A stretch of DNA of 64,000 nucleotides, taken from contig NZ_CP137157.1 of the NCBI RefSeq assembly GCF_040581405.1, forward strand, positions 142,001 through 206,000, in the 5' to 3' direction. The translations under genes were made by a program, and so were the position numbers. The notes beneath the pieces were generated by a model, which worked only from the letters and a program-made list of their open reading frames with translations, was not told the origin of the DNA and ran no database searches. Within the stretch, counting starts at the first letter, position 1. Every line of letters begins with the position of its first letter. Source of the DNA: Komagataeibacter sucrofermentans DSM 15973. GTDB taxonomy: Bacteria; Pseudomonadota; Alphaproteobacteria; Acetobacterales; Acetobacteraceae. Positions 1 through 64,000 of the stretch are shown one piece after another.

Positions 1-704
1 TTCTGGCCTTTGACATCACGACCGGGCAGCCCGTGCATGTCATCTCGTTGCGGGCCAGCAGCACGCAGCACAGTTATATTGATGACATCCGCTTTCATAA
101 CGATACGATCTTCGTCACCGATGCGGGCGATCCGGCCCTGATCGTGGTCAACCTGCGCACGGGCCAGCAGCGCCGCGTGCTGGCCCATGACCGTTCCACC
201 ACCGATGAGCGCCCGATGTATGCCGAGGGCCGACTGCTGACCACCGGCGGTCACCCCGCCCGCGTGCATGCCGACCAGCTCGAGGTCTCGCCAGATGGGT
301 CGAAACTCTATTTTCAGCCCAGTTCCGGCCCGCTCTGGGTGGCCCCCACCGCCGCGCTGGAAAACCCGGACCTGCCCGCGCAGGATCTCGCCCGGACCGT
401 GCGGCTGTTCTACAACACGCCCACCACCGGCGGCACGGCCATTGATGGCGATGGCAACCTGTATGTATCGGATGTGAACCGGCTGCGTATCCTGCGCCTG
501 ACCCCGCAGGGCAGGGCCACCACGCTGGTGCGCGACAGGCGGCTGGTCTGGGCCGATGCCATGTGGATCGACAGCCACGGCACGTTATGGATTCCCGCAG
601 TCCAGCTCAACCGCACCGCCAGCTTCCAGCCTGATGGAAAATCACGCCTGCGCCTGCCGGTTGCGATCTATACCATGGACCTGCACCTCAAGCCGGTGCG
701 CTGA
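1..704 (+). CDS. Major royal jelly protein (yellow) family protein, 5' end cut by window
   Basis: The reading frame is open from base 3 and stops at 704, so the start lies outside the window. About 234 C-terminal residues are present. They show the beta-propeller repeats of the MRJP/yellow family: a DIRFHNDTIFVTDAG segment, LEVSPDGSKLYFQP, DGNLYVSDV and a C-terminal MWIDSHGTLWIPAVQLNR. Bacterial members are usually exported and of uncertain substrate, often described as gluconolactonase- or SMP-30-like. The gene converges on the Rieske gene with a hairpin repeat (721-761) between them. Confidence 0.8.
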   Translation, partial: LAFDITTGQPVHVISLRASSTQHSYIDDIRFHNDTIFVTDAGDPALIVVNLRTGQQRRVLAHDRSTTDERPMYAEGRLLTTGGHPARVHADQLEVSPDGSKLYFQPSSGPLWVAPTAALENPDLPAQDLARTVRLFYNTPTTGGTAIDGDGNLYVSDVNRLRILRLTPQGRATTLVRDRRLVWADAMWIDSHGTLWIPAVQLNRTASFQPDGKSRLRLPVAIYTMDLHLKPVR

Positions 705-720
705 AGTCATGTGATGAAAG

Positions 721-761
721 ATAAAAGTTTTTGGGTGCCGCCTTTTTTCAAAAAGGCGGCG
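721..761. repeat. Dispersed hairpin repeat, short form
   Basis: AAAAGTTTTTGGGTGCCGCC is followed by T-rich and A-rich runs and GGCGGC. The inverted repeat GCCGCCTTTT/AAAAGGCGGC forms one stem. It sits between two convergent genes and probably ends transcription both ways. It is one of about a dozen related copies in the window. Confidence 0.8.
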
Positions 762-766
762 TTCTT

Positions 767-1408
767 TCAGAGCTGGAGAATGCTCGAGAAGTCAAAATCC
801 TGCCCAACAGGGTTCTCGCCCAGCCGGATGACGCCAGGCGAGGGCATGCTGTACGGCGGCACGGGCAGGTTGTAGGGCGCGGGCGCGCCACGGAATACCC
901 GGCCCGCAAGGTCGAATTTGGAGCCATGGCACGGGCAGGCATAGCCGCCGGGCCAACTGGCCTCGCCCTTGCCTTCCGGCAGGGGCTTATAGGCGGGCAC
1001 GCAGCCCAGATGGGTGCAGATGCCCACCACCACGCCGTAGCGCGGGTCAAGCGAGCGGTGCCAGTTCGTGGCATAGGGCGGCTGCTGGTTGTCGTGTGAT
1101 GGCCCGTCGCGCAGGCGGGCGGTCTGGGCTGCATCCTGCAGCACGGCCAGCGCCTCGGGCGTGCGGTGGGTAATGAAAACCGGCTTGCCCTGCCAGGTCA
1201 CGACAATCTGCTGCCCCGGCGGCAGGGCGGATATGTCCACATCCACCGGCAGGTGAGCGGCGGCGCTGTCACGCGGGGCAAGACTCTGCAGGAACGGCCA
1301 CAGGCATGCCCCCGCCCCCGCAGCAGCCGTGGCGGTGGTGACAAGCCCGAGGAAATTCCGGCGCCCCCGGGGGGCGGGTTGTATGTCCGACGCGTTTTCC
1401 ATCATCAT
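767..1408 (-). CDS. petA: Rieske 2Fe-2S protein, ubiquinol-cytochrome c reductase type
   Basis: 213 residues from the ATG at 1408, preceded by GGGGAG; the following in-frame ATGs at 1405 and 1402 are equally possible. A twin-arginine-like stretch (RGRRNFLG, residues 14-21) leads a hydrophobic segment that would anchor the protein in the inner membrane. The cluster-binding boxes are intact: CTHLGC (C131, H133, C136) and CPCHGS (C158, C160, H161). In the family this subunit passes electrons from ubiquinol to cytochrome c1. Here neither cytochrome b nor c1 follows; the next gene downstream is convergent, so the rest of the complex must be elsewhere or absent. Confidence 0.9.
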   Translation of the reverse strand: MMMENASDIQPAPRGRRNFLGLVTTATAAAGAGACLWPFLQSLAPRDSAAAHLPVDVDISALPPGQQIVVTWQGKPVFITHRTPEALAVLQDAAQTARLRDGPSHDNQQPPYATNWHRSLDPRYGVVVGICTHLGCVPAYKPLPEGKGEASWPGGYACPCHGSKFDLAGRVFRGAPAPYNLPVPPYSMPSPGVIRLGENPVGQDFDFSSILQL

Positions 1409-1562
1409 GTTTTTACTGCGCTCCCCTGCCAAAAGGAAGAGGATACAGTGCGCATGCGTCATGTTACGCTGGCCGCACCCCACTGGCAGGAATGTGGGGC
1501 CAACCCACCCGCGCACGGTGGCATGCCCGCTGCCCTGCCGGACCACAAGAAAGGTATTGTTG

Positions 1563-1748
1563 ATGCGCCTGATCCTGGCCCTCCTGCTGCCCTGGCTACA
1601 GTTTTTTACCATCGGGCGGCCCTTCGCGGGCATTGTGTGCCTGATCTTGCAGGTAACCGTCATTGGCTGGATTCCCGCCGCCATCTGGTCGGTCTATGCG
1701 CTGAGCCAGTTCACCACGGATCGCAAGATTGCGGCCATGCGACGCTGA
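1563..1748 (+). CDS. YqaE/Pmp3-like small membrane protein
   Basis: 61 residues with two hydrophobic segments separated by a short polar turn (LILALLLPWLQFF, then GIVCLILQVTVIGWIPAAIWSVYAL). The pattern matches the YqaE/Pmp3 (UPF0057) family of small stress-linked membrane proteins, whose role is not firmly known. AAGAAAGG precedes the ATG. The stop is 10 nt before grxB, so the two are probably cotranscribed. Confidence 0.6.
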   Translation: MRLILALLLPWLQFFTIGRPFAGIVCLILQVTVIGWIPAAIWSVYALSQFTTDRKIAAMRR

Positions 1749-1758
1749 CGGGGCCGGC

Positions 1759-2403
1759 ATGAAGCTCTATATCTACGATCACTGCCCCTTCTGCGTGAAG
1801 CCGCGCATGATTTTTGGCCTCAAGCACATGCCGGTGACCGATGTCGTGCTGCTCAATGATGACGTGGAAACCCCAACCCGCATGATTGGCCGCAAGATGG
1901 TGCCGATTCTGGAGCAGGACGGCCATTTCATGGGGGAAAGCATGGACATCGTCGCCCATGTCGATGCCATGGATGGCAGGCCCCTGCTGACCGGCCCCAC
2001 GCGCCCCGAAATTACCGCATGGATGAAAGAGATCCAGGCCCCCTACCTGAACCTGACATTGCCGCGCGCGGCGGCAACGCCCCTGCCGGAATTCGCCACC
2101 ACGGCGGCGCGGCTGTATTTCATCCGCAACAAGGAGGAGATGGTCGGCCCGTTTTATCAGCGCCTGGCCGAAAGCCCGGCCCTGATCGCGCGCATCAACG
2201 CGGCACTTCCCCGCCTGGCCGAACTGATCCGCAGTCCTGACGCGGTCAATGGCCAGCTTTCAACCGATGACATCCATCTCTTTCCCTTCCTGCGCAACCT
2301 GACGCTGGTGGCGGGGCTTGTATGGCCCGCGCCGGTGCGGGCGTATTGCATGGGCATGGCGCAGACCACCGGCATTCCGCTGCTCGACTCCATGGCGGCC
2401 TGA
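1759..2403 (+). CDS. grxB: Glutaredoxin 2
   Basis: 214 residues. An N-terminal thioredoxin-fold domain starts KLYIYDHCPFCVKPRMIFGLK with the CPFC redox motif near residue 9 and continues with the cis-proline segment KMVPILEQDG and GESMDI. A C-terminal all-helical domain (about 90-214) matches GrxB, the GST-like glutaredoxin. It reduces mixed disulfides with glutathione in the cytoplasm. The ATG at 1759 begins the conserved domain; an upstream in-frame ATG at 1729 would add ten residues inside the previous gene. Confidence 0.9.
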   Translation: MKLYIYDHCPFCVKPRMIFGLKHMPVTDVVLLNDDVETPTRMIGRKMVPILEQDGHFMGESMDIVAHVDAMDGRPLLTGPTRPEITAWMKEIQAPYLNLTLPRAAATPLPEFATTAARLYFIRNKEEMVGPFYQRLAESPALIARINAALPRLAELIRSPDAVNGQLSTDDIHLFPFLRNLTLVAGLVWPAPVRAYCMGMAQTTGIPLLDSMAA

Positions 2404-2521
2404 GCGGGAACGGCGGGCGCGCGCGCATGGCAGCCCCGCCGGAGCACGGATGGAGGAAACTGTCAGCGTGGCCAGGCCGTTTGCGGTGCATGACACGCCC
2501 GGCATCACAGGGAGGGACACC

Positions 2522-2731
2522 ATGCCAGCATTCCACGATACGCCGCTCCTCCCCGCCAGGCGCGGTGGCGGCACGCCATTCGAGGTCTGGGTCCGTCAGT
2601 CGCTACATGCGCGATTCGACCGGGTCTTTACCGAAAATCTGCCTCATGAAATTCTGGCTCATCTCGCCCAACCCGACCATGGGCCCCCCGCCCTTGCGGA
2701 ACATGACGACGCAGCGGGACGCAATGGCTGA
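2522..2731 (+). CDS. Small protein resembling the anti-sigma factor NepR
   Basis: 69 residues from an ATG preceded by AGGGAGGGACACC, the strongest ribosome site in this spacer. Residues about 22-53 (VRQSLHARFDRVFTENLPHE, then ILAHLAQ) follow the helix pattern of NepR: amphipathic helix, Y/F-D-x-V, acidic residue, V/L-P, then a leucine-rich helix. NepR binds the general-stress sigma factor EcfG and is released by PhyR. Neither partner gene is in the window, so this would be an orphan or paralogue. The tail is low in complexity. The family call rests on pattern only. Confidence 0.4.
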   Translation: MPAFHDTPLLPARRGGGTPFEVWVRQSLHARFDRVFTENLPHEILAHLAQPDHGPPALAEHDDAAGRNG

Positions 2732-3007
2732 GTCCCTGATGGAACGCGGCGGTCAGGTGTGGATTTTTTTCACCGTCATCCAGCCGAGTCCCCTGCACAG
2801 GAAACTGCGGACGTAAAGCAGGGCACAAAAAGAATCCTGATTATGGCGGAAAATAGCCATTTATTGTCGCTTTGCCGCAACAGGAAACAGGATTCGCAAG
2901 ATGGAATCTTTTGCGCAGACCTGTGGATAAGTCTGTTGACGCTTGAGGAGATCAGGCGTCGGAATGCAGAGTCCTCTTTTTTTCGTGATTTGTTCTGACG
3001 CCCTTTT

Positions 3008-3652
3008 TCAGCCCGGCAGGCTCAGGGTTACATGTGGCTGTCCGTCGGCCCGCCACTCACGGCGCAACTGGGGCAGGGGCGTGCCTTCCATGGCCGTGGG
3101 GCAGACGATGCGCCACGGGTTGCCATCAAGCCGCAGGGCAACCCAGCCCTCGATGGTGTCGCTGCCGGGTGCCAGCCCGACAAGGGTCATGTCCATCATG
3201 GGGTCGTAGGCTGCAAACTGCTGCTCATGCCCTTCAAAAATCAGGTTCAGCGTAGCGTGGGAGTCGCACATGCGCTTGAGGTCAACGAGCAGCTTGCCGC
3301 TATTTTTCGTGCTCCTGTCAAACATCAGGGTGCCGCCACCCGCCTGTATGTTCACCGGCAGCAGGGTCACGTTCGTGCTGTGGGCATGGCCCATGATGAT
3401 CGTGCCCCCATCAAGGTTCAGGGCGCCCGCATTCCATCCGTCAAGCTCGGTCAGGGTCGCGCTCAGCCAGGCGCCGCTACGCGCCACGATGGGGCATGTA
3501 TTGCCCTGGCAGGTGGACATGTGGCCTTCCCTGCGGTGCTGGGCCATGGCCTGCCGGAGCGAATCCATATCGAAATGACCGGAGACAAGGGCAAACTGTC
3601 CGTTCTCACAGGACACTGCCTGTACGGAGCCATATCTGTTTTTGCTACCCAT
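3008..3652 (-). CDS. Uncharacterised 214-residue protein
   Basis: Family not recognised. The protein has no signal peptide or membrane segment. It begins MGSKNRYGSVQAVSCENGQF and contains four cysteines besides Cys15. Its middle (LDGGTIIMGHAHSTNVTLLP and on) alternates short hydrophobic strands and polar turns, suggesting a mostly beta fold. It stands alone: about 270 nt of AT-rich upstream DNA separate it from the photolyase gene, and the NepR-like ORF converges on it. Confidence 0.65.
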   Translation of the reverse strand: MGSKNRYGSVQAVSCENGQFALVSGHFDMDSLRQAMAQHRREGHMSTCQGNTCPIVARSGAWLSATLTELDGWNAGALNLDGGTIIMGHAHSTNVTLLPVNIQAGGGTLMFDRSTKNSGKLLVDLKRMCDSHATLNLIFEGHEQQFAAYDPMMDMTLVGLAPGSDTIEGWVALRLDGNPWRIVCPTAMEGTPLPQLRREWRADGQPHVTLSLPG

Positions 3653-3926
3653 TAAATCCTGCCTCCAGGTGCTGCGTGCATGTCGCCAGCACGGGAGACA
3701 TGATTAAAATAGGGCCGTTTTTGAGATGTTGATGAGTCTCAAATGAAAAAATGCCGCGATCAGTCGTTGCAAAGGCGTGGTAAGGTCAGGAACTGCACGC
3801 CTTTCGGGAAATCGCGGAAATAGTTTCATATAATAATTAATACATAATATTTGTTATCGTGGCGAAAATCCCTAACATCATATGACACGGCTGTCTACTT
3901 AAGGGGGATGTGGTTTATAATCGGGG
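3653..3926. other. AT-rich spacer
   Basis: 274 nt with a marked AT-rich core around 3825-3860 (TTTCATATAATAATTAATAC). It lies upstream of the 214-residue protein gene and downstream of the photolyase gene, so it probably carries the promoter of the former. No ORF or RNA gene was seen. Confidence 0.4.
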
Positions 3927-5339
3927 CTACAGCGCTTTCCATGCGGCCAGCGCACGCGCCCGCCCGCCTGCCAGATCCACCATCGGCATGGGGTAGCCTG
4001 TGCCCGCGGGCAGATCGGCTTTCCATGGCGTATGGATGGCGCGCCCGGGCAGACGCGCGATTTCGGGCACCCAGTGCCGCACATATGCGCCTTCGGGGTC
4101 GAATTTCTCACCTTGCAGCACCGGGTTGAAAATACGGAAATACGGGGCCGCATCCAGCCCGCACCCGGCCACCCACTGCCAGTTGAACGGGTTGCTCGCC
4201 ACATCGGCATCCACCAGCGTATCGGCAAACCACTGTTCGCCCACCCGCCAGTCCAGCAGCAGGTGCTTGGTCAGGAAAGACGCCACGATCATGCGCACGC
4301 GGTTATGCATGCAGCCCGTGTGCCACAATTCGCGCATGCCTGCATCGATGATGGGGTAGCCGGTGCGTCCGCGTTGCCAGGCCCGCAGCCCGGCAGGGTC
4401 GGTGCGCCAGGGCATGGCGTCGAATTCAGGCCGCAGGCTGCGCGTTGCCATATCGGGAAACTCGAACAGGGTGGAATGGGCGAAATCCCGCCACCCCAAC
4501 TCACTCAGGAAGCTCGCGCTGTCGCGGTCGCCCGTGCCGCGCGCCTCAACCGCATGCCAGACCTGCCGGGGCGAGACATGACCAAAGCGCAGGCATGGCG
4601 ACAGGCCCGATGTGGCGGGCTGGGCGGGCAGGTCGCGCGTGGCGGCATAGCCGGGCAGGCGCTCCGCCACGAATGTATCAAGCCGCTCGCGGGCCGCCGC
4701 CTCGCCCGGTTGCCATGTGGCGCGCAGGCCCGCCGCCCAGTCGGGCGTAGTGGAACGGAGCGACAGGTCGGCCAGCTTCACGAGCCGTTCGGTTACGGCA
4801 TCTGGCACCGGAGCGGCGGCCAGGGCGGCATTCAGCCCATGTGGCACGGGCAGCGGCGGCAGCGGCGTGCCCATGGCCTGCACCGCCCGCCACCACGGCG
4901 TGAAAACGCGAAAGGCGCCGCCCTGTTTCGTGCGCACCTGCCACGGCTCATGCAGCATGTTGCCGGGGTGGCTCTGGGCTGTCAGGCCCCCGGCTTTCAG
5001 CGCGGTCTTGATCGCGGCATCACGCGTGCGGGCTGGCCCTGCGTAACGGCGGTTCCATTCCACGCCGCGCGCGCCCAGGGCGTGCGCAAGCCATGTAAGG
5101 CAGTCCTGTTCGGCTCCCGCCATGAGGCATAGCTGCCCGCCCCGCGCGCGCAGGTCGGCATCAAGGGCTTCAAGCGCGCCATGCAGCCACCATTTCTCGG
5201 CCCCGCCGCGCTTCAGCGCGGGGTCATGGATATACACGCACACCACCGGCCCCGCCGCCACCGCGGCAGACAGGGCCGGGTTATCCGCCAGGCGCAGATC
5301 ATCACGAAACCACATGATGGTGGGAGCATAATCAGGCAT
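3927..5339 (-). CDS. phrB: Deoxyribodipyrimidine photo-lyase
   Basis: 470 residues from the ATG at 5339; the frame stays open upstream, but the family's N terminus begins at PTIMWFRDDLRLADNPAL. An N-terminal Rossmann domain binds the antenna. The C-terminal FAD-binding half contains FLSELGWRDFAHSTLFEFP, the MRELWHTGCMHNRVRMIVASF segment in split form, LLDWRVGEQWFADTLVDAD and NPFNWQWVAGCG, all conserved in CPD photolyases. The enzyme uses blue light to split cyclobutane pyrimidine dimers. It is transcribed alone. Confidence 0.95.
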   Translation of the reverse strand: MPDYAPTIMWFRDDLRLADNPALSAAVAAGPVVCVYIHDPALKRGGAEKWWLHGALEALDADLRARGGQLCLMAGAEQDCLTWLAHALGARGVEWNRRYAGPARTRDAAIKTALKAGGLTAQSHPGNMLHEPWQVRTKQGGAFRVFTPWWRAVQAMGTPLPPLPVPHGLNAALAAAPVPDAVTERLVKLADLSLRSTTPDWAAGLRATWQPGEAAARERLDTFVAERLPGYAATRDLPAQPATSGLSPCLRFGHVSPRQVWHAVEARGTGDRDSASFLSELGWRDFAHSTLFEFPDMATRSLRPEFDAMPWRTDPAGLRAWQRGRTGYPIIDAGMRELWHTGCMHNRVRMIVASFLTKHLLLDWRVGEQWFADTLVDADVASNPFNWQWVAGCGLDAAPYFRIFNPVLQGEKFDPEGAYVRHWVPEIARLPGRAIHTPWKADLPAGTGYPMPMVDLAGGRARALAAWKAL

Positions 5340-5444
5340 GACAACCCTGTTCCAGAAAATACGGGCTGTTTGTGTGGGGTACAAATGGCGGGCCGTCAAA
5401 TAACCGCCCGCCGTCACCGGCCGGTTTCAGCGCTCGCCATGTCT

Positions 5445-5756
5445 TCAGCGTGGCGCAGGGGCTGCGGGTGGCGGCGCGGGCGTGCCCGTGGCCTGGGGTG
5501 GGTCATCATCCTCGAACATGGCCCGGCATCTGGGCGAGAGCTGATCGAGCTTGCTTTCCAGGCATTCCGTCATCAGCTTTTCGTTCGGAATGTCGAGAAA
5601 GCAGAGCCTGAATACATCGCTCTTGCATGCGCTGGCCTGATCGCCGCGTTCGGCCGCATGGGCGGGTGGCGTGGCGCAGGCAACCCCCGTGGCAACACAG
5701 ACGAGCGTAAGAAGCCCATGCATGGTGGAACGCCGGGCATCGGGCAGGCGTCGCAT
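5445..5756 (-). CDS. Small secreted cysteine-rich protein
   Basis: 103 residues. A signal peptide (MRRLPDARRSTMHGLLTLVC and on, ending near AHA) is followed by a compact domain with four cysteines: SACKSDVFRLC, then TECLESKLDQLSPRCRAMF. The spacing resembles the eukaryote-like GLG1 cysteine-rich repeat found in many small alphaproteobacterial exported proteins of unknown role. The tail is proline- and alanine-rich. AGAGGAG precedes the chosen ATG. Confidence 0.65.
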   Translation of the reverse strand: MRRLPDARRSTMHGLLTLVCVATGVACATPPAHAAERGDQASACKSDVFRLCFLDIPNEKLMTECLESKLDQLSPRCRAMFEDDDPPQATGTPAPPPAAPAPR

Positions 5757-5987
5757 TATGTTTCTCCTCTGCTTTTCGGGGTTGCGTGGCTCCTGTCTGC
5801 ATCACAGCGCATTGCAGTTTGCTACAGCTGTCAACCTTTTTTGTCATAACAGGAGCATGAGGCGCGCGCTCCGAAAGTTCCCTGAAAAATACAGGACAGT
5901 CTTCATAAATCCGTGATGGCACGAATGGCGGCCTGCGTTCGTTGGCCTGTCATAACCACAACGTCAGATCACAAAGGAGCATATACC

Positions 5988-6344
5988 ATGGCTACCACCC
6001 GTACTGATCAGATCGGACAGGCTGCAGGCAAGGTTGCTGATGTGCTGACCGGCGCCCGCACCGATACATCGGGCCTGATGAGCGCGGTCATTGCCTATAT
6101 GGGCAATGCCAACAGCCCTGGCCGCAAGGATCTGCACGCCCGCGCCCGCAAGGCCGGGCTGGAAGAGCAGGTCATCCGCTGGGAAAACCACCCCACCAAC
6201 ACATCGGTTGATGAAAACGTGGTGACAACCCTGATCCCCGAGCCCGTCATTGGCCGGTTCTCGGATGAAACGGGGCTGTCGCGTCCTGCCACCATCAAGG
6301 GGCTGAGCGACCTGCTGCCCCACCTTGCACGGCTGGATGGCTGA
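5988..6344 (+). CDS. YidB-like (DUF937-type) small protein
   Basis: 118 residues starting MATTRTDQIGQAAGKVADVL after the site AAAGGAGCATATACC. The C-terminal half (LEEQVIRWENHP, then GLSRPATIKGLSDLLPHLARL) resembles the YidB family, in which a helical domain ends in a leucine-rich segment before an LLPHL motif. Function is unknown. An upstream in-frame ATG at 5913 lacks a ribosome site. The 13-bp stem at 6354-6393 follows the stop. Confidence 0.55.
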   Translation: MATTRTDQIGQAAGKVADVLTGARTDTSGLMSAVIAYMGNANSPGRKDLHARARKAGLEEQVIRWENHPTNTSVDENVVTTLIPEPVIGRFSDETGLSRPATIKGLSDLLPHLARLDG

Positions 6345-6353
6345 TATACGCTG

Positions 6354-6393
6354 CCCGCCTGCAAACGGGCATGTTTTCCTGTTTGCAGGCGGG
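6354..6393. terminator. Inverted repeat after the YidB-like gene
   Basis: CCCGCCTGCAAAC (6354-6366) and GTTTGCAGGCGGG (6381-6393) form a perfect 13-bp stem around a 14-nt loop. No long T tract follows, so efficient intrinsic termination is uncertain. Confidence 0.55.
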
Positions 6394-6447
6394 GGCAGGG
6401 GTCTATGATCCCCTTATCGGACACCCCACAGCAGGCAGGACAGCTTC

Positions 6448-7212
6448 ATGAACAGCGCCAGTTCCCCCACCCCGGCCCAGACCCCCGGCGTCGTGATCGT
6501 AACGGGGGGCAGCCGGGGCATTGGCCATGCCATCAGCACCCTGCTGGCGCGTGAAGGGCATGCGGTAGCCATCAATTACGCCACCAACGCCGCCCCGGCC
6601 GAGGCCCTGGCCCGCGCCATTACCGAACGCGGTGGCCGCGCGATGGCCATCAAAGCCGACCTTTCCCAGCCGGGCGAGATCCGCACCCTGTTCACGCGCG
6701 CGCATGAACTCGGGCCGCTATGGGGTCTGGTCAACAACGCTGGCGTAACCGGCACCAAGGTGCGGGTAGACGAGCAGAGCGCGGATACGCTCGATGCGCT
6801 GTTCAACATCAATATCCGCGCCACCATGCTGGCCGCGGGCGAGGCGGTGCGCCGCATGTCCACCCGGCATGGCGGCAGGGGCGGCGTGATCGTGAACCTG
6901 TCTTCCGTTGCGGCGCGGCTGGGCGGGTTGCCGGGGCTTGTGCCCTATGCCGCCACCAAGGCGGCGGTCGAGACCTTTACGCGCGGCCTGGCCAATGAGG
7001 TTGCGCGCGAGGGCATTCGCGTCAATGCGGTGGCACCCGGCCTGACCGCGACCGACATGGTCCCCCCCGAGACCGCGAAACTGGCTGAGACCGTGGTGCC
7101 CATGGGCCGCGTGGGCCATGTGGACGAGATTGCGCAGGCGGTGGCGTTCCTGCTTTCGCCCGCATCATCGTACATGACGGGCAGCGTCATGACGGTATCG
7201 GGCGGGCGCTGA
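6448..7212 (+). CDS. SDR family oxidoreductase
   Basis: 254 residues. A classical short-chain dehydrogenase: the nucleotide loop is TGGSRGIGHAI near residue 15, followed by NNAG (VNNAGVTG), a catalytic serine in VIVNLSSVAARLG and the YAATK box with Tyr and Lys. The C terminus (AFLLSPASSYMTGSVMTVSGGR) is FabG-like. The cofactor is probably NADP(H), but the substrate cannot be read from the sequence. It is monocistronic, with a full-length hairpin repeat directly after the stop. Confidence 0.85.
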   Translation: MNSASSPTPAQTPGVVIVTGGSRGIGHAISTLLAREGHAVAINYATNAAPAEALARAITERGGRAMAIKADLSQPGEIRTLFTRAHELGPLWGLVNNAGVTGTKVRVDEQSADTLDALFNINIRATMLAAGEAVRRMSTRHGGRGGVIVNLSSVAARLGGLPGLVPYAATKAAVETFTRGLANEVAREGIRVNAVAPGLTATDMVPPETAKLAETVVPMGRVGHVDEIAQAVAFLLSPASSYMTGSVMTVSGGR

Positions 7213-7216
7213 AAAT

Positions 7217-7311
7217 ATAAAGGTTTTGGGTGTCGTCTTTTTTCAAGAAGGCGGCATTCTTCTTTGAAGCTTTTTGCAAATAAGCTTCACTAAAAACTTT
7301 TATTATTTTTC
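7217..7311. repeat. Dispersed hairpin repeat, two-stem form
   Basis: Starts with an AAAGGTTTTGGG arm and ends with CACTAAAAACTTTTA. Between them lie a GTCTTTTTTCAAGAAGGCGGC remnant of one stem and a GAAGCTTTTTGCAAATAAGCTTC second stem. It lies between the SDR gene and a convergent small gene. This copy is diverged from the consensus. Confidence 0.75.
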
Positions 7312-7335
7312 AATGATTTACATTGATGGCTTTAT

Positions 7336-7545
7336 TTAAAGCGAAGGTCCCCACATGCCCGCCACGAACACGATGGCGCCAAGGGCCAGCATGGCGATAT
7401 GGAACATGACCTGACCCGGCATGGCATCGGGGCTGATGTTCAGCCCATGAATGAACTGGACAAGCACCAGCGTCAGCCCGATCACGCACAGCCCGATCCG
7501 CACGGGGCTGACGGTGGTGGGCCATATCGGGTTTCTGCGGTTCAT
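7336..7545 (-). CDS. Small membrane protein with two predicted helices
   Basis: 69 residues from the ATG at 7545, with TGGAGG upstream. Two hydrophobic segments are visible: VRIGLCVIGLTLVLVQFI and MFHIAMLALGAIVFVAGMW, joined by a short polar loop. The family was not recognised. The ATG at 7644 would add 33 arginine-rich residues with no family look, so it is not preferred. Confidence 0.55.
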   Translation of the reverse strand: MNRRNPIWPTTVSPVRIGLCVIGLTLVLVQFIHGLNISPDAMPGQVMFHIAMLALGAIVFVAGMWGPSL

Positions 7546-7700
7546 CGGGGCGTGCCTCCAGCTTGTCGGGCCAGCATGCCATAAAACCCGCCGAGGCAGA
7601 AGATGCGTCTGGCGCGCGCGGCATTTGCCCCTTCCGCGCCCCATGCTATGGGCAGGGTGTGGCCGTGGCCTGCGGCAAAAGGTGAACTGACAGGAACAAG

Positions 7701-8540
7701 ATGCGTCTCGATCGTTCTGCCATGGCGCGCAGGCTGGCCGCCTGTGCCGTAACGGGGCTGCTGGCCATGCCGCCGGTCATAGCCTTTGCGCACCCGCATC
7801 ATCATGCCGCTCATGCCCATCCTGCCGCGCAGGCCGATGTGCCTGCTGGCCCGCCCTTGCCTGACGGGCAGGTGTTCCTGCCGCCGCCGCCTGGCCCGGA
7901 CACGGCGCAGCGCGCGGCTGATGCTTCCATCTTTGCCGCGACCCGCGCCCTTGAAGGCACGCCACGGTGGAAACTCGCGCAGGACGATAACCGTGATACG
8001 CCCGCGCATATGGTCTCGGCCTTTTCGTGTGCGGCGGGCTTTACCCTGCCGCCCGGGCAGTTGCCCGAACTCGTTGGTCTGGTCGCGCGGATCGAAAAGC
8101 GCCTGACACCTGCCGTCAATGCCGAGAAAGCGCTGTGGAATCGCCCCCGCCCCTTTACCGAGGCCGAACTCCCCACCTGCATCCCGCTCCGCGCCGACCT
8201 CAAGCGTGATCCGTCCTATCCCTCGCTCCATGCAACCCTGGGCTGGGTCACGGGGTTGATCCTGTCCGATATCTTGCCCGATCGCACGGCTGCGATCATG
8301 CAGCGTGCCCGCGTGTTTGGTGAGAGCCGCGTGGTGTGTGGCGTGCAGTGGCAGACCGATGTCGCGGCGGGCTGGCTCAATGGCGGCGTGCTGTATTCGG
8401 CCATGGAGCAGGATGATGGCTTCCGGCAGGAAATGGATGCCGCGCGGGCGGAGGTCACGGCGCTGCACGCCACCATGGCAGCCCCCCCTGCCGCCGAATG
8501 CGCCATCGAGGCCGATGCCGCTTCCCATCCGCCACAATAA
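7701..8540 (+). CDS. Class A acid phosphatase (PAP2 superfamily) homologue with altered catalytic motif
   Basis: 279 residues with a signal peptide (LAACAVTGLLAMPPVIAFA) and a histidine-rich mature start. The family's K-x6-RP motif is intact (K143 to R150-P151) and PSLHAT (174-179) stands for PSGHAT. The third motif should be SR-x5-H-x3-D; here S209-R210 and D220 are present, but the histidine position is Q216 (CGVQWQTD). That histidine is the phosphoryl-accepting nucleophile in the family, so hydrolysis by the known mechanism looks impossible. The rest of the periplasmic fold seems complete. A perfect 12-bp stem follows. Confidence 0.85.
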   Translation: MRLDRSAMARRLAACAVTGLLAMPPVIAFAHPHHHAAHAHPAAQADVPAGPPLPDGQVFLPPPPGPDTAQRAADASIFAATRALEGTPRWKLAQDDNRDTPAHMVSAFSCAAGFTLPPGQLPELVGLVARIEKRLTPAVNAEKALWNRPRPFTEAELPTCIPLRADLKRDPSYPSLHATLGWVTGLILSDILPDRTAAIMQRARVFGESRVVCGVQWQTDVAAGWLNGGVLYSAMEQDDGFRQEMDAARAEVTALHATMAAPPAAECAIEADAASHPPQ

Positions 8541-8550
8541 CCTGTCATTT

Positions 8551-8586
8551 CCGGGTGGCGCCTTTTTTATACAAGGCGCCACCCGG
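8551..8586. terminator. Bidirectional hairpin between convergent genes
   Basis: CCGGGTGGCGCC (8551-8562) and GGCGCCACCCGG (8575-8586) form a perfect 12-bp stem around TTTTTTATACAA. The flanks and inner GGGTGGCGCC relate it to the dispersed hairpin repeat. It separates the phosphatase and sodC genes. Confidence 0.75.
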
Positions 8587-8638
8587 AAGCTTTTATTGTC
8601 TGATTATGGTGGACTGCGTCCCAACAGTCCCTGATCGG

Positions 8639-9199
8639 TCACCCGCCCTGATGGATGACGGCGCAGGCCACGCGGTCGCCCGCCCCGCCAATCGGCTGCG
8701 TGCGGTAATCATCGGGGTTGGCGTGGATGACAAGGGCGGACCCATCGGAATCGAGCAGCCCCGGGTGGCCGTCCGTGCCGTTAAGGGTCACCAGCGTCGA
8801 ATACAGTTCGACCGTCGCGTTGCCGTCCTGTCCAACGAAGATGTTGGGCAGGTCTCCCGCATCGTTCGCATTGGCGTTCAGCAGGCCATGAACCACCGGC
8901 GTCGCGGCATGGACATGCGCGCCTGCATCGGTGAATTTCGGCGGGCCGCAGATGCCTTTTTCATGGAAATGCACGCCGTGCCAGCCGGGAATCAGCCCGG
9001 TGGCCTCGATACGCAGCAGCACCCCCTTTGGCGCCGCTGTTACATGGATCGCCCCCCGCGCCGTGCCGTCCGTGCCCATCAGGGCGCCCGATGCCGTATC
9101 GGCCGCCCGGGCAGGGGTGGCGAACGCCGCGTAACCGCTGGCAAGGGAAAGCAGGCCAAGGGAAAACAGGCCAGAAAGTCGGAGACGTCGTGTGGGCAT
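8639..9199 (-). CDS. sodC: Superoxide dismutase [Cu-Zn], periplasmic
   Basis: 186 residues from the ATG at 9199, preceded by AAAAGGAAA. A signal peptide (LRLSGLFSLGLLSLASGYAA) ends near ARA-AD. The copper and zinc ligands are in GWHGVHFHEKG, the GAHVHAA loop, DGHPGLLDSDGSALVIHA and the C-terminal GGAGDRVACAVI segment. It converts superoxide to peroxide and oxygen in the periplasm, fitting an organism with a heavily oxidising respiratory chain. The frame is open upstream to 9475, but no signal peptide lies there. Confidence 0.95.
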   Translation of the reverse strand: MPTRRLRLSGLFSLGLLSLASGYAAFATPARAADTASGALMGTDGTARGAIHVTAAPKGVLLRIEATGLIPGWHGVHFHEKGICGPPKFTDAGAHVHAATPVVHGLLNANANDAGDLPNIFVGQDGNATVELYSTLVTLNGTDGHPGLLDSDGSALVIHANPDDYRTQPIGGAGDRVACAVIHQGG

Positions 9200-9519
9200 G
9201 GAGTGGATTTCCTTTTCGACGGCGGCGCACTGTCGCGCTCGGGCATGGAATGGCGGGGCCACGATGCATCGGCCGGTTTGCCCGGATGCTGCCCCCGCCC
9301 GCCATGACCCGGATGCCATGGGACGGGCATGCAGTCTCGACCCATGCGCGGGGAACCGGAATCCAACTCTTTGTGAAGGAGGGGCACCCGCAAGGAAAAA
9401 CGGCATCGCCGTGTTGCAGGCGAGGCTGGACATGTCCACACTCTTGCAGGACACGACGCCCTTGCCCAACGGCACCTGATGGATGGCGACCTGCGACAGC
9501 AGGCGTGCAAAGCAGGTGG

Positions 9520-9552
9520 TGAAGTTTTTGGGTGCCGCCTTTTTTCAGGAAA
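9520..9552. repeat. Half copy of the dispersed hairpin repeat
   Basis: GTGAAGTTTTTGGGTGCCGC followed by CTTTTTTCAGGAAAG. Only one arm is kept. The TCA inside it (9545-9547) is the stop codon of the minus-strand AAA+ gene, so the repeat forms the 3' border of that gene. Confidence 0.6.
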
Positions 9553-11635
9553 GAAAACCGATCTTGCGGTTGCCCTCGCGCCCTGCGGTTTCCGTGCGCA
9601 GGCGTTCGAGCAGTTCCTCCGGCGTTGGGTTTTCATCCAGCAGTCGCGCCCGGCGCAGCACCAGCGCGAAGTCCGATGGCACGAGCGTGTGCAGATGCCG
9701 CAGGCCCGCAGGTGCCGCCTGCCCGAAAAAACGCGAGAACGCATGGGCCGCCTGCTCTGCGTTCAGGTAGCCAAAGCGCGCGCGGAACAGGAAGCGGCGC
9801 ATGCTGGCCGGGTCCAGCTTTTCGACAAGGTTGGTGGTGCAGGCAAACGGTAGCGGGTGCTGCTCCATCCAGGTCAGCATCTCGTTGACCTGGCTGATCT
9901 CCCATGACCGCTCGGCGGAGCGGCGGTCGCCCAGCAGGCTGTCGGCTTCATCAATGATCAGGAAGGCCCCGCTGTCGCACGCCTCGGCAAAGGCTGCGGC
10001 GATCTGCTGCTCGCTCTGGCCTACATATTTGTCCAAAAGGTCGGAGGCCCGCTTCTGCAGCACCGGCATGTCCATCTCGGCCGCGAGGTGGCGGGCATAG
10101 GCACTCTTGCCCGAGCCCGGTGGCCCGGACAGCAGCAGCGAGACCGCACGGGGGGCTCCGGGGCGGGCAAGGCGCCGGGTCAGTGCCTGCAGGTCGCAAT
10201 CGGCGTTGATGAGGGTCGCGTCATAATCCGTTACGTCGGGCTGCGATGGCATGGGCATCTGCCCGCCCGCGGCAGCGCGTGCAATGCCGGTGGCGATCAG
10301 GCTGGCCATGGCCGAATCGCCGCCGGCAAGGTGGGTGGAGCGCAGCGCGTTGCGAAAGATGCCGGGTGCGGCCGGTATCGTGCGGGCAAGATCAGCCGCA
10401 TCCTGCGGGGCGAGGGCTACTTTCTCCTCACGCGCCATGTCCTGCCACAGTCGCGTGCGCACGCCGATGCCGGGCTGGCGCACCTCGATGCACAGCGCCA
10501 TGCGCCGGGCGATGGCGGGGCCGAGGGTATCGAGGTCGTTGGCGGTCCAGATCACCGGCGTGCCACCCTGCTCGAGCAGGCGGTGGAAGAACACGCGGCT
10601 GTAGGATTGCGGCGCGTCGAACAGGCTGGAGGTGAACAGATCCTCCGCCTCATCGAACAGGAGGATGGACTCGGTGTTGCGCAGCAGGCGCGTGCTGCAC
10701 CGCAGGTCGGCCAGGCGTTCATGGCGCGAGGGTTCATCGCCCGCGCTGTCGGCCTCGCCCACGGGGTAGAGCGTGGCCCCGATATGCCGCGCAAGGGTGG
10801 CGGCGAATTCGGTCTTGCCGGTGCCCGGCGGGCCATAAAGCAGGATATTGATGCCGCTGGCATGGGTGGCTACTGCCGCCTTGAGCAGCTTTGCCGCAAT
10901 CTCGGCCTGCTGGCCCAGATGGGCGAAGGCCTCCCACGGCAGGGTGGCCGTGCGGGGCTGGCCAAGCAGCATGGAGCGGATATCGCCCACCACGCTGGCG
11001 CGGCGGTTCATCAGCGCCATAAGCCGGGGCAGGAGCGTGATGTCGCCATCCTCGTCCACGGTCATCAGTCCGCTCATGCGCAGCTGGCCGTCGGGGGCGA
11101 GGGCCGTGGCAATCGCGTCCTCCTCCTGGCCGAGCAGCAGGTGCAGCAGCGGAATGTCCTCGCACAGGAACGGCCCGCGCGAGCGGTTTTCGCACAAATC
11201 ATCCCATAACTGCTCGAAATGCCCGTTCAGGCGGTAGCACATGGCAAGGCCGAGCACCTCGCTGGCAACGCTGCCAAGGCCGGTGGCGTGGCTGAGTTCA
11301 TCCAGCCAGGCATCCACGTAGCCCCGGTCATTTGCGTGCTGGAGGCGAATTTCCTCAAGCGCGTGGCCAAGGCGCTTCCACTCCGTGGCGGTGGGCGGGT
11401 TCTCGCCATCATGGCGGGGGGCGGCGGGCAGGTCCTTGTCGGGCAGGGCCAGATCGGGCTGGGCCTGCACCACGCAGCGCACGAGGGCACCGGCATCACG
11501 CGATCCGCGATGGATCGAACCATGCAGTACGCACAGCATTTCCAGCAGGCGGCGGGTCTCGCCGCGTACGCGCGGCGAGCGGGGCTGTACCGTCCTGCGG
11601 CGGGGTGCCGGTCGTCTGCTTTTGGCCAATGCCAT
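9545..11635 (-). CDS. Tandem AAA+ ATPase
   Basis: 696 residues with two ATPase modules. Module 1 has Walker A GPPGTGKT (268-275) and Walker B ILLFDEAE (about 324-331). Module 2 has Walker A GPPGSGKS (504-511) and Walker B FLIIDEADS (about 558-566). Between the modules is an arginine-rich helical lid. The N-terminal 230 residues are helical and unlike any domain I know. Two-module proteins of this type remodel other proteins or complexes. The basic N terminus (KSRRPAPRRRT) could bind nucleic acid. The gene lies 91 nt behind the next gene on the same strand, its likely partner. Confidence 0.75.
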   Translation of the reverse strand: MALAKSRRPAPRRRTVQPRSPRVRGETRRLLEMLCVLHGSIHRGSRDAGALVRCVVQAQPDLALPDKDLPAAPRHDGENPPTATEWKRLGHALEEIRLQHANDRGYVDAWLDELSHATGLGSVASEVLGLAMCYRLNGHFEQLWDDLCENRSRGPFLCEDIPLLHLLLGQEEDAIATALAPDGQLRMSGLMTVDEDGDITLLPRLMALMNRRASVVGDIRSMLLGQPRTATLPWEAFAHLGQQAEIAAKLLKAAVATHASGINILLYGPPGTGKTEFAATLARHIGATLYPVGEADSAGDEPSRHERLADLRCSTRLLRNTESILLFDEAEDLFTSSLFDAPQSYSRVFFHRLLEQGGTPVIWTANDLDTLGPAIARRMALCIEVRQPGIGVRTRLWQDMAREEKVALAPQDAADLARTIPAAPGIFRNALRSTHLAGGDSAMASLIATGIARAAAGGQMPMPSQPDVTDYDATLINADCDLQALTRRLARPGAPRAVSLLLSGPPGSGKSAYARHLAAEMDMPVLQKRASDLLDKYVGQSEQQIAAAFAEACDSGAFLIIDEADSLLGDRRSAERSWEISQVNEMLTWMEQHPLPFACTTNLVEKLDPASMRRFLFRARFGYLNAEQAAHAFSRFFGQAAPAGLRHLHTLVPSDFALVLRRARLLDENPTPEELLERLRTETAGREGNRKIGFLS

Positions 11636-11726
11636 ATATCGGGTCTCCTGCTATTCCTGCTGAATATAGGTATTGCAGGCCCGGATGTCGTGGGGGGAGA
11701 AGAATATGTTTTCTTCTCCCCCTGTC

Positions 11727-12722
11727 TTATCGCCCGTCAGAGAGGGCGAAGCCGGTTTCAACCCGGTTGAGCATGGCCACGAGTTCCGGCTGGCGCAGCG
11801 GGTCGGTGCCGGTGGTGACGTGGGCGTGGGCGCGCCTTTTCAGGCTGTCGACCATGTTGGGGCTGACCGGACGCCCGTCGCCCCGGCGCAGGAGTTCGGC
11901 AAGGCTCAGGCCCTGCTCATGGGCGGCATGGGCCACGGCAAAGGCCATGTGGTTGACGATGTTCTCGAACGCAGACCGCCCGAAACGCGACTGGCACCGG
12001 CTGAACTGCTCAAGGGCCGTGGCATAGCGCGCCACGGGGTCAGCCTGCCCCACGATGTGGAAGTGCCGGGCATGGTGGCGCGTGGCCTGGATGTGCTCCT
12101 CGCGCGCCTGGTCCCATTCGCCAATGGCGGCGCATTCCGTCTCGATCAGGCAGTGCAGCGCGCGGGCGTTGAGGCTGGCGGCAATGAAATCCGCGTGGGT
12201 GATGTCGTTCCACGCCAGCGGCTGGCCGGGGCGCTGCATGGCGAAGCGGAAGCCCCGATGCCCGTCAATGCCGTACACGATGGTGGTTTTGCCGCGATAG
12301 AGCGGATCGGTGCCGGTCACCATGATGTGGCCGCTATCGGCGCGGTGCATGTAATGCTGCCATGTCATGACATCGAGCATCGTTTCATCATCCACGTGCC
12401 GCGCGGTATGACGGTGGGCGTGCTCCATGAAATGCGGCGCCGACAGCCCCGTTACGGCGCGGGGCGAGAAATCGACCTGCCACCACACGCATGCCTTGAG
12501 CAGGTGAAAGGCCAGCGAATCACGTAGCTGCGCCAGCGCGTCATCCTCGGTGGCGAGGTTGTCGCGCTCGTTGTCGCACAGGGCTTTTACGGCCTGGAAG
12601 CGGTTGGCAAGCAGGTCGAGCTGCCGTGCTACGGGCTGCCAGGGGTCAAAGTAGCTTACCAGGCATTCCGGGCGGGAATGCTGCAGATGCCAGGCAGCCA
12701 GGGCGGTACGTGTTTCACGCAT
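11727..12722 (-). CDS. Uncharacterised 331-residue protein, operon partner of the tandem AAA+ ATPase
   Basis: Not a family I recognise. 331 residues from the ATG at 12722, with AAGGA at the right distance. It is soluble, rich in His and Trp (ACVWWQVDFSP, MEHAHRHTARHV, TWQHYMHRADSGH) and mostly helical. A central segment (IMVTGTDPLYRGKTTIVYGIDGH, split) contains a GxD and a lysine-rich turn but no proper P-loop. It is the first gene of the unit and ends 91 nt before the ATPase, so it may be a substrate adaptor or a client of it. Confidence 0.6.
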   Translation of the reverse strand: MRETRTALAAWHLQHSRPECLVSYFDPWQPVARQLDLLANRFQAVKALCDNERDNLATEDDALAQLRDSLAFHLLKACVWWQVDFSPRAVTGLSAPHFMEHAHRHTARHVDDETMLDVMTWQHYMHRADSGHIMVTGTDPLYRGKTTIVYGIDGHRGFRFAMQRPGQPLAWNDITHADFIAASLNARALHCLIETECAAIGEWDQAREEHIQATRHHARHFHIVGQADPVARYATALEQFSRCQSRFGRSAFENIVNHMAFAVAHAAHEQGLSLAELLRRGDGRPVSPNMVDSLKRRAHAHVTTGTDPLRQPELVAMLNRVETGFALSDGR

Positions 12723-13140
12723 CGGACGGTCCTTGAAGTATCTGTGGCCAGAACGGGCGGTACTGGTGGTGGAGCGGGCAGAACGGGCCTGCACCGCGCG
12801 GAGCCATGCGCCACAGGGATGGGGGCAGGGTCACATGGGAGGGGTGGCATGCGCCTTGTTATGGGGCTGGGGCTTGCATGCAGGATCGTTGAGCGCCGTA
12901 TTGATGTATATCATAGGCATATTATGTGATAATAGTAATTAATATCACATTAAATCCACGACAGGTTTCCCCTGGCTGAACGGATAGGTCTCTTTCAGTC
13001 CTGCAAGACAACGACGTGGCGAGCGCGGTGGTTTCCACCCAATTGCGCCTGCCCGCCTGTTATGGTGGCCAGCGGATTTGCCAAGACCGATGGGCTGCAA
13101 TATCCAGATATCATCGTAACGCAATGGATATGGCAGGAAA
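12723..13140. other. Divergent promoter region between the AAA+ unit and panB
   Basis: 418 nt without a convincing ORF. The AT-rich part (12895-12960) contains the dyad at 12921-12952, listed separately. Promoters for both flanking transcription units are expected here. Confidence 0.5.
12921..12952. promoter_or_regulatory. AT-rich dyad, possible operator
   Basis: TTATGTGATAAT and AATATCACATTA flank a short core; 9 of 12 positions pair. The TGTGAT and ATCACA half-sites (12925-12930 and 12944-12949) are set too far apart for a standard CRP or FNR site. It lies roughly 190-220 nt from both divergent starts. Confidence 0.35.
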
Positions 13141-13980
13141 ATGGCAGGCATGGGCAAGGGCGAGCAGCCCCGGCGGCGGACCATCCGCGATGTGCGCAAG
13201 GGCGCGGAACCCGGTGTATGGCTTACGGCCTATACCGCGCCCATGGCCCGCAGGCTCGATGCGCATGTCGATGTGATGCTGGTGGGGGATTCGCTGGGTA
13301 TGGTGGTGTACGGCATGCCCGATACGCTGGCCGTGAGCATGGACATGATGATTGCCCATGGCGCGGCCGTGGTCCGGGCCTCGCAGCGTGCGCTGGTGGT
13401 GGTGGACATGCCCTTTGGTTCCTATCAGGAATCGCCGCGGCAGGCCTTTCGCAACGCCGCCCGCCTCATGGCTGAAACCGGCTGCGGCGCGGTCAAGCTG
13501 GAGGGTGGGGTGGAAATGGCCGAAACCGTGCGCTTTCTGGCCGAGCGCGGCATTCCCGTCTGCGGGCACGTGGGGCTGATGCCGCAGGCGGTCAACGCCA
13601 CGGGCGGCTTTCGCACGCAGGGGCGTGACGAGGCGCAGGCGCGCAAGGTGCGTGATGATGCCCATGCCATCGCGGATGCGGGTGCCTTTGCCGTGGTGCT
13701 CGAGGGCACGGTCGAATCCGTCTCGCGTGAGATCGTGGCCGCCGTGCCGGTGCCGGTGATCGGCATCGGGGCCTCGCCTGCGTGTGATGGGCAGGTGCTG
13801 GTTGTTGATGACATGCTGGGCGTGTTCGGCACGGCCACCCCGCGCTTCGTGCGCCGCTATGCCGATGTGGGCGATGTGATTGACGGCGCCGTGGCCCGGT
13901 ATGCCGAGGATGTGCGCACCCGCCGCTTTCCGGGGCCGGAAGAATGTTTTGGCATCCGCCGCGCGGTCACGCCGGGATGA
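13141..13980 (+). CDS. panB: 3-methyl-2-oxobutanoate hydroxymethyltransferase
   Basis: 279 residues. The enzyme adds a one-carbon unit from methylenetetrahydrofolate to ketoisovalerate, giving ketopantoate, the first step of pantothenate synthesis. Family marks: [31 protein letters not shown] (magnesium site), [36 protein letters not shown], the general base in [14 protein letters not shown], and [15 protein letters not shown]. Its last four bases overlap the start of the carrier gene, so the two are translated as a pair. No panC follows. Confidence 0.95.
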
Positions 13981-15347
13981 CGCGCCCGCCCGCGCCGGTG
14001 CCGCCTCCTTCCCCCCGCGTGGGCCTGAAGGAGATCGTGGCATTTGGCGCGGGTGATGCGGGCTTCAACATCATCTGGGGGCTGATGCTCAGCTACCTGG
14101 CGTATTTCTATACCGAAATCTGCTTTTTTCCCGCCCGCATGGTGGGGTTCATGCTGCTTGCCGCCCGCGCGGCCAGCCTCGTGACCGATCCGGCGGTGGG
14201 GCTGTGGATCGACCGCAGGCCCGCGGGCCATCAGGCCTTGCCGCTGCTGCGCGGCGGGCTTGTGCCGTTCATGGTGCTGGTGGTGCTGACCTTCGTGCCG
14301 CTGCCCCATGGCTGGCCCATCGTGGCGCGCGGGCTGTGCGCGGGCGTGGCCTATATGGGGCTGTGCGTGAGCTATGGGGTGGTCAATACCGCCTATGGGG
14401 TCATGACCAGCCTGATTTCATCCGATCCCGCCATCCGCCTGCGCCTGGCCACGAGCCGCATGGTGGGGGCCACGCTTGGCGGGCTTGTGGTCAGCATGGC
14501 CACCCTGCCTGCCGTGGATTTTCTGGGTCATGGCAACCGGCAGGCGGGCTTTGCCCTGTTCATGACGGGAGTGGCGTGCGTGGTGGGGCTGCTGGTGTGG
14601 CTGCCTGCGCGGCTGTGCCATGAGCGCGTGGCGACGGATGGCGGCAATGTGGCGCCCCGGCAGCTTGTCGTGTCGCTGCTGGCCAACCGGGCATGGCGGC
14701 GGCTGACGGGCGCCATGCTGCTGACCATGCTGGGCAGCACCTTCCTGTTCGGCGCGCTGGTGTATGACGTGCGTTACGTTTTGCACGCGGGCGACCACAT
14801 GGCGGGCTGGCTGCTGGGCATGATGAGCGTGATGGTGCTGGCCGGGTGCGGCCTGTCCCTGCCTTTGTGCGCGCGGTGGGGCCCGGGCGCGGTCATGCGG
14901 CGCGGCACGGTTGCGGCGGGGGGCATCCTGCTGCTGGCCTACGGGCTGCCCGCGCGGCTGGATGTGACCGTGGTGGGGCTGGCGCTGTTCGGGCTGTGCG
15001 TGGGCGTGTGCAACCCGGCCTGTTTCACCCTGCTGGCCCACGCCATGCGGCATGAAGGGGGTGCGGAGGGCCTGCACGCGGTGGGGCTGGGCTGGGCGCT
15101 CAATTCCATGGCGTCAAAAATGGCGTTCGACATTGGCGGCAGCCTGCTGGCGGGCGTGCTGGCGGCGGCGGGCCTGGTCAGTGGCGCGGGCGGGCAGACG
15201 GCGCATGCGCAGGCGGGCCTTCATGCAGGTTTCCTGCTGGTGCCCGCCGTGCTGTACCTGCTGGCGGGCGGGGTGGTGCTGCGCGGGCTTGCGGCTCAGA
15301 ACCCCGTGGCGGCGGTAAACAGAACGGCCAGCCCGCCACCCACGTAA
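13977..15347 (+). CDS. MFS/GPH-type sugar-cation symporter-like transporter
   Basis: 456 residues with about twelve hydrophobic spans. The start [19 protein letters not shown] followed by FYTEICF and [11 protein letters not shown] is typical of the glycoside-pentoside-hexuronide (melibiose carrier) branch. The ATG is in the ATGA overlap with panB. The substrate is unknown; the coupling to panB hints at a ketopantoate- or coenzyme-related compound, but this is inference. The last 52 nt overlap the 3' end of the convergent receptor gene. Confidence 0.8.
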
Positions 15348-17623
15348 TATTGCGGCCCATCGGCCTTGGTGAGCGTGGGTGTGGCCACGCCGGAGAGGTA
15401 ATGCTGGTTGGTGATGTTGATGAAGTTCATGCGGAATTCGGGGTGCGAGAGGAAGGCATGGTCATCCATGCGGTAACCGATGGCGAGGTTGCCCGTAGTG
15501 TGGTCGGGCATGCGCTCGTCATTCATGAAGGTTGAATACTGCCGCCCGGTATAGTGCACCGAGGCCAGCCCGAAGAAATGCCCGTCATCATAGCTCAGCC
15601 CTGCCGAGGCCTGGAGTGTCGGGCTTTCCACCGCCATTTTGCCGCGCGTGGCCAGCATGCCGGTGGCGGACGGGATGTCGCTGTCGATGGTGGCGTGCAG
15701 GTATTCGCCCGACAGGTAGGGTGCCCAATGGTGCCACGGCTTGAGCCCGATCTCCACATCCACCCCGCGTGAGGTCTGGCCACCACCGTTGATGGTGGAA
15801 TCGACCTGCGCGCCATTTACGTTGAGCAGGGTCTGGATTTCGCGGTTGGTGAAATTGTAATTGAACAGCGTCAGGCTGCCCACGATCAGGTCGCCATTGT
15901 AGCGGTAGCCCAACTCCTCGGACACGGAATATTCGTTTTTAAGCTGCGTTGCGGTGCCGCTGGCCGTTACCCCGCCAAACAGCGCGCTTTCATCAGGCGT
16001 GCGGAAATTGGTGGTGGTGTTGAAGAACACCATGTGCCGCGGCGTGATCTGGTAGCGGATGGCGATGCGCGGCAGCGGTGTGGCGCTGTTGCTGCCCGCC
16101 GCCGTCTGCACTCCACCCGATGTGGTGGTGCCGGTGCGGTCGAGCATGACCTCCTTGAAGCCCACATCTACCATCAGCTTCTTGCGCAGGAAATGCATCC
16201 GGTCGCCGATATAGAGCGCATTGGTCTGCGAGATCATGTGGTAGCTGCCCGCGTCAACCTGCTGGCCGCTGGCATCAAGCAGGGTGCGGCTGATGCGGTC
16301 CACCCAGATATCGGGGGCGTAGCCCTGCGCGTTGACCGGGGTGAAGGGCTGGTGCTCGCTGTCGTCGGAGTAGTCGTACCAGTAGCCAAACACGAGGTCA
16401 TGGTTGCCAAGCTGCCAGTCGAGGGTTGCGTTGAAGCCCGAGCGGTAGCTGGTCTGGGTCCAGTTCGAGCGCACCACCGTGCCCGCATCCGCCCCGCCTG
16501 AAAGCCCGGCATCGCCCAGCGTCGTGCCGCCGGGGTCGTTGCCGTAGCTCCACTGGGCATAGGGCGTGACCTTGAGGTGCAGCCCGCGCGCCAGCGTAAA
16601 GCGCGCGGGGGCGGCAAGATAGGCAATGCGCTCGGGCTGGCGGTACAGCGCCCAGTAATCGGTGCCGCCTGCGGCGTTGTTCGGGTTGTAGGTGGCGGCA
16701 AGGTTGTTGGCCGCGCCATGCACGCCCTGGGCCTGCCAGCCGGACTTGTCGACCGGCGGGTAGTAGCTGGCCACCATGGTGTTCCATGTGCCGATCAGCG
16801 AGACCCGGTTGCCCTGCCCCCATTCGCGCAGGAACTTGAAGTCGATATGCTGGCGCTCGTCATGCCCAGGCCCGCGCCAGTTATCGGTATAGCCATGCGA
16901 GTAGGACACGAAGCCACGCAGGCCGGTATGCCCGATCTGCCCGGTTTCCAGCCGCAGGAACTGGCGGTTGGTGTTGTAGGAGCCATAAGAGACATCCGCA
17001 TACCCCCCCGCCCGCATGGACGGGTCGCGGAAGGTCATGCTCATCAGCCCGCCAGCCGCGTTGAGCACGGGGGAGTCGAGATCGGCTGACCCCTGCGCAA
17101 GCGAAACGCTCTGGTAATTCTCGGTATCGGCGAACTGGCCGGGATAGCCGTTATAATAGGCAATATCGTTGAGCGGCATGCCCTCGAGCACATAACCCAG
17201 CGAATCCCCGCCCAGCCCCCGCACGCTGATATTGCTCTGCGGTGAAAAGCCCAGCGCGTCGGATGAGGAGACATTGGCGCCGGGCAGCAGGCTGACCATG
17301 TCGAACGCGGTGGCGCTTGGCGCCTGCTTGCGCATGAAATCCGTGCCGATGGTGCTGACCGATTTTGCCGCATTCTCCACCCGGATCAGCCCGCCACCGG
17401 GCTCGGTGCCCACCACGCGCTGGCTGGTTACGGTCAGCGTTTCCACCTTGCCGGTAGCGGGCGGGCGGGGCGGCTTTGCCGGGGTGGGCTGCGTGGTGCT
17501 GTCATCGGCCACCGCCATGCCCGGCCCGAGGCCGAGCAGCGTGCTGAGCGCCACCGTGAGTACATGCAGGCGGCCAGCTGATGGTGCGGAGAACACGACG
17601 GGGCGGCAGGGCGGGCGCGGCAT
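15296..17623 (-). CDS. TonB-dependent receptor
   Basis: 775 residues from the ATG at 17623 (CAGGAA upstream). The signal segment is followed by a proline-rich linker, a TonB-box-like VETLTVTSQRV, a plug domain (SNISVRGLGGDSLGYVLEGM) and a barrel ending in an aromatic residue (TAATGF). It lets a nutrient cross the outer membrane with TonB energy. The substrate is not evident; the barrel contains no heme or cobalamin hallmark that I can see. It diverges from phoU-phoB with 172 nt between, so phosphate control is possible. Confidence 0.9.
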   Translation of the reverse strand: MPRPPCRPVVFSAPSAGRLHVLTVALSTLLGLGPGMAVADDSTTQPTPAKPPRPPATGKVETLTVTSQRVVGTEPGGGLIRVENAAKSVSTIGTDFMRKQAPSATAFDMVSLLPGANVSSSDALGFSPQSNISVRGLGGDSLGYVLEGMPLNDIAYYNGYPGQFADTENYQSVSLAQGSADLDSPVLNAAGGLMSMTFRDPSMRAGGYADVSYGSYNTNRQFLRLETGQIGHTGLRGFVSYSHGYTDNWRGPGHDERQHIDFKFLREWGQGNRVSLIGTWNTMVASYYPPVDKSGWQAQGVHGAANNLAATYNPNNAAGGTDYWALYRQPERIAYLAAPARFTLARGLHLKVTPYAQWSYGNDPGGTTLGDAGLSGGADAGTVVRSNWTQTSYRSGFNATLDWQLGNHDLVFGYWYDYSDDSEHQPFTPVNAQGYAPDIWVDRISRTLLDASGQQVDAGSYHMISQTNALYIGDRMHFLRKKLMVDVGFKEVMLDRTGTTTSGGVQTAAGSNSATPLPRIAIRYQITPRHMVFFNTTTNFRTPDESALFGGVTASGTATQLKNEYSVSEELGYRYNGDLIVGSLTLFNYNFTNREIQTLLNVNGAQVDSTINGGGQTSRGVDVEIGLKPWHHWAPYLSGEYLHATIDSDIPSATGMLATRGKMAVESPTLQASAGLSYDDGHFFGLASVHYTGRQYSTFMNDERMPDHTTGNLAIGYRMDDHAFLSHPEFRMNFINITNQHYLSGVATPTLTKADGPQYYVGGGLAVLFTAATGF

Positions 17624-17795
17624 GGGGGCGTTCCTGAAAAAAAATCTTTTTATTTCATTATTCTGTCTCATCCGGGTGGGATATGACATCGTCTTGAACA
17701 AATCGGGGACCGATATAGTATAGCCCCATAAGGCATTGTAAGCCCTGTTATCGGGCGGATCGTGCATAATTGCGCGGGCAGGCAGGCAAAAAAGG

Positions 17796-18509
17796 GTGCA
17801 GGTGGTGGGACAGGAATCAGCACATATCGTACGCAGTTACGAGCAGGACCTCGAACAGTTGCGTTCCATGATGGCGCGCATGGGCGGACTGGTGGAACGC
17901 CAGACCTCGCAGGCCATTGCCGCCATCGCCGACCGTGACGAGAACGCCGCCGGCATCGCAGCCGACCTCGACCCGCAGGTTGATGCGCTTGAGCGCGATG
18001 TCGAGGCGATGGTGATCCGCATCCTCGCCCTGCGCTCGCCCGTGGCGGGCGACCTGCGCGAGGTGGTTTCGGCACTCAAGATCACCGGCGACATGGAACG
18101 CATCGGCGATTGCGCCGCCTCCATCGCACGGCGTTCGCTGCGGGCCGAGCTGCTGGCCTCGCGCATTTCGCTTAGCGGCCTGCGCAGCATGGGCCGCCTG
18201 GTGCAGGACAATTTGCGCCGCGCCATCGATGCCATGAGCCAGCGCGACCCCGATCTCGCGCGGGAGGTGTGGCAGTCCGATACGGCGGTGGATGAACTTT
18301 ACAACGCCATGTTCCGCGAGCTCGTGACCTACATGATGGAAGACCCGCGCAATATCGGGCCATGCACTCACCTGCTGTTCATTGCCAAGAACCTTGAGCG
18401 CATCGGCGACCACGCCACCAACATTGCCGAGCGCGTGTATTACACCGCCACCGGCGAGATCCTGCCCGTGGTGCGGCCGCGCGGCGGGTTCTCGGGCCAG
18501 GGAGGCTAG
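17796..18509 (+). CDS. phoU: Phosphate signalling protein PhoU
   Basis: 237 residues from a GTG at 17796; GTGs at 17802 and 17805 are alternatives and the site AAAAAAGGG favours one of these. Two PhoU three-helix repeats are visible, each with the metal-binding pattern: DMERIGDCAASIA (first) and NLERIGDHATNIAERVYY (second). PhoU restrains PhoR-PhoB signalling through the Pst transporter. pst genes and phoR are not adjacent; phoB follows after 9 nt. Confidence 0.95.
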   Translation: MQVVGQESAHIVRSYEQDLEQLRSMMARMGGLVERQTSQAIAAIADRDENAAGIAADLDPQVDALERDVEAMVIRILALRSPVAGDLREVVSALKITGDMERIGDCAASIARRSLRAELLASRISLSGLRSMGRLVQDNLRRAIDAMSQRDPDLAREVWQSDTAVDELYNAMFRELVTYMMEDPRNIGPCTHLLFIAKNLERIGDHATNIAERVYYTATGEILPVVRPRGGFSGQGG

Positions 18510-18518
18510 ACCCTGTCC

Positions 18519-19244
18519 GTGCAGGCAGATCAACAGCTCCGCATCCTTGTTGCGGAAGACGACGCCGCTCTGTCCGTCATGCTCACCTATAACCTCGAGG
18601 CAGCGGGGCATACGGTCATGCCGGTCGATAACGGGCTTGATGCCCTGACCGGCGTGAGCAGCTGGAAACCCGACCTTGTGCTGCTGGACTGGATGATGCC
18701 GGGCCTTTCGGGCGTGGATCTGTGCCGCAGGCTGCGCATGGCGGCGGCCACGCGCTACCTGCCCATCATCATGCTCACCGCGCGCGGCGAGGAACAGGAT
18801 TCCATTCACGCGCTCGATACCGGGGCGGATGACTACCTCGTCAAACCCTGTGGCATGGACGTGCTGCAGGCCCGCGTGCGCGCGGTAATGCGGCGCAGCG
18901 CGGGCCGGGCTACGGCTGCCACCGTGGCGGAAGGGGATGTCCTGACCTTTGCCGATGTCACGATCGACCATGGGGGCCGCCGCGTGTCGCGCGCGGGCGG
19001 CACCATTGCGCTGGGGCCGACCGAATACCGCATTCTGCTGCATCTCATGCGCCATCCGCGTCGGGTGTTTTCGCGGGCTGAAATTCTGGCCGCCGCGTGG
19101 GATGACCGCATCCATGTGGAGGAACGCACGGTGGATGTGCATATCCGCCGCCTGCGCCTTGCGCTCAACGCCACGGGCGGGGCCGACCTGATCCGCACCG
19201 TGCGCTCAAGTGGCTACATGCTTGATGATGGCCAGGCAGACTGA
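18519..19244 (+). CDS. phoB: Response regulator PhoB
   Basis: 241 residues from a GTG, with GGGAGGC in the end of phoU. The receiver domain has the acidic pair EDD near the start, the phosphorylated Asp in LVLLDWMMPG, Thr in MLTARGEE and Lys in DDYLVKPC. The C-terminal OmpR/PhoB winged helix (LGPTEYRILLHLMRHP, DDRIHVEERTVDVHIRRLR) binds Pho boxes. The sensor kinase PhoR is not next to it. The gene ends just before a two-stem hairpin repeat. Confidence 0.92.
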   Translation: MQADQQLRILVAEDDAALSVMLTYNLEAAGHTVMPVDNGLDALTGVSSWKPDLVLLDWMMPGLSGVDLCRRLRMAAATRYLPIIMLTARGEEQDSIHALDTGADDYLVKPCGMDVLQARVRAVMRRSAGRATAATVAEGDVLTFADVTIDHGGRRVSRAGGTIALGPTEYRILLHLMRHPRRVFSRAEILAAAWDDRIHVEERTVDVHIRRLRLALNATGGADLIRTVRSSGYMLDDGQAD

Positions 19245-19257
19245 TGAAGAATGATGC

Positions 19258-19336
19258 ACGTTTTTGGTGAAGCTTTTTTCAAAAAGCTTCATAAAGACGC
19301 GGCCTTTTTGAAAAAAGGCCGCGTCTGAAAACGTTT
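19258..19336. repeat. Dispersed hairpin repeat, full two-stem form
   Basis: Stem 1 is GTGAAGCTTTTTTCAAAAAGC followed by TTCA (19266-19291). Stem 2 is GACGCGGCCTTTTT and AAAAAAGGCCGCGTC (19296-19325). Outer arms CGTTTTTGG and GAAAACG frame both. The stop codon of the minus-strand deformylase homologue lies at its right edge (19335). Confidence 0.85.
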
Positions 19337-19832
19337 ATCCCCGCTCCAGCCTGGCATACCGCCTGAGTGCGCGCTCGCGCCGCAGGCGTGACAGGCGCCG
19401 GGTCCAGAACAGGCCATTGGTCTGGTCGATCTCGTGCTGCAGGCACGCACTCAGCAGGCCATCCGCCTCGTCTTCCGCCACGGTGCCGTCGGGGCGGTCG
19501 TAGCGCACCCGCACGCGGGCAGGCCGGGTGACGGGCGCGTGGATGCCGGGCATGGACAGGCTGCCTTCCTCCATCGTGGCGGTGTCATCGGAGTGCCAGA
19601 TGATCTCGGGGTTGGCATAGACATGCGCGCCCGCGCCCTCATGCAGGTCGATCACCACCAGCCGCAGGGGCTGGCCCACATGGCTGGCGGTTATGCCCAG
19701 CCCCGGTGCCGCGCGCAGGGTGTCGAGCAGGTCGCGGGCCAGTCGGGCCGTTTCGGCGCTGGTGGCGTCAACGGGGCGGGCGACCTGTTCGAGGCATGCA
19801 TGCGGGTAGCGGATGATCGGCACGATGGCCAT
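19335..19832 (-). CDS. Degenerate peptide deformylase homologue
   Basis: 165 residues, the length and fold order of bacterial peptide deformylase. All three catalytic motifs are altered. Motif 1 reads GLGITASH (44-51), with His for the oxyanion glutamine. Motif 2 reads EEGSLSMPG, with Ser91 for the metal-binding cysteine. Motif 3 reads QHEIDQTNG, with Gln137 for the second metal histidine; H133 and E134 remain. Two of three metal ligands are therefore lost, so normal N-formyl removal is unlikely. The frame is intact, which argues for a kept non-deformylase role. It follows a lipoprotein gene by 17 nt. Confidence 0.8.
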   Translation of the reverse strand: MAIVPIIRYPHACLEQVARPVDATSAETARLARDLLDTLRAAPGLGITASHVGQPLRLVVIDLHEGAGAHVYANPEIIWHSDDTATMEEGSLSMPGIHAPVTRPARVRVRYDRPDGTVAEDEADGLLSACLQHEIDQTNGLFWTRRLSRLRRERALRRYARLERG

Positions 19833-19849
19833 GGCGGGTGTTCCGGGCT

Positions 19850-20482
19850 TCAGTACAGGAAGGGACCGTTATCATCCGCGTTGAGGTTGGTGTAGTAGGG
19901 AATGTAGAAATTCAGGCCGAACGGGCTGTAGGTATGCTCCACGCCCGAGACGGGGCGCAGCGGCTTGACGTTATGCTCGGCAAGGCAGTCATACAGCGTC
20001 TCGCGCAGGTGGTCGGTTTCCTTGTCCGATTTCGGGGCGCCATAGAACAGGTCATGCGCGTAGGGCTTGCAGGCCTGCGGCGTGTGTTCATAATAATTGG
20101 CGTAACGGTCCTGCTGGTTGCGGGCGATATCGGCATCCGACAGCCACTGGTGGGTTGCGGTCGTGGTGTTCCACAGGGCTTTCCAGTCCGTGTGCATGTG
20201 CGACAGGCGGGCGATGGCCACGCCATCCTCGCGCGTGCCATCGCCGCGCACGAGGGCGCCATGGCAGGCCAGCACCTGCACGTGGTCGTTATAGACCGAA
20301 CTTTTGACCGTGCCCCCCTCGAAACGGATGGCGGGCGAAGCTGCGGGCGTGCCCTGGTTTGCCGTGCGCACGATGGCCGCGCCAATGGCGGGCTGGCTGC
20401 AGTAATTGACCATGGGGCGGGGCGAATGCTGCGCGCAGGCGGCCATGGCGAGCGGAAGACAGAGAGCAACAAGACGGCGCAA
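19850..20482 (-). CDS. Uncharacterised lipoprotein
   Basis: 210 residues. Signal peptide MRRLVALCLPLAMAAC ends in a lipobox with Cys16 as the lipidated residue. The mature part has three further cysteines (YCSQ, ACHG, ACKPY, plus LYDCLAEHN) and a tyrosine-rich C terminus (HTYSPFGLNFYIPYYTNL). The family was not recognised. It is probably cotranscribed with the deformylase homologue 17 nt downstream, an unusual pairing across compartments. Confidence 0.65.
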   Translation of the reverse strand: MRRLVALCLPLAMAACAQHSPRPMVNYCSQPAIGAAIVRTANQGTPAASPAIRFEGGTVKSSVYNDHVQVLACHGALVRGDGTREDGVAIARLSHMHTDWKALWNTTTATHQWLSDADIARNQQDRYANYYEHTPQACKPYAHDLFYGAPKSDKETDHLRETLYDCLAEHNVKPLRPVSGVEHTYSPFGLNFYIPYYTNLNADDNGPFLY

Positions 20483-20648
20483 CGGTTTTTTCCTTTTTGG
20501 TGGGGCGCGTCAACCCGTCATGCGGCGGGTTGTCCGGGCCGGAGCATCAAGGGTCCATATAATGCAAAAAGAAGGCGTGAAACTGTTTTTTGCCTGATGG
20601 CTGCGATGTTTTTTCAAGATAGCTGTGCGCCCGCGCGGGTGGGCGGCA

Positions 20649-21230
20649 TCATGGCGCGTCTTTCATGCCGCTGGCCTTCGGCGGCGTGAAGAACCATTTC
20701 ACCAGCCCGAGGAAGCCACGGCGCCTGCGCCTGTCTGGCCTGCTGCGTGAATAGGTAGGGTTATAGCGCAGGGTAATGCTGGCGTAGTCATAGACGATGC
20801 ATACAGGCGTGGGCGGGCGGGCATACAGGTCATATGTTGCGCAGTGGATGATGCTGCACACCTCATAGGCCCGGCCCGGCCGCCGCCCGCGTGAGGGCGC
20901 GCCCGCGCCGAGCACTTCATAATCCTCAAGCTCATGCAGCACGAGGTAATCCGGCTGCATGATGTGCGTGATGGCTTTTACGCCAAGCCTGCCTGCAAGT
21001 TCATGGATGGAACCATCAAAGGCGTGCAGGGGGTAGCGTTCGGCATCGCCGATGTTCTGGTACAGGGTCGCGCCATCATATTCCAGCTTCAGCTGGATGA
21101 TGTTGCAGATGTCGAGAAGGATGAAGGTGGTCCTGCCCTTGCGGTCGGTGGGGGAACATTCCAGCCATCGGTTGTTTGCTACCGTGCGCATGATGGTCCG
21201 GACATCATCAAATCTGTCGTAGTAAGACAT
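20649..21230 (-). CDS. Uncharacterised 193-residue protein
   Basis: Soluble protein without signal peptide, starting MSYYDRFDDVRTIMRTVANN. The N-terminal two thirds mix helix and strand. The C terminus is very basic (SRSRPDRRRRRGFLGLVKWF), which could bind membrane or nucleic acid. A GGGGAGGAAT site lies before the ATG. I do not recognise the family, and the neighbours give no hint. Confidence 0.55.
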   Translation of the reverse strand: MSYYDRFDDVRTIMRTVANNRWLECSPTDRKGRTTFILLDICNIIQLKLEYDGATLYQNIGDAERYPLHAFDGSIHELAGRLGVKAITHIMQPDYLVLHELEDYEVLGAGAPSRGRRPGRAYEVCSIIHCATYDLYARPPTPVCIVYDYASITLRYNPTYSRSRPDRRRRRGFLGLVKWFFTPPKASGMKDAP

Positions 21231-21527
21231 GGATTCCTCCCCTGTTATTTATAGGGCGGGGGGAGGACGTAACAATAATACAAATCTTCAATACGGCCCT
21301 GTGCGTTTTTTCCTTTACCGGGGGCATTGTTGCGGGGGTGGAGGCATCAACCCGTCCGGACGCCAGGGGCAGCAGCCCGATAGCGCCCGCGTGCGCGACA
21401 GGGGCTGCCGACGCGGTAGGAGAGTAGGCAGTTCCATGGTGGAAACATCCCGTCAGGATGGGTCTGGCCCCACGGGAGCATTGACCTGTCGGGCAGGCCC
21501 ATAGCGTGCACGGATCAATGCACGGGT
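21231..21527. other. Spacer with a GC-rich foldable core
   Basis: 297 nt between ribokinase (ends 21528) and the 193-residue gene. GCAGCCC (21372-21378) pairs with GGGCTGC (21402-21408), enclosing a GCGC/GCGC inner stem. No ORF with a ribosome site was seen. It could hold a small RNA or leader, but no known RNA family was recognised. Confidence 0.3.
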
Positions 21528-22466
21528 TCAGCCCGACCGGGCATCGAGCAGGATGGCGACTTCATCTGCCGTGGGCGCGGCTTCGGCGGCGCCTGCGCGC
21601 GTGGTGGCCAGTGCGCCGCAGCCTGCGGCAAAACGCACGGCTTCGGCCATATCCGCCCCGCGCGCCAGCGCCGTGGCCAGACCGGCATTGAAGCAGTCAC
21701 CCGCCGCCACCGTGTCGATGGCCTTGACGCGGAAGGGAGGTACAAACCCCTGTGCCACCGGCGTGGACCACACCACACCCCGATGCCCCAGCTTGATGAT
21801 GGCCGTGCGCGTGCCGCGTGCGTGCAGGATGCGCGCGGCGGCAAGGGCCGTGGCCTCATCGGTGGGGGTGATGCCGGTCAGGGCCTGTGTTTCGGTCTCG
21901 TTGGGGGTGATGATGTCGGCTACGGCGTACAGCGCCTCGGGCAGGCCGGCATCCGGCACGGGGGCGGGGTCGAGCATGACGGGTATGCCGCGCTCATGGG
22001 CCGCGCGGGCCATGGCCAGCACAAGATGCGGGTCCATCTCCAGTTGCAGCATGATCATTGCGGCATTGTCCAGCACCGGGGCAAGGATTGCGGCGCACGG
22101 GCCGCCATGTGCCATGTTGGCCCCGCCATCGACCAGGATCTGGTTCTGGCCCGCATGGTTGATGGTAATGAAGGCACGCCCGGTTCCCGCCGTTGCATCG
22201 GCCATGAGGTAGCGCGTGTTGACGCCAGCTTCCGCCAGGGTGGCGCGTGCCATGTCCGCCAGCATGTCCTGTCCGGTCCAGCCCGCAAGGGCCACGTCCT
22301 GGCCCAGCCGTGCCACGGCAATGGCCTGGTTGGCTCCCTTGCCACCGAGCCCGGTGCTGGAGCCATGCACATGCAGCGTCTCGCCCGGCTGGGCAAAACG
22401 CGCGACATGCACGACAAAATCAATATTCGTGCTGCCAATGACGGCAATGGCGGACGGCGTGGACAT
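21528..22466 (-). CDS. rbsK: Ribokinase (PfkB family)
   Basis: 312 residues from the ATG at 22466 with AGGGGCC upstream. Ribokinase marks: start AVIGSTNIDFV, the substrate loop GGKGANQAIAVARLG, GLGG, NETE in DIITPNETETQ, KLGHRGV, and the ATP and catalytic-base signature DTVAAGDCFNAGLA near the C terminus. It phosphorylates ribose to ribose 5-phosphate in the cytoplasm. No ribose transporter gene is near. Confidence 0.9.
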   Translation of the reverse strand: MSTPSAIAVIGSTNIDFVVHVARFAQPGETLHVHGSSTGLGGKGANQAIAVARLGQDVALAGWTGQDMLADMARATLAEAGVNTRYLMADATAGTGRAFITINHAGQNQILVDGGANMAHGGPCAAILAPVLDNAAMIMLQLEMDPHLVLAMARAAHERGIPVMLDPAPVPDAGLPEALYAVADIITPNETETQALTGITPTDEATALAAARILHARGTRTAIIKLGHRGVVWSTPVAQGFVPPFRVKAIDTVAAGDCFNAGLATALARGADMAEAVRFAAGCGALATTRAGAAEAAPTADEVAILLDARSG

Positions 22467-22689
22467 GCTGGCCCCTGTGGTGGTGAATCCGGGCCACAGA
22501 CATACCAGCATGCCCATGGGATGTGGGATGAAACATGCGGAAGTTTGGGTGAAGTTTTTGAAAACAGGGCGAAAGACCAGCCAGTCCGCAAGGCTTTCCC
22601 CGCGCCATCCATTTCAAGGGAAATACACGGACCCGGCCGGCCGTTTTTAAAACCGCCCGCCCGGAACATCCCTGTGCTTTCAGGCCGTG

Positions 22690-25218
22690 TCAGGCAACCG
22701 GCACGCTTTCGGCCCGGCGTTCTTTTATCCATGTATCAAGGGCTGCGGTATCCATCGGGCGGCCAAAGTAATAGCCCTGTATAACGTCGCAGTCGATGTT
22801 GCGCAGCTGGGCGCACTGGGTGGCGTCCTCCACCCCTTCGGCCACCACGGTCATGCCCAGCGTATGGCCGATGCGGATGATGGCGGTCACCACCTGCCGC
22901 ACGTTGCCGGTGCTGCCAAAGCCGTTCATGAAGCTGCGGTCGATCTTGACCTCGCTTATGGGCAGGCTGGCAAGGTTGGACAGGCTGGAATACCCGGTGC
23001 CGAAATCATCCATCGACAGGCCGATGCCCAGTTCGCGGATGGCCCTGGCGGTGGCGACCGTCTGCTCGAAATTCTCGATCATGGCGGTCTCGGTCAGTTC
23101 CACGATCAGGCGTTCGGGCGGCACGCCGGTCTCGTGCAGGATGGTGGCAAGCTGTGCCACCAGTTCGGGGTCCTGAAACTGGATGGCCGAGACATTGACC
23201 GATACGGTCGGCACGGGAATGCCATGCGCGATCCATTGCGCCATCTGCGCGCACGCCGCCCGCAGCGACCACATGCCGATGGCGCGGATCTGCCCGGTTT
23301 CCTCCGCCACGGGAATGAACCGCCCCGGCGAGACCATGCCCAGTACCGCATCGTTCCAGCGTGATAGCGCCTCCACGCCATGCAGTTCGCCCGTGCTCAG
23401 GTCAACCTGGGGCTGGTAGACAAGGGTCAGCCGGTTATCGGCAATGGCCTCGCGCAGGGCGGAAGCGAGGATGATGTGGTCCTCGGCCTGCCGGTTCATG
23501 GAGGGGTGGAAGAAGCGGTAGCAGCACCGCCCCGCCTTCTTGGCCTGCGCCAGCGCGGTATAGGCCTGGCGCAGCGTTTCTTCCACGGCCTGCCCGTCCT
23601 GATGGGTGCTGATGCCAATGCTGCCAGAAATGTTGATGGGAATGCCATCGACCGTAAATGGCTCTTCAAGCGTGTGGAGGATGCGCTCGGCCAGATGCGT
23701 GATGTCGGTGGCATCCTGCGTGGTCAGCACCACGAATTCATCGCCCTCCGTGCGCACCAGCACGTCGCGGCCCACAATGCCGTGGCGCAGGCGGCCCGCG
23801 AGTTCGAGCAGCATCTGGTCGGCCCGGCCCTGGCCGAGCGCCTGCACGATCTTGCGGAAACGGTCGAGGTCGATGACCATGATGCTCAGCGCTGTGGCAG
23901 GCGGCCGGGCCACGAGTTCGTTGAGGCGGCGGTTGAGCCACAGGCGGTTGGGCAGGCTGGTCAGCCGGTCGGTATAGGACAGGCGGATGATGGATTCACG
24001 GCTGCGCTGCTGCTCGATGGCCAGCATGGCCAGATGCACGCAGGCCTGCACAATGCGCCGGTGCCACGCCCCCGGCTGGCCAGGCGTGCGGAAATAGAGC
24101 GAGAAGCTGCCCGCAACCTCGCCATTGCGCAAAATGATGGGCACCGCCCATTCCGCCGCCAGCGCGTGCTCCGCCACCACCGTGCGCAGGGCAGGCCAGC
24201 GGTCTTCCGCCGCAAGGTCGGGCACCACGACTTCCTTCGCCGTGGCGATGGCCGTGCCGCATGCGCCCCCCGCGGTGCTGGCCTCCAGCCCCTCGAACGC
24301 CTGCAGCACGGGCAGGGGCATGGCGCCGTGGCCACCGGCATGCAGCACGCCGCCGGTGCTGAGCATGACCACGGCCATGCAGTCCGGCGCGATGAGTTCG
24401 ATGCGGCGGCACATGAAATCGAGCATCTCGCGCAGCGAGAACTGGTCCGTCAGCGCCTCGACCACGTCACGCTGCAGGTTGCGCAACTGCCGGTCGTGCG
24501 TGATGTCGTGAATGATGATGATGATATCATCCAGCGTGCCATCATCCGCATAATGTGGCGTGACCGCGCAGCGCAGCCACAGCGCCACGCCCTGCGGGCC
24601 ACGGGCCTGCACATCCACCTCGAAGCCGGTGCGGCGCGCAAGGTGCGCGCGGAACTGGCGCAGGGTGCCAATATCGTTTTCCGCTCCCGCCAGCAGCGTG
24701 CCAAACGGCGCGCCGTGCAGCGCGTCGCGCTCCACGCCAAGCATGGTGGCGATGGCGGCATTGGCGTGGGTGATGCGGTACTGCGCATCGAGCACCACAA
24801 TGCCCCGGTCGGTCGCCTGCACGATCATGGCGCTGATCTCGGCCTGTTCGCGCATCAGTTCTTCATGCGTGCGGTCATGCAGGGCGATCAGCTCATAGGG
24901 CACGCCATCCCATTCCAGGTTTTCGCGGTACAGGCGCACGGGCAGGCCCAGCCCGTCCCTGCGGCGCAGCGTGGTGGTGCATGATGGCGTGGCCCCGTGT
25001 TCTGGCAGGGCCTGCGTGGTTGCTGCATCCACAGCGGGCAGCATGCCCCGGGTAAACAGGCGGCCCATGCGTGTGGCGGCGAGTTCCGCCGCGCTGTAGC
25101 CGGTCATGGCGCAGGCGCGCGCGTTGCCATAGAGCACGTGGCCTGCCCTGTCCGCCATCATGAGTGCCAGCGGCAGTTTCTCCAGAAGCGGGGAAGAAAT
25201 CTGTGTAATGTCTGGCAT
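22690..25218 (-). CDS. PAS-PAS-GAF-GGDEF-EAL cyclic-di-GMP protein, probably a phosphodiesterase
   Basis: 842 residues from the ATG at 25218. Domains in order: PAS (about 10-120), PAS (125-240), GAF (260-400), GGDEF (415-570), EAL (585-835). The EAL core is complete: GVEALSRW (616-618 is EAL), MDDFGTGYSSL and AEGVED. The GGDEF site reads EGDEF (491-495), and the substrate loop DLDRFRKIVQAL lacks the usual Asn-Asp, so cyclase activity is doubtful. In cellulose-making acetic acid bacteria such proteins set cyclic-di-GMP levels for cellulose synthase. Monocistronic. Confidence 0.85.
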   Translation of the reverse strand: MPDITQISSPLLEKLPLALMMADRAGHVLYGNARACAMTGYSAAELAATRMGRLFTRGMLPAVDAATTQALPEHGATPSCTTTLRRRDGLGLPVRLYRENLEWDGVPYELIALHDRTHEELMREQAEISAMIVQATDRGIVVLDAQYRITHANAAIATMLGVERDALHGAPFGTLLAGAENDIGTLRQFRAHLARRTGFEVDVQARGPQGVALWLRCAVTPHYADDGTLDDIIIIIHDITHDRQLRNLQRDVVEALTDQFSLREMLDFMCRRIELIAPDCMAVVMLSTGGVLHAGGHGAMPLPVLQAFEGLEASTAGGACGTAIATAKEVVVPDLAAEDRWPALRTVVAEHALAAEWAVPIILRNGEVAGSFSLYFRTPGQPGAWHRRIVQACVHLAMLAIEQQRSRESIIRLSYTDRLTSLPNRLWLNRRLNELVARPPATALSIMVIDLDRFRKIVQALGQGRADQMLLELAGRLRHGIVGRDVLVRTEGDEFVVLTTQDATDITHLAERILHTLEEPFTVDGIPINISGSIGISTHQDGQAVEETLRQAYTALAQAKKAGRCCYRFFHPSMNRQAEDHIILASALREAIADNRLTLVYQPQVDLSTGELHGVEALSRWNDAVLGMVSPGRFIPVAEETGQIRAIGMWSLRAACAQMAQWIAHGIPVPTVSVNVSAIQFQDPELVAQLATILHETGVPPERLIVELTETAMIENFEQTVATARAIRELGIGLSMDDFGTGYSSLSNLASLPISEVKIDRSFMNGFGSTGNVRQVVTAIIRIGHTLGMTVVAEGVEDATQCAQLRNIDCDVIQGYYFGRPMDTAALDTWIKERRAESVPVA

Positions 25219-25438
25219 GATGGCGTCTTTCCACAAGGTCTTGGCCCACCGTTGCAGCACAGGCCCATGAGGGCGGGGCGTAAAGCGCACGGTTTTTTCA
25301 GGCGATAAGGGGCATAAGCGTATCTTTAACTCTATTGCGGCAGCTTTATGGCCTGCTGCTGTATTGTGTTTACCGATCCGCTTTTGTGTTTTGACTGTTC
25401 CGCCACCTGTGCATACGTGGCCATGGTGCTGCGGTGGA

Positions 25439-25891
25439 TCAGTATTCAGGCTTTTCTCCCCTGGCGGGAACGGAGGTGGGCGTGCCCGGCGTGCCGGCAT
25501 AGGTCAGCAGCACGATGGTGCGGGTATCGCCCGTTTCCCCGCGATGCGTGTCATTTACGGATTCGGCAAACGCTTCGCCCTGATGGAAAGTTTCCTTTCT
25601 GCCACTATCACGATCATGAATCGTCAACTGCCCTTCCAGCACGTAGCCCGCGTTGGGCACGGGGTGGGTGTGCCACGGCAGCGCGGTATGGGCGGGAATG
25701 GTCAGGCGGATCATGGTCAGTTCGGGGCGCGTGGTGGGGTAGGGCGCATACGCCACGCCATTCCATGAATGATCGGCCTGCAGCAGGATATCACGATGGC
25801 CGGAGGCGACCGTCTGGGCATGGGCTGCTGTCGTGGCAAGGCTGGCAATGCACAGGCAGGCGGCGGCCAGGCGGGCAGGGTGCAGGGGCAT
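25439..25891 (-). CDS. Periplasmic cupin-domain protein
   Basis: 150 residues: signal peptide ending near AHA-QT, then a single cupin barrel. Motif 1 has PWHTHPVPNAGYVLEG with two metal histidines and a Gly-rich turn; the second motif lies around FHQGEAFAESVNDTHRGET. The metal-binding residues look intact. The substrate is unknown. It is separate from the polyene operon, whose last gene ends 127 nt before. Confidence 0.75.
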   Translation of the reverse strand: MPLHPARLAAACLCIASLATTAAHAQTVASGHRDILLQADHSWNGVAYAPYPTTRPELTMIRLTIPAHTALPWHTHPVPNAGYVLEGQLTIHDRDSGRKETFHQGEAFAESVNDTHRGETGDTRTIVLLTYAGTPGTPTSVPARGEKPEY

Positions 25892-25982
25892 GATGGGTCT
25901 TTCCGCTTGGGTTCGTTTCTTTCCCTAGCGTTTCATTTCCCGCTGCGTTGCCATGCGGCGCGCTCACATGGCTTTGAGTGCG

Positions 25983-26010
25983 CGGGCCAGGACCATGTGG
26001 TCCTGGCCCG
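25983..26010. terminator. Strong hairpin behind the polyene operon
   Basis: CGGGCCAGGACCA (25983-25995) and TGGTCCTGGCCCG (25998-26010) form a 13-bp perfect inverted repeat with almost no loop. It starts 9 nt after the stop of the last operon gene. No T tract follows on the minus strand. Confidence 0.6.
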
Positions 26011-26018
26011 GCGCGGTT

Positions 26019-27338
26019 TTACCGGCTTGTGGGGGCCTCGGTGGTGTGCAGCAGGTCAAGGGCCTGCTGCACCTTGGCCTGCTGGGCCGCAATATAGTCG
26101 TAGTAACGCTGGTAGAACGCCGGGAACGCCCCCGATTCCCGTGCAAGCGCGGGGTGGTGCGCCTGCCACCATGAAAGCGGCTGGCGATCCTGCATGATGC
26201 GGGCATAGCGCCCGGCAAAATATTCAAGATTGGTGCGCAGGTCGTAATAATGCGCGTTCTTGAGGTAATGGGCGAAATTGCGGTGATATGACCCCAGCAC
26301 CGGATCATCGTAGAAGATGAGTGACAGCGAGGTGTTGTAAACCTCGTTGGGTGTATGCACCGGTTCTGATTCCAGCAGCACGCCCGGCTCATCGGCCAGC
26401 CAGTCATATTGCATGAAGGTCTGGTAGGTCAGTTTATCGTTGAATATGGCCTGAATGTTGTCCACCGGCACCGCATCCGTGCGGTGGATCAGGTTGACGA
26501 GTTCATTCTTGGGCACGGGAAAGCTCAGCGCCGCGAGCACGACAAAGCGGTTGATCGGCCATTCGCTCCAGAACCCCGCCGCCGCCAGCGCATTATGGGT
26601 CAGGTGGTTGCAGTTGTCCTGCAACACGTTGGAATCATAGGTTTTGGGCCCGTTGCGATAGACGGCGTTGCGCTCGTTGAGGAAATCCATGATCTTGCGC
26701 ATCTGTGGCGCGGTCACGGGCAGGCGGGCACAGAAGCGCGCGCGCCCCAGCGTGGTGGCGTAATCGGTGCCGACCGACATTTCATATTTCCAGTCCACGG
26801 CGGACATGTTGGCAGGCTTGCCGTTGAACACTTCCTTGTGGAAGATCACGCCATCATAGATGCCGCGCCGCTTGGCCTCATCCTGCGTTGCCACGTAGCC
26901 TGCGCGCGTCAGCCCCTGGCCGGGTGCGAGCGTGCCATCAAAGTAAAAGGCGCTGCTTTCCGCTCCGGTCCAGTTGGCGTTGCTGTAATGCGAGTTCATG
27001 CTGAAGCCCACGCCATCGGGCCGGTCGGCGGTACGGGTGGCATCGCATTCGGTCAGCACCGGGTAGCCCGCCTTGCGGTCAAGGCACACGCCACCAAGGA
27101 ACATGACCGCATGCCCGCCCGCGCCGCCGCTGATATCCGCGCCAAAGCCGGGTTTTTTCGATATCTGCGAGACCGCGCACAACTCGGCGTAATACGGAAA
27201 GGCCTGGTTGTACACATCGGGCCTGCTCACCTGGCCAGGATGGTTGAAATTGGTCGGCGCGCAGGCGGCCAGCAGGGCGGTGCCCGCCAGCAGGCCCGCA
27301 CAGGCCATGCGGCGCAAAAGGTGGTGTGTCATGCCCAT
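26019..27338 (-). CDS. Lipoprotein encoded last in the polyene operon
   Basis: 439 residues. The signal peptide ends in the lipobox LLAAC. Its ATG shares the final A of the previous stop (TAATG), so it is translationally coupled to the flavoprotein gene. Two conserved-looking boxes stand out: GGAGGHAVMFLGGVCL near residue 75 and DNCNHLTHNALAAAGFW near residue 240. A His box followed by a Cys box is the order seen in permuted papain-fold enzymes (YaeF/LRAT type), so an amidase or acyltransferase role at the membrane is possible. I do not recognise it as a standard aryl polyene gene. Confidence 0.6.
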   Translation of the reverse strand: MGMTHHLLRRMACAGLLAGTALLAACAPTNFNHPGQVSRPDVYNQAFPYYAELCAVSQISKKPGFGADISGGAGGHAVMFLGGVCLDRKAGYPVLTECDATRTADRPDGVGFSMNSHYSNANWTGAESSAFYFDGTLAPGQGLTRAGYVATQDEAKRRGIYDGVIFHKEVFNGKPANMSAVDWKYEMSVGTDYATTLGRARFCARLPVTAPQMRKIMDFLNERNAVYRNGPKTYDSNVLQDNCNHLTHNALAAAGFWSEWPINRFVVLAALSFPVPKNELVNLIHRTDAVPVDNIQAIFNDKLTYQTFMQYDWLADEPGVLLESEPVHTPNEVYNTSLSLIFYDDPVLGSYHRNFAHYLKNAHYYDLRTNLEYFAGRYARIMQDRQPLSWWQAHHPALARESGAFPAFYQRYYDYIAAQQAKVQQALDLLHTTEAPTSR

Positions 27339-28681
27339 TACCGCCGCCCCCGCTCAAGCTCGGGGCACGATTGTGGCCTGTCGCGCTCCAGCCACAGCTT
27401 GGCCGAGACCAAGTAATACGCCGCCTTGAACACGGCCATCGGCAGGCGCGTTCTGAGCTTGCCCCTGAAGTCGCCCGCGAGCAGCGAGATCACCCCATCG
27501 CGCATGCGGAACGCGTTGCGTGGGTTCATGAACAGGTGGCGGATGACCGGCGTGTTGATGCGGTAGATCAGCCACGCGACCCGCTTCATGGCGGCACGGG
27601 TTTCCTGCTCCGCCCGGTGGGCCGCCCGCCGCCCTGCCTTGGGGGATTTGAGCCACGCATCCGCAACCGACACGCCCCGCTCGGCGCTGCTCATGGCCAG
27701 CAGCACGCCCGAGGAGAACACGGGGTCGAGAAAGCCGAAGGCATCGCCAATCATGTAATAGCCTTCTCCCCATGACTGCCCGGCGTGATAGGAGTAATTG
27801 CCCGTGGCCATTATGTCGCGCAGCGGCGTTGCGTTGCGCATGCGCGCGCTTACGCTCGGGCTTGCCCTGACCTTGCTCCAGAACAGGTCGGCCGGGCTGC
27901 CCTTGCGGCCTTCAAACGCCACGCGGTCACCCACGAAGCCCACGCTCATCAGCCCGTCGGGCAGGGGGATCATCCAGAACCAGCCATTATCCACCAGATG
28001 GATGGAAATATAGCCTTCCCTGTCGCCATCGCGGAATTCGACACCGCTGAAATGACCGAACAGGGCGGCGGTGGAATTGTATTTGTTGCTGGTCTTGTTG
28101 CCCGCGCGGCTGGCGAGGAAGGTATCGCGCCCCGAGGCATCGAGTATGAAGCGCGGCGCGAAGGCCTGCTTTATGCCATCCGGCCCCACGGCCTCGACAT
28201 GGCCGCGCGCGCCGTCCTGCCCCGGTTCCACGCTGGTGACGCGGGTGTTTTCCAGCAGCGTCGCGCCTTCCCTGCCCGCGTGGCGAAACAGCATTTCATC
28301 GAATTCGGAGCGCACGACCTGGTAGCTGTTGGTGTAGCTTTTGTCGATGCCATAGGCGAACGGAAAGGCGACGCTGCGCCCGGTCACGTCTGATACGAAC
28401 TCGGCACCCGGCTTGAACACCCCGAACGCGCGCACCCGGTCCATCAGGCCAAGGCGCTCGAGAATGGGCAGGTTCCAGGCCAGTAGGGATTCACCAATAT
28501 GAAAACGTGGATGGCTGTCCTTTTCCACCACGATCACCCTGCGCCCCTGCCCGGCCAGCAGGGCGGCGGCGGTTGACCCCGCGGGGCCACCGCCGATGAC
28601 GAGGACATCGCATTCCTGCGCGGAGCTGCCGTCGGTGGGGGGTGTCATGGGGCGTTCTTTCGTGCTGGGGTCCGGGGTCAT
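27338..28681 (-). CDS. Flavin-dependent halogenase-like oxidoreductase
   Basis: 447 residues; the ATG at 28681 overlaps the ketoreductase stop (ATGA), and 28648 is the alternative start. FAD is bound by VLVIGGGPAGSTAA. Flavin-halogenase marks follow: FHIGESLL, FKPGAEF with a Lys (K90) at the place of the catalytic lysine, and GWFWMIP (W234-P239), which fits the WxWxIP signature. The late GDAFGFLDPVFSSGV loop closes the FAD site. Halogenated polyenes are known (xanthomonadins), but many relatives in polyene clusters are unproven, so a non-halogenating redox role is possible. Confidence 0.75.
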   Translation of the reverse strand: MTPDPSTKERPMTPPTDGSSAQECDVLVIGGGPAGSTAAALLAGQGRRVIVVEKDSHPRFHIGESLLAWNLPILERLGLMDRVRAFGVFKPGAEFVSDVTGRSVAFPFAYGIDKSYTNSYQVVRSEFDEMLFRHAGREGATLLENTRVTSVEPGQDGARGHVEAVGPDGIKQAFAPRFILDASGRDTFLASRAGNKTSNKYNSTAALFGHFSGVEFRDGDREGYISIHLVDNGWFWMIPLPDGLMSVGFVGDRVAFEGRKGSPADLFWSKVRASPSVSARMRNATPLRDIMATGNYSYHAGQSWGEGYYMIGDAFGFLDPVFSSGVLLAMSSAERGVSVADAWLKSPKAGRRAAHRAEQETRAAMKRVAWLIYRINTPVIRHLFMNPRNAFRMRDGVISLLAGDFRGKLRTRLPMAVFKAAYYLVSAKLWLERDRPQSCPELERGRR

Positions 28682-29397
28682 GCCATGCCACCATTGATCG
28701 AGATGGTCTGGCCGTTGATGTAGGCGGCGCGGCTTGAGGTGAGGAAGGCGACAAGATCGGCCACTTCCTCCGGCTGGCCCGCGCGTTTGGCGGGCACGAG
28801 GTCGGCAATCTGGCGCGGGGTCATTACCGCGTCGATGGCCGGCGAGGCAATGACGCCAGGGGCCACGACATTGACCGTAATGCCCCGGCTGGCCACTTCA
28901 CGCGCAAGCGCGCGCGCGGCCCCGCTCAACCCGGCCTTGGCCGCCGCGTAATTGGCCTGCCCCCGGTTGCCCATGATGGCCGCGACCGAGGAAATGCCGA
29001 CAATGCGCCCCCATCGCGTGCCGATCATGGGCAGCAGGAGCGGCTGGAGGGTGGCAAAGAACCCGTCAAGCGATACGGACACGACCGAGCGCCACTGCTG
29101 CGCGCTCATGCCCGCCATGGGCGCGTCATCATGAATGCCGGCGTTATGCACCACCACCTGTACCACGCCTTCGGCCAGCAGGGTTTCAAGCGCCGTGGCG
29201 GTGGCGGCCATGTCCGACAGGTCGCACTGCCACGCCTGCGCCGAGCCACCCGTGGCGCAAATTCCGGCGGCAATGTCGCGCGCCTTGTCGATGGCGTTAT
29301 GCGCATGGACGATAACGTGCAGCCCATCGCGTGCGAGGCGCTGGCAGATGGCCTGGCCGAGCGGGCTGGCGCCCCCGGTTACGAGTGCGCGTTTCAT
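28678..29397 (-). CDS. 3-ketoacyl-ACP reductase of the polyene cluster (FabG/ApeQ-like)
   Basis: 239 residues. SDR fold with TGGASPLGQAI, VVHNAGIHDD, the catalytic serine in VGISSVAAIMGN and the YAAAK box. The C terminus TSSRAAYINGQTISINGGMA is FabG-like. It would reduce the beta-keto group after each chain extension on the acyl carrier protein. It has ATGA overlaps at both ends (29394-29397 and 28678-28681). Confidence 0.85.
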   Translation of the reverse strand: MKRALVTGGASPLGQAICQRLARDGLHVIVHAHNAIDKARDIAAGICATGGSAQAWQCDLSDMAATATALETLLAEGVVQVVVHNAGIHDDAPMAGMSAQQWRSVVSVSLDGFFATLQPLLLPMIGTRWGRIVGISSVAAIMGNRGQANYAAAKAGLSGAARALAREVASRGITVNVVAPGVIASPAIDAVMTPRQIADLVPAKRAGQPEEVADLVAFLTSSRAAYINGQTISINGGMA

Positions 29398-29837
29398 GCC
29401 TGTTGTCCTTGTGGTTGCAGCACGACAAAACCATGGCCCGTGACCAGAGCGGCCCCGGCTTCGCTTTCCACGCGAAAGTGGTAGCGCATGCCCTGTTCAT
29501 CGGTCTGTTCGCATGTCGCCCTGACCTGCAATGTGCCCCATTGCGGCTGGTCCAGCCGCCCCGGCGCAAGGTGGATCTGGCGCAGGGTGGTCAGGTAGCC
29601 GATGCGCGGGGTAGCTCCTTGCGCGTGCAGCCCCCCATGCAGGGCGGCCGCCTGCATGCCGATTTCAACCCCGCACACCATATCGAGCCGCCCGTTGCGG
29701 CGCAGCGGGTTGGCGGGATCAAGATGCGCGCGGGTGGTGCAGTGGATCGTCTGCACATCATGCGCGATGACGCGCTCGAGCATGCAGCTTGCCCCGGCAT
29801 GGGGCATGCGTGCCTCAATATCTGCCCGGGTCAGCAT
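29394..29837 (-). CDS. Hotdog-fold 3-hydroxyacyl-ACP dehydratase (ApeP-like)
   Basis: 147 residues. The start MLTRADIEARMPHAGASCML, with the MPHAG segment, and the later VEIGMQAAALHGGL helix match the ApeP-type dehydratases of aryl polyene clusters. It would remove water to give each double bond. It overlaps the chain-length factor gene by 7 nt and the reductase gene by 4. A second dehydratase domain is fused to the ligase. Confidence 0.75.
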   Translation of the reverse strand: MLTRADIEARMPHAGASCMLERVIAHDVQTIHCTTRAHLDPANPLRRNGRLDMVCGVEIGMQAAALHGGLHAQGATPRIGYLTTLRQIHLAPGRLDQPQWGTLQVRATCEQTDEQGMRYHFRVESEAGAALVTGHGFVVLQPQGQQA

Positions 29838-30640
29838 GGCGTTACCTTTATGGCTACATGCCCCACATCGCCTGCCACGCGGATCTCATGCATGCCGCCC
29901 TGGGCTATGGCGGCCAGAAGCGGCAGGCAGCGGGCCGCCGGGTTGTCGTGGCACAGCGCGCGCAGCGCTGCCGTGGTCTGCGCATCGGGCAGGGTCAGTG
30001 CGGTGTCGGCAGCACCCTCCGGCCCGTATTCCATATCCAGAACGGCAGGCGCATGCGGCACGGGGTGGGGGGAGAGCACGAGCCCCACGCCAAACGTGCC
30101 CTGCGTGGGCCGTTTCTGGGCCAGCGGCTGCGGCATGGTCATGTCATAGACACACAGGAGAACGGTCTTTTCTTCCACTACCGCCTCGGCTGCGGCCTGC
30201 AGCAGGGAAAAGCCCCAACTCCAGTCATATCCGCCAAAACAGGCCACGGGCTGGTGGGACTGGCTGCCAATGGTCCAGTACCCCGCCGCCGCGTTATGCA
30301 CGGAATTATGGAACTGCGTGGGCGATACGCCCGCCGTGGGGTCGGCCAGTGCCTGCAGGATGGTGTTGACCACCATGCCATCGCCATTGGAACTGCCAAA
30401 CACATTATGCACTTTAGCCGGGTCACAGCCTGCCGCGGCACAGGCTTCGCCGGCCACGGTCATGGCCAGGCGCACGATGGGGCTGGTGCGCCGCCGTTCG
30501 TTGGGGGCCAGGGTGGCGGGTGGCGGCAGGGCGCACGGCGTGGGCTGCCATGCGGCTTCCCCGCGCAGGATGGCGCGGGCGGGCTCCCATCCCGCCATGC
30601 CATCGGCCAGCACGGCCAGGCCCGAAATCCATACGCGCAT
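29831..30640 (-). CDS. Ketosynthase-like chain-length factor (ApeC-like)
   Basis: 269 residues, much shorter than a true ketosynthase. It matches the beta-ketoacyl synthase chain-length-factor domain: SPIVRLAMTVAGEAC, NVFGSSNGDGMVV, PTQFHNSVHNAAAGYWTIG, GFSLLQAAAEAVV. The nucleophilic cysteine region is absent (HNSVHNAAAGYW takes its place). In studied aryl polyene systems ApeC pairs with ApeO as a heterodimer. The upstream ketosynthase stop and this ATG share one base (TGATG), which favours equal expression. Confidence 0.85.
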   Translation of the reverse strand: MRVWISGLAVLADGMAGWEPARAILRGEAAWQPTPCALPPPATLAPNERRRTSPIVRLAMTVAGEACAAAGCDPAKVHNVFGSSNGDGMVVNTILQALADPTAGVSPTQFHNSVHNAAAGYWTIGSQSHQPVACFGGYDWSWGFSLLQAAAEAVVEEKTVLLCVYDMTMPQPLAQKRPTQGTFGVGLVLSPHPVPHAPAVLDMEYGPEGAADTALTLPDAQTTAALRALCHDNPAARCLPLLAAIAQGGMHEIRVAGDVGHVAIKVTPC

Positions 30641-31854
30641 CAGGCGGCCTTTCCAAAAATCAGGCTGCAGTTTGCCCCGCCAAAGCCAAAGGCGTTGCTC
30701 ATGACATGGTGCACGGGCCGGGTTACGTTGCCGGTCAGCACATCCGTGCGGAAAGCGGGGTCCACTTCATCCACGCCAAGGCAGCCGGGCATGAACCCGT
30801 GCTCGATGGCTAGGGCGCAGATCATCGCCTCCAGCACGCCGCACGCCCCCAGCGTGTGCCCCGTCCAGCCCTTGGTGGAGGAGCACGGAACCTGCGCGCC
30901 AAACAGGGTGCCGACGGCCTTGTCCTCCATGGCGTCATTGGCGCGGGTGCCGGTGCCGTGCAGGTTGATGTAATCAATGGCGTCCACCGGCAGGCGCGCG
31001 CTTTGCAGCGCACGCTGCATGGCCAGCACCGCGCCCGCGCCGTGGGGGTGCGGGGTGGACATGTGGTGCCCGTCGCTGCTCGCCCCATAGCCGAGCACGG
31101 CGGCGCGAAACCCGGCCGGAGGGCCGCTGACAGCGCGGCCATCAGCGCGTTCGAGCAGCACGATGCCCGCAGCCTCCCCGATCGAGATGCCATCGCGCGA
31201 TGCATCGCACGGGCGGCAGGGTTGGGCCGAGACCAGTTCAAGGGCGGCGAACCCGCGCAGCGTCATGCGGCACAGGCTGTCGGCTCCCCCCACCACCACC
31301 GCATCGCAGAGACCCGCGCGGATCAGGTAGGCCGCATCCATGAACGCGCGCGAGGAGGAGGCGCACGCCATCGACACGCAAAGTGCCGGGCCACCAAGAT
31401 CAAGTGCGGCCCGCACATACCGCGCGAGCGAGAACAGGTCCTGCGTATGTTCATAATCAAAGTGCGCAGGCAGCCTGCCCTGCGCATCCATGGCGCAGAA
31501 GGCGTCCTCGCTGGCTAGAACGCCCGATGTGCTGGTGCCCATGACCACGCCAATGCGCCCCGCGCCATAATGCGCGCGGGCGGACATGATGGCATCGGCC
31601 ACGCCATCGGTGCGCAGGGCCATGTCGATCAGGCGGTTGTTGCGGCAGTCATAGGCCGCCAGCGCCGGGGGCAGGGCATGGGTTTGCACGCCTGCAACGC
31701 TGCCCGCATAGCCGTGGGTGATGCCGGCAAAATCGCACCGCTCCAGCCCCGTGCGCCGGTCGCGCAGGGCGGCCAGCGTCTGTGCCACCCCAAGGCCAAT
31801 GGCGCTTATGCCGGTGCCCGCGGTCACGTGCAGGGCGGTCATGGCGGCGGTCAT
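30640..31854 (-). CDS. Beta-ketoacyl-ACP synthase (ApeO/FabF-like)
   Basis: 404 residues with a full catalytic set: C164 in VSMACASSSRAF, H299 in INLHGTGT, K328 in SSTKGW and H333 in TGHTLGA. It would carry out decarboxylative chain extension with malonyl-ACP. It is preceded by the exporter gene (4-nt overlap) and followed by the chain-length factor. It is the only complete ketosynthase in the locus; a second one (ApeR type) is common in aryl polyene clusters and was not seen. Confidence 0.9.
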   Translation of the reverse strand: MTAAMTALHVTAGTGISAIGLGVAQTLAALRDRRTGLERCDFAGITHGYAGSVAGVQTHALPPALAAYDCRNNRLIDMALRTDGVADAIMSARAHYGAGRIGVVMGTSTSGVLASEDAFCAMDAQGRLPAHFDYEHTQDLFSLARYVRAALDLGGPALCVSMACASSSRAFMDAAYLIRAGLCDAVVVGGADSLCRMTLRGFAALELVSAQPCRPCDASRDGISIGEAAGIVLLERADGRAVSGPPAGFRAAVLGYGASSDGHHMSTPHPHGAGAVLAMQRALQSARLPVDAIDYINLHGTGTRANDAMEDKAVGTLFGAQVPCSSTKGWTGHTLGACGVLEAMICALAIEHGFMPGCLGVDEVDPAFRTDVLTGNVTRPVHHVMSNAFGFGGANCSLIFGKAA

Positions 31855-34184
31855 GAACGGGCCTGCCGCGCGGTGTCGGCTACGGGTGCCGCCATCATGA
31901 AACTGAACAGCATGGCCAGAAACGCTCCTATCGCGACGGTTGAGCCAATATCACGCAAAAGCGGGGTGCGGCAGCATGCAAGGATGCCAAAGGTCAGAAG
32001 GGTCATTGTATTGCAGGTGAGCAGGGTGCGTAAGGTGCGGGCGCGCTCGGCGCGGTCGATCTGGGGGCGGGCGAAGAACAGGGCATAATCCAGCCCCACC
32101 CCCATTACGAACTGGAGCGAAATGACATGGATGAGCGACAGCCTGACCCCCAGCACCGCCATTGCCGCCATGATTACGATGCCCGCGCTCCCCACCGCCA
32201 CGCACACGCGCGCCAGCCGCCGCCCGTTGCGCAGGCCGAGTGCCAGCACGATTATCGCCATGAGCGTGCCAGCCACCGTCCACCACAGGGCCTGGTGCAT
32301 GTGGTCAGCCACGATGGCGTTTGTTTCGTTGCGCATGTTCAGCACCATGATGCCGGGCTGCGTTGCGAAGGCCGTGGCAAGGGCTGCCGTATCGCGCACG
32401 GTTTCGGGCAGGATGATGCCAAACCACTGGCCCTGGCGTGCAAACAGCAGCGGGGCAAGGCGGGTGGCCACGAGCGGGGATGTCATGTCGCCCGGCTGTA
32501 ACGGCGCCATGGCGCGTGTCACGGCTACATCATGCACGAAGGGGGCAAAGGCATCGGGCTGGAAAGGCAGGTCGGCGCGGGCTTCATCAAGCCTGCGGGC
32601 CAGTTCCGCCGTATCGGGCAGGCGCGCGATCCGGGCGCGTTGCAGGGTCATGCTGGGCAGGAAGCGGGCGGCATATTCCGCATCGCCCATCACGCCGCGT
32701 GCCTGCAGCGCGTCGAGCACGGGCATGAGCCGTTCCTCGCGTTCCAGCACGCCCTGCACGCTGGGCGCCTGCACGATAATGGCCTGCCCGGCATCAGGCG
32801 CGCCGATTTCGTGGCGCAGTTCCGCATCGAGCGCGCGCAGCGCAGGCGGCACAGGGCTGAGGGAGGCGATATCCGTCTCGCGCTGAGGGGGATGGACCAG
32901 CAGCACGCCTGCGCCAATCACCGGCACGATCAGGAACCACAGGCGGTAGCGCCGCCAGGATTCAATGCGCAGGATGCCATCTGCATGGGTTGCGACGCCG
33001 GGGGAAAGATCGGCCTTCTCGATCAGGCGCGGCAGGAGCCACAGGGTCGTGGCCGCGGCGCTCACAAGCCCCGCAACCGAAAACACGCCAAGCTGCGCCA
33101 GCCCCGGCAGCCCGCAGAACACCATGCCCGTCAGCCCCAGGCACGCGCTGGTCACCGCAAGGCGCAGGCTGGTGCCGATCCGGCGCAGGGGGGCTGCGGC
33201 GTCCTCGCCCTGGTCGCGGTGGCCGATGAGCAGCACGGGATAGTCGAGCGAGACGCCAAGCATGGTCATGCCAAAACCGAACGAGATGCCATGCACGTAG
33301 CCAAACAGCACCTTTACGACCACCATCGCCACGCTGAGCGAGAGCGCGAACGGAATGCCCATGGCCGCCAGCACCCATGGCGAGCGGAAGCGCCAGATCA
33401 GCACCGCCGTAACCAGAATCATCGAGGCGGTGGACAGGAACTCCACATCCGCCTGCATGGCATGCGAGGCCTTGAGCGCAAACACCGCAGGCCCGGACAT
33501 GAGCAGGCGCATGCCCGGTCGCGCCGCAGCCGCGTAGGCCGCATTGATCGCGGCCTGCACCTGCTTTTGCGCATACAGGTCCATGCCGTTGGCGCGGGTG
33601 CGCAGCAAAATCAGCGCGCGGTCGCGCTCGGGCGCGAACCACACGCCATCAATGCTGCGCCCGTGGCTGTGTGGCGCCCACGCCCGCAGCAGCGCCATGA
33701 AAGCCCCGGTCGGGTCAGCCAGCCCATAATGCTGGGCCAGTGGCTCGGCGGAGGATTCCATCATGTCCAGCACGGCCTGCATGTCATCATGCAGCGCATC
33801 GACCGAAAAATCGCGTGCGGAATCCGGGGGGGCGAGCAGGTAGCGGTGGCTGAACAGAAAGGCCTCGTCCGCGCCATCGGGCGGGCGGCTACCATTGGTC
33901 ACGGTTACGAACAGCCCGCTGTGGGCAAGGCTGTCGGCCATGGTCTGGCTGGCCTGTGCCAGCACATCGGGCGGCGCACCCTCGATTGCGGCCAGAATGA
34001 CCGTGGCGGCGCTGCCGGACTGGATCTCGCGCATGATGAAGCGCGTGTTGTCCGTGCGGCCCGCAGGCAGGAAGCCCGCCATGTCGGTGCGCAGCGGTAT
34101 GGCCATGAACACGCACGCCGCCACCACCAGCGAGACCAGCAGGCCGATGGCCAGCGGCTTTATGGAGCGCGGGCGTGCCGTCAT
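31851..34184 (-). CDS. MMPL/RND-type exporter of the polyene cluster
   Basis: 777 residues with two repeats, each a large periplasmic domain after one helix and followed by about five helices. Markers are MTARPRSIKPLAIGLLVSLV, the helix GISFGFGMTMLGVSLDYPVL with an Asp, and FVMGVGLDYALFF in the second half. Such exporters in aryl polyene clusters move the lipid-linked polyene across the inner membrane or hand it to carriers. It overlaps both neighbours by 4 nt. Confidence 0.85.
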   Translation of the reverse strand: MTARPRSIKPLAIGLLVSLVVAACVFMAIPLRTDMAGFLPAGRTDNTRFIMREIQSGSAATVILAAIEGAPPDVLAQASQTMADSLAHSGLFVTVTNGSRPPDGADEAFLFSHRYLLAPPDSARDFSVDALHDDMQAVLDMMESSAEPLAQHYGLADPTGAFMALLRAWAPHSHGRSIDGVWFAPERDRALILLRTRANGMDLYAQKQVQAAINAAYAAAARPGMRLLMSGPAVFALKASHAMQADVEFLSTASMILVTAVLIWRFRSPWVLAAMGIPFALSLSVAMVVVKVLFGYVHGISFGFGMTMLGVSLDYPVLLIGHRDQGEDAAAPLRRIGTSLRLAVTSACLGLTGMVFCGLPGLAQLGVFSVAGLVSAAATTLWLLPRLIEKADLSPGVATHADGILRIESWRRYRLWFLIVPVIGAGVLLVHPPQRETDIASLSPVPPALRALDAELRHEIGAPDAGQAIIVQAPSVQGVLEREERLMPVLDALQARGVMGDAEYAARFLPSMTLQRARIARLPDTAELARRLDEARADLPFQPDAFAPFVHDVAVTRAMAPLQPGDMTSPLVATRLAPLLFARQGQWFGIILPETVRDTAALATAFATQPGIMVLNMRNETNAIVADHMHQALWWTVAGTLMAIIVLALGLRNGRRLARVCVAVGSAGIVIMAAMAVLGVRLSLIHVISLQFVMGVGLDYALFFARPQIDRAERARTLRTLLTCNTMTLLTFGILACCRTPLLRDIGSTVAIGAFLAMLFSFMMAAPVADTARQARS

Positions 34185-34786
34185 ACGGGCGGGTCGATGC
34201 GCATGACCTGCGTATCCCCATTGGCCTGCACCACGCGGATCACGGTCATGGCGTTGTTCTGGCCATCAATCGTGATCGTGCGCACGTAGCGCGCCATGGC
34301 GGGCTGGGGGGTGAGTTGCAGCGTCCAGTGCGCCACGTCGCCCTGTGCCGCGAGCGTATAGTCATGGCGCAGGGCGGTAATGTCGCCATCAAGCGGTGCG
34401 CGGATGGCCTCGACAAGGGCGGCAAGCTGCGCATGGTGCGACAGGTCCACCACGCGGGCCGGTCCCTGCCCTCGCGCCAGGCTCAGCGTCGTGCCCTGCA
34501 CGATCAGGGTCTCGGGCCGGGGTTCGCGCGTGATCTTCTGCACATGGCCCGGCCGGGCATAGATCAGTTCACCCGATGAATTGAGGTCATGCGTCAGGGC
34601 CGCGATATGCTTGCTTTCATGAAAAACATTGTGCCGCGCGGGCACCATGCCGATGCGGGCAATGACGGTGGCGGCCAGGTCGGGCGCGGGCGGCTGCGTG
34701 TCCTGCGCGTGTCCGCGCCCAACCCCCCAGCACATGAACAGCGCCAGCGCGGCGGGCGCAAGGCGGGCGCGTTTATGGTCCATCAT
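34181..34786 (-). CDS. LolA-like outer membrane lipoprotein carrier protein
   Basis: 201 residues from the ATG at 34786 with an excellent site GGGGAGAACC. A signal peptide (LAPAALALFMCWGVGRGHAQ) precedes a LolA-type half-barrel: ALTHDLNSSGELIYARPGHV, the PETLIVQGTTLSL strand pair and TLAAQGDVAHWTLQLTP. It may ferry the finished polyene lipid through the periplasm to the outer membrane. It starts inside the acyltransferase gene (14-nt overlap). Confidence 0.75.
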   Translation of the reverse strand: MMDHKRARLAPAALALFMCWGVGRGHAQDTQPPAPDLAATVIARIGMVPARHNVFHESKHIAALTHDLNSSGELIYARPGHVQKITREPRPETLIVQGTTLSLARGQGPARVVDLSHHAQLAALVEAIRAPLDGDITALRHDYTLAAQGDVAHWTLQLTPQPAMARYVRTITIDGQNNAMTVIRVVQANGDTQVMRIDPPV

Positions 34787-35714
34787 GGTTCTCCCCGTGT
34801 TTTCCCACCTGCGGGGCAACCCATACATCATGGAAATTGAACCAGTTATAGGGATGGGCGCGGCACAGCCTTTCCATCCAGCGGGCGTAATGCCCCATCC
34901 ACGTGGCCAGCCCCTGCGCGCGCTGCCTGCGCGGGATGGTGATCTGTTCGGCCAGCAGCTCGAAGCGCACCGTATACTGCCTGTAGCCCGTACGCACCCC
35001 GCTGAACAGGATGACCGGCACCCCCAGCATGCTGGCCACCAGCAGCGGCCCGGCGGGAAAAGCCGCCATGCCGCCAAGGAACGGCGTGAGCACGGATTTT
35101 TCATGCCCCGGCGCCCTGTCGCCCAGCATGCCCACCAGTTCGTTGCGCGCCAGGCTCTCCTGCACGCGGATCATGGCGTCAGGCTCGCCGATATCAATGA
35201 TATTACGGGCAAATTCCGGGGCAAGCTGCTCCAGCAGGCGCGTGGGCGCACCCGCATTGCGCCGGAACATGAGCACCCTGACCGGAAAGGGCGACATGCG
35301 GCCCACGCTGCGCAATGCCTCGAACGAGCCGATATGCGCGCCAAGCAGGATGCACCCGCGCCCGCCCGCCATGGCCGCGTGCACGCAGTCCAGCCCGTCG
35401 ATGTCGATTTTGTAGCCCTTGTAACGGCCCGAGAGGAAAAAGACCCGGTCCAGTATGGCTGCGGCAAAGGTATGGAAATGCCGCGCCACATCCAGCATGT
35501 GCACGGGCCGGTCGAGCACGCGGGCCAGATACTGGCGCGAGGCCCGGCGCGCCTGCCGGGCCGTAAGCAAAAAATACAGCGTGATGAACGGCAGGATGGC
35601 CTCGCCAAACGGGCGGCCCACCCGCAGCGTCAGCCAGATCATGAAGCGTGACAGCGAGGCTATGCCGCGCTCGGGCCTGACCCAGCCGGGTTTGGGCTCA
35701 GGCATGGGCGCCAT
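34773..35714 (-). CDS. LpxL/HtrB-like lysophospholipid acyltransferase
   Basis: 313 residues. One hydrophobic N-terminal segment, then the LPLAT catalytic box GAHIGSFEALR (H-x4-E type), VLMFRRNAG, LGDRAPGHEKSVLTPFLGG with the acidic metal region, and a basic C-terminal domain. Family members transfer acyl groups to lipid A or related lipids. Here it would attach the polyene acyl chain to its lipid or sugar acceptor at the inner membrane. It overlaps the ligase gene by 17 nt. Confidence 0.8.
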   Translation of the reverse strand: MAPMPEPKPGWVRPERGIASLSRFMIWLTLRVGRPFGEAILPFITLYFLLTARQARRASRQYLARVLDRPVHMLDVARHFHTFAAAILDRVFFLSGRYKGYKIDIDGLDCVHAAMAGGRGCILLGAHIGSFEALRSVGRMSPFPVRVLMFRRNAGAPTRLLEQLAPEFARNIIDIGEPDAMIRVQESLARNELVGMLGDRAPGHEKSVLTPFLGGMAAFPAGPLLVASMLGVPVILFSGVRTGYRQYTVRFELLAEQITIPRRQRAQGLATWMGHYARWMERLCRAHPYNWFNFHDVWVAPQVGKHGENHDGP

Positions 35715-37341
35715 TGCGCAAGCGCCCCTTTGCCACCACCTGCGTGCCCACCGTGCAGGTAAATGCCAGCGGCTGCGTTGTATGCGTTACGCGTACGGTA
35801 TCGCCCGGCCGCACGGGATGCAGGAATTTCACCTGTTCCAGCAGGGCAGGCTCGACCCCCATGAGGCCAAAGGCCTCGCTCAGTACCACCACGCCGGGCA
35901 CGATGGGGCAGCCGGGAAAATGCCCGGCAAGGGCAGGGTGGTCCGCTGCGATGCTGAAGCACCCCGCATCATGCGCTGTCGTGGCCAAGCCGGCGGGCGC
36001 GGTGGCGGGGCGCGGCTCATGCACCAGCGCCTGCAGCGCCGCGCGGGTCAGCTTGCCCGTTTCGTTGCGGGGCAGGCCATCCACGCGCATGACCCGGCGC
36101 GGCAGGAAAGCGGGGGGCACACGCGCGCGCAGTTCGGTCAGGATGTCGGGCGCGGTGCGGGTGGGCGCCACCACCACCACCTCCATGCGCCCCACGGGCT
36201 GGCCCGGCGCATCGGGTTCGGGGGCGAGGAAGATGCCATCCTCAACGCCCTGTACGCCCAGCAGGATGGCGTTCAGCCCGGCAAGGGAGGTGCGCTGCCC
36301 CGCAATCTTGATGATGTCGGTCATGCGGCCTTCCAGCCTGAAGGTATCGGGCGTGAGCGGCGTGATTGCATCGCCCAGAACGTGGCTCGTGGCATCGGGC
36401 GCATGAATGCTGGCCGTGCCATCGGGGCGGGGGTGCAGGCTGATGCCGGGGTGCAGGCGCCACGCCTGTGTCGCGGTGGTGCGGCGCGTGGCGATGGAGC
36501 CGGTTTCGGTGCTGCCATAAATCTCGAAAACGGGGGCATGCCAGCAGCGTTCCGCCATCTCGGCGGTGGCGCCATCGAGGGGGGCTGTAGCGGAGATGAC
36601 CCGCGCTATCGGCGGCAGCGGCGTGTGGCCGGTCAGGAACGTGCGGATGTGCAGCGGCGTGGTGAGCAGGATGCACGGCTGCGGCCCCTGCTCGAGGCGG
36701 GCGCGGATATCGGCGGGGAACAGGGCAGGCCCCGTGGTGCTGATGCAGCCCGTGACGAGGGGCTGGATGACCGTCGTCTCGAAACCATACATGTGATAGG
36801 GCGGCACCGTGCCCACGATGGTGGCAACCCTGCCCGGCACGGGCATGAACAGGTTTATGCTGGCCTGCGCCCGGCGGGCCAGCGCGCCCCATGTCTTGGC
36901 ATGGGCGACCGGGGTGCCGGTGCTGCCCGATGTCAGGATATGCGCCACGAGCTGCGTTGCGGCAATATCCGGGTTGGCGGGGGTGCCCGCGCCATCGAGT
37001 GACAGGGCGGAGAGGTGGATGACCGGCGTGCTCGCTGGCAGTGTGCAGGGCGGCAGGTCGGTATCGGTCACGATGGCCGCATCGGGGTAGCAGGCCAGCA
37101 GGTGCGCAAGCGGGCCTGCGGCCCTGCTACCCGGCAGCACGCTGTACTGCCCGCGCAGCACGGCGGCACAGAAGGCGGCGGTAAAGTACAGCCTGTCGCG
37201 GCACAGGTTGATGATGGGCCGTGGGGGCAGCGTCGCGGCAAGGGCGTGGGCCGCATGGAGCACGCTATTGCCGGTTATGAGGCGTTCCGGTGTTCTGAAC
37301 AGGGGGGCTGCCGGATGACCGAGCAGGGGAAACGCATGCAT
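35698..37341 (-). CDS. AMP-dependent acyl/aryl ligase fused to a FabZ-like dehydratase
   Basis: 547 residues, two domains. Residues 1-440 form an adenylation domain: TSGSTGTP (137-144), EIYGSTETGS (273-282), GRMTDIIKIAGQR (338-350) and the catalytic lysine K430 in RNETGK. Residues 455-547 form a hotdog dehydratase with the FabZ-type signature HFPGCPIVPGV (474-484). Aryl polyene systems encode these as separate ApeH and ApeI proteins. The fusion places starter loading and dehydration on one chain. The order, 9 nt after the carrier protein gene, suits loading that protein. Confidence 0.85.
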   Translation of the reverse strand: MHAFPLLGHPAAPLFRTPERLITGNSVLHAAHALAATLPPRPIINLCRDRLYFTAAFCAAVLRGQYSVLPGSRAAGPLAHLLACYPDAAIVTDTDLPPCTLPASTPVIHLSALSLDGAGTPANPDIAATQLVAHILTSGSTGTPVAHAKTWGALARRAQASINLFMPVPGRVATIVGTVPPYHMYGFETTVIQPLVTGCISTTGPALFPADIRARLEQGPQPCILLTTPLHIRTFLTGHTPLPPIARVISATAPLDGATAEMAERCWHAPVFEIYGSTETGSIATRRTTATQAWRLHPGISLHPRPDGTASIHAPDATSHVLGDAITPLTPDTFRLEGRMTDIIKIAGQRTSLAGLNAILLGVQGVEDGIFLAPEPDAPGQPVGRMEVVVVAPTRTAPDILTELRARVPPAFLPRRVMRVDGLPRNETGKLTRAALQALVHEPRPATAPAGLATTAHDAGCFSIAADHPALAGHFPGCPIVPGVVVLSEAFGLMGVEPALLEQVKFLHPVRPGDTVRVTHTTQPLAFTCTVGTQVVAKGRLRNGAHA

Positions 37342-37350
37342 GGTGATGGC

Positions 37351-37623
37351 TTAGGACGGGGAATGCGCTGCTATGTAATGGGTCAGGCTGCGCACGGAGC
37401 GGAAAATATCCACTTTATCGGCATTGTCCGAACGGAGCTCCACTCCATACTGCCGCTTGATCGCCAGCGAGAGTTCCAGCGCATCAATGGAGTCCAGGCC
37501 AAGGCCATCGCCAAACAGGGGGGCATCCATCTCGATTGTGGAGACGGGCATGTCCAGTTGCAGGGTCTCTACAATAAGCGCCGCTATTTCGGTTTCTGAT
37601 GGAGATGGAGGGTTTTCCGCCAC
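37351..37623 (-). CDS. Acyl carrier protein of the polyene cluster
   Basis: 90 residues, first gene of the eleven-gene operon. The phosphopantetheine site is the serine in GLGLDSIDALELSL near residue 45. The helices before and after match type II carrier proteins. It holds the growing chain for the ketosynthase, reductase and dehydratases. Only this one carrier gene was found in the locus, whereas studied aryl polyene clusters have two. Confidence 0.9.
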   Translation of the reverse strand: MAENPPSPSETEIAALIVETLQLDMPVSTIEMDAPLFGDGLGLDSIDALELSLAIKRQYGVELRSDNADKVDIFRSVRSLTHYIAAHSPS

Positions 37624-37790
37624 TAATTTATGCCTATTACTTACATTAATATCAGAAGGTTTCTGGCCGCGAGCATACCCCGCCCCATGGCCTGTAACAA
37701 TGCAGAATCATTCTGTAACAGCAGCCGGGGTTTTTGCATCGCGCTTCAGTGTGATGCCGGTATGGTAGATCCTTACGGTCAGGCGGTCAT
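37624..37790. promoter_or_regulatory. Divergent promoter region of the polyene locus
   Basis: 167 nt, AT-rich next to the carrier protein gene (TTATGCCTATTACTTACATT at 37627-37646). It must hold the promoter for the eleven-gene operon on the minus strand and for the membrane protein gene on the plus strand. No clear operator dyad was recognised. Confidence 0.45.
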
Positions 37791-38402
37791 ATGCGTTTAG
37801 CTGGCATTATCATGCTCTTTGTGGCGAGTGTAGGGGCGCATGTCTTCTCGGCCATGGGGCTTGTGGTCCCTGCCGCGCGCTGGCTGGTAACGGGGCAGGC
37901 GCTGGGGGGTGGCCTGCTGCTGGCGGCTTCAGCCATTCGCGGGCGGCTGGCGTGGGGGCTGTGTCTTGCGGCCCTTGCAGCACTCGGATACGGGCTGCCC
38001 CCCGGTTTCGTGCTGCTGGCGGATTCCGTGGTGCTGTACGGCGTGATTCAGGGCGCGTTACTGCTACTGTTCGCCCGCACCCTGCGCCCCGGGCATGAGC
38101 CGCTTGTCACCATGCTGGCACGCCAGGTGCACGGCACGCTACGGCCCGACGTGTTGCTTTATACCCGCCAGCTGACATGGGCATGGACCCTTTTCTTTGC
38201 GGTGCAATTGATCCTGCCCGCCCTCCTTGCGCTGGCGGGGCCTGCGGGGTGGTGGCGCGCGGTGCTGCATGGGGCGAGCATGCCGCTTGTGCTGGTCATG
38301 TTCGGGGTTGAAGCGGGGGTGCGGCGCTGGCGCATCCGCAATTTCGATCACGCCTCGATCATGGACTCCGTCAGGGCCTTCAATAACCGCGCGCGGGGGT
38401 GA
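37791..38402 (+). CDS. COG4648-like membrane protein of the polyene locus
   Basis: 203 residues with about five hydrophobic spans (LAGIIMLFVASVGAHVFSAM, LVTGQALGGGLLLAASAI, FVLLADSVVLYGVIQGALL, WTLFFAVQLILPALLALAG, MPLVLVMFGVEAGV). Between them lies LVTMLARQVHGTLRPDVLLY, and the C terminus is RRWRIRNFDHASIMDSVRAF. This pattern fits the uncharacterised COG4648 proteins often found in aryl polyene clusters. It is the only locus gene on the plus strand and converges on the glycosyltransferase gene with 12 nt between. Confidence 0.7.
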   Translation: MRLAGIIMLFVASVGAHVFSAMGLVVPAARWLVTGQALGGGLLLAASAIRGRLAWGLCLAALAALGYGLPPGFVLLADSVVLYGVIQGALLLLFARTLRPGHEPLVTMLARQVHGTLRPDVLLYTRQLTWAWTLFFAVQLILPALLALAGPAGWWRAVLHGASMPLVLVMFGVEAGVRRWRIRNFDHASIMDSVRAFNNRARG

Positions 38403-38414
38403 GGGGCGGCCTTT

Positions 38415-39179
38415 TTACGTCCGTGCGGCGCGCCTGCGCAGGGGCAGCAGGCATAGTCGCGCCAGAAAAATGATCATGAGCCGCACATGCATGCGGATCA
38501 GCAGCAGGTTGTCGCGCAGGTAGTGAAAGTGGGAGATGCCCCCTTCATCGTGGCTGAGGTAGCGCACGGGTGAATCAAGATTGACGCAGGCCAGCCCGCG
38601 CCAGCACAGGCGCACGGCGGCCTCGGGGTCGAAATCATAACGGCGCATGCCCGATACGCCATCCATGACCGCCAGCAGGTCGGCCGCGGGATAGACCCGG
38701 AAGCCGAACAGTGAATCCCCGATGTCGCTGCCCGGCGTTTCCAGTCGCGCCCACCAGTTGGAAACCCGGCGCCCCTGCACCCGCAGGGCAGGTGCATCAG
38801 CGGCAAAGACCGGCCGCCCCAGAATCAGGGCCGCCGGCGCGCGGCATGATGCATCGATGAACCGGCCAATCTGCCCGGCAGGGTGCTGCCCGTCGGCATC
38901 CATGGTCAGGATATGGGTGTAACCATGCGTGCGCGCCCAGCGCAGCCCGTGATGGATGGCCGCCCCCTTGCCCCGGTTGCGCGGCAGGTGCACCACCGAC
39001 AGGCCGGGATGCGTGGCGGCAAGGGCGGGCAGGCTGTTGGCGCTGCCATCGGTGCTGCCATCAACCACAACCAGCACGTCGGGCCAGAAGGCCAGCGCCT
39101 CGGCCACCGTGCGCGCCAGGACCGGGCCGGTATTGTAGGAGGGAATCACGACAAGATGGCGCGGGGCGGGCGGGTTCAT
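38415..39179 (-). CDS. Family 2 glycosyltransferase
   Basis: 254 residues from the ATG at 39179 (TGGAGGC upstream). GT-A fold: LVVIPSYNTG, VLVVVDGSTDGS with the nucleotide-binding aspartates, and TMDADGQHPAG containing the DxD metal motif. The C terminus is hydrophobic and basic (MIIFLARLCLLPLRRR), suggesting membrane attachment. It may add a sugar to the lipid anchor of the polyene. It overlaps the acyltransferase gene by 4 nt (ATGA). Confidence 0.85.
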   Translation of the reverse strand: MNPPAPRHLVVIPSYNTGPVLARTVAEALAFWPDVLVVVDGSTDGSANSLPALAATHPGLSVVHLPRNRGKGAAIHHGLRWARTHGYTHILTMDADGQHPAGQIGRFIDASCRAPAALILGRPVFAADAPALRVQGRRVSNWWARLETPGSDIGDSLFGFRVYPAADLLAVMDGVSGMRRYDFDPEAAVRLCWRGLACVNLDSPVRYLSHDEGGISHFHYLRDNLLLIRMHVRLMIIFLARLCLLPLRRRAART

Positions 39180-39958
39180 GCCATGCCTCCATGCGGGGCC
39201 TGCCGGGCAAGGGCCTCGGTCAGCCAGGCCTGCACCTGCCCGGCCAGTTCGCGTGATGTCATGGCGCGGGTGGCCTGCGGGGGCAGGGTCGCGCCGCGCG
39301 TGACGGTATAGGTAATGGGCAGCGCGGGGCAACGCAGCAGGGAGGCGCCTTTGCGCAGATAGGGCGAGCTGGTGGTAATGACCATTGTCTGCACCGTGCA
39401 GCCCGCCTGCATGGCAATGGCGGCAAAGGCGGGGTGAAAGGCGTTATCCGCCCGCGCCCGGCCCGAGCGCGTGCCCTCGGGGAACAGCAGGATGGGCTGG
39501 CCCGCGCGCGCATGCGCCACCGCGCTGCGGATCAGGCGCAGCGGCGTGTCGTTGCCGGGATATTGCGCAAGCCGCAGCGCCGCGCCGTAAAACGGGTGAT
39601 CGAGCAGGGACTGCTTGGTTACGCACACAAGATCGGGCAGGTAGGCGGTGAACAGCATGGCATCCATCAGCGATGGATGGTTGGCCACCACCACGGTGTT
39701 GCGGATATGGGCCAGCGCCTTGAGGTCGTGCGGGTTGCACCGGATTCCGCCCAGCCCGCGCAGCACGTTGAGCGACAGCCGCGACATGACCCAGATCCAT
39801 CGCCGCCCGACCATGCCCCGCCACCTGCGCGGCACGACAGGGGCCAGCAGCAGCGCAACAGTATTGAATACCGCAAAGGCCCAGACAGCATAGACAAGGC
39901 CGATGCAGAAAATAATTCTATGCCAGCCTCTCCGCGCCATCTTGCGTATCATATCCAT
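39176..39958 (-). CDS. PlsC-type 1-acylglycerol-3-phosphate acyltransferase-like protein
   Basis: 260 residues if it starts at 39958; ribosome sites are poor here and 39952 or 39940 are possible. An N-terminal helix (FCIGLVYAVWAFAVFNTVAL) precedes the catalytic box NHPSLMD (H-x4-D) and LLFPEGTRSGR. Such enzymes acylate glycerolipid-like acceptors. In aryl polyene clusters a PlsC-type enzyme usually accompanies the LpxL-like one. First gene of the second minus-strand unit. Confidence 0.8.
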   Translation of the reverse strand: MDMIRKMARRGWHRIIFCIGLVYAVWAFAVFNTVALLLAPVVPRRWRGMVGRRWIWVMSRLSLNVLRGLGGIRCNPHDLKALAHIRNTVVVANHPSLMDAMLFTAYLPDLVCVTKQSLLDHPFYGAALRLAQYPGNDTPLRLIRSAVAHARAGQPILLFPEGTRSGRARADNAFHPAFAAIAMQAGCTVQTMVITTSSPYLRKGASLLRCPALPITYTVTRGATLPPQATRAMTSRELAGQVQAWLTEALARQAPHGGMA

Positions 39959-40155
39959 AAAACAGAACCGGGCCACCACGACAGGACAGGCGCCTGAGAA
40001 CCCATTATGGCGGAAGGAGGCGTAACTGCCTAATAGGCCCTGCATCGCCCCGGTTATGGCTGATGCACACACGAATGCCCACAACGGAAAACACAAAAAG
40101 CGCCGGACGCGCCAGCGTTGTGATGCAGATTGCAGCCATTATTGAAAAAGGAGAA

Positions 40156-40241
40156 TGGTGGAGGGAGTTGGATTCGAACCAACGTAGGCGTACACCAGCG
40201 GATTTACAGTCCGCCCCCTTTAGCCACTCGGGCATCCCTCC
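40156..40241 (-). tRNA. tRNA-Tyr (anticodon GUA)
   Basis: The 7-bp acceptor stem GGAGGGA/TCCCTCC, anticodon loop CTGTAAA, a long variable arm and the T loop GGTTCGAATCC are all visible, and the CCA end is encoded (40156-40158). Class II tRNA with anticodon GTA means tyrosine. Its 3' end points at the polyene locus. Confidence 0.93.
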
Positions 40242-40358
40242 AGGTTGGGCGGGTAATTACGGGGTATGAGGGGGTGAGTCAAGGGCGTGGATGAAAAATT
40301 TGCGCCAATTTTGGTTTGGGGGAATGACGCCGCTGCCCGTTGGGCTTAAAGAGCAATC

Positions 40359-41189
40359 ATGAACATGCGCACATCCCGCCGCCGTGGGGCCTCGTCCGGG
40401 GCTCATTCTGCTTCTTCCGCCCGCGCCACACCCGAAAGGGGCGGCAGGCGGGGTGGCCGTGGGGCCGCATCGGCTCCCGCTGGCACATGCTGGCTGTATG
40501 GCCTGCATGCGGTTCAGGCCGCGCTTGAAAACCCGGCCCGCAAGCTGCGCCAGCTTCTGGTCACGGCGGAAGCGCAGGAAACCCTGGTCGCAAAGCTTGA
40601 AGGCGGCTTTCCCATCCAGGCCGTCCGCGCCGAGCGTGCCCAGCTTGATGCGCTGTGCGGCCCTGACGCCGTGCATCAGGGCATGGCGCTGCTTGCCGAC
40701 ATGCTAAGCCCGCCCGATCTTGATACGGTGCTTGAACAGCCCGGCCCCGTGCTGGTGCTCGATCAGGTGACCGATCCGCGCAACGTGGGCGCGATCCTGC
40801 GCTCGGCGGCAGCCTTTGGCGCGGTGGCGGTGGTGATGCAGGACCGCAATGCCCCTGACGAGACCGGCACGCTTGCGCGCGCGGCCTCGGGCGCGCTCGA
40901 GATCGTGCCGCTGATCCGCGTGGTCAACCTCTCGCGCGTGCTCGATGCGCTCAAGGCGCGTGGCCTGTGGGTGGTGGGGCTTGATGCGGGTGGCGGCATT
41001 CTGGATGGCGCGGCCTTCCACCAGCGTCGCGTCGCCCTTGTGCTCGGGGCGGAGGGGGCAGGATTGCGGCGGCTGACACGCGAGCATTGCGATGAAATCG
41101 CGGGACTTGCCATGAGCAGCCAGATGGAAAGCCTCAACGTATCCAACGCCGCCGCCGTGGCGCTGTACGAGATGTTCCGCCACCGCTAG
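40359..41189 (+). CDS. rlmB: TrmH-family 23S rRNA 2'-O-methyltransferase
   Basis: 276 residues. A basic N-terminal tail of about 45 residues precedes the substrate-binding domain (WLYGLHAVQAALENPARK). The SpoU knot follows with motif 1 VLDQVTDPRNVGAILRSAAA (split), motif 2 LVLGAEGAGLRRLTREHCD and motif 3 MSSQMESLNVSNAAAVALYE. The family methylates G2251 of 23S rRNA, using S-adenosylmethionine. The N-terminal extension is longer than in Escherichia coli. Confidence 0.9.
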   Translation: MNMRTSRRRGASSGAHSASSARATPERGGRRGGRGAASAPAGTCWLYGLHAVQAALENPARKLRQLLVTAEAQETLVAKLEGGFPIQAVRAERAQLDALCGPDAVHQGMALLADMLSPPDLDTVLEQPGPVLVLDQVTDPRNVGAILRSAAAFGAVAVVMQDRNAPDETGTLARAASGALEIVPLIRVVNLSRVLDALKARGLWVVGLDAGGGILDGAAFHQRRVALVLGAEGAGLRRLTREHCDEIAGLAMSSQMESLNVSNAAAVALYEMFRHR

Positions 41190-41197
41190 AGCAGCGC

Positions 41198-41252
41198 GAA
41201 AACAGTTTTGGGTGCTGCTTTTAAACAAGGCGGCACCCGGAAATCTTTATTC
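41198..41252. repeat. Dispersed hairpin repeat, short form
   Basis: AACAGTTTTGGGTGCTGCTT, then TTAAACAAGGCGGCACCC and AAATCTTTATT. The GGGTGCTGC and GGCGGCACCC arms pair with one mismatch. It follows the rlmB stop closely. Confidence 0.75.
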
Positions 41253-41468
41253 TGATTGCCCTGCCATAAGGGCCTGATGGTTTTTTCCGCGCACGCCGCG
41301 CATTGGTTGCAACGCCCGGCGAAGGGGTGGAAAACATGAAAAACTATTTATGTTATAACATGTAGCTTTGTTCCCCCATTATTGCCATTGGGGGAGCATG
41401 ACACGATCACGTGAGAGGGCCATTCCGCCAGGCTGCGGAAAGTGGGGCATGGGGCTGCGGCGCCCGGC

Positions 41469-43613
41469 ATGACGGATGGCTTGCTGCGTCGGTTCCGCTG
41501 GCTTTACGCCCCGCGCCTGACGGATTTCGGCTTTGCGCTGCGCACGACCATCGCCGCCCTGCTGGCACTCGTGCTGGCGTTGTGGATGGAGATGGATGAC
41601 CCGCAATGGGCCCCCATGACCACATGGATCGTGGCCCAGAATTCACGCGGGCAGAGCATGTCCAAGGCGCGGTGGCGGCTTCTGGGCACCTGCCTTGGCG
41701 CGGTGGTGGGGGTCGCGCTTATTGCCGCCATGCCACAATCGGCGTGGCTGCTCTTTCCCGTGCTGGCCTTATGGGTGGGGGTGTGCTGCGGGCTGGCCAC
41801 TTTCCTGCGTAATTTCCACTCCTACGCGCTGGTGCTCATGGCCTTTACCAGCGGGCTGATCGCGCTCAACGCGGCCAATGCGCCGCATCAGGTATTTGAC
41901 ATTGCCCTGTCGCGCTCGACCTACATCTTTCTGGGCATATTGTGCGAGAGCGCACTCGCTGCGGTGTTCGCCCCCAGCCTGATCGACGTGGCCCGGCGCG
42001 AGATCGGCCAGAAGGTGGGCGCTGCCATCGGGCAGGCCACGCAGGCCCTTGGCAGCATGATGCAGGGGCGCGAGGAGGCCTTCCTCAAGTCACGCACGCT
42101 GCTGGGCTCGGTCTTTTCCGTATCGGACCAGATCGAGTTCAGCGAGGTGGAGATGCAGCACCGCACCCGTGCGGGCGACCATGCGCGCGCGGCCCTCGCC
42201 GCGATTGCGGTGGTGATGTCACGCGGGCTGGGGCTGAGTGCGCGCATGCACGCCACGGCTGCCCTGCCGGCCGCCTTCGTCACCCCGCTGGCGCGTGCGC
42301 AGGCGCTGTTCGCCAGTATTCAGGCGGCCATGGCGGGGCCGGACCCGCTGGCTGCCATTCCCGCCCTGCGCGCGCAACTGCGCAACCTTGGGGCGGAATG
42401 CCGCCAGCAACTGGTCAATGACATCATTGCCGTATCAGGCCCCACGCCGCCGGGCCGGGCTGCGGGGCGGCAGCATCTTGATGGCTATATCCTCAATGCC
42501 TCGCTCGGCGTGCTGCTGGTGCGGCTTGATGCGGCGCTGGCGCATCTGGCGGCAACGCAGGTGGCGCCCGTGCATGACCATTTCCATTTCTCCATCCCGC
42601 CTTGGCGCGACCGCACGGCGGCGTGGCATAACGGCATCCGCTCGGCTGGCGCTGTGCTGATGGGCGGGCTGGTGTGGGAATGCACCGGCTGGCCCGATGG
42701 GGCGACCTTCGCCATGTTCGTGGTGGTGACATGCAGCCGCTTTGCCGCGAATGAAAACCCGGTGCGTGACAGCATCGGCTTTCTGCGCGGGGCGGTATGG
42801 GCGGTGCTGGTCGCGGCCATCATCACCTTCATGGTGCTGCCTGACCAGGCGGTGTGGGAGACGCTGGTGCTCTCGCTGTTTTTGCCCATGATGGTGGGCG
42901 GCCTCGCGCTGCGCGATGCGCGCACGGCGGGTACGGCGGCGCCCTATAACAACTTTCTGCCGTTCATGGTCTATCCGGGCAACCAGTCGCGGCTGGATGA
43001 ACTGACCTTTTTCAACACCAACAGCGCGGTGGTGCTGGGCATCGGGTGCAGCGTGCTGGTGTTTCGCCTCGTGCTGCCCTTTGACCCCGATGCCGAGCGG
43101 TGGCGCATGCGCCGCCAGATCGTGCGCGACCTGCGCCGCATTGCGCTTGCCCCCGCCATACCCGACCCCGGCGCATGGGTGAACCGGCTCACCACCGGAT
43201 TTGCGCGGCTGGTGCGGCATGCATCCACCATGTCCGATGCGCAGACCAATGCTTATCTTGATGGCGTGCTGTCGGCCATGACAGTGGGGCTGAACCTGAT
43301 CCGCCTGCGCAGCCTGCTGGCCCGTGCCGGCCTGCCGCCCGCCGTGAATGCGGCGGTGGAGCGCACGCTTGCGGCTTTTGGCGCGTGGCGGGGCAACCCG
43401 CCGGTGGAACTCGCCCGCATCGTGGCGGCATCGCTTGCGCAGATGCGCGATGCGGTGGAGGGGGAAGCCAACCTGTCGCGCCGCCTCGATCTGGGGTGGA
43501 GCGTGGCCTATCTGGAAATACTGGCGCGTGAACTACATACCAATGCGCGGTTTTTTGATATTACGCGCCGTTTTCATCTGCCGCCTGATGGTATGAACAG
43601 GGAAACCGCATAA
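41469..43613 (+). CDS. FUSC-family membrane protein (aromatic/weak acid exporter type)
   Basis: 714 residues from the ATG at 41469; a GTG at 41442 would add nine residues, and neither has a strong ribosome site. Two blocks of about five to six hydrophobic helices (residues 15-170 and 390-530) are separated by a soluble domain, the YccS/AaeB layout. The N-terminal motif DDPQWAPMTTWIVAQNSRGQ is typical. Members export aromatic carboxylic acids or fusaric acid. Monocistronic, followed by a hairpin repeat. Confidence 0.85.
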   Translation: MTDGLLRRFRWLYAPRLTDFGFALRTTIAALLALVLALWMEMDDPQWAPMTTWIVAQNSRGQSMSKARWRLLGTCLGAVVGVALIAAMPQSAWLLFPVLALWVGVCCGLATFLRNFHSYALVLMAFTSGLIALNAANAPHQVFDIALSRSTYIFLGILCESALAAVFAPSLIDVARREIGQKVGAAIGQATQALGSMMQGREEAFLKSRTLLGSVFSVSDQIEFSEVEMQHRTRAGDHARAALAAIAVVMSRGLGLSARMHATAALPAAFVTPLARAQALFASIQAAMAGPDPLAAIPALRAQLRNLGAECRQQLVNDIIAVSGPTPPGRAAGRQHLDGYILNASLGVLLVRLDAALAHLAATQVAPVHDHFHFSIPPWRDRTAAWHNGIRSAGAVLMGGLVWECTGWPDGATFAMFVVVTCSRFAANENPVRDSIGFLRGAVWAVLVAAIITFMVLPDQAVWETLVLSLFLPMMVGGLALRDARTAGTAAPYNNFLPFMVYPGNQSRLDELTFFNTNSAVVLGIGCSVLVFRLVLPFDPDAERWRMRRQIVRDLRRIALAPAIPDPGAWVNRLTTGFARLVRHASTMSDAQTNAYLDGVLSAMTVGLNLIRLRSLLARAGLPPAVNAAVERTLAAFGAWRGNPPVELARIVAASLAQMRDAVEGEANLSRRLDLGWSVAYLEILARELHTNARFFDITRRFHLPPDGMNRETA

Positions 43614-43621
43614 ATCAGGAA

Positions 43622-43686
43622 TAGAAGTTTCTGGGTGCTGCCTTCCCAAGCTTTTTGAAAAAAGCGTCACCAAAAACTTTTATTAT
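43622..43686. repeat. Dispersed hairpin repeat, intermediate form
   Basis: GAAGTTTCTGGGTGCTGCC, then AAGCTTTTTGAAAAAAGCG and CACCAAAAACTTTTATTA. Outer arms pair (AAGTTTCTGG with CCAAAAACTT, imperfectly) around the AAGCTTTTT stem. It lies between the FUSC and RidA genes, both on the plus strand. Confidence 0.75.
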
Positions 43687-43735
43687 TTCAGCAAGGCGTT
43701 ACTTTTGAAAATCTTCAAGAACAAGGACCAGTTTC

Positions 43736-44086
43736 ATGACCATCAAACGCCTGCAACCTGAAGAACGCCTCGCCGGGGCTGTCGTGCATGGTGGGCTTGT
43801 CTATCTGGCCGGGCAGGTCGCCGATGATGCCGACCTCGATGCCGAGGGCCAGACCGCTGACATCCTGCGCCAGATTGACGCCATCCTTGCCGAGGCTGGC
43901 ACCAGCAAGGCACGCCTGCTTTCGGTGCAGATTTTCCTGAGTGACATGAACGACATGGCCGCCATGAACCGCGCATGGGATGCCTGGCTCGACCCCGCGA
44001 GCAAGCCCGCCCGCGCCACGGTGGAAGCCCGCCTGGCCAACCCGAAATGGAAGGTCGAGATCACGGGCATCGCGGCCCTGACCTGA
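43736..44086 (+). CDS. RidA family protein (YjgF/YER057c/UK114)
   Basis: 116 residues. The family core is complete: LVYLAGQVADDADLDAEGQT, QIDAILAEAGTSKARLLSVQ, IFLSDMNDMAAMNRAWDAWL and PARATVEARLANPKWKVEI with the conserved arginine. RidA proteins hydrolyse reactive enamine or imine intermediates formed by pyridoxal enzymes. This shorter version (YoaB-like) has uncertain substrates. Single gene with hairpin repeats on both sides. Confidence 0.9.
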   Translation: MTIKRLQPEERLAGAVVHGGLVYLAGQVADDADLDAEGQTADILRQIDAILAEAGTSKARLLSVQIFLSDMNDMAAMNRAWDAWLDPASKPARATVEARLANPKWKVEITGIAALT

Positions 44087-44105
44087 ATAAAAACAAAAGT
44101 TTCCG

Positions 44106-44135
44106 GACGCCGCCTTTTTTCAAAAAGGCGGCGTC
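44106..44135. repeat. Dispersed hairpin repeat, short form, perfect stem
   Basis: GACGCCGCCTTTTTT and AAAAAGGCGGCGTC pair perfectly around a single central C. The preceding AAAAGTTTCCG is the usual left arm. It is a probable terminator of the RidA gene. Confidence 0.85.
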
Positions 44136-44298
44136 TTTACCATGTGCAACATCCTGCCCCGATGGGCTTTTCACGGAGCCCCGCAGGCACCGCATGGCCA
44201 CAAACCCTGCCGCGCATGCAACCGCGCGGCAGGCGTACTGTTCTGATCTGTAACTGCGGGGCCACAAGCGCCCCTGTTACAGATACGGAGCCTGCGCC

Positions 44299-45300
44299 AT
44301 GCCAGATGACAGCCATATTGCCTCCTCCCGCCGCACCGTGCTGGCCGCAGCAGCAGGTCTTGTAACGGCAGCGGCGGCCTCTGGCCGGGCGCAGGCGGCG
44401 GAAATGGCCGCGCCCCGCCCGCCGCTGGTCGACCCGGAAAACGCCTATCCCCGCCCGCCTTTTCCCGAGCAGTCGCAGCCCTGGCCCGGCCTTGCGGGCA
44501 AGATGAATCCCCGCCCCGACCATGGCGAGACAAGCTACCGTGGCTCAGGCCGGCTGGCCGGGCGCAAGGCGCTGATTACCGGCGGTGATTCCGGCCTTGG
44601 CCGTGCCGCCGCCATTGCCTATGCCCGCGAGGGGGCGGATGTGGCCATCGCCTACCTGCCGCAGGAGGAACCCGACGCGCGCGAAGTGATTGCGCTGATC
44701 CGCGAGGCCGGGCGCAAGGCGGTTGCCCTGCCCGGTGACCTGCGTGACAGTAAATACTGCGCCCAGCTGGTCCAGCGCGCGCATGATGAACTTGGCGGGC
44801 TGGACATACTGGTCAGCAATGCAGGCCGCCAGCGCCATCAGGCCAGTATTCTGGATATTACCGACGAGCAGTTCGACGAGACCTTCCGCACCAATATCTA
44901 TGCCCTGTTCCACCTGAGCAAGGCCGCCATTCCGCTCATGCCGCGCGGGGCCGCGATCATTGCCACGGCCTCGGTCAATGCGTTCAGCCCGTCGGAGATC
45001 CTGCTGGATTATTCCGCGACCAAGGGGGCCATTGTCGCCTTCGTCAAGTCTTTGGCCAAGCAGATGGTGCACAAGGGCATTCGCGTCAACGCCGTGGCCC
45101 CCGGCCCGTTCTGGACCGCGCTGCAGATCAGTGGCGGGCAGACGGAGGAGAACATCCACAATTTTGGTGGCGAGACCCCGATGGGCCGTGCGGGCCAACC
45201 GGCCGAAATCGCGCCGATCTATGTGCTCCTGGCCTCATCGGAGGCAAGCTATATTACCGGGCAGGTCTATGCGGCCTCGGGCGGCACGGGGGTTGGCTGA
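44299..45300 (+). CDS. SDR family oxidoreductase with Tat-type signal (YghA-like)
   Basis: 333 residues. The N terminus [19 protein letters not shown] ending AQAAE is a twin-arginine signal, so export in folded form with bound cofactor is expected. The SDR domain begins after [64 protein letters not shown] and APGPFWTAL, then [19 protein letters not shown]. This layout is the YghA branch. The substrate is unknown; periplasmic sugar or aldehyde reduction is a guess. Confidence 0.85.
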
Positions 45301-45339
45301 AGCCTTGCGCAGTACGGCGCGCGGTGGCACAGGATAGGC

Positions 45340-45453
45340 ATGCGCATGATCCTGCCTGCCCTGCTGATGCTGCTTGGTGTCGCGGCATGTTACTTCGCCA
45401 TTGGCATGATTACTGATGCCGGGCGTTTCATATCGGATTCCCATCCGTGGTGA
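45340..45453 (+). CDS. Very small membrane protein, 37 residues
   Basis: One helix, MRMILPALLMLLGVAAC, then YFAIGMITDAGRFISDSHPW. AGGATA lies before the ATG. It starts 40 nt behind the SDR gene. Too short for a family call. The Cys17 context (GVAAC) could act as a lipobox, which would leave a 21-residue lipopeptide. Confidence 0.35.
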   Translation: MRMILPALLMLLGVAACYFAIGMITDAGRFISDSHPW

Positions 45454-45470
45454 CATGCTAATGAAAAAGA

Positions 45471-45528
45471 ATAAAAGTTTCTGGTGAAGCCTTTTTGAAA
45501 AAGGCGACACCTAAAAACTTTTATCATT
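45471..45528. repeat. Dispersed hairpin repeat, intermediate form
   Basis: ATAAAAGTTTCTGGTGAAGC, then CTTTTTGAAAAAGGCGACAC and CTAAAAACTTTTAT. Outer arms AAAAGTTT and AAACTTTT pair; the GCCTTTTT/AAAAAGGC core is a second stem. Confidence 0.8.
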
Positions 45529-45589
45529 CCAAGGGATTATCGGGCCTGTCTTTTCAGGCAATCCCTTGACAGGCAAAGGGGATGACAGG

Positions 45590-45727
45590 ATGGCCGATCA
45601 GGATGTCACCACGCCGGGCCTTGCGGGCCTGTTATGGCCCCGTCGCAGCGTGTGTTACCGGCGGCTTGCCGGGTGGCTCATCCCCGACATGCGCTGGATG
45701 GAGCGACCCCGCCCGCTGGATATCTGA
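45590..45727 (+). CDS. Small basic protein, 45 residues
   Basis: Starts MADQDVTTPGLAGLLWPRRS after AGGGGATGACAGG. It is rich in Arg and Trp (YRRLAGWLIPDMRWMERP). No family is recognised. The coding look is fair but the length is small. It lies between the hairpin repeat and the CHRD gene. Confidence 0.35.
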   Translation: MADQDVTTPGLAGLLWPRRSVCYRRLAGWLIPDMRWMERPRPLDI

Positions 45728-45895
45728 AAAGCGCGTCACGGCACTGCTTTTTTAAGTATCTGGCAAGGTCAGGGCCCTAGAGGGATTTGTGTTGCGCTGC
45801 TTCGGGGTTCATGCATGTGATACGCATTCACGTTACGCATATCATATAAAAACCCGAACAAGACCTGCGGGCCACACCCCGCACTGGAGAGAGAC

Positions 45896-46333
45896 ATGAT
45901 CCGTTTTTCCGCCCTGCCTGCGCTCGTTGTGGCCAGTGTTGCGTTCGCCTCGCCCGCGCTGGCCTCGGTCGTGCGTTTTGAAGGGCATTTCGCGGGGGAA
46001 CATGGCGCGACATCCCACCCCGAGGGCAAGGTCGAGACCGCGCTGAACACGCGCACCAACCTCGTGAAATATGTCATTACATGGAGCGGCCTGAGCGGCC
46101 CGGTCACGGCGGCGCATTTCCATGGCCCGGCCCCGGCAGGCGAGGAAGCGGGCGTGCTCGTGCCCATTCCCAGCCCCTACAAGTCTGGGCAGCATGGCTC
46201 GGTCCTGCTCTCGTCCGAGCAGGCGCAGGCACTGCAGAACGGGCAGGTTTACGTCAATCTGCACACCGCAGCCCTGCCCAATGGCGAGGCCCGCGCCCAG
46301 ATCGAGCGCCAGACCCCGCCTGCCAGGCCGTAA
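45896..46333 (+). CDS. CHRD-domain exported protein
   Basis: 145 residues: signal peptide (LPALVVASVAFASPALA), then a CHRD domain with VRFEGHFAGEHGATSHPEGK, LVKYVITWSGLSGPVTAAHF, HGPAPAGEEAG and VYVNLHTAALPNGEARAQIE. CHRD domains occur in chordin and in many bacterial exported proteins; the function is unknown. GGAGAGA precedes the ATG. Confidence 0.85.
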   Translation: MIRFSALPALVVASVAFASPALASVVRFEGHFAGEHGATSHPEGKVETALNTRTNLVKYVITWSGLSGPVTAAHFHGPAPAGEEAGVLVPIPSPYKSGQHGSVLLSSEQAQALQNGQVYVNLHTAALPNGEARAQIERQTPPARP

Positions 46334-46431
46334 AGCGGGCCTGCGGGGCATAAAGTCCATGATAGGGTTTGCATGGCTGCTCTTTGTGCGGCACTGTTGG
46401 TGTTACGGCATGGAAGCCATGTTAATTCTTC

Positions 46432-47019
46432 ATGGAGCCGGGCGACATATCTCGCCACAAGTCAGGGAGTCTGCTTTTGCGCCTAGCACGTGTGGCCGTT
46501 ACCGCGGCTGTTATATCCCTGTCCGGTTTTGGTCCGTTCTGCGCCCATGCCCGCGCCGCGGATGCGCTTGGTGACCATACGGGCACGATCACCTTCACCA
46601 TTTCAGCGGCGGATGTCGGGGCGGGTGTGTCATGGGGCAAAGGCGTGCTGACCTTCGAGGGGCATGACTATCCCTTCCGCATCCGTGGTGGCTCGGGGGC
46701 TGCCATCGGTTTCTCGCGCACCCATGCGGTTGGCACCGTCTATAACCTGTATCGCGTGTCCGATATCGAGGGCACGTACTGGTCCGTGCAGGGCGAGGCC
46801 ACCATGGGGGCGGGCAAGGGCGGCGCCGTCATGGAAAACAATAACGGCATCTATATCAAGTTCACCTCGACAAGCAGCGGCGCGCGCCTTGCCTTCTCGG
46901 TCGAGCGCCTGACCGTGCGGCTCAACCCCGGCGTCACGCCGCCCGCGCCGCAGCAGCCTGCCACCACGCCCGCGGCCACCAATCCCGCCCCGGCCACCAG
47001 CCCTGCATCACACCAATAG
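46432..47019 (+). CDS. Uncharacterised exported protein
   Basis: 195 residues from the ATG at 46432, or 180 from a TTG at 46477, which has the better site AGGGAG and begins directly at the signal peptide (RLARVAVTAAVISLSGF). The mature domain is beta-rich and glycine-rich: TGTITFTISAADVGAGVSWG, GVLTFEGHDYPFRIRGGSG, VGTVYNLYRVSDIEGTYW. The tail is a Pro/Ala/Thr linker of about 30 residues. Family not recognised. Confidence 0.65.
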   Translation: MEPGDISRHKSGSLLLRLARVAVTAAVISLSGFGPFCAHARAADALGDHTGTITFTISAADVGAGVSWGKGVLTFEGHDYPFRIRGGSGAAIGFSRTHAVGTVYNLYRVSDIEGTYWSVQGEATMGAGKGGAVMENNNGIYIKFTSTSSGARLAFSVERLTVRLNPGVTPPAPQQPATTPAATNPAPATSPASHQ

Positions 47020-47079
47020 GCAGGCGGCACCCTGATCGTGCATGGTAGCTTCATCATGAAAACGGATGGAGCCACCAGC

Positions 47080-47949
47080 ATGACAGAAAACACCCATAGT
47101 TTTGGCGATGGCCGCCTGGCCGCCAGCGTGCACGCGAAGGGGGCCGAACTGTGCGCCCTGCGCGCGGGCGGGCGCGATCTGCTGTGGGGCGGTGGCGCGC
47201 CGTGGCAGCGGCAGTCACCGGTGCTGTTCCCCATCGTGGGGCGGCTGGTTGATGATACCGCCTGGGTAGAGGGCAGGCCCTACCGCATGACGCAGCATGG
47301 CTTCGCGCGCGACTGCACCTTCCGCTGGCTTGCGCGTGACGAGACCGGCTGCCGCCTCGAACTCGTCGACACGGACGAGACGCGTAAAATGTTCCCCTTC
47401 GCGTTCAGCCTCGTGATCGAATACCGGATCGAACAGGGCACCCTGTCGGTGCGCTACTGCGTGACCAACCCCGATAGCGCGCGTGTGCTGCCCGCCTCGC
47501 TTGGCGCGCACCCGGCCTTCATCTGGCCGCTTGCCCCCGATGTGCCCAAGAACCGGCATGTCATTACCTTTGATGCGCCCGAACCCGCCCCCATCCGCCG
47601 CCTGCAAGGGGGCCTGCTGCTGCCCGAGGCCCTGCCCACGCCCATCAAGGGCCACACGCTGGCGCTTGACGAGGCCCTGTTCGCGCCCGACGCGCTGATT
47701 CTCGACCAGTTGGCCAGCCATGGCCTGACCTATGGCATCCCCGATGGGCCGGGTCTTAGGCTGGCATGGGAGGGCTTTCCCTATCTGGGCCTGTGGATGA
47801 AGCCGGGCGGTGATTTCCTGTGCATCGAGCCCTGGCATGGCATTGCAAGCCCGGTGGGGTTCAGTGGTGAATTTTCTGCTCGTCCAGGCGTGTTTCACCT
47901 CCAGCCGGGGCAGGAATGGCGGGCAGGCTGGCAGGTTGGCTGCATCTGA
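47080..47949 (+). CDS. Aldose 1-epimerase family protein (LacX-like)
   Basis: 289 residues from the ATG at 47080 with GGAG before it; upstream starts at 47038 and 47056 lack good sites. The galactose-mutarotase fold is shown by GAELCALRAGGRDLLWGG, PVLFPIVGRLVDD, the histidine in MTQHGFARD, LGAHPAFIWPL and CIEPWHGIASPVG. It interconverts alpha and beta sugar anomers in the cytoplasm. No sugar operon is adjacent. Confidence 0.85.
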   Translation: MTENTHSFGDGRLAASVHAKGAELCALRAGGRDLLWGGGAPWQRQSPVLFPIVGRLVDDTAWVEGRPYRMTQHGFARDCTFRWLARDETGCRLELVDTDETRKMFPFAFSLVIEYRIEQGTLSVRYCVTNPDSARVLPASLGAHPAFIWPLAPDVPKNRHVITFDAPEPAPIRRLQGGLLLPEALPTPIKGHTLALDEALFAPDALILDQLASHGLTYGIPDGPGLRLAWEGFPYLGLWMKPGGDFLCIEPWHGIASPVGFSGEFSARPGVFHLQPGQEWRAGWQVGCI

Positions 47950-48477
47950 GCGGGGCGGCTTCCGGCGGGTGTATTTTCCGCGCAACACCTGCCGGAATAA
48001 GCCTTGCGAAAACAGCATGGATCGACCCGTAAATCTGCGAAAATATCGGATGTGCAAGGCGATGGTTGCGGCGTAGTAGAGCAACAGGAGCAGCATGCGG
48101 CAGTATCGCCCGCTAGGCTCACGGGAAACGCCTTGATGCGTAGTTTTTCTCCTGTCCCCGTCGTGGGATTTTCCCCGTCTTCCCCCTCCCTCCCGATCCG
48201 CTCCTTCCGCCAGCGCGTAAGTGCGTGGGTGGGTGCGGCCTATCGCAAGCAGGGGATGATGCTGCTCTCTACAGTGCCCAGCGTGGCCGTGCCCTCGGGC
48301 TGCCATAGCGGCATGGAGGGCAGCCCCTCGCTGCTCGCGCTGCGCGGCTGGGATCGCGCCTGAACCTGCTGCCTGCGGGCAGGCCAGTTCTGTGATATTG
48401 TGTATGGCGGCGCATTCCGGTGCGCCGCCATATTCATGACTGCCGCATGGCGCGGGCGAACAGGAAGGCACAGGGCG
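47950..48477. other. Spacer without a convincing gene
   Basis: 528 nt. Possible reading frames of up to 119 residues on the plus strand have no ribosome site, no domain and biased composition, so none is called. No hairpin repeat or RNA was recognised. Confidence 0.4.
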
Positions 48478-49116
48478 ATGCACAGGCGCATGTTGAACTG
48501 CATGGGGGGACTTGGCCTTGCCATGCTGGCGCATGGGGGCACCGCAGGGGCGGCGACAACCGCCTTCAACAAAATGCCGGATTACGAGAAATTCGGCATT
48601 ATGGTTTCTTCCGCCTACCATGTGCGGCGCTGCGAAGTGACGGTGCGCGTCAACCCCACCCGTTTTGCCCAGAGCGCCACCGCGCTGGAAAACGAGGGTA
48701 TTCTCGATAACGCCACGACCGATCTCATCAACAAACGGCCCGAATACTATATCGGCCAGGCCATGCACGAGATCGTGCCGACCATCATCTACCATACCTT
48801 CCTGCGCTATACCGATGCGGCGACCTGCCGGTTCACGTTCCGCAACCGGGCGGGGCAGGATGATGCGCTGTACGGCTATACCGCATCCGAGCCGACCTTC
48901 CTCAGCTTTGTCGTGCGCAGCCATACCATGACGCAGGTGGACTGGTACAAGGCCAGCTTTGACGAGATCAAGGAAGTCTCGGCCCAGTTCAATGAAGACC
49001 CCGCCTACGCTACCCCCGCCACGCAGGAGGAAGGCATCCCCCCGGCCCAGCCCACCGCCGCGGGCCTGCCCGGAGCGGAGGATGAAGCGCCGGGGGTGAC
49101 AGACGGGCTGCGATGA
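48478..49116 (+). CDS. Uncharacterised exported protein
   Basis: 212 residues from the ATG at 48478. A signal peptide (LNCMGGLGLAMLAHGGTAGAA) precedes a soluble domain with two cysteines (RRCEVTVRVN and ATCRFTFRN) that could form a disulfide. The C terminus is rich in Pro, Ala and Glu. No family is recognised. It ends 13 nt before bluB; cotranscription is likely but no functional link is evident. Confidence 0.65.
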   Translation: MHRRMLNCMGGLGLAMLAHGGTAGAATTAFNKMPDYEKFGIMVSSAYHVRRCEVTVRVNPTRFAQSATALENEGILDNATTDLINKRPEYYIGQAMHEIVPTIIYHTFLRYTDAATCRFTFRNRAGQDDALYGYTASEPTFLSFVVRSHTMTQVDWYKASFDEIKEVSAQFNEDPAYATPATQEEGIPPAQPTAAGLPGAEDEAPGVTDGLR

Positions 49117-49129
49117 ACCACAAACAGGC

Positions 49130-49777
49130 ATGACCATCACCACCCCGCCGGAATTTTCATCCCAGTTTATGGACCAGTTGCGCGACCTGCTGCGCTGGCG
49201 GCGTGATGTGCGCCATTTCCGCCCCGACCCGGTGCCCGAACCCGTGCTTGATGACCTGCTGCGCACCGCCTGCCTTGCCCCCTCGGTCGGGCTGAGCGAG
49301 CCGTGGCGCTTCGTGCGCGTTGATGATGCGGCCCGGCGGGCTGCGGTGCGGGCGGATTTTACCCGCTGCAACGAGGCCGCCCTGGCCGATCGTGACGGGC
49401 CGGACGCCCTGCGTTACGCGCGGCTGAAACTGGCCGGGCTGGATGATGCCCCCCACCATGTGGCGGTGTTCTCGCACCCCGACCCCGCGCAGGGGCGCGG
49501 GCTGGGGCGGGCAACCATGCCGCAGACCACCACCTGGTCCACTGTCATGGCCATCCATACTTTCTGGCTGGCGGCGACGGCGGCGGGCGTGGGAGTGGGC
49601 TGGGTCTCGATCATTGATCCCGACCAGGTTGCGGCCGTGCTGGACATGGACCCCGCACTCGAACTCGTGGCCTATCTGTGCGTAGGCTACCCCGCAGCCC
49701 CCGCGAGCACGCCTGAACTGGAGCGGCGCGGCTGGGAGCACCGCGCGCCCGAGCGGCGGCAGTGGATCCGGCGCTAG
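49130..49777 (+). CDS. bluB: 5,6-dimethylbenzimidazole synthase
   Basis: 215 residues, nitroreductase-like. BluB breaks FMN in the presence of oxygen to give the lower ligand of vitamin B12. Family marks: LLRWRRDVRHFRPDPVPEPV, LAPSVGLSEPWRFVRV, MPQTTTWSTVMAIHTFWLAA, GVGVGWVSIIDPDQV and CVGYP. No other cobalamin gene is adjacent. The stop is followed by three copies of a GCGAGACGG-like 9-mer (49781-49807). Confidence 0.92.
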   Translation: MTITTPPEFSSQFMDQLRDLLRWRRDVRHFRPDPVPEPVLDDLLRTACLAPSVGLSEPWRFVRVDDAARRAAVRADFTRCNEAALADRDGPDALRYARLKLAGLDDAPHHVAVFSHPDPAQGRGLGRATMPQTTTWSTVMAIHTFWLAATAAGVGVGWVSIIDPDQVAAVLDMDPALELVAYLCVGYPAAPASTPELERRGWEHRAPERRQWIRR

Positions 49778-50235
49778 GCGGCGGGCGAGACGGGCGAGAC
49801 GGGCGAGCAGTCATCCATGCGGGGCAGTTCTGGCTGGCAGCGGATCTGCCCGGTTATGACAATGCGGTGCCTGAACTGACATCACGCGCTGATAATGCAG
49901 TGGTAAAGGTGATGCGCCGCGCGCGTGCATAAGGGGCAGGCCCGCCGGGGTATTCCTGCCCGGATTTTGTGTATTCGTGGCGCTGTTACATGGGGTAGTT
50001 GCGTATCGGGCATATTGGTATTGTGGCCCATCTTCACGGATGGTTGAAAAAACGGGTGGCAGATATTCGTTAAATCCGGTTTTGCCCGGCGTCTGTTTCA
50101 ACCATTGTACCGACCGGATTTCAGGCCGGGGGGGCGCGCGCCTTCTGGCTCCGTATCGCGTATCTGGTCCGGGCGTGCCCAGTCTATGTTCCGGTAAGAA
50201 ATCATGATGACCTGCCCGGCACGGAGGACTGAACG
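49778..50235. other. Spacer between bluB and the DedA gene
   Basis: 458 nt. It begins with a short tandem 9-mer (ACGGGCGAG three times, 49781-49807). A weak open frame from a GTG at 49762 to 49932 (56 codons) is possible but unsupported. No RNA gene was recognised. Confidence 0.35.
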
Positions 50236-50886
50236 CTGCTGCATCATTTCGAATACCTGTTCCAGCATTATGGCTATGGGGTCATTACCTTTATTGTCAT
50301 GCTGGAAAGCATGGGCCTGCCGCTGCCTGCCGAGACACTGATCATTTCCGCCTCAGTCTATTGCGCAGCCACCCATCGGCTCGATATCCGCTGGGTGGCC
50401 CTTGCTGCCGTGATGGGGGCCGTCATTGGTGATAATATCGGTTACATGATCGGGCGCCGCGTGGGCCTGCCGCTACTGCAGAAATATGGCAGCCGCATCA
50501 AGCTCACCCCGCAAAGGCTGCTGCTTGGCCGTTTCCTGTTCCGCCATCATGGCAGCGGCATCGTGTTCTTCGGGCGTTTTGTGGCGCTGCTGCGTGTGTT
50601 CGTGGCACTGCTGGCCGGGGCCAATCACATGCCCTGGCCGCGCTTCATGATCTTTAATGCGCTGGGCGGCCTGTGCTGGGCAGGGGGGTACGCCACCGGG
50701 GCATATTATCTGGGCCGCAAGGTTACGCAGGTATCAGGGCCAGCAAGCATCGGGCTGGGCCTGGCTGTGGCGGTGGGGCTTGTGGCGAGCGCGGTGTTCC
50801 TGCGCCGCAATGAACAGCGCCTGACCGCGCAGGCCCTGCGTGAGGCCGAGGCGGAAAATGCGGCAGACGGAACACGCGCCGCCTGA
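50236..50886 (+). CDS. DedA family membrane protein, probable CTG start
   Basis: 216 residues if started at the CTG at 50236, which follows a full GGAGGA site by 8 nt. The resulting N terminus LLHHFEYLFQHYGYGVITFI is the normal DedA start. The first ATG is only at 50299 and would remove the first helix part. Then come MLESMGLPLPAETLIISASV, GDNIGYMIGRRVGLPL and FGRFVALLRVFVALLAGANH with the conserved Arg pair. DedA proteins keep membrane lipid and proton balance, some moving undecaprenyl phosphate. Upstream TGA at 50230 closes the frame. Confidence 0.85.
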   Translation: MLHHFEYLFQHYGYGVITFIVMLESMGLPLPAETLIISASVYCAATHRLDIRWVALAAVMGAVIGDNIGYMIGRRVGLPLLQKYGSRIKLTPQRLLLGRFLFRHHGSGIVFFGRFVALLRVFVALLAGANHMPWPRFMIFNALGGLCWAGGYATGAYYLGRKVTQVSGPASIGLGLAVAVGLVASAVFLRRNEQRLTAQALREAEAENAADGTRAA

Positions 50887-50895
50887 ACGTTGTGG

Positions 50896-51384
50896 TCAGG
50901 CGCTTTTGGCCAGCGGCTGCTGCGTCTGTTGAAGCTGGGTTGGCCCGGGCAGGCGGGTGAGCAGATGCGGGCGCTCATGATCTGGCAGCAGGTCGGCCAG
51001 CGTTGTTGAATCCAGCACGCTCATGAAGGCGCCGAGCGCGGTGGAGAGCACGCCGCGCAGCTTGCACATGTCCGACAGGATGCAGCAGTTGCCATCGGCC
51101 TGGCTGGGTTCACAATGGACCAGCTGCAGGTCATCCTCGGTCTGGCGCACGACATCGCCAATGCGGATATCTTCGGGGGCATGGCCAAGGATAAGGCCAC
51201 CACCACGACCGCGCCGCGCATCAATCAGCCCAAGGCGGGACAGTCGGTGAATGACCTTGACGAGGTGATTCTCGGAAATGTCATACGCGCCGGCTATCTC
51301 ATGGATCGAGACACGCCTGTCGGCATGCAATCCCATGTATAACAGCGTACGTAAGGCATAATCGGTGTGCAGGGTCAGGCGCAT
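50896..51384 (-). CDS. nsrR: Rrf2 family regulator, NsrR type
   Basis: 162 residues from the ATG at 51384. The winged helix starts MRLTLHTDYALRTLLYMGLH with a recognition helix in ISENHLVKVIHRLSRLGLID and the wing GRGGGLILG. The cysteines HCEPSQADGNCCILSDMC can hold an iron-sulfur cluster in the NsrR spacing. NsrR senses nitric oxide and represses detoxification genes. It ends 9 nt from the DedA gene, tail to tail. A dyad at 51430-51452 suggests autoregulation. Confidence 0.85.
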   Translation of the reverse strand: MRLTLHTDYALRTLLYMGLHADRRVSIHEIAGAYDISENHLVKVIHRLSRLGLIDARRGRGGGLILGHAPEDIRIGDVVRQTEDDLQLVHCEPSQADGNCCILSDMCKLRGVLSTALGAFMSVLDSTTLADLLPDHERPHLLTRLPGPTQLQQTQQPLAKSA

Positions 51385-51399
51385 ACCGATAGCTAGCAT

Positions 51400-52374
51400 G
51401 GCGTGAATGAGCAGAAACAGACCTCTATAAATTGCATAATAAATGCATATTAAAGGGCAAAACTCCCTCCAGGCCTTGGTTTTGGGGCCTTGATTGCGCT
51501 TAAAGACGACAGATTCGGTGCTGTAGTATCACGGTAATGTGATTGAAGTAACAGATAACCACCATCATCCTGCCTCTATCCCTTCGGGCGGGTCCGGTTT
51601 GCGTTCTGGTATGGAAAAACACGGCTCATTCTGCAATAAAAAACAATATTTTCAGTAGTTTAATATTTAAAACCTGTGGTTGTGCACCCTGCCTTGCTGT
51701 GGAAAGGAAGGGAAGCTGACACACGTTTTCATCATGCGAGTGATTAGGGTGAGCAATAAGCAGTTGCATCAGCGGTGTCAGGACGCGCGTTTCCATGCGC
51801 CGGGCCGGAGCCTGGCACGGGCCAGCTCTCGTTGCCCCGCATTGAGACAATACTAAAAAATGAGGGAAAACTGCCAAAAACAGGCATATCTTGCATTGCC
51901 ATGCCATCATTCGTGGCAGGGGTTCGTGCAGGCGCGTAGCCGCATCCATCATGCCGCCTGCATCTTGGAATGCGATTCGTATTCCCTTTTCCCGCACCGG
52001 CTGGGAGGGGAATCATGGGGCAACACCGCTGCCCGCCAGCCTGACCTTGTGGTGATATATCGGCCAAGGTGGCCAGAAACTGCCGCCAACCCATGGCTGG
52101 CCAGCCTGCATGCATGTCCATCTGCTTTGTTTCTTCCTTGCCCGTCCCGGTGCGCCCTACGGGTCAAGGAAAAGATAATGCATCAGGCGCATGATCGCGC
52201 AGCAATGTCTCCATAATCACATTCTATTCAAAAGGGTAGGGGGGTATGCGTATAACAGTTGTGTGATGTCGGCCCTGCCTGCCCGTCCGCTCAGGGGTGG
52301 GCTATGCGTCTGCCTTGCAAAACCGGGGGGGCGTGCGTTACTCCCGGCGTTATCTTCTGATCAATGGCAGCAGG
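51400..52374. other. Long spacer before the dicarboxylate symporter gene
   Basis: Almost 1 kb. It includes the possible NsrR operator and an AT-rich stretch at 51625-51675. Frames up to 125 codons exist but lack sites or domains. A 12-codon ATG frame at 52178 has a good AAGGAAAAGATA site and might be a leader. No IS or RNA was recognised. Confidence 0.4.
51430..51452. promoter_or_regulatory. Possible NsrR operator upstream of nsrR
   Basis: AATTGCATAAT and AAATGCATATT face each other; 7 of 11 positions pair. The TGCAT/ATGCA arms and AT-rich core resemble the NsrR site of gammaproteobacteria (ATGCATTT-AAATGCAT). It is about 46 nt upstream of the chosen nsrR start, a place fit for autorepression. 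Confidence 0.45.
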
Positions 52375-53643
52375 ATGAGTGATTTGGCCGAGCCCGGAAA
52401 ACGTAATGCCAGCGGACGCACGCGCGCCATTGTGGTCGCGCTGTTGCTCGGCGTGGTCGTGGGGCTGGGGCTGCATGCGGCGGGGCCTGCTGCGGTCGAG
52501 GGCGCCACCCGCTGCGCAACCCTGCTGACGGGGCTGTTCCTGCGGCTTGTGCGCATGATCATCGCCCCGCTTGTTTTTGCCACCCTTGTGTCGGGCATTG
52601 GCAGCCTTGGTGATGGCACGCAGGTGCTGCGCATCGGGGGGCGCATCCTGCTGTGGTTTATCGTCGCCTCCTTCCTGTCGCTCGTGACCGGCCTGCTTGC
52701 CGCCAACCTGCTCCAGCCCGGCGTGGGCTTTACCGTGCCCACGGCAGCAGGCGATATGGGGCTGGCGCATGCGCATTTTGATCCGGTCGAGTTCGTGCTG
52801 CATGTGGTGCCCACCAGCATTTTCGATGCCATGGGCCGCAACGACATCCTGCAGATCGTGGTGTTCTCTGTCCTGTTCGGCCTGGCGCTGCCCGCGGCGG
52901 GCAAGGGGGCGCAGCGCATGATCCTGCCCTGGACGGCCGAACTCGCCCGCATCATGCTGCGCATGACCGATATGGTGATGTATGCCGCCCCCGTGGCCGT
53001 GTTCGGCTCGGTCATGGGCAGCGTGGCCCATAGCGGCATTGGCATTCTGGGCATGTTTGGCGTGTTTCTGTGCAAGTTCTACGGCACGCTGGGCGTGCTG
53101 TGGGTGCTGCTCACCGCCATGACCTTCTGCGTGCTGGGGCGGCGCGTGTTCGCGCTGGCCAGGCTGCTGATCCAGCCCATCCTGCTTGGCTTCGCCACCG
53201 CGAGCAGCGAGGCCGTCTACCCGCTGCTGGTCGAGCGGCTGGAGCTGTTTGGCGTGCCCGACCGCATCAGCGGCTTCGTGCTGCCGCTGGGCTACAGCTT
53301 CAACCTTGATGGCTCGGTGCTGTTCCAGTCCTTCGGCGCGCTGTTCATTGCGCAGGCCTATGGCATCCACATCCCCGTAGGCCAGCAGATCGCGATGGTG
53401 CTGGTGATGATGCTGAGCAGCAAGGGCATTGCGGGCGTGCCGCGCGCGGCCCTGGTCACGCTGGCTGCCGTCATGCCGCAGTTCGGCCTGCCCGAGGCGG
53501 GGCTGGCGCTGATTCTGGGCATTGACCATTTTCTCGACATGGCGCGCACGGCCACCAACGTGCTGGGCAATGGCTATGCCGCTGCCGTCGCCGCCCGGTG
53601 GGAAGGCGAACTGGCCGACCACGCGCTGGAGGAGGGGGCGTAA
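52375..53643 (+). CDS. Dicarboxylate/amino acid:cation symporter (DAACS family)
   Basis: 422 residues from the ATG at 52375 (GCAGCAGG before it). About eight helices with two re-entrant loops, as in GltP/DctA: VRMIIAPLVFATLVSGIGSL, the ATASSEAVYPLLVERL loop (in place of the usual serine-rich loop), GYSFNLDGSVLFQSFGALFI and LILGIDHFLDMARTATNVLGNG. It imports C4-dicarboxylates or glutamate/aspartate with protons or sodium; which of these cannot be told. Followed by a two-stem hairpin repeat. Confidence 0.88.
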   Translation: MSDLAEPGKRNASGRTRAIVVALLLGVVVGLGLHAAGPAAVEGATRCATLLTGLFLRLVRMIIAPLVFATLVSGIGSLGDGTQVLRIGGRILLWFIVASFLSLVTGLLAANLLQPGVGFTVPTAAGDMGLAHAHFDPVEFVLHVVPTSIFDAMGRNDILQIVVFSVLFGLALPAAGKGAQRMILPWTAELARIMLRMTDMVMYAAPVAVFGSVMGSVAHSGIGILGMFGVFLCKFYGTLGVLWVLLTAMTFCVLGRRVFALARLLIQPILLGFATASSEAVYPLLVERLELFGVPDRISGFVLPLGYSFNLDGSVLFQSFGALFIAQAYGIHIPVGQQIAMVLVMMLSSKGIAGVPRAALVTLAAVMPQFGLPEAGLALILGIDHFLDMARTATNVLGNGYAAAVAARWEGELADHALEEGA

Positions 53644-53657
53644 CGCCCTGCAGGGTA

Positions 53658-53743
53658 TGAAAAGTTTCTGATGAGGCTTTTTGCAGAAAGCTTCACAAAG
53701 AATGCCGCCTTTTTGAAAAAAGGCGGCATCCAAAAACTTCTGT
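53658..53743. repeat. Dispersed hairpin repeat, full two-stem form
   Basis: GAAAAGTTTCTGATGAGGCT, stem 1 AGGCTTTTTGCAGAAAGCTT, stem 2 ATGCCGCCTTTTTG / AAAAAAGGCGGCAT and the right arm CCAAAAACTTC. It lies between convergent genes; the icd stop codon (53745-53747) touches the right arm. Confidence 0.85.
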
Positions 53744-53744
53744 T

Positions 53745-54965
53745 TTAGGCTTTTGCCAGCGCCGCGCGCAGCTTTTCATCCAGCACGTCAAGGAAAGGCT
53801 GGGTATCGAGCCATTTGGTGTCCTTGCCCACGAGCAGGGCGAGGTCCTTGGTCATCTGCCCGCCTTCCACCGTCTCGATGCACACGCGCTCGAGCGTATG
53901 GGCGAAGTGGGTGACATCGGGCGTGTCATCGAACTTGCCGCGATAAGCCAGGCCGCGCGTCCAGGCAAAGATCGAGGCGATGGGGTTGGTGCTCGTCGGC
54001 CGCCCCTTCTGGTGTTCACGGAAGTGACGGGTCACGGTGCCGTGGGCGGCTTCCGCCTCCACCACGTCGCCCGTGGGGTTGAGCAGCACCGAGGTCATCA
54101 GGCCAAGGCTGCCGAAGCCCTGGGCCACGATGTCGCTTTCCACGTCGCCATCATAGTTCTTGCACGCCCAGACATAGCCGCCCTTCCACTTGAGCGCGCA
54201 GGCCACCATGTCATCAATCAGGCGGTGCTCGTAGGTCAGGCCCAGCTTTTCAAACTCGGCTTTGAACTCACGCTCGTACACCTCCTGGAACACATCCTTG
54301 AACATGCCGTCATAGGCCTTGAGGATGGTGTTCTTGGTGGACAGGTAGACCGGCAGCCTGCGGTCGCGCCCATAGGCCAGCGAGGCACGGGCGAAGCCCT
54401 CGATCGAGGCGCGGGTGTTGTGCATGCCCAGCGCCACGCCGGGGCCCTTGAAGTCATGCACGTCGAGCACCTGCTCGGGGCCGCCATCGGCGGGGGTGTA
54501 GCGCAGCGTGACCTGGCCGGGGCCGGGAATGCGGGTTTCAGCCGCGCGGTAGATGTCGCCATAGGCATGGCGGCCGATCACGATGGGCTGGGTCCAGTGC
54601 GGCACGAGGCGCGGCACGTTGGAACAGATGATGGGTTCGCGGAAGATGGTGCCATCAAGGATGTTGCGGATGGTGCCGTTGGGCGAGCGCCACATCTTTT
54701 TCAGGCCGAATTCTTCCACCCGTGCCTCATCGGGGGTGATGGTGGCGCATTTCACGCCCACGCCGTAGCGGCGTACGGCCTCGGCGGCTTCCACGGTCAC
54801 ACGGTCATCGGTCTCGTCGCGGTGGGTGATGCCGAGGTCATAATATTTCAGGTCGATATCGAGATAGGGCAGGATCAGCCGCTCGCGGATGAAATGCCAG
54901 ATGATGCGGGTCATCTCGTCGCCATCCATCTCGACAACGGGATTCTTGACCTTGATCTTTGCCAT
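53745..54965 (-). CDS. icd: NADP-dependent isocitrate dehydrogenase
   Basis: 406 residues, the dimeric eukaryote-like type. [20 protein letters not shown], the active-site region [29 protein letters not shown]-type region ([11 protein letters not shown]), [37 protein letters not shown] and [15 protein letters not shown] (NADP binding). It converts isocitrate to 2-oxoglutarate with NADPH in the citric acid cycle. Monocistronic. Confidence 0.97.
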
Positions 54966-55197
54966 GGTACGTCTTTGTGCCTTTGTTGAATCTGGTTTTT
55001 TTGAAGGGTGTTTTTTTGTGGCGCCCGTCTGCGCGGGCCCTCCCGGCGGTCAGCATTATTAGGCGCGTGCCCGGACGATAAAAAGCATTGCCGCGCGCCG
55101 GTTCGTTCACAAACGTGCCAGCCATGATGCGCGTGGCCGTTCGCCGCCATTGCGCGCGGGTCTACCCGCCTGTGCGCACCCATGGCATGAAGGCGGC

Positions 55198-56853
55198 ATG
55201 AACTGGCATTTTCCCCCATGCAGCCTGTTGCGCAGGCCCCGGTCATGGCGGCAGGCCTGGCCCGATGCGCTGTTGGGGCTGATGGCTGGCCTCGCGCTGC
55301 TGCCCGCCTGCACGGCGTTGCAGGGCATTGCGCGCGCGCTCATGCTGTGGGGGGTGGTGGCGCTGGTTTTTAACAGCAGGCGGGTGCTGCTCGCCTGCCT
55401 GCTGCCTGCCGTCGTGCTGCTGCCCGGCGCGCTGTATTACATCCATATCAGCGGGGTGCCCCCGGGTTATCCGTTATGGCTGATCCTGTTCTACTGCTCG
55501 GTGCCTGTGGTGATGGGTTATGTCGCCCCGGTGCTGCCGTGGCTGTGCGCGTGGGCGGTGTTCTGGTCGGGACTGGCCGCGCTTTACGTATCGCGCCCGC
55601 GCGGGGCGGTGGTGCCGTGGCCTGCCCGGTGGCGTCTTGGCGCGGTGGCGGTGCTGGTGGCGCTGACGGTCGTGCCGCTGATCCGGCTGTGGCACAGCCT
55701 GCCGCCCACCCGCGCAGGCACGGAAAACCCGCTGGTGGCCATCCATGCCCGCTTTGACCGCGCCTGGCCGTGGAGCCTGCTCAGCGGCTATGCCGCAGCC
55801 CGGCGCGAGACATGGCGCGTGACCGCCATGGCGCGGCGGATCAGCCATGAGCCGGTTCACTTCCTGGCCCCGCCCGCCATCGATGCGCCGCAGGTGATCG
55901 TGCTGGTCATTGGCGAGAGCGCGCGCCGCGACCACCATCACGGCTTTGGCTACCCCCTGCCCACCACGCCCGAAATGGACCAGCTGCCCGGCCTGCTGCG
56001 CTTTGACAATGTGGTCACGCCCTTTGACTACACAGTGGGCGCGGTGCCGGTCATCCTGTCGGGCTATGACCGGCTGCGGCCGGGGGCCGTGCCGGGGCAT
56101 GACCTTATATCAGTATTCAATGCGGCGGGGTTCGATACGTGGTGGATCAGCAACCATCCCCGTCTTGGCCCGTATGACAGCGTGATCGGGGCCTATTCGG
56201 AGCAGGCGCACCATATCGCCTACACTACCGTGCAGGGCGGCGTGATGAGCCGGCCCGTGCTTGATGAACGGATGCTGCCGGTGTTCAATCAGGCCGTTGC
56301 CGGGGCGAAGGGGCCGGTGCTGATCGTGCTGCACCTGTTTGGCAGCCACGAGAACGCGGCAGACCGCTCCCCGCCGGGCTTCGCCCATCTGGGCAGCGCC
56401 TATGACAACAGCATTGCCTATACCGACCATATCCTCGCCCGCGTGCAGGCCAGCCTGCAGGCGCGCGGGGGGGTGTCGGCCCTGTTCTACGTGCCTGACC
56501 ATGGGGTGCGGGTGAATGAATGCACGGGGGGCATCCCTGCGCATGGTGATGTGCGCGCGGCGTATGAAGTGCCGCTCTATTTCTGGGCCTCGCCTGACTG
56601 GCAGGCCACCCACGCTCCGGCCATGCAGGCTGCGCGCGCCAACGTGCACGGGCCCTTTACGCTGGCCAGCATGCCCGCCAGCGTGCTCGAGGCGGCGGGG
56701 CTGGCCTATGTGGGGCTGGATCGGAGCCTGTCGGTGCTGTCAGCAGGTCCCGCCCGCCCGCGCAGGATCGTGCATGGCGATGGGGCCGCCAACCAGAACG
56801 TGGATTATGACCACAGCCATGACGACCAGGCCTGCCACATCACACGCGATTAA
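55198..56853 (+). CDS. Phosphoethanolamine transferase, EptA-like
   Basis: 551 residues from the ATG at 55198. About four to five helices in the first 170 residues carry a sulfatase-fold periplasmic domain: VIVLVIGESARRDHHHGFGY with the metal glutamate, a Thr in TPFDYTVGAVPVILSGYDR that would accept the phosphoethanolamine, ISNHPRLGPYD, VLHLFGSHENAADR and FYVPDHGVRV. It would modify lipid A or a periplasmic glycan at the inner membrane. A longer frame upstream (55150) lacks membrane segments. Confidence 0.85.
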   Translation: MNWHFPPCSLLRRPRSWRQAWPDALLGLMAGLALLPACTALQGIARALMLWGVVALVFNSRRVLLACLLPAVVLLPGALYYIHISGVPPGYPLWLILFYCSVPVVMGYVAPVLPWLCAWAVFWSGLAALYVSRPRGAVVPWPARWRLGAVAVLVALTVVPLIRLWHSLPPTRAGTENPLVAIHARFDRAWPWSLLSGYAAARRETWRVTAMARRISHEPVHFLAPPAIDAPQVIVLVIGESARRDHHHGFGYPLPTTPEMDQLPGLLRFDNVVTPFDYTVGAVPVILSGYDRLRPGAVPGHDLISVFNAAGFDTWWISNHPRLGPYDSVIGAYSEQAHHIAYTTVQGGVMSRPVLDERMLPVFNQAVAGAKGPVLIVLHLFGSHENAADRSPPGFAHLGSAYDNSIAYTDHILARVQASLQARGGVSALFYVPDHGVRVNECTGGIPAHGDVRAAYEVPLYFWASPDWQATHAPAMQAARANVHGPFTLASMPASVLEAAGLAYVGLDRSLSVLSAGPARPRRIVHGDGAANQNVDYDHSHDDQACHITRD

Positions 56854-56869
56854 CCAGTGATGACTGAAG

Positions 56870-56949
56870 ACGTTTTTGGTGAAGCTTTTTTCAAAAAGCT
56901 TCAAAGGAACGCCGCCTTTTTGGAAAAAGGCGGCACCCAAAAACTTTTA
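56870..56949. repeat. Dispersed hairpin repeat, full two-stem form, near consensus
   Basis: Left arm CGTTTTTGG; stem 1 TGAAGCTTTTTTCAAAAAGC with TTCA; stem 2 GCCGCCTTTTTGGAAAAAGG with CGGC; right arm CACCCAAAAACTTTTA. It lies between convergent genes. Confidence 0.9.
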
Positions 56950-56963
56950 CTTTTTATAGGATA

Positions 56964-57359
56964 TTACTTCCCGTCGGGGTGGTCCTTGCGCCAGGCGTCA
57001 TAGCGGCGCTTGTCCAGGCAGTAGGCCAGGTCACGATAGAGCTGGATGTGGCGGATGTGGGTCACTTCCTCCTGGCAGGCGATCTTGTCGCTGTCCTTGT
57101 ATTCCTCCCACGCGGGTTGCAGCACCAGGGCGCGTTCCTTTTCCGCCGTGACGCAGGCATTGGTCACCTCATCGCCAAATTCGGTGGTGCAGACATCCAC
57201 CACCGGATAGTTGGGGAATGTCAGTGCCGGGGCGGCAAGCTGCACCTCGGGGCGGATGTAGAGCGAGTTCAGTTCCGCCTCGGGCACGTCGGCGCGGGCG
57301 GCGGGTGCGCAGGTCACGGCCAGCGCGCCCAGCAGGGCACAGGTGATGATCTTGTTCAT
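56964..57359 (-). CDS. Small exported protein of unknown function
   Basis: 131 residues. The signal peptide (MNKIITCALLGALAVTCAPA, cut near ARA-D) is followed by a mature part with four cysteines: VDVCTTEF, TNACVTAEK, IACQEEVTH and LAYCLDK, fit for two disulfides. The middle is acidic and helical. Not a family I know. The site for the ATG is weak. Confidence 0.65.
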   Translation of the reverse strand: MNKIITCALLGALAVTCAPAARADVPEAELNSLYIRPEVQLAAPALTFPNYPVVDVCTTEFGDEVTNACVTAEKERALVLQPAWEEYKDSDKIACQEEVTHIRHIQLYRDLAYCLDKRRYDAWRKDHPDGK

Positions 57360-57459
57360 GTCTGTATGCCTTCATTCGAAAAAGCGCGGCACGGGGCTGC
57401 GCGCCTTATGTGGCCATAATGCCAGTTCCTGCCAAGGGGAATGGGGCGCGTGCGTGTTC

Positions 57460-58068
57460 CTATCGCGGCGCGGCCATCAGATCCCGCCAGGCGGGCCAGT
57501 CCCGCACGAGCCGGGCCAGCACGGCATGGCCCGCCCCACCGGGATGCAGCCCATCGCCCCGGCTGATGCCGCCACACCATGCGGCGCTGCTCAGCAGTGG
57601 CGCCCATACCGACAGGAAGGGCACGCCAGCCCGGGCGCATAATGCCGCCATGGCCTGCTCCAGCACGCGGGTGCGCCCATCGGGGCCGGGCCGACCTACG
57701 GGCGGGGGGCCGATCATCAGGGTGGGCCACGTGGCGCGGGCGCCCTGCAAAATGCGCTCGGTGGCGTGCAGGCTGTCCTGTAGCGCAAGCCGGGGATGGC
57801 CTGTGGCATCGGTTCTGGCGTCATTGGCCCCGAAGGACAGGATAATGCCGCCATCATCGCGCCCGTGCAGGCGGGCCTGTGCTTCCGCCTGCCAGCGCAG
57901 CGCGATGTCATGGCTGGTCTGGCCCCTTACGCCAAGGTTGTAGAGGGTGAGATCATGCCCGGCCTGCCGCTCGATTGCGCAAAGCCGGCCGGCCCAGCCC
58001 TGGCAGGTTTCATCGCCCGTTCCCGTAACGTAGCTGTCACCGATAAAGCAGAGTCGCATAGCGGGCAT
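57460..58068 (-). CDS. SGNH/GDSL-type hydrolase
   Basis: 202 residues from the ATG at 58068 (58059 is also possible). All four blocks are visible: block I CFIGDSYVTGTG with the nucleophilic serine, block II glycine in NLGVRGQTSHDI, block III FGANDAR and block V DGLHPGGAGH with the catalytic Asp-x-x-His. There is no signal peptide. Such enzymes cleave esters or thioesters; the substrate is unknown. It diverges from the nuclease-like gene. Confidence 0.85.
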   Translation of the reverse strand: MPAMRLCFIGDSYVTGTGDETCQGWAGRLCAIERQAGHDLTLYNLGVRGQTSHDIALRWQAEAQARLHGRDDGGIILSFGANDARTDATGHPRLALQDSLHATERILQGARATWPTLMIGPPPVGRPGPDGRTRVLEQAMAALCARAGVPFLSVWAPLLSSAAWCGGISRGDGLHPGGAGHAVLARLVRDWPAWRDLMAAPR

Positions 58069-58174
58069 GATAGGCCCCATCCCTGTGCGAAGGCACTGGC
58101 ATTTCTATACTTTCTTATTTTGTTCTCATGTTTTAGACTGGTTGCGCCACGAATGCAGGGGAGCAGGAACACAC

Positions 58175-59257
58175 ATGCGGGCAGGCATCACGCCATGGTT
58201 GGGATTGTGCCTTCTACTGGCCCCCGCACCTGCACTGACAGCCCCGACGCCTTATCAGGTGACCCCTGCGGCCATAGGGTGCACGCAGGCTGCAAGCCTG
58301 CGCCGTGTGGCGGAACTGCCGCCTTCCATGCCTGCCGCCGCCCATGCGCAGGCACTGGCCCAACTGCATTGCCAGCGCGTTGACGGGGCGGGAACGTGGC
58401 AATTACTGGGCACGCGTGATGATGAGGCCGTGGCGCGGTTGCGCCCCCTGCCTGCGCGGCGGGGTGAAGGGCCGCTGTATTTTGCAGCCAGTGCCGTGAG
58501 TGTGGCGGGCGCAGCCCCCGCAGCCCTGCTATCGGGGGTGTGGCGGCTTGTGCTGGCGGGTGGCGTGGCGATGGTGCTGTGGCCGGTGCTGCGCTACGGC
58601 GGGCGGTGGTGGCGGCGCAGGCAGGCGTGGCGGCTGTGCGGGCAACTGGTGCACCGCCATGGCGAGGCGCTGCGCATCCGCCGCCGGCAACTGGTGCAGT
58701 TCAATAGTTATGGGGTGGAGCGCACCACGAAGTGGGAGCGCGAGCAGGCGGAATTCATCAAGACGGTCATCCAGCCCGCCCTGCGCGGCAAAAGGCTGGC
58801 GGCAACGTGGCCAGCCCTTGCCCGGCGCGTGCTGGCGCTGATCGATCAGGTGGCGCGTCAGGTCCCTTCTGGCGGCCAGGCGGCGGATGGCTTTTCACCA
58901 GACATGGACCCCATCGCCTATGAGCGTTATTGCGCCGCGCGGCTGCGGGCCTGTGGCTGGGATGCCCACGCCACCCCGCCGGGTGGTGACCAGGGAGCGG
59001 ATGTCATTGCCGTGCATGGCCATGTCAGGCTGGTCGTGCAGTGCAAGCTGTACCGCAACGCCGTGGGCAATGAGGCCGTGCAGCAGATTGCAGCCGCCCG
59101 CCTGCATTACCATGCCGATGTGGCGGCTGTGGTCTCGAATGCGGATTACACGATTCCGGCCCGGCAGCTTGCGCGGTCCAACAACGTGTTCCTGCTGCAT
59201 CACGATGAACTGCCCGCCTTTGCCGCCCGGCTGGCGCGGGCGCGCAAGAAGGCATGA
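58175..59257 (+). CDS. Membrane-anchored restriction-endonuclease-like (Mrr_cat) protein
   Basis: 360 residues from the ATG at 58175 with AGGAACACAC upstream. A hydrophobic N terminus (TPWLGLCLLLAPAPALTA) and a second helix (SGVWRLVLAGGVAMVLWPVL, about 128-147) frame a 90-residue periplasmic loop, so the C-terminal part should lie in the cytoplasm. Residues about 240-350 form an Mrr-type PD-(D/E)xK domain: YERYCAARLRACGWDA, GGDQGADVIA and VVQCKLYRNAVGNEAVQQI with D, Q and K in place. The basic segment RRRRQAW fits the inside-positive rule. The target is unknown. Confidence 0.8.
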   Translation: MRAGITPWLGLCLLLAPAPALTAPTPYQVTPAAIGCTQAASLRRVAELPPSMPAAAHAQALAQLHCQRVDGAGTWQLLGTRDDEAVARLRPLPARRGEGPLYFAASAVSVAGAAPAALLSGVWRLVLAGGVAMVLWPVLRYGGRWWRRRQAWRLCGQLVHRHGEALRIRRRQLVQFNSYGVERTTKWEREQAEFIKTVIQPALRGKRLAATWPALARRVLALIDQVARQVPSGGQAADGFSPDMDPIAYERYCAARLRACGWDAHATPPGGDQGADVIAVHGHVRLVVQCKLYRNAVGNEAVQQIAAARLHYHADVAAVVSNADYTIPARQLARSNNVFLLHHDELPAFAARLARARKKA

Positions 59258-59329
59258 CAGACATATTGTGTCATAACATGACACGAACCTGCCTGCCGTC
59301 TCGCGCGCATTGGCCTGCGGGGGTGGCGG

Positions 59330-59431
59330 TCAGTCCTTCGTGGGCTGGGAAACTGTGGAAGAGGGCCGATTGCGCGTGCTCAGCCGGACCGTAATCAGCA
59401 GATGGGCGATCATACGTGCAGAGTTGCTCAT
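59330..59431 (-). CDS. Very small ORF with a strong ribosome site
   Basis: 33 residues, MSNSARMIAHLLITVRLSTR and on. TAGGAGGT lies 7 nt before the ATG, a near-perfect site rare in this window. The peptide has one short hydrophobic stretch and is basic. No relative known. It may also be a leader peptide. Confidence 0.3.
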   Translation of the reverse strand: MSNSARMIAHLLITVRLSTRNRPSSTVSQPTKD

Positions 59432-59595
59432 GGATCATACCTCCTATCCTCTTCATACATGAATCGTTTCGCAAAAGCGAAGGTTTCCTGAAAAATGATC
59501 TCACTTCGTGCCGCTGTTGCGCCTTGCGGCCGTCATCCCCATCTTCAGACAGGAACGAAACAGGACAGGATCAGGGCTTGAGACGACATCGTGTG

Positions 59596-59781
59596 ATGCT
59601 CGACGGGCGTGAACTCTATGCAGGCGCGCAATGGACGCACGTGCAGCGCTTTGCCGCCGCCCTGCAGGCCAGGGGGCAGAATGCCGTGGCGATTCGCGAT
59701 GAGGCGCCCCGCCCGCCCCGTGCGCCACGCGCCCGCCTGCGTGGCCTGCCCCCACGCCCCACGCCGCCCGCGGGGGAGTGA
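59596..59781 (+). CDS. Small ORF before emrE
   Basis: 61 residues, MLDGRELYAGAQWTHVQRFA, ending in a Pro/Arg-rich tail. It stops 3 nt before the emrE ATG. The first half has an ordinary coding look; the tail is biased. The frame is open further upstream but without a ribosome site. Confidence 0.3.
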   Translation: MLDGRELYAGAQWTHVQRFAAALQARGQNAVAIRDEAPRPPRAPRARLRGLPPRPTPPAGE

Positions 59782-59784
59782 GGG

Positions 59785-60117
59785 ATGGCCTATTGTTATC
59801 TGGTCATCGCCATCGTGGCGGAGGTGACGGCCACGTTCTGCCTGACCCTGTCCGCGGGCTTTACGCGGGTGGGGCCATCATGCGTGACGGTGGTGGGGTA
59901 TGGGGTGGCCTTCTATGCGCTGTCGCTGGCGTTGCGGGTTATTCCCACCGGGGTGGCCTATGCCATCTGGTCGGGCATTGGCACGGTACTCATTACGCTG
60001 GTCTGCCGCGTGGTGCTGGGGCAGAAACTTGATCTGGCCGCCATTGCGGGCATGGCCCTGATTATATGCGGCGTGCTGGTCATGAACCTGCTTTCGGGGG
60101 CAGGACAGCACGGATAA
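59785..60117 (+). CDS. emrE: Small multidrug resistance efflux protein, EmrE type
   Basis: 110 residues with four helices. The charged residue for proton and drug exchange is E13 in YLVIAIVAEVTATF. PTGVAYAIWSGIGTVLI is the typical EmrE loop and the fourth helix is GMALIICGVLVMNLL. It exports quaternary cations in exchange for protons as a dimer. The stop is followed by a diverged hairpin (60116-60170). Confidence 0.9.
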   Translation: MAYCYLVIAIVAEVTATFCLTLSAGFTRVGPSCVTVVGYGVAFYALSLALRVIPTGVAYAIWSGIGTVLITLVCRVVLGQKLDLAAIAGMALIICGVLVMNLLSGAGQHG

Positions 60118-60183
60118 AAGTTTTCGATAAATACGGCTTATTAAAAAAGGCCGACTCCGCAAGGAGCCGACCCAATCTCACGC

Positions 60184-60651
60184 TCAGCGGTGATGGTCAC
60201 CGCCGCCGCCCGGACCACCGGGGCCATGGCCGCCCCCTCCGGGTCCGTGCCCGCCACCACCAAAAATGCCACCGCCATGATCGCCGCGCGGTCCTCCCCC
60301 GCCCATGGGAGGCCCACCGCCGCCGCCGCCGGGGCCATGACCGCCCCCTCCAGGCCCGCGTCCGCCACCACCAAAAATGCCGCCGCCATGATCGCCGCGC
60401 GGGCCTCCCCGGCCCATGGGCGGCCCGCCACCACCCCGGCGCGGGCCGCCAAAGCCGCCGCCACGGGGGCCGCCGCGGCCTACATATTCCGGTGCGCCGC
60501 CATAATAGTCGCCGTAGCCATTGTAATAGCCACTACCACCATAACCGTAATCACCATATCCGCCGTAATAGCCGCTACGCGGGCCATCCACGCAGGCGCT
60601 CAGGCCACTGGCCATGGCCAGCACGCACAGGGATCGTGTCAGTTTTTTCAT
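60184..60651 (-). CDS. Glycine-rich lipoprotein with internal tandem repeat
   Basis: 155 residues. The signal peptide MKKLTRSLCVLAMASGLSAC ends in a lipobox. The mature protein is mostly Gly, with Tyr in the first part (GYYGGYGDYGYGG) and a duplicated block in the second (PPMGRGGPRGDHGGGIFGGG and PPMGGGGPRGDHGGGIFGGG, about 43 residues apart). The DNA repeats accordingly, so copy number may vary between strains. It is probably surface-exposed; function unknown. Confidence 0.7.
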   Translation of the reverse strand: MKKLTRSLCVLAMASGLSACVDGPRSGYYGGYGDYGYGGSGYYNGYGDYYGGAPEYVGRGGPRGGGFGGPRRGGGGPPMGRGGPRGDHGGGIFGGGGRGPGGGGHGPGGGGGGPPMGGGGPRGDHGGGIFGGGGHGPGGGGHGPGGPGGGGDHHR

Positions 60652-60928
60652 GGGGCAGATCGTCCTTAAATGTCATTGCGGGGGCCGGGCCTGGGCCTGC
60701 GGGGCGCATATGAGTGCAGTAAGGCGACTGTTCCGGTCTTTTCACGCGCATGCAAGGGCGTGTGGAAACCGTGATCCTGTTTTTTCACCAAAGATAAAGT
60801 CTTTGGTGACACGTTTTTCAGGAAGCTTCGAAAAACGCGCTTTCCTTCATCCCTTTCCCGCCATGGGAAAAAAGGGATTGGCCGGGGGAAAGAACGGGGC
60901 CCTCTCCATCCCGGCCAGCCTGCGTGGC
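60652..60928. other. Spacer with a hairpin
   Basis: 277 nt. CACCAAAGA and TCTTTGGTG (60788-60810) form a stem; nearby GTTTTTCAGGAAGCTTCGAA looks like a diverged fragment of the dispersed repeat. No gene seen. Confidence 0.4.
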
Positions 60929-61105
60929 TTATTTCAGGCCATCGGCCTTGGCGAGTTCCTTGACGCGACGCAGCAGGGAGGTCGCGTAGTCTTCCGCTTC
61001 CATCTTGGAGCTGAACCCGGCAATGGCGCCGGTCAGACCACCGATGTTGATTTCAAGCGAGAATTTGCCCTGTGCGTCGGGTCCGGTCGCTACGGCTTTG
61101 CTCAT
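60929..61105 (-). CDS. Small conserved-looking protein, 58 residues
   Basis: Starts MSKAVATGPDAQGKFSLEIN with CAGGA before the ATG. It looks like a strand pair (KFSLEINIGGLTGAIAGF) followed by an amphipathic helix (EAEDYATSLLRRVKELAKAD). A short soluble domain of unknown function. The ORF is open upstream, but without the same coding character. Confidence 0.55.
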   Translation of the reverse strand: MSKAVATGPDAQGKFSLEINIGGLTGAIAGFSSKMEAEDYATSLLRRVKELAKADGLK

Positions 61106-61361
61106 GATGGCATCCTGTTCGTCATGTTGTGGATCAGGGACACACGCGGTGTCCGTTCCACCATAATTGGGGTGGCGCAGGGCCATCATCCAGACCCGCC
61201 CCTGCATGGCAGGATGCCACGGCGCAATCTTGACATGGCAGCACGCGATACAGGGGGCCTGTCGCCAGTTTTGCACAGGCAGGGGTAAGCTTGTTACAAG
61301 GGCCGCCTTTCATGGCGCGGCATGACTGCCGTGAGCGCCCAGCCAGGAGACTGCCCCGCAT

Positions 61362-61847
61362 ATGATGAAGCGCCTGCCCGGTTTCTTTCAGATGGCCCGC
61401 CTGTTCGACCTGTTCGAGGAGGGGGTGATGCTCATCCTGACCCTGCTGATCGTGGTGATCGCGGGCACGTCGCTTGTGCATGTGGTGGTGGCGGTGGGGC
61501 GCATGGTGCTGACATCGGGGCTGAACCCAACCAGCCCGGAGGTGTTGCAGGGCATTTTCGGCATGTTCTTTACCGTGCTGATTGCCCTTGAGTTCAAGCA
61601 TTCCATTCTGGTGCTGCCCGATGCGCAGCCCCACAGCATGATCCGCATGCGCTCGGTGCTGCTGATCGGCATGCTGGCCACGGTGCGCAAGTTCATCGTG
61701 ATCGACCTCAAGGAAGTCGATGTCATGGAACTGTTGGCCCTCTCGGCCGCCGTGCTGTCGCTCGGTATTGTCTACTGGCTGGTGCGCGCGCCTACGCCCG
61801 GTGCCGCAGCACCTTCCGGCGAGACGCCCGCCATGCCGGAAGGATGA
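61362..61847 (+). CDS. Phosphate-starvation-inducible PsiE family protein
   Basis: 161 residues with four hydrophobic helices: EGVMLILTLLIVVIAGTSLV, IFGMFFTVLIALEFKHSILV, VLLIGMLATVRKFIVID and LALSAAVLSLGIVYWLV. The segment LEFKHSI and the central ATVRKFIVIDL are typical of PsiE. The role is unknown beyond its phosphate control in enterobacteria. phoU-phoB are in the same window but 43 kb away. Confidence 0.85.
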   Translation: MMKRLPGFFQMARLFDLFEEGVMLILTLLIVVIAGTSLVHVVVAVGRMVLTSGLNPTSPEVLQGIFGMFFTVLIALEFKHSILVLPDAQPHSMIRMRSVLLIGMLATVRKFIVIDLKEVDVMELLALSAAVLSLGIVYWLVRAPTPGAAAPSGETPAMPEG

Positions 61848-61850
61848 AAG

Positions 61851-61910
61851 CATAAAAGCTTCCGCATGCCGCCTTTTTCAAAAAAGGCTCCGTACCAGAA
61901 ACTTTTATTC
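61851..61910. repeat. Dispersed hairpin repeat, intermediate form
   Basis: ATAAAAGCTTCCGCATGCCG, CCTTTTTCAAAAAAGG and CCAGAAACTTTTATTC. The GCCTTTTT/AAAAAAGGC stem and outer arms are kept. It lies between convergent genes. Confidence 0.8.
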
Positions 61911-61918
61911 TTTCGGGG

Positions 61919-62080
61919 TCATTTCGTGCGGGCAAGCTCGTCTTCAAGCTTTTTCAGGCGCGTGGCGAGCGCATGGGCGTGCTCGGGGCGGTCTTTGAGC
62001 GCAATGGCGTGGTCGCGGCGCACCTGTTCGAGTTCACGCTCAAGATCGGTGGTGGACGGCATGTGATGGTCTGCGGACAT
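61919..62080 (-). CDS. Small coiled-coil protein, 53 residues
   Basis: Starts MSADHHMPSTTDLERELEQV; GGAG lies 8 nt before the ATG. Most of the chain is one charged helix (LERELEQVRRDHAIALKDRP and on to LKKLEDELARTK) with heptad-like leucines, so it probably forms a coiled coil. It converges on the PsiE gene over a hairpin repeat. Family unknown. Confidence 0.6.
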   Translation of the reverse strand: MSADHHMPSTTDLERELEQVRRDHAIALKDRPEHAHALATRLKKLEDELARTK

Positions 62081-62273
62081 GAACTGGCTCCATGAAAATG
62101 TGGTTTCCGTTCATGTCGGAACGTGTCGGGGCTGGCGCAACCTGTTTTTTGCGCGGATGTGCTATGTCGTGGCGGATCAGTGGCTTGCAGCGTGCAGGGG
62201 CGCTGGCATGATGGGCATGGCGATGTTCAACGCGCCCGCACGCGGGGGCATGAGGGATAGGGAGTAAGGGCTG

Positions 62274-62450
62274 ATGGATTTCAAGGACGGCGATATCGTG
62301 GTGGTGAAGGATGATGCGGTGGTCAAGCCCGAACAGCGCGGCTTCAAGGGCGCCATCGTTGAGATGATTGAAAACGGGCAGGTTCGCGTGCGCAATGACA
62401 GCACCGGTAATGATGCCTGGTTCTCGACCAGCGACCTGCGTCACGAATGA
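62274..62450 (+). CDS. Small beta-rich protein, 58 residues
   Basis: Starts MDFKDGDIVVVKDDAVVKPE after AGGGAGTAAGGG. The pattern of a strand, a glycine turn and two more strands (GFKGAIVEMIENGQVRVRND, then AWFSTSDLR) resembles small SH3-like or KOW-like barrels. It is a plausible conserved protein of unknown function. Confidence 0.6.
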   Translation: MDFKDGDIVVVKDDAVVKPEQRGFKGAIVEMIENGQVRVRNDSTGNDAWFSTSDLRHE

Positions 62451-62828
62451 AGAACGGGGGCTGTGGTCAGTCTCCATCCCACAGGCGCAGGAAGGCGTAT
62501 GGATAGGCCATGCAGGTCCGCATCAGATGCATCATGCGGCTAGACCATTCGGTGCCAGGTGCGGGGGCTGTCAGTATCTGCATGGCCATGCTCCTTGAAT
62601 GCTTTTGACAGGCGGGCAGGCCATGGAGGCCAGCCTGTAGACCCTGTAACGAAATGCAAGCATGAAAGTGGCATGGGCGGGTATCACATCTGCATGAGTG
62701 ATGCGGCGCTGCGCGGCTGGCGCATTGCCGCCGCGCATGCCGGGTTTGGACGGTTGCGCCCACATGGTGATAGAAGTACCCAGACCGGCCCCGCCGGGAA
62801 CCGGACCGACAGACAGCGAAGAGATTTG
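62451..62828. other. Spacer without a convincing gene
   Basis: 378 nt. The frame of the next gene is open upstream to 62559, but without a ribosome site or domain. Nothing else recognised. Confidence 0.4.
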
Positions 62829-63020
62829 ATGAACCGCGGCAAGATTGTGAAATGGGGGACCATCGTGTCCCTGCTGCTGATGATGGGCAGCGTGGGCGTG
62901 CTGGTACGCGGCATGACGGCTGATGGCATTGGCCCCATCTCATGGATGGTGGCCGAAGGGCTTGCGGGGCTTGGCCTGCTGGGGCTGGGCATCATCAACA
63001 TAAGTGGCGGGCGCGACTGA
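62829..63020 (+). CDS. Small membrane protein, 63 residues
   Basis: Two hydrophobic helices: GTIVSLLLMMGSVGVLV and MVAEGLAGLGLLGLGIINI, with a short polar loop between. The N terminus MNRGKIVKW is basic. The ribosome site (GAAGAG) is weak. No family recognised. Confidence 0.5.
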   Translation: MNRGKIVKWGTIVSLLLMMGSVGVLVRGMTADGIGPISWMVAEGLAGLGLLGLGIINISGGRD

Positions 63021-63042
63021 ACGCCCGCCAGGACCGTGAAGC

Positions 63043-63216
63043 CTAACCGCCCATGCCGGGGCCGCCCGAGCCGCCCGGTCCGTCACTGAGCGAATCCTGG
63101 CCGGGCGAGCCGGTCATGCCGCCCACGCCGCCGCTCTGGTCGGGATCGCTGGGCGGGCGGCTGGACTGGCAGGCCGCCAGCCCGGCAAGAAGCAGCAGAA
63201 CGGTAATTTTTTTCAT
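63043..63216 (-). CDS. Small lipoprotein, Gly/Ser/Pro-rich
   Basis: 57 residues from the ATG at 63216. Signal peptide MKKITVLLLLAGLAAC with a clear lipobox, then a low-complexity tail (SGGVGGMTGSPGQDSLSDGP and on). A small outer-membrane or periplasmic lipoprotein of unknown role. It converges on the small membrane protein gene. Confidence 0.65.
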   Translation of the reverse strand: MKKITVLLLLAGLAACQSSRPPSDPDQSGGVGGMTGSPGQDSLSDGPGGSGGPGMGG

Positions 63217-63297
63217 TGAGGGTTTGCGTCCTTCGATCACGATATGGCGAGGTATGTAAGGATATTGGCGCCGGAATCAAAGCCTTTCCCCGCATCT

Positions 63298-64000
63298 TTA
63301 AGGGGCGGAGGCTGAAACGGGTTCCACGCCAAAGCGGTAGATGGTCGTTTCATCATATATCTGGCCGGGGCGCAGTTCGATCGAAGGAAAATCGGGGTGG
63401 TTGGGGCTGTCGGGATAATGCTGGGTTTCGAGTGCTATGCCGTCGCCCTGGCGGTAGGTGCGGCCTGAAGGCCCGGCATAGGCGCCATCAAGGGAATTGC
63501 CCGTATAGACCTGCACGCCGGGCTGGGTGGTCAGCACCTCGAGCACCCTGCCAGATGCCGGGTCGCGCAACCGGGCCGCAGGCACCGGTGCTGTTGCATG
63601 GGCATGGTTGATGACCCAGTTCTGGTCATAGCCGTGGGCATAAAGCATCTGGGTCATGCTGTTGTGCAGGCGGGTGCCAATGCGGTGTGGCATGCGAAAA
63701 TCGAGTGGGGTGTCGGCCACGGGGGCGATGGTGCCTAGCGGTAATGAATTGGCATCGGTGGGCGTATAGGCATCGGCATTGAGCTGGAGCACGTGGTTTT
63801 CCACCGTGCCACTGCCTTCGCCGCTCAGGTTGAAGTAGCTGTGGTTGGTCAGGTTGACCACCGTGGGCCGGTCCGTCGTGGCGCGGTAGTGTAGCGAAAG
63901 CTCGTTGCGCGTGTTGAGCGCGAAGGTGACATGCGTGGTCAGCGTGCCGGGAAAGCCCTCCTGCCCGTCGGGGCTGACGAGCTTCAGGGTCACGCTGGCG
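63298..64000 (-). CDS. galM: Aldose 1-epimerase, 5' end cut by window
   Basis: About 234 C-terminal residues; the frame is open to the window edge. The galactose mutarotase signature is present: VVNLTNHSYFNLSGEGSGTV with the catalytic histidine region, LPLGTIAPVADTPLDFR, AHGYDQNWVIN with the second histidine, GVQVYTGNSLDG and IALETQHYPDSPNHPDFPSI containing the catalytic glutamate. It interconverts sugar anomers. The missing start prevents a signal-peptide check. Confidence 0.92.
   Translation of the reverse strand, partial: ASVTLKLVSPDGQEGFPGTLTTHVTFALNTRNELSLHYRATTDRPTVVNLTNHSYFNLSGEGSGTVENHVLQLNADAYTPTDANSLPLGTIAPVADTPLDFRMPHRIGTRLHNSMTQMLYAHGYDQNWVINHAHATAPVPAARLRDPASGRVLEVLTTQPGVQVYTGNSLDGAYAGPSGRTYRQGDGIALETQHYPDSPNHPDFPSIELRPGQIYDETTIYRFGVEPVSASAP

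Follow-up and report, generated by a model that had tools for sequence, protein, structure and literature searches.

An aryl polyene-type gene cluster in Komagataeibacter sucrofermentans with a predicted acyl-transferring lipoprotein

A block of genes in a 64,000-nucleotide stretch of the Komagataeibacter sucrofermentans DSM 15973 genome (hereafter the window) encodes what we consider, with a probability of roughly 0.6, an aryl polyene (APE) subtype of Acetobacteraceae and related alphaproteobacteria that carries an acyl-transferring terminal lipoprotein. The first-pass annotation, which had called the main gene run an aryl polyene-type operon, was largely right: its gene content points to an APE-type type II polyketide synthase (PKS), the product of which would be a pigment of known class. 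The part that appears novel is the terminal lipoprotein, a gene that this annotation had not singled out.

Results

Gene identities and Ape counterparts

Sequence and comparison give the gene identities listed in Table 1. The best hhalign match is an Ape family, at 98% or higher, for nine families of the eleven-gene interval and likewise for three flanking genes (the ApeG, ApeD and ApeJ N-terminal-half types). Ketosynthase (KS) and chain-length factor (CLF), ketoreductase (KR), dehydratase (DH), acyl carrier protein (ACP) and ACP-loading ligase are all present at 98-100% each, and the export set (ApeG, ApeL and ApeM) is complete. The profile pairings are not all exclusive. The KS reaches 100% with ApeR as well as with ApeO (P 1.1e-43 and 4e-125, respectively); the ACP pairs with ApeE (99.9%) and ApeF (96.4%), the LpxL-type acyltransferase with ApeJ (positions 246-556, 100%) and ApeD (58%), and the fused ligase with ApeH (100% over 8-435) and ApeI (98% over 446-528), its C-terminus also with ApeK (14%). 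The top NCBIfam model for the ligase is 4-coumarate-CoA ligase, at a score far under that model's cut-off. PF13723, found in the CLF-like protein, is also matched by E. coli ApeC, and the ApeG-like protein has no Pfam match, as is the case for E. coli ApeG. The expected short motifs were seen in the ACP (LDSI), KS (ACASS and HGTGT), KR (YAAAK), LpxL-type enzyme (HIGSFE), ligase C-terminus (GHFPG), FAD enzyme (GGGPAG and WFWMIP) and lipoprotein (lipobox LAAC).

The FAD enzyme has no Ape counterpart in E. coli (best Ape match by hhalign 3.9%). Its top NCBIfam model is CmlS, at 170 bits and far under the cut-off of 900. GxGxxG and WxWxIP are motifs of flavin-dependent halogenases; the enzyme carries both, and WxWxIP is found in 41 of 41 aligned sequences.

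Table 1 Features of the cluster, with positions counted from the first letter of the window
Feature	Position	Strand	Evidence
Whole cluster, present/absent block	25826..40088	.	14 genes, about 14.3 kb
Lipoprotein, predicted permuted NlpC/P60 (TseH/Lnb-like) thiol domain	26019..27338	-	His76, Asn242-Cys243
FAD enzyme, halogenase-like group	27338..28681	-	Trp_halogenase 2.2e-25
Ketoreductase (ApeQ)	28678..29397	-	43% to ApeQ; hhalign 100%
Dehydratase (ApeP)	29394..29837	-	ApeP-like model under cut-off; hhalign ApeP 98.5%
Chain-length-factor-like protein (ApeC)	29831..30640	-	PF13723 1e-20; hhalign ApeC 99.2%
Ketosynthase (ApeO)	30640..31854	-	NF006618 492 bits, cut-off 407; 40% to ApeO
MMPL/RND exporter (ApeM)	31851..34184	-	MMPL 2.7e-11; hhalign ApeM 100% over 733 columns
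LolA-like periplasmic carrier (ApeL)	34181..34786	-	LolA_3 3.5e-15 (scanned as 34181-34798); hhalign ApeL 99.5%; start picked by eye among candidates
LpxL-type acyltransferase (ApeJ C-terminal half)	34773..35714	-	Lip_A_acyltrans 4.8e-10
Fused AMP ligase and hot-dog dehydratase (ApeH+ApeI)	35698..37341	-	AMP-binding 8.4e-13
Acyl carrier protein, ApeE-type, the cluster's only ACP	37351..37623	-	PP-binding 1.6e-9; 52% to E. coli ApeE
ApeG-like membrane protein, divergent from operon	37791..38402	+	hhalign ApeG 99.1%
Family 2 glycosyltransferase (ApeJ N-terminal half)	38415..39332	-	Glycos_transf_2 1.2e-22; hhalign ApeJ 6-249 100%; likely start 39179, judged by eye
PlsC-type acyltransferase (ApeD)	39176..40096	-	Acyltransferase 2.2e-15; hhalign ApeD 100%; likely start 39958, judged by eye

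Operon layout and block boundaries

As first described, eleven minus-strand genes run from the ACP to the lipoprotein (26019-37623), with a single 9-nt gap (37342-37350, between ACP and ligase); at the other nine junctions the genes overlap by 1-17 nt. All eleven reading frames are open. The overlaps measure 17 (ligase/LpxL-type acyltransferase), 4 (LolA/MMPL), 4 (MMPL/KS), 1 (KS/CLF), 7 (CLF/DH), 4 (DH/KR), 4 (KR/FAD enzyme) and 1 nt (FAD enzyme/lipoprotein); that between the LpxL-type acyltransferase and LolA is 14 nt if LolA starts at 34786. The extent first given held for these eleven genes but proved too narrow for the block as a whole. Homology to cluster-less Komagataeibacter genomes (n=5) ends at 25823-25864 and restarts at 40081-40090, and the 14 genes are present or missing together within the genus. 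Since gene order is also much alike in the clusters of relatives, the arrangement is not due to chance. The neighbouring tRNA-Tyr was weighed as an integration site and set aside: att sites lack support, as 25601-26100 and 39901-40300 share no exact direct or inverted repeat of at least 11 nt. Komagataeibacter is a vinegar-type bacterium and not a pathogen.

The wider block also qualifies the earlier description of the gene content as reduced. Twelve of the 18 E. coli Ape functions are found in the block (C, D, E, G, H, I, J, L, M, O, P and Q), and A, B, F, K, N and R indeed lack a counterpart there, but ApeG, ApeD and the ApeJ N-terminal half sit just outside the eleven-gene interval.

Signature and predicted fold of the terminal lipoprotein

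The lipoprotein has no significant Pfam match. A GGH...NC signature is invariant across 35 aligned relatives, with His76 at the start of a strand and Cys243 at the start of a helix (243-253) in all 35 rows, and the lipobox cysteine (Cys26) is conserved in 23 of 24 rows covering it, the other 11 starting downstream. The rows were drawn from the window and at least 78 named loci. A stop near the end of the stretch led to the omission of L059 and L077; L088 was omitted needlessly, and the remaining loci were not entered, to keep the alignment manageable. Fold searches with the whole lipoprotein gave helical-bundle noise; the domain was then folded alone, and the best matches of the predicted fold are permuted NlpC/P60 thiol enzymes (TseH/Lnb/LRAT-like). 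A viral structure library gave no match at E<=0.001, and searching solved structures by profile brought up a single chain (E 0.39).

The protein resembles Lnb (DUF4105, PF13387), LRAT, YiiX, TseH and Tox-Act1 in its predicted fold and in having a His motif followed by an N-C motif where a helix begins, but it passes none of the family models of permuted NlpC/P60 enzymes and differs in its own helical C-terminal region and its link to a pigment cluster. Lnb is the family model matched, weakly, by most members of the lipoprotein family. The window lipoprotein does not match Lnb_N, 5 of 20 rescanned relatives do, all below 22.2 bits, and one family member matches at 4.7e-5 (the Lnb set leaves out L181, a spurious frame). 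Homology to ApeN was rejected, the alignment being confined to the signal-peptide stretch 12-33, at 15%.

Association of the lipoprotein with the cluster

In 31 of 59 clusters, the lipoprotein gene lies between exporter and KS, the position of ApeN in E. coli. Among 17 searchable genomes with the lipoprotein but without neighbouring core genes, four, all metagenome-assembled, have no KS at E<=1e-60, and of the 14 KS matches in genomes of this kind, five (E 7e-77 to 5e-70) may come from APE clusters of the classical type. In the class sample (n=385), one of eight genomes with a strong lipoprotein match (G095) lacks a KS at E<=1e-50, a ninth match (G200, 3.7e-4) having been excluded as weak, and 4 of 11 genomes with a KS at E<=1e-99 have no lipoprotein. 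The Fisher value, 1.1e-11, is for cut-offs picked post hoc and ignores kinship. The phylum sample brought no further case: among 398 genomes, only the window's own matches.

Comparison with known clusters

Compared with apeA-R of E. coli CFT073, ApeH and ApeI are fused here, ApeJ is split into two genes, KS and CLF are adjacent, and the halogenase-like FAD enzyme and the TseH/Lnb-like lipoprotein are extra. In the available part of PMC8358021, the E. coli/Acinetobacter/Xenorhabdus subtype is characterised by a pair of ACPs and an additional KS (ApeR); the block has one ACP and one KS, and a genome-wide search at E<=1e-60, a cut-off so strict that ApeR could be missed, gave one KS match. ApeN (DUF3261) is absent between ApeM and ApeO, where MMPL and KS genes overlap, and a genome search with PF11659, run without a positive control, gave no match.

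Xanthomonadin producers are known to have clusters that combine a single ACP, KS/CLF and a halogenase (PMC3691225 and PMC3949708, in their available parts). As judged from the gene lists there, not from sequences, the block resembles these clusters (Lysobacter, Xanthomonas and Azoarcus arc) in placing the KS next to a CLF-like protein and in having two dehydratases, a single ACP among the listed genes, a separate family 2 glycosyltransferase (GT2), LolA and an exporter; the halogenase-like flavoenzyme has a parallel in several of them, although none is listed for Lysobacter. The Lysobacter pigments show absorption at 430 and 453 nm. The lipoprotein is missing from the listed genes, and no XanB2-type chorismatase was recognised among those of the block. 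Acetobacteraceae clusters identified as aryl polyene by antiSMASH are already published; in its available part, PMC8776678 lists an adenylate-forming protein, dehydrogenase, probable halogenase, transport proteins and hypotheticals for this same bacterial family, and neither names the lipoprotein nor gives a gene-by-gene anatomy.

Discussion

From the gene content we infer a pathway in which the fused ligase would charge the one ACP with an aromatic acid. The conjugated polyene would be built by KS-CLF (ApeO/C), KR (ApeQ), the dehydratase ApeP and a second dehydratase, the ApeI domain; its aryl head is probably decorated by the halogenase-like flavoenzyme. The ApeD, GT2 and LpxL-type enzymes would join the polyene to a (glyco)lipid, and ApeM/G/L would carry the polyene lipid to the outer membrane. 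A product other than an aryl polyene, i.e., a type II PKS polyene or another acyl lipid with a non-aromatic starter, would agree with the failure to recognise a gene for making an aromatic acid in the block or to find chorismate lyase PF04345 in the genome. The pairing of the ligase with ApeH, its top, though sub-threshold, NCBIfam model and a halogenase-like enzyme as in the xanthomonadin clusters, so far as these are described, make such a product highly improbable.

The best reading of the lipoprotein is a permuted papain-like Cys-His protein, anchored in the outer membrane, that may pass the pigment on or attach it there: Cys243 would accept an acyl chain and then transfer or exchange it, and the enzyme would in this way complete or install the polyene lipid, standing where E. 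coli has ApeN. It could instead be a hydrolase of the same cluster, an envelope phospholipase or esterase that takes off an acyl group, either to remodel phospholipid or to trim the polyene lipid after export, given that the fold class includes phospholipases, Tox-Act1 and TseH both having phospholipids as substrates (PMC12994826, available part). We regard this as fairly unlikely, the model weakly matched by most members being that of an acyltransferase, although such enzymes can do both. The ApeN position taken in many clusters, and the lack of any block protein matching ApeN beyond the signal peptide, would also suit a non-catalytic lipid receptor in the LolB/ApeN role on a papain-like scaffold. 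However, the invariance of the putative catalytic Cys and His would be unusual in a dead enzyme, and Acidisphaera carries both ApeN and the lipoprotein, which leaves the receptor rather improbable.

The preferred acyl-transferring role allows a bolder, speculative and on balance unlikely extension, namely that the lipoprotein founds a family of outer-membrane thiol acyltransferases for which an aryl polyene chain or polyene lipid serves as the donor or acceptor of the acyl group. The pigment would then be fixed covalently to lipid of the outer membrane, or even to lipoproteins, which would thus be pigmented. The literature searched held no description of covalent fixing by a thiol acyltransferase for aryl polyene, flexirubin or xanthomonadin pathways. 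With its predicted acyl-transferring lipoprotein and no ApeN, the Komagataeibacter cluster turns the arrival and fixing of aryl polyenes at the outer membrane into a testable enzyme question.

Gene content of the cluster

Eleven closely coupled minus-strand genes had been described at 26019-37623 in the first-pass annotation, and the reading frames bear this out: all eleven are open, one pair is separated by a 9-nt gap, and the other neighbours overlap by 17, 14, 4, 4, 1, 7, 4, 4 and 1 nt. We aligned each family of the surrounding block with its relatives and compared the alignments, using hhalign, with Ape families built from the aryl polyene (APE) cluster of E. coli CFT073 and up to seven alphaproteobacterial clusters. 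All best pairings reported reached at least 98%, and second-best pairings fell at expected places, ketosynthase (KS) with ApeR and acyl carrier protein (ACP) with ApeF. Because three flanking genes outside the eleven-gene interval add to the pairings within it, the block covers 12 of the 18 Ape functions. No counterpart of ApeA, B, F, K, N or R was found within the block by hhalign, and a whole-genome search returned no chorismate lyase family member (PF04345). Two genes of the block lack a counterpart in E. coli: a halogenase-like FAD enzyme and the lipoprotein, which is predicted to carry a permuted NlpC/P60 thiol domain.

Features of the block and their Ape counterparts
Feature	Position	Strand	Best match	Support
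ACP			ApeE	hhalign ≥98%
Ligase			ApeH; C-terminus on ApeI	hhalign ≥98%
LpxL-type acyltransferase			ApeJ, C-terminal half	hhalign ≥98%
LolA			ApeL	hhalign ≥98%
MMPL exporter			ApeM	hhalign ≥98%
KS			ApeO	hhalign ≥98%
Chain-length-factor-like (CLF)			ApeC	hhalign ≥98%
Dehydratase (DH)			ApeP	hhalign ≥98%
Ketoreductase (KR)			ApeQ	hhalign ≥98%
ApeG counterpart	37791-38402	+	ApeG	hhalign
Family 2 glycosyltransferase (GT2)	38415-39332		ApeJ, N-terminal half	hhalign
PlsC-type	39176-40096		ApeD	hhalign
FAD enzyme	27338-28681
Lipoprotein	26019-27338	-

Association of the lipoprotein with APE genes

We surveyed at least 78 named-genome loci with the lipoprotein; among the matches listed, Komagataeibacter nataicola, K. 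xylinus and K. melomenusus carry its closest named relatives, at 95% identity. APE genes lie beside it in 60 of 78 listed loci (59 by a strict test, plus locus L039). Of the remaining 18 loci, 17 were searchable, and 13 of these 17 genomes encode an ApeO-like KS at E≤1e-60. In a sample of 385 genomes of the class, the lipoprotein is strongly matched in 8 and a KS reaches E≤1e-99 in 11; the two sets share 7 genomes. In Belnapia and a Craurococcus MAG (L073, L078, L087, L091, L101, L102), the lipoprotein stands apart from APE core genes, with an ApeO-like KS elsewhere in the genome. A clear Lnb_N protein (PF13387, E 4.8e-35) is encoded elsewhere in the window's genome (G000:C1:1504201-1504620, L175), and the family occurs in 29/385 class genomes.

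One order that recurs among the listed loci runs ACP, ApeG, ligase, LpxL, LolA, MMPL, lipoprotein, KS, CLF, DH, KR, with the GT2 and FAD genes on the opposite strand; Acidocella aquatica, Asaia astilbis and several Rhodospirillales MAGs are examples. The lipoprotein sits directly between exporter and KS in 31 of 59 listed loci, the position that ApeN occupies in E. coli, and eight more, cut by contig ends, are compatible with this position. In Acetobacter, Tanticharoenia, Acidomonas, Nguyenibacter and Brytella (10/59 listed) the lipoprotein and FAD genes converge, tail to tail, and the lipoprotein is the final operon gene in Komagataeibacter (3/59 listed, plus the window). Four class-sample genomes from other families carry a comparable set of genes but lack the lipoprotein, in nearly the same order in L140-L142 (KR not seen in L141) and rearranged in L143. 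Seven further clusters (L144-L150, some end-cut) are classical, with ApeR in 7/7, ApeN in 6/7 and two ACPs in 5/7. In three of them (L145, L146, L148) a protein matching the window's FAD family (212-218 bits) adjoins the MMPL exporter, and the flavoenzyme therefore also occurs outside the window's subtype. Acidisphaera sp. S103 (L041) has a classical cluster, ApeN to ApeR, with the lipoprotein directly after ApeR, so that a single cluster holds the two candidate outer-membrane components.

A fourteen-gene unit and its site in cluster-less genomes

Of 19 genomes of the genus, 5 have the KS, and these 5 are also the ones with the lipoprotein; the window's genome is 3.44 Mb. The flanking EAL-domain and FUSC-family genes lie 15.9-16.1 kb apart in four cluster-bearing genomes and 22.8 kb apart in the fifth (G004, between 1420312 and 1443120), a separation ~7 kb greater. 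The spacing is 2.2-3.1 kb in 7 of 14 cluster-less genomes; for the remaining seven, no adjacent close matches to both genes were found on a single contig. Homology with five fetched cluster-less genomes stops at 25823-25864 and restarts at 40081-40090. Break points and spacing therefore define a unit of 14 genes, ~14.3 kb. The block adjoins tRNA-Tyr, and no exact boundary repeats of 11 nt or more were found at its edges. The five cluster-less loci (L198-L202) carry 0.4-1.2 kb of different sequence at the site, which in G003 includes short ORFs (113 and 120 aa). The adjoining FUSC/aromatic-acid-exporter gene (41442-43613; PF04632, 1.2e-143) is also kept beside the site in cluster-less genomes.

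Proposed mechanism and relation to known clusters

In E. coli, the polyene is proposed to be made on ACP, attached to lipid by ApeD/ApeJ-type enzymes and exported by ApeM/G/L, and an apeF deletion partly retains pigment (passages of PMC8253772). By analogy, the polyene would be built on one ACP, and the corresponding window enzymes would attach it to lipid and export it; the partial pigment makes it plausible that a single dedicated ACP is sufficient. The lipoprotein may then transfer or exchange an acyl group at the outer membrane. Its lipobox Cys is followed by Ala, which under the E. coli sorting rule directs lipoproteins to the outer membrane, so this location is predicted.

Acetobacteraceae APE clusters with a probable halogenase are already described in PMC8776678, and xanthomonadin producers have clusters that combine a single ACP with a KS/CLF-like pair and, in several cases, a halogenase (PMC3691225 and PMC3949708). 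Our literature search found no paper combining 'aryl polyene' with 'NlpC', the two papers it found mentioning DUF4105 showed no aryl polyene term, and none among the matches listed joined aryl polyene with LRAT, papain-like or lipoprotein N-acyltransferase. What appears novel in the locus is one uncharacterised predicted enzyme family, the lipoprotein, in a cluster otherwise of known kind.
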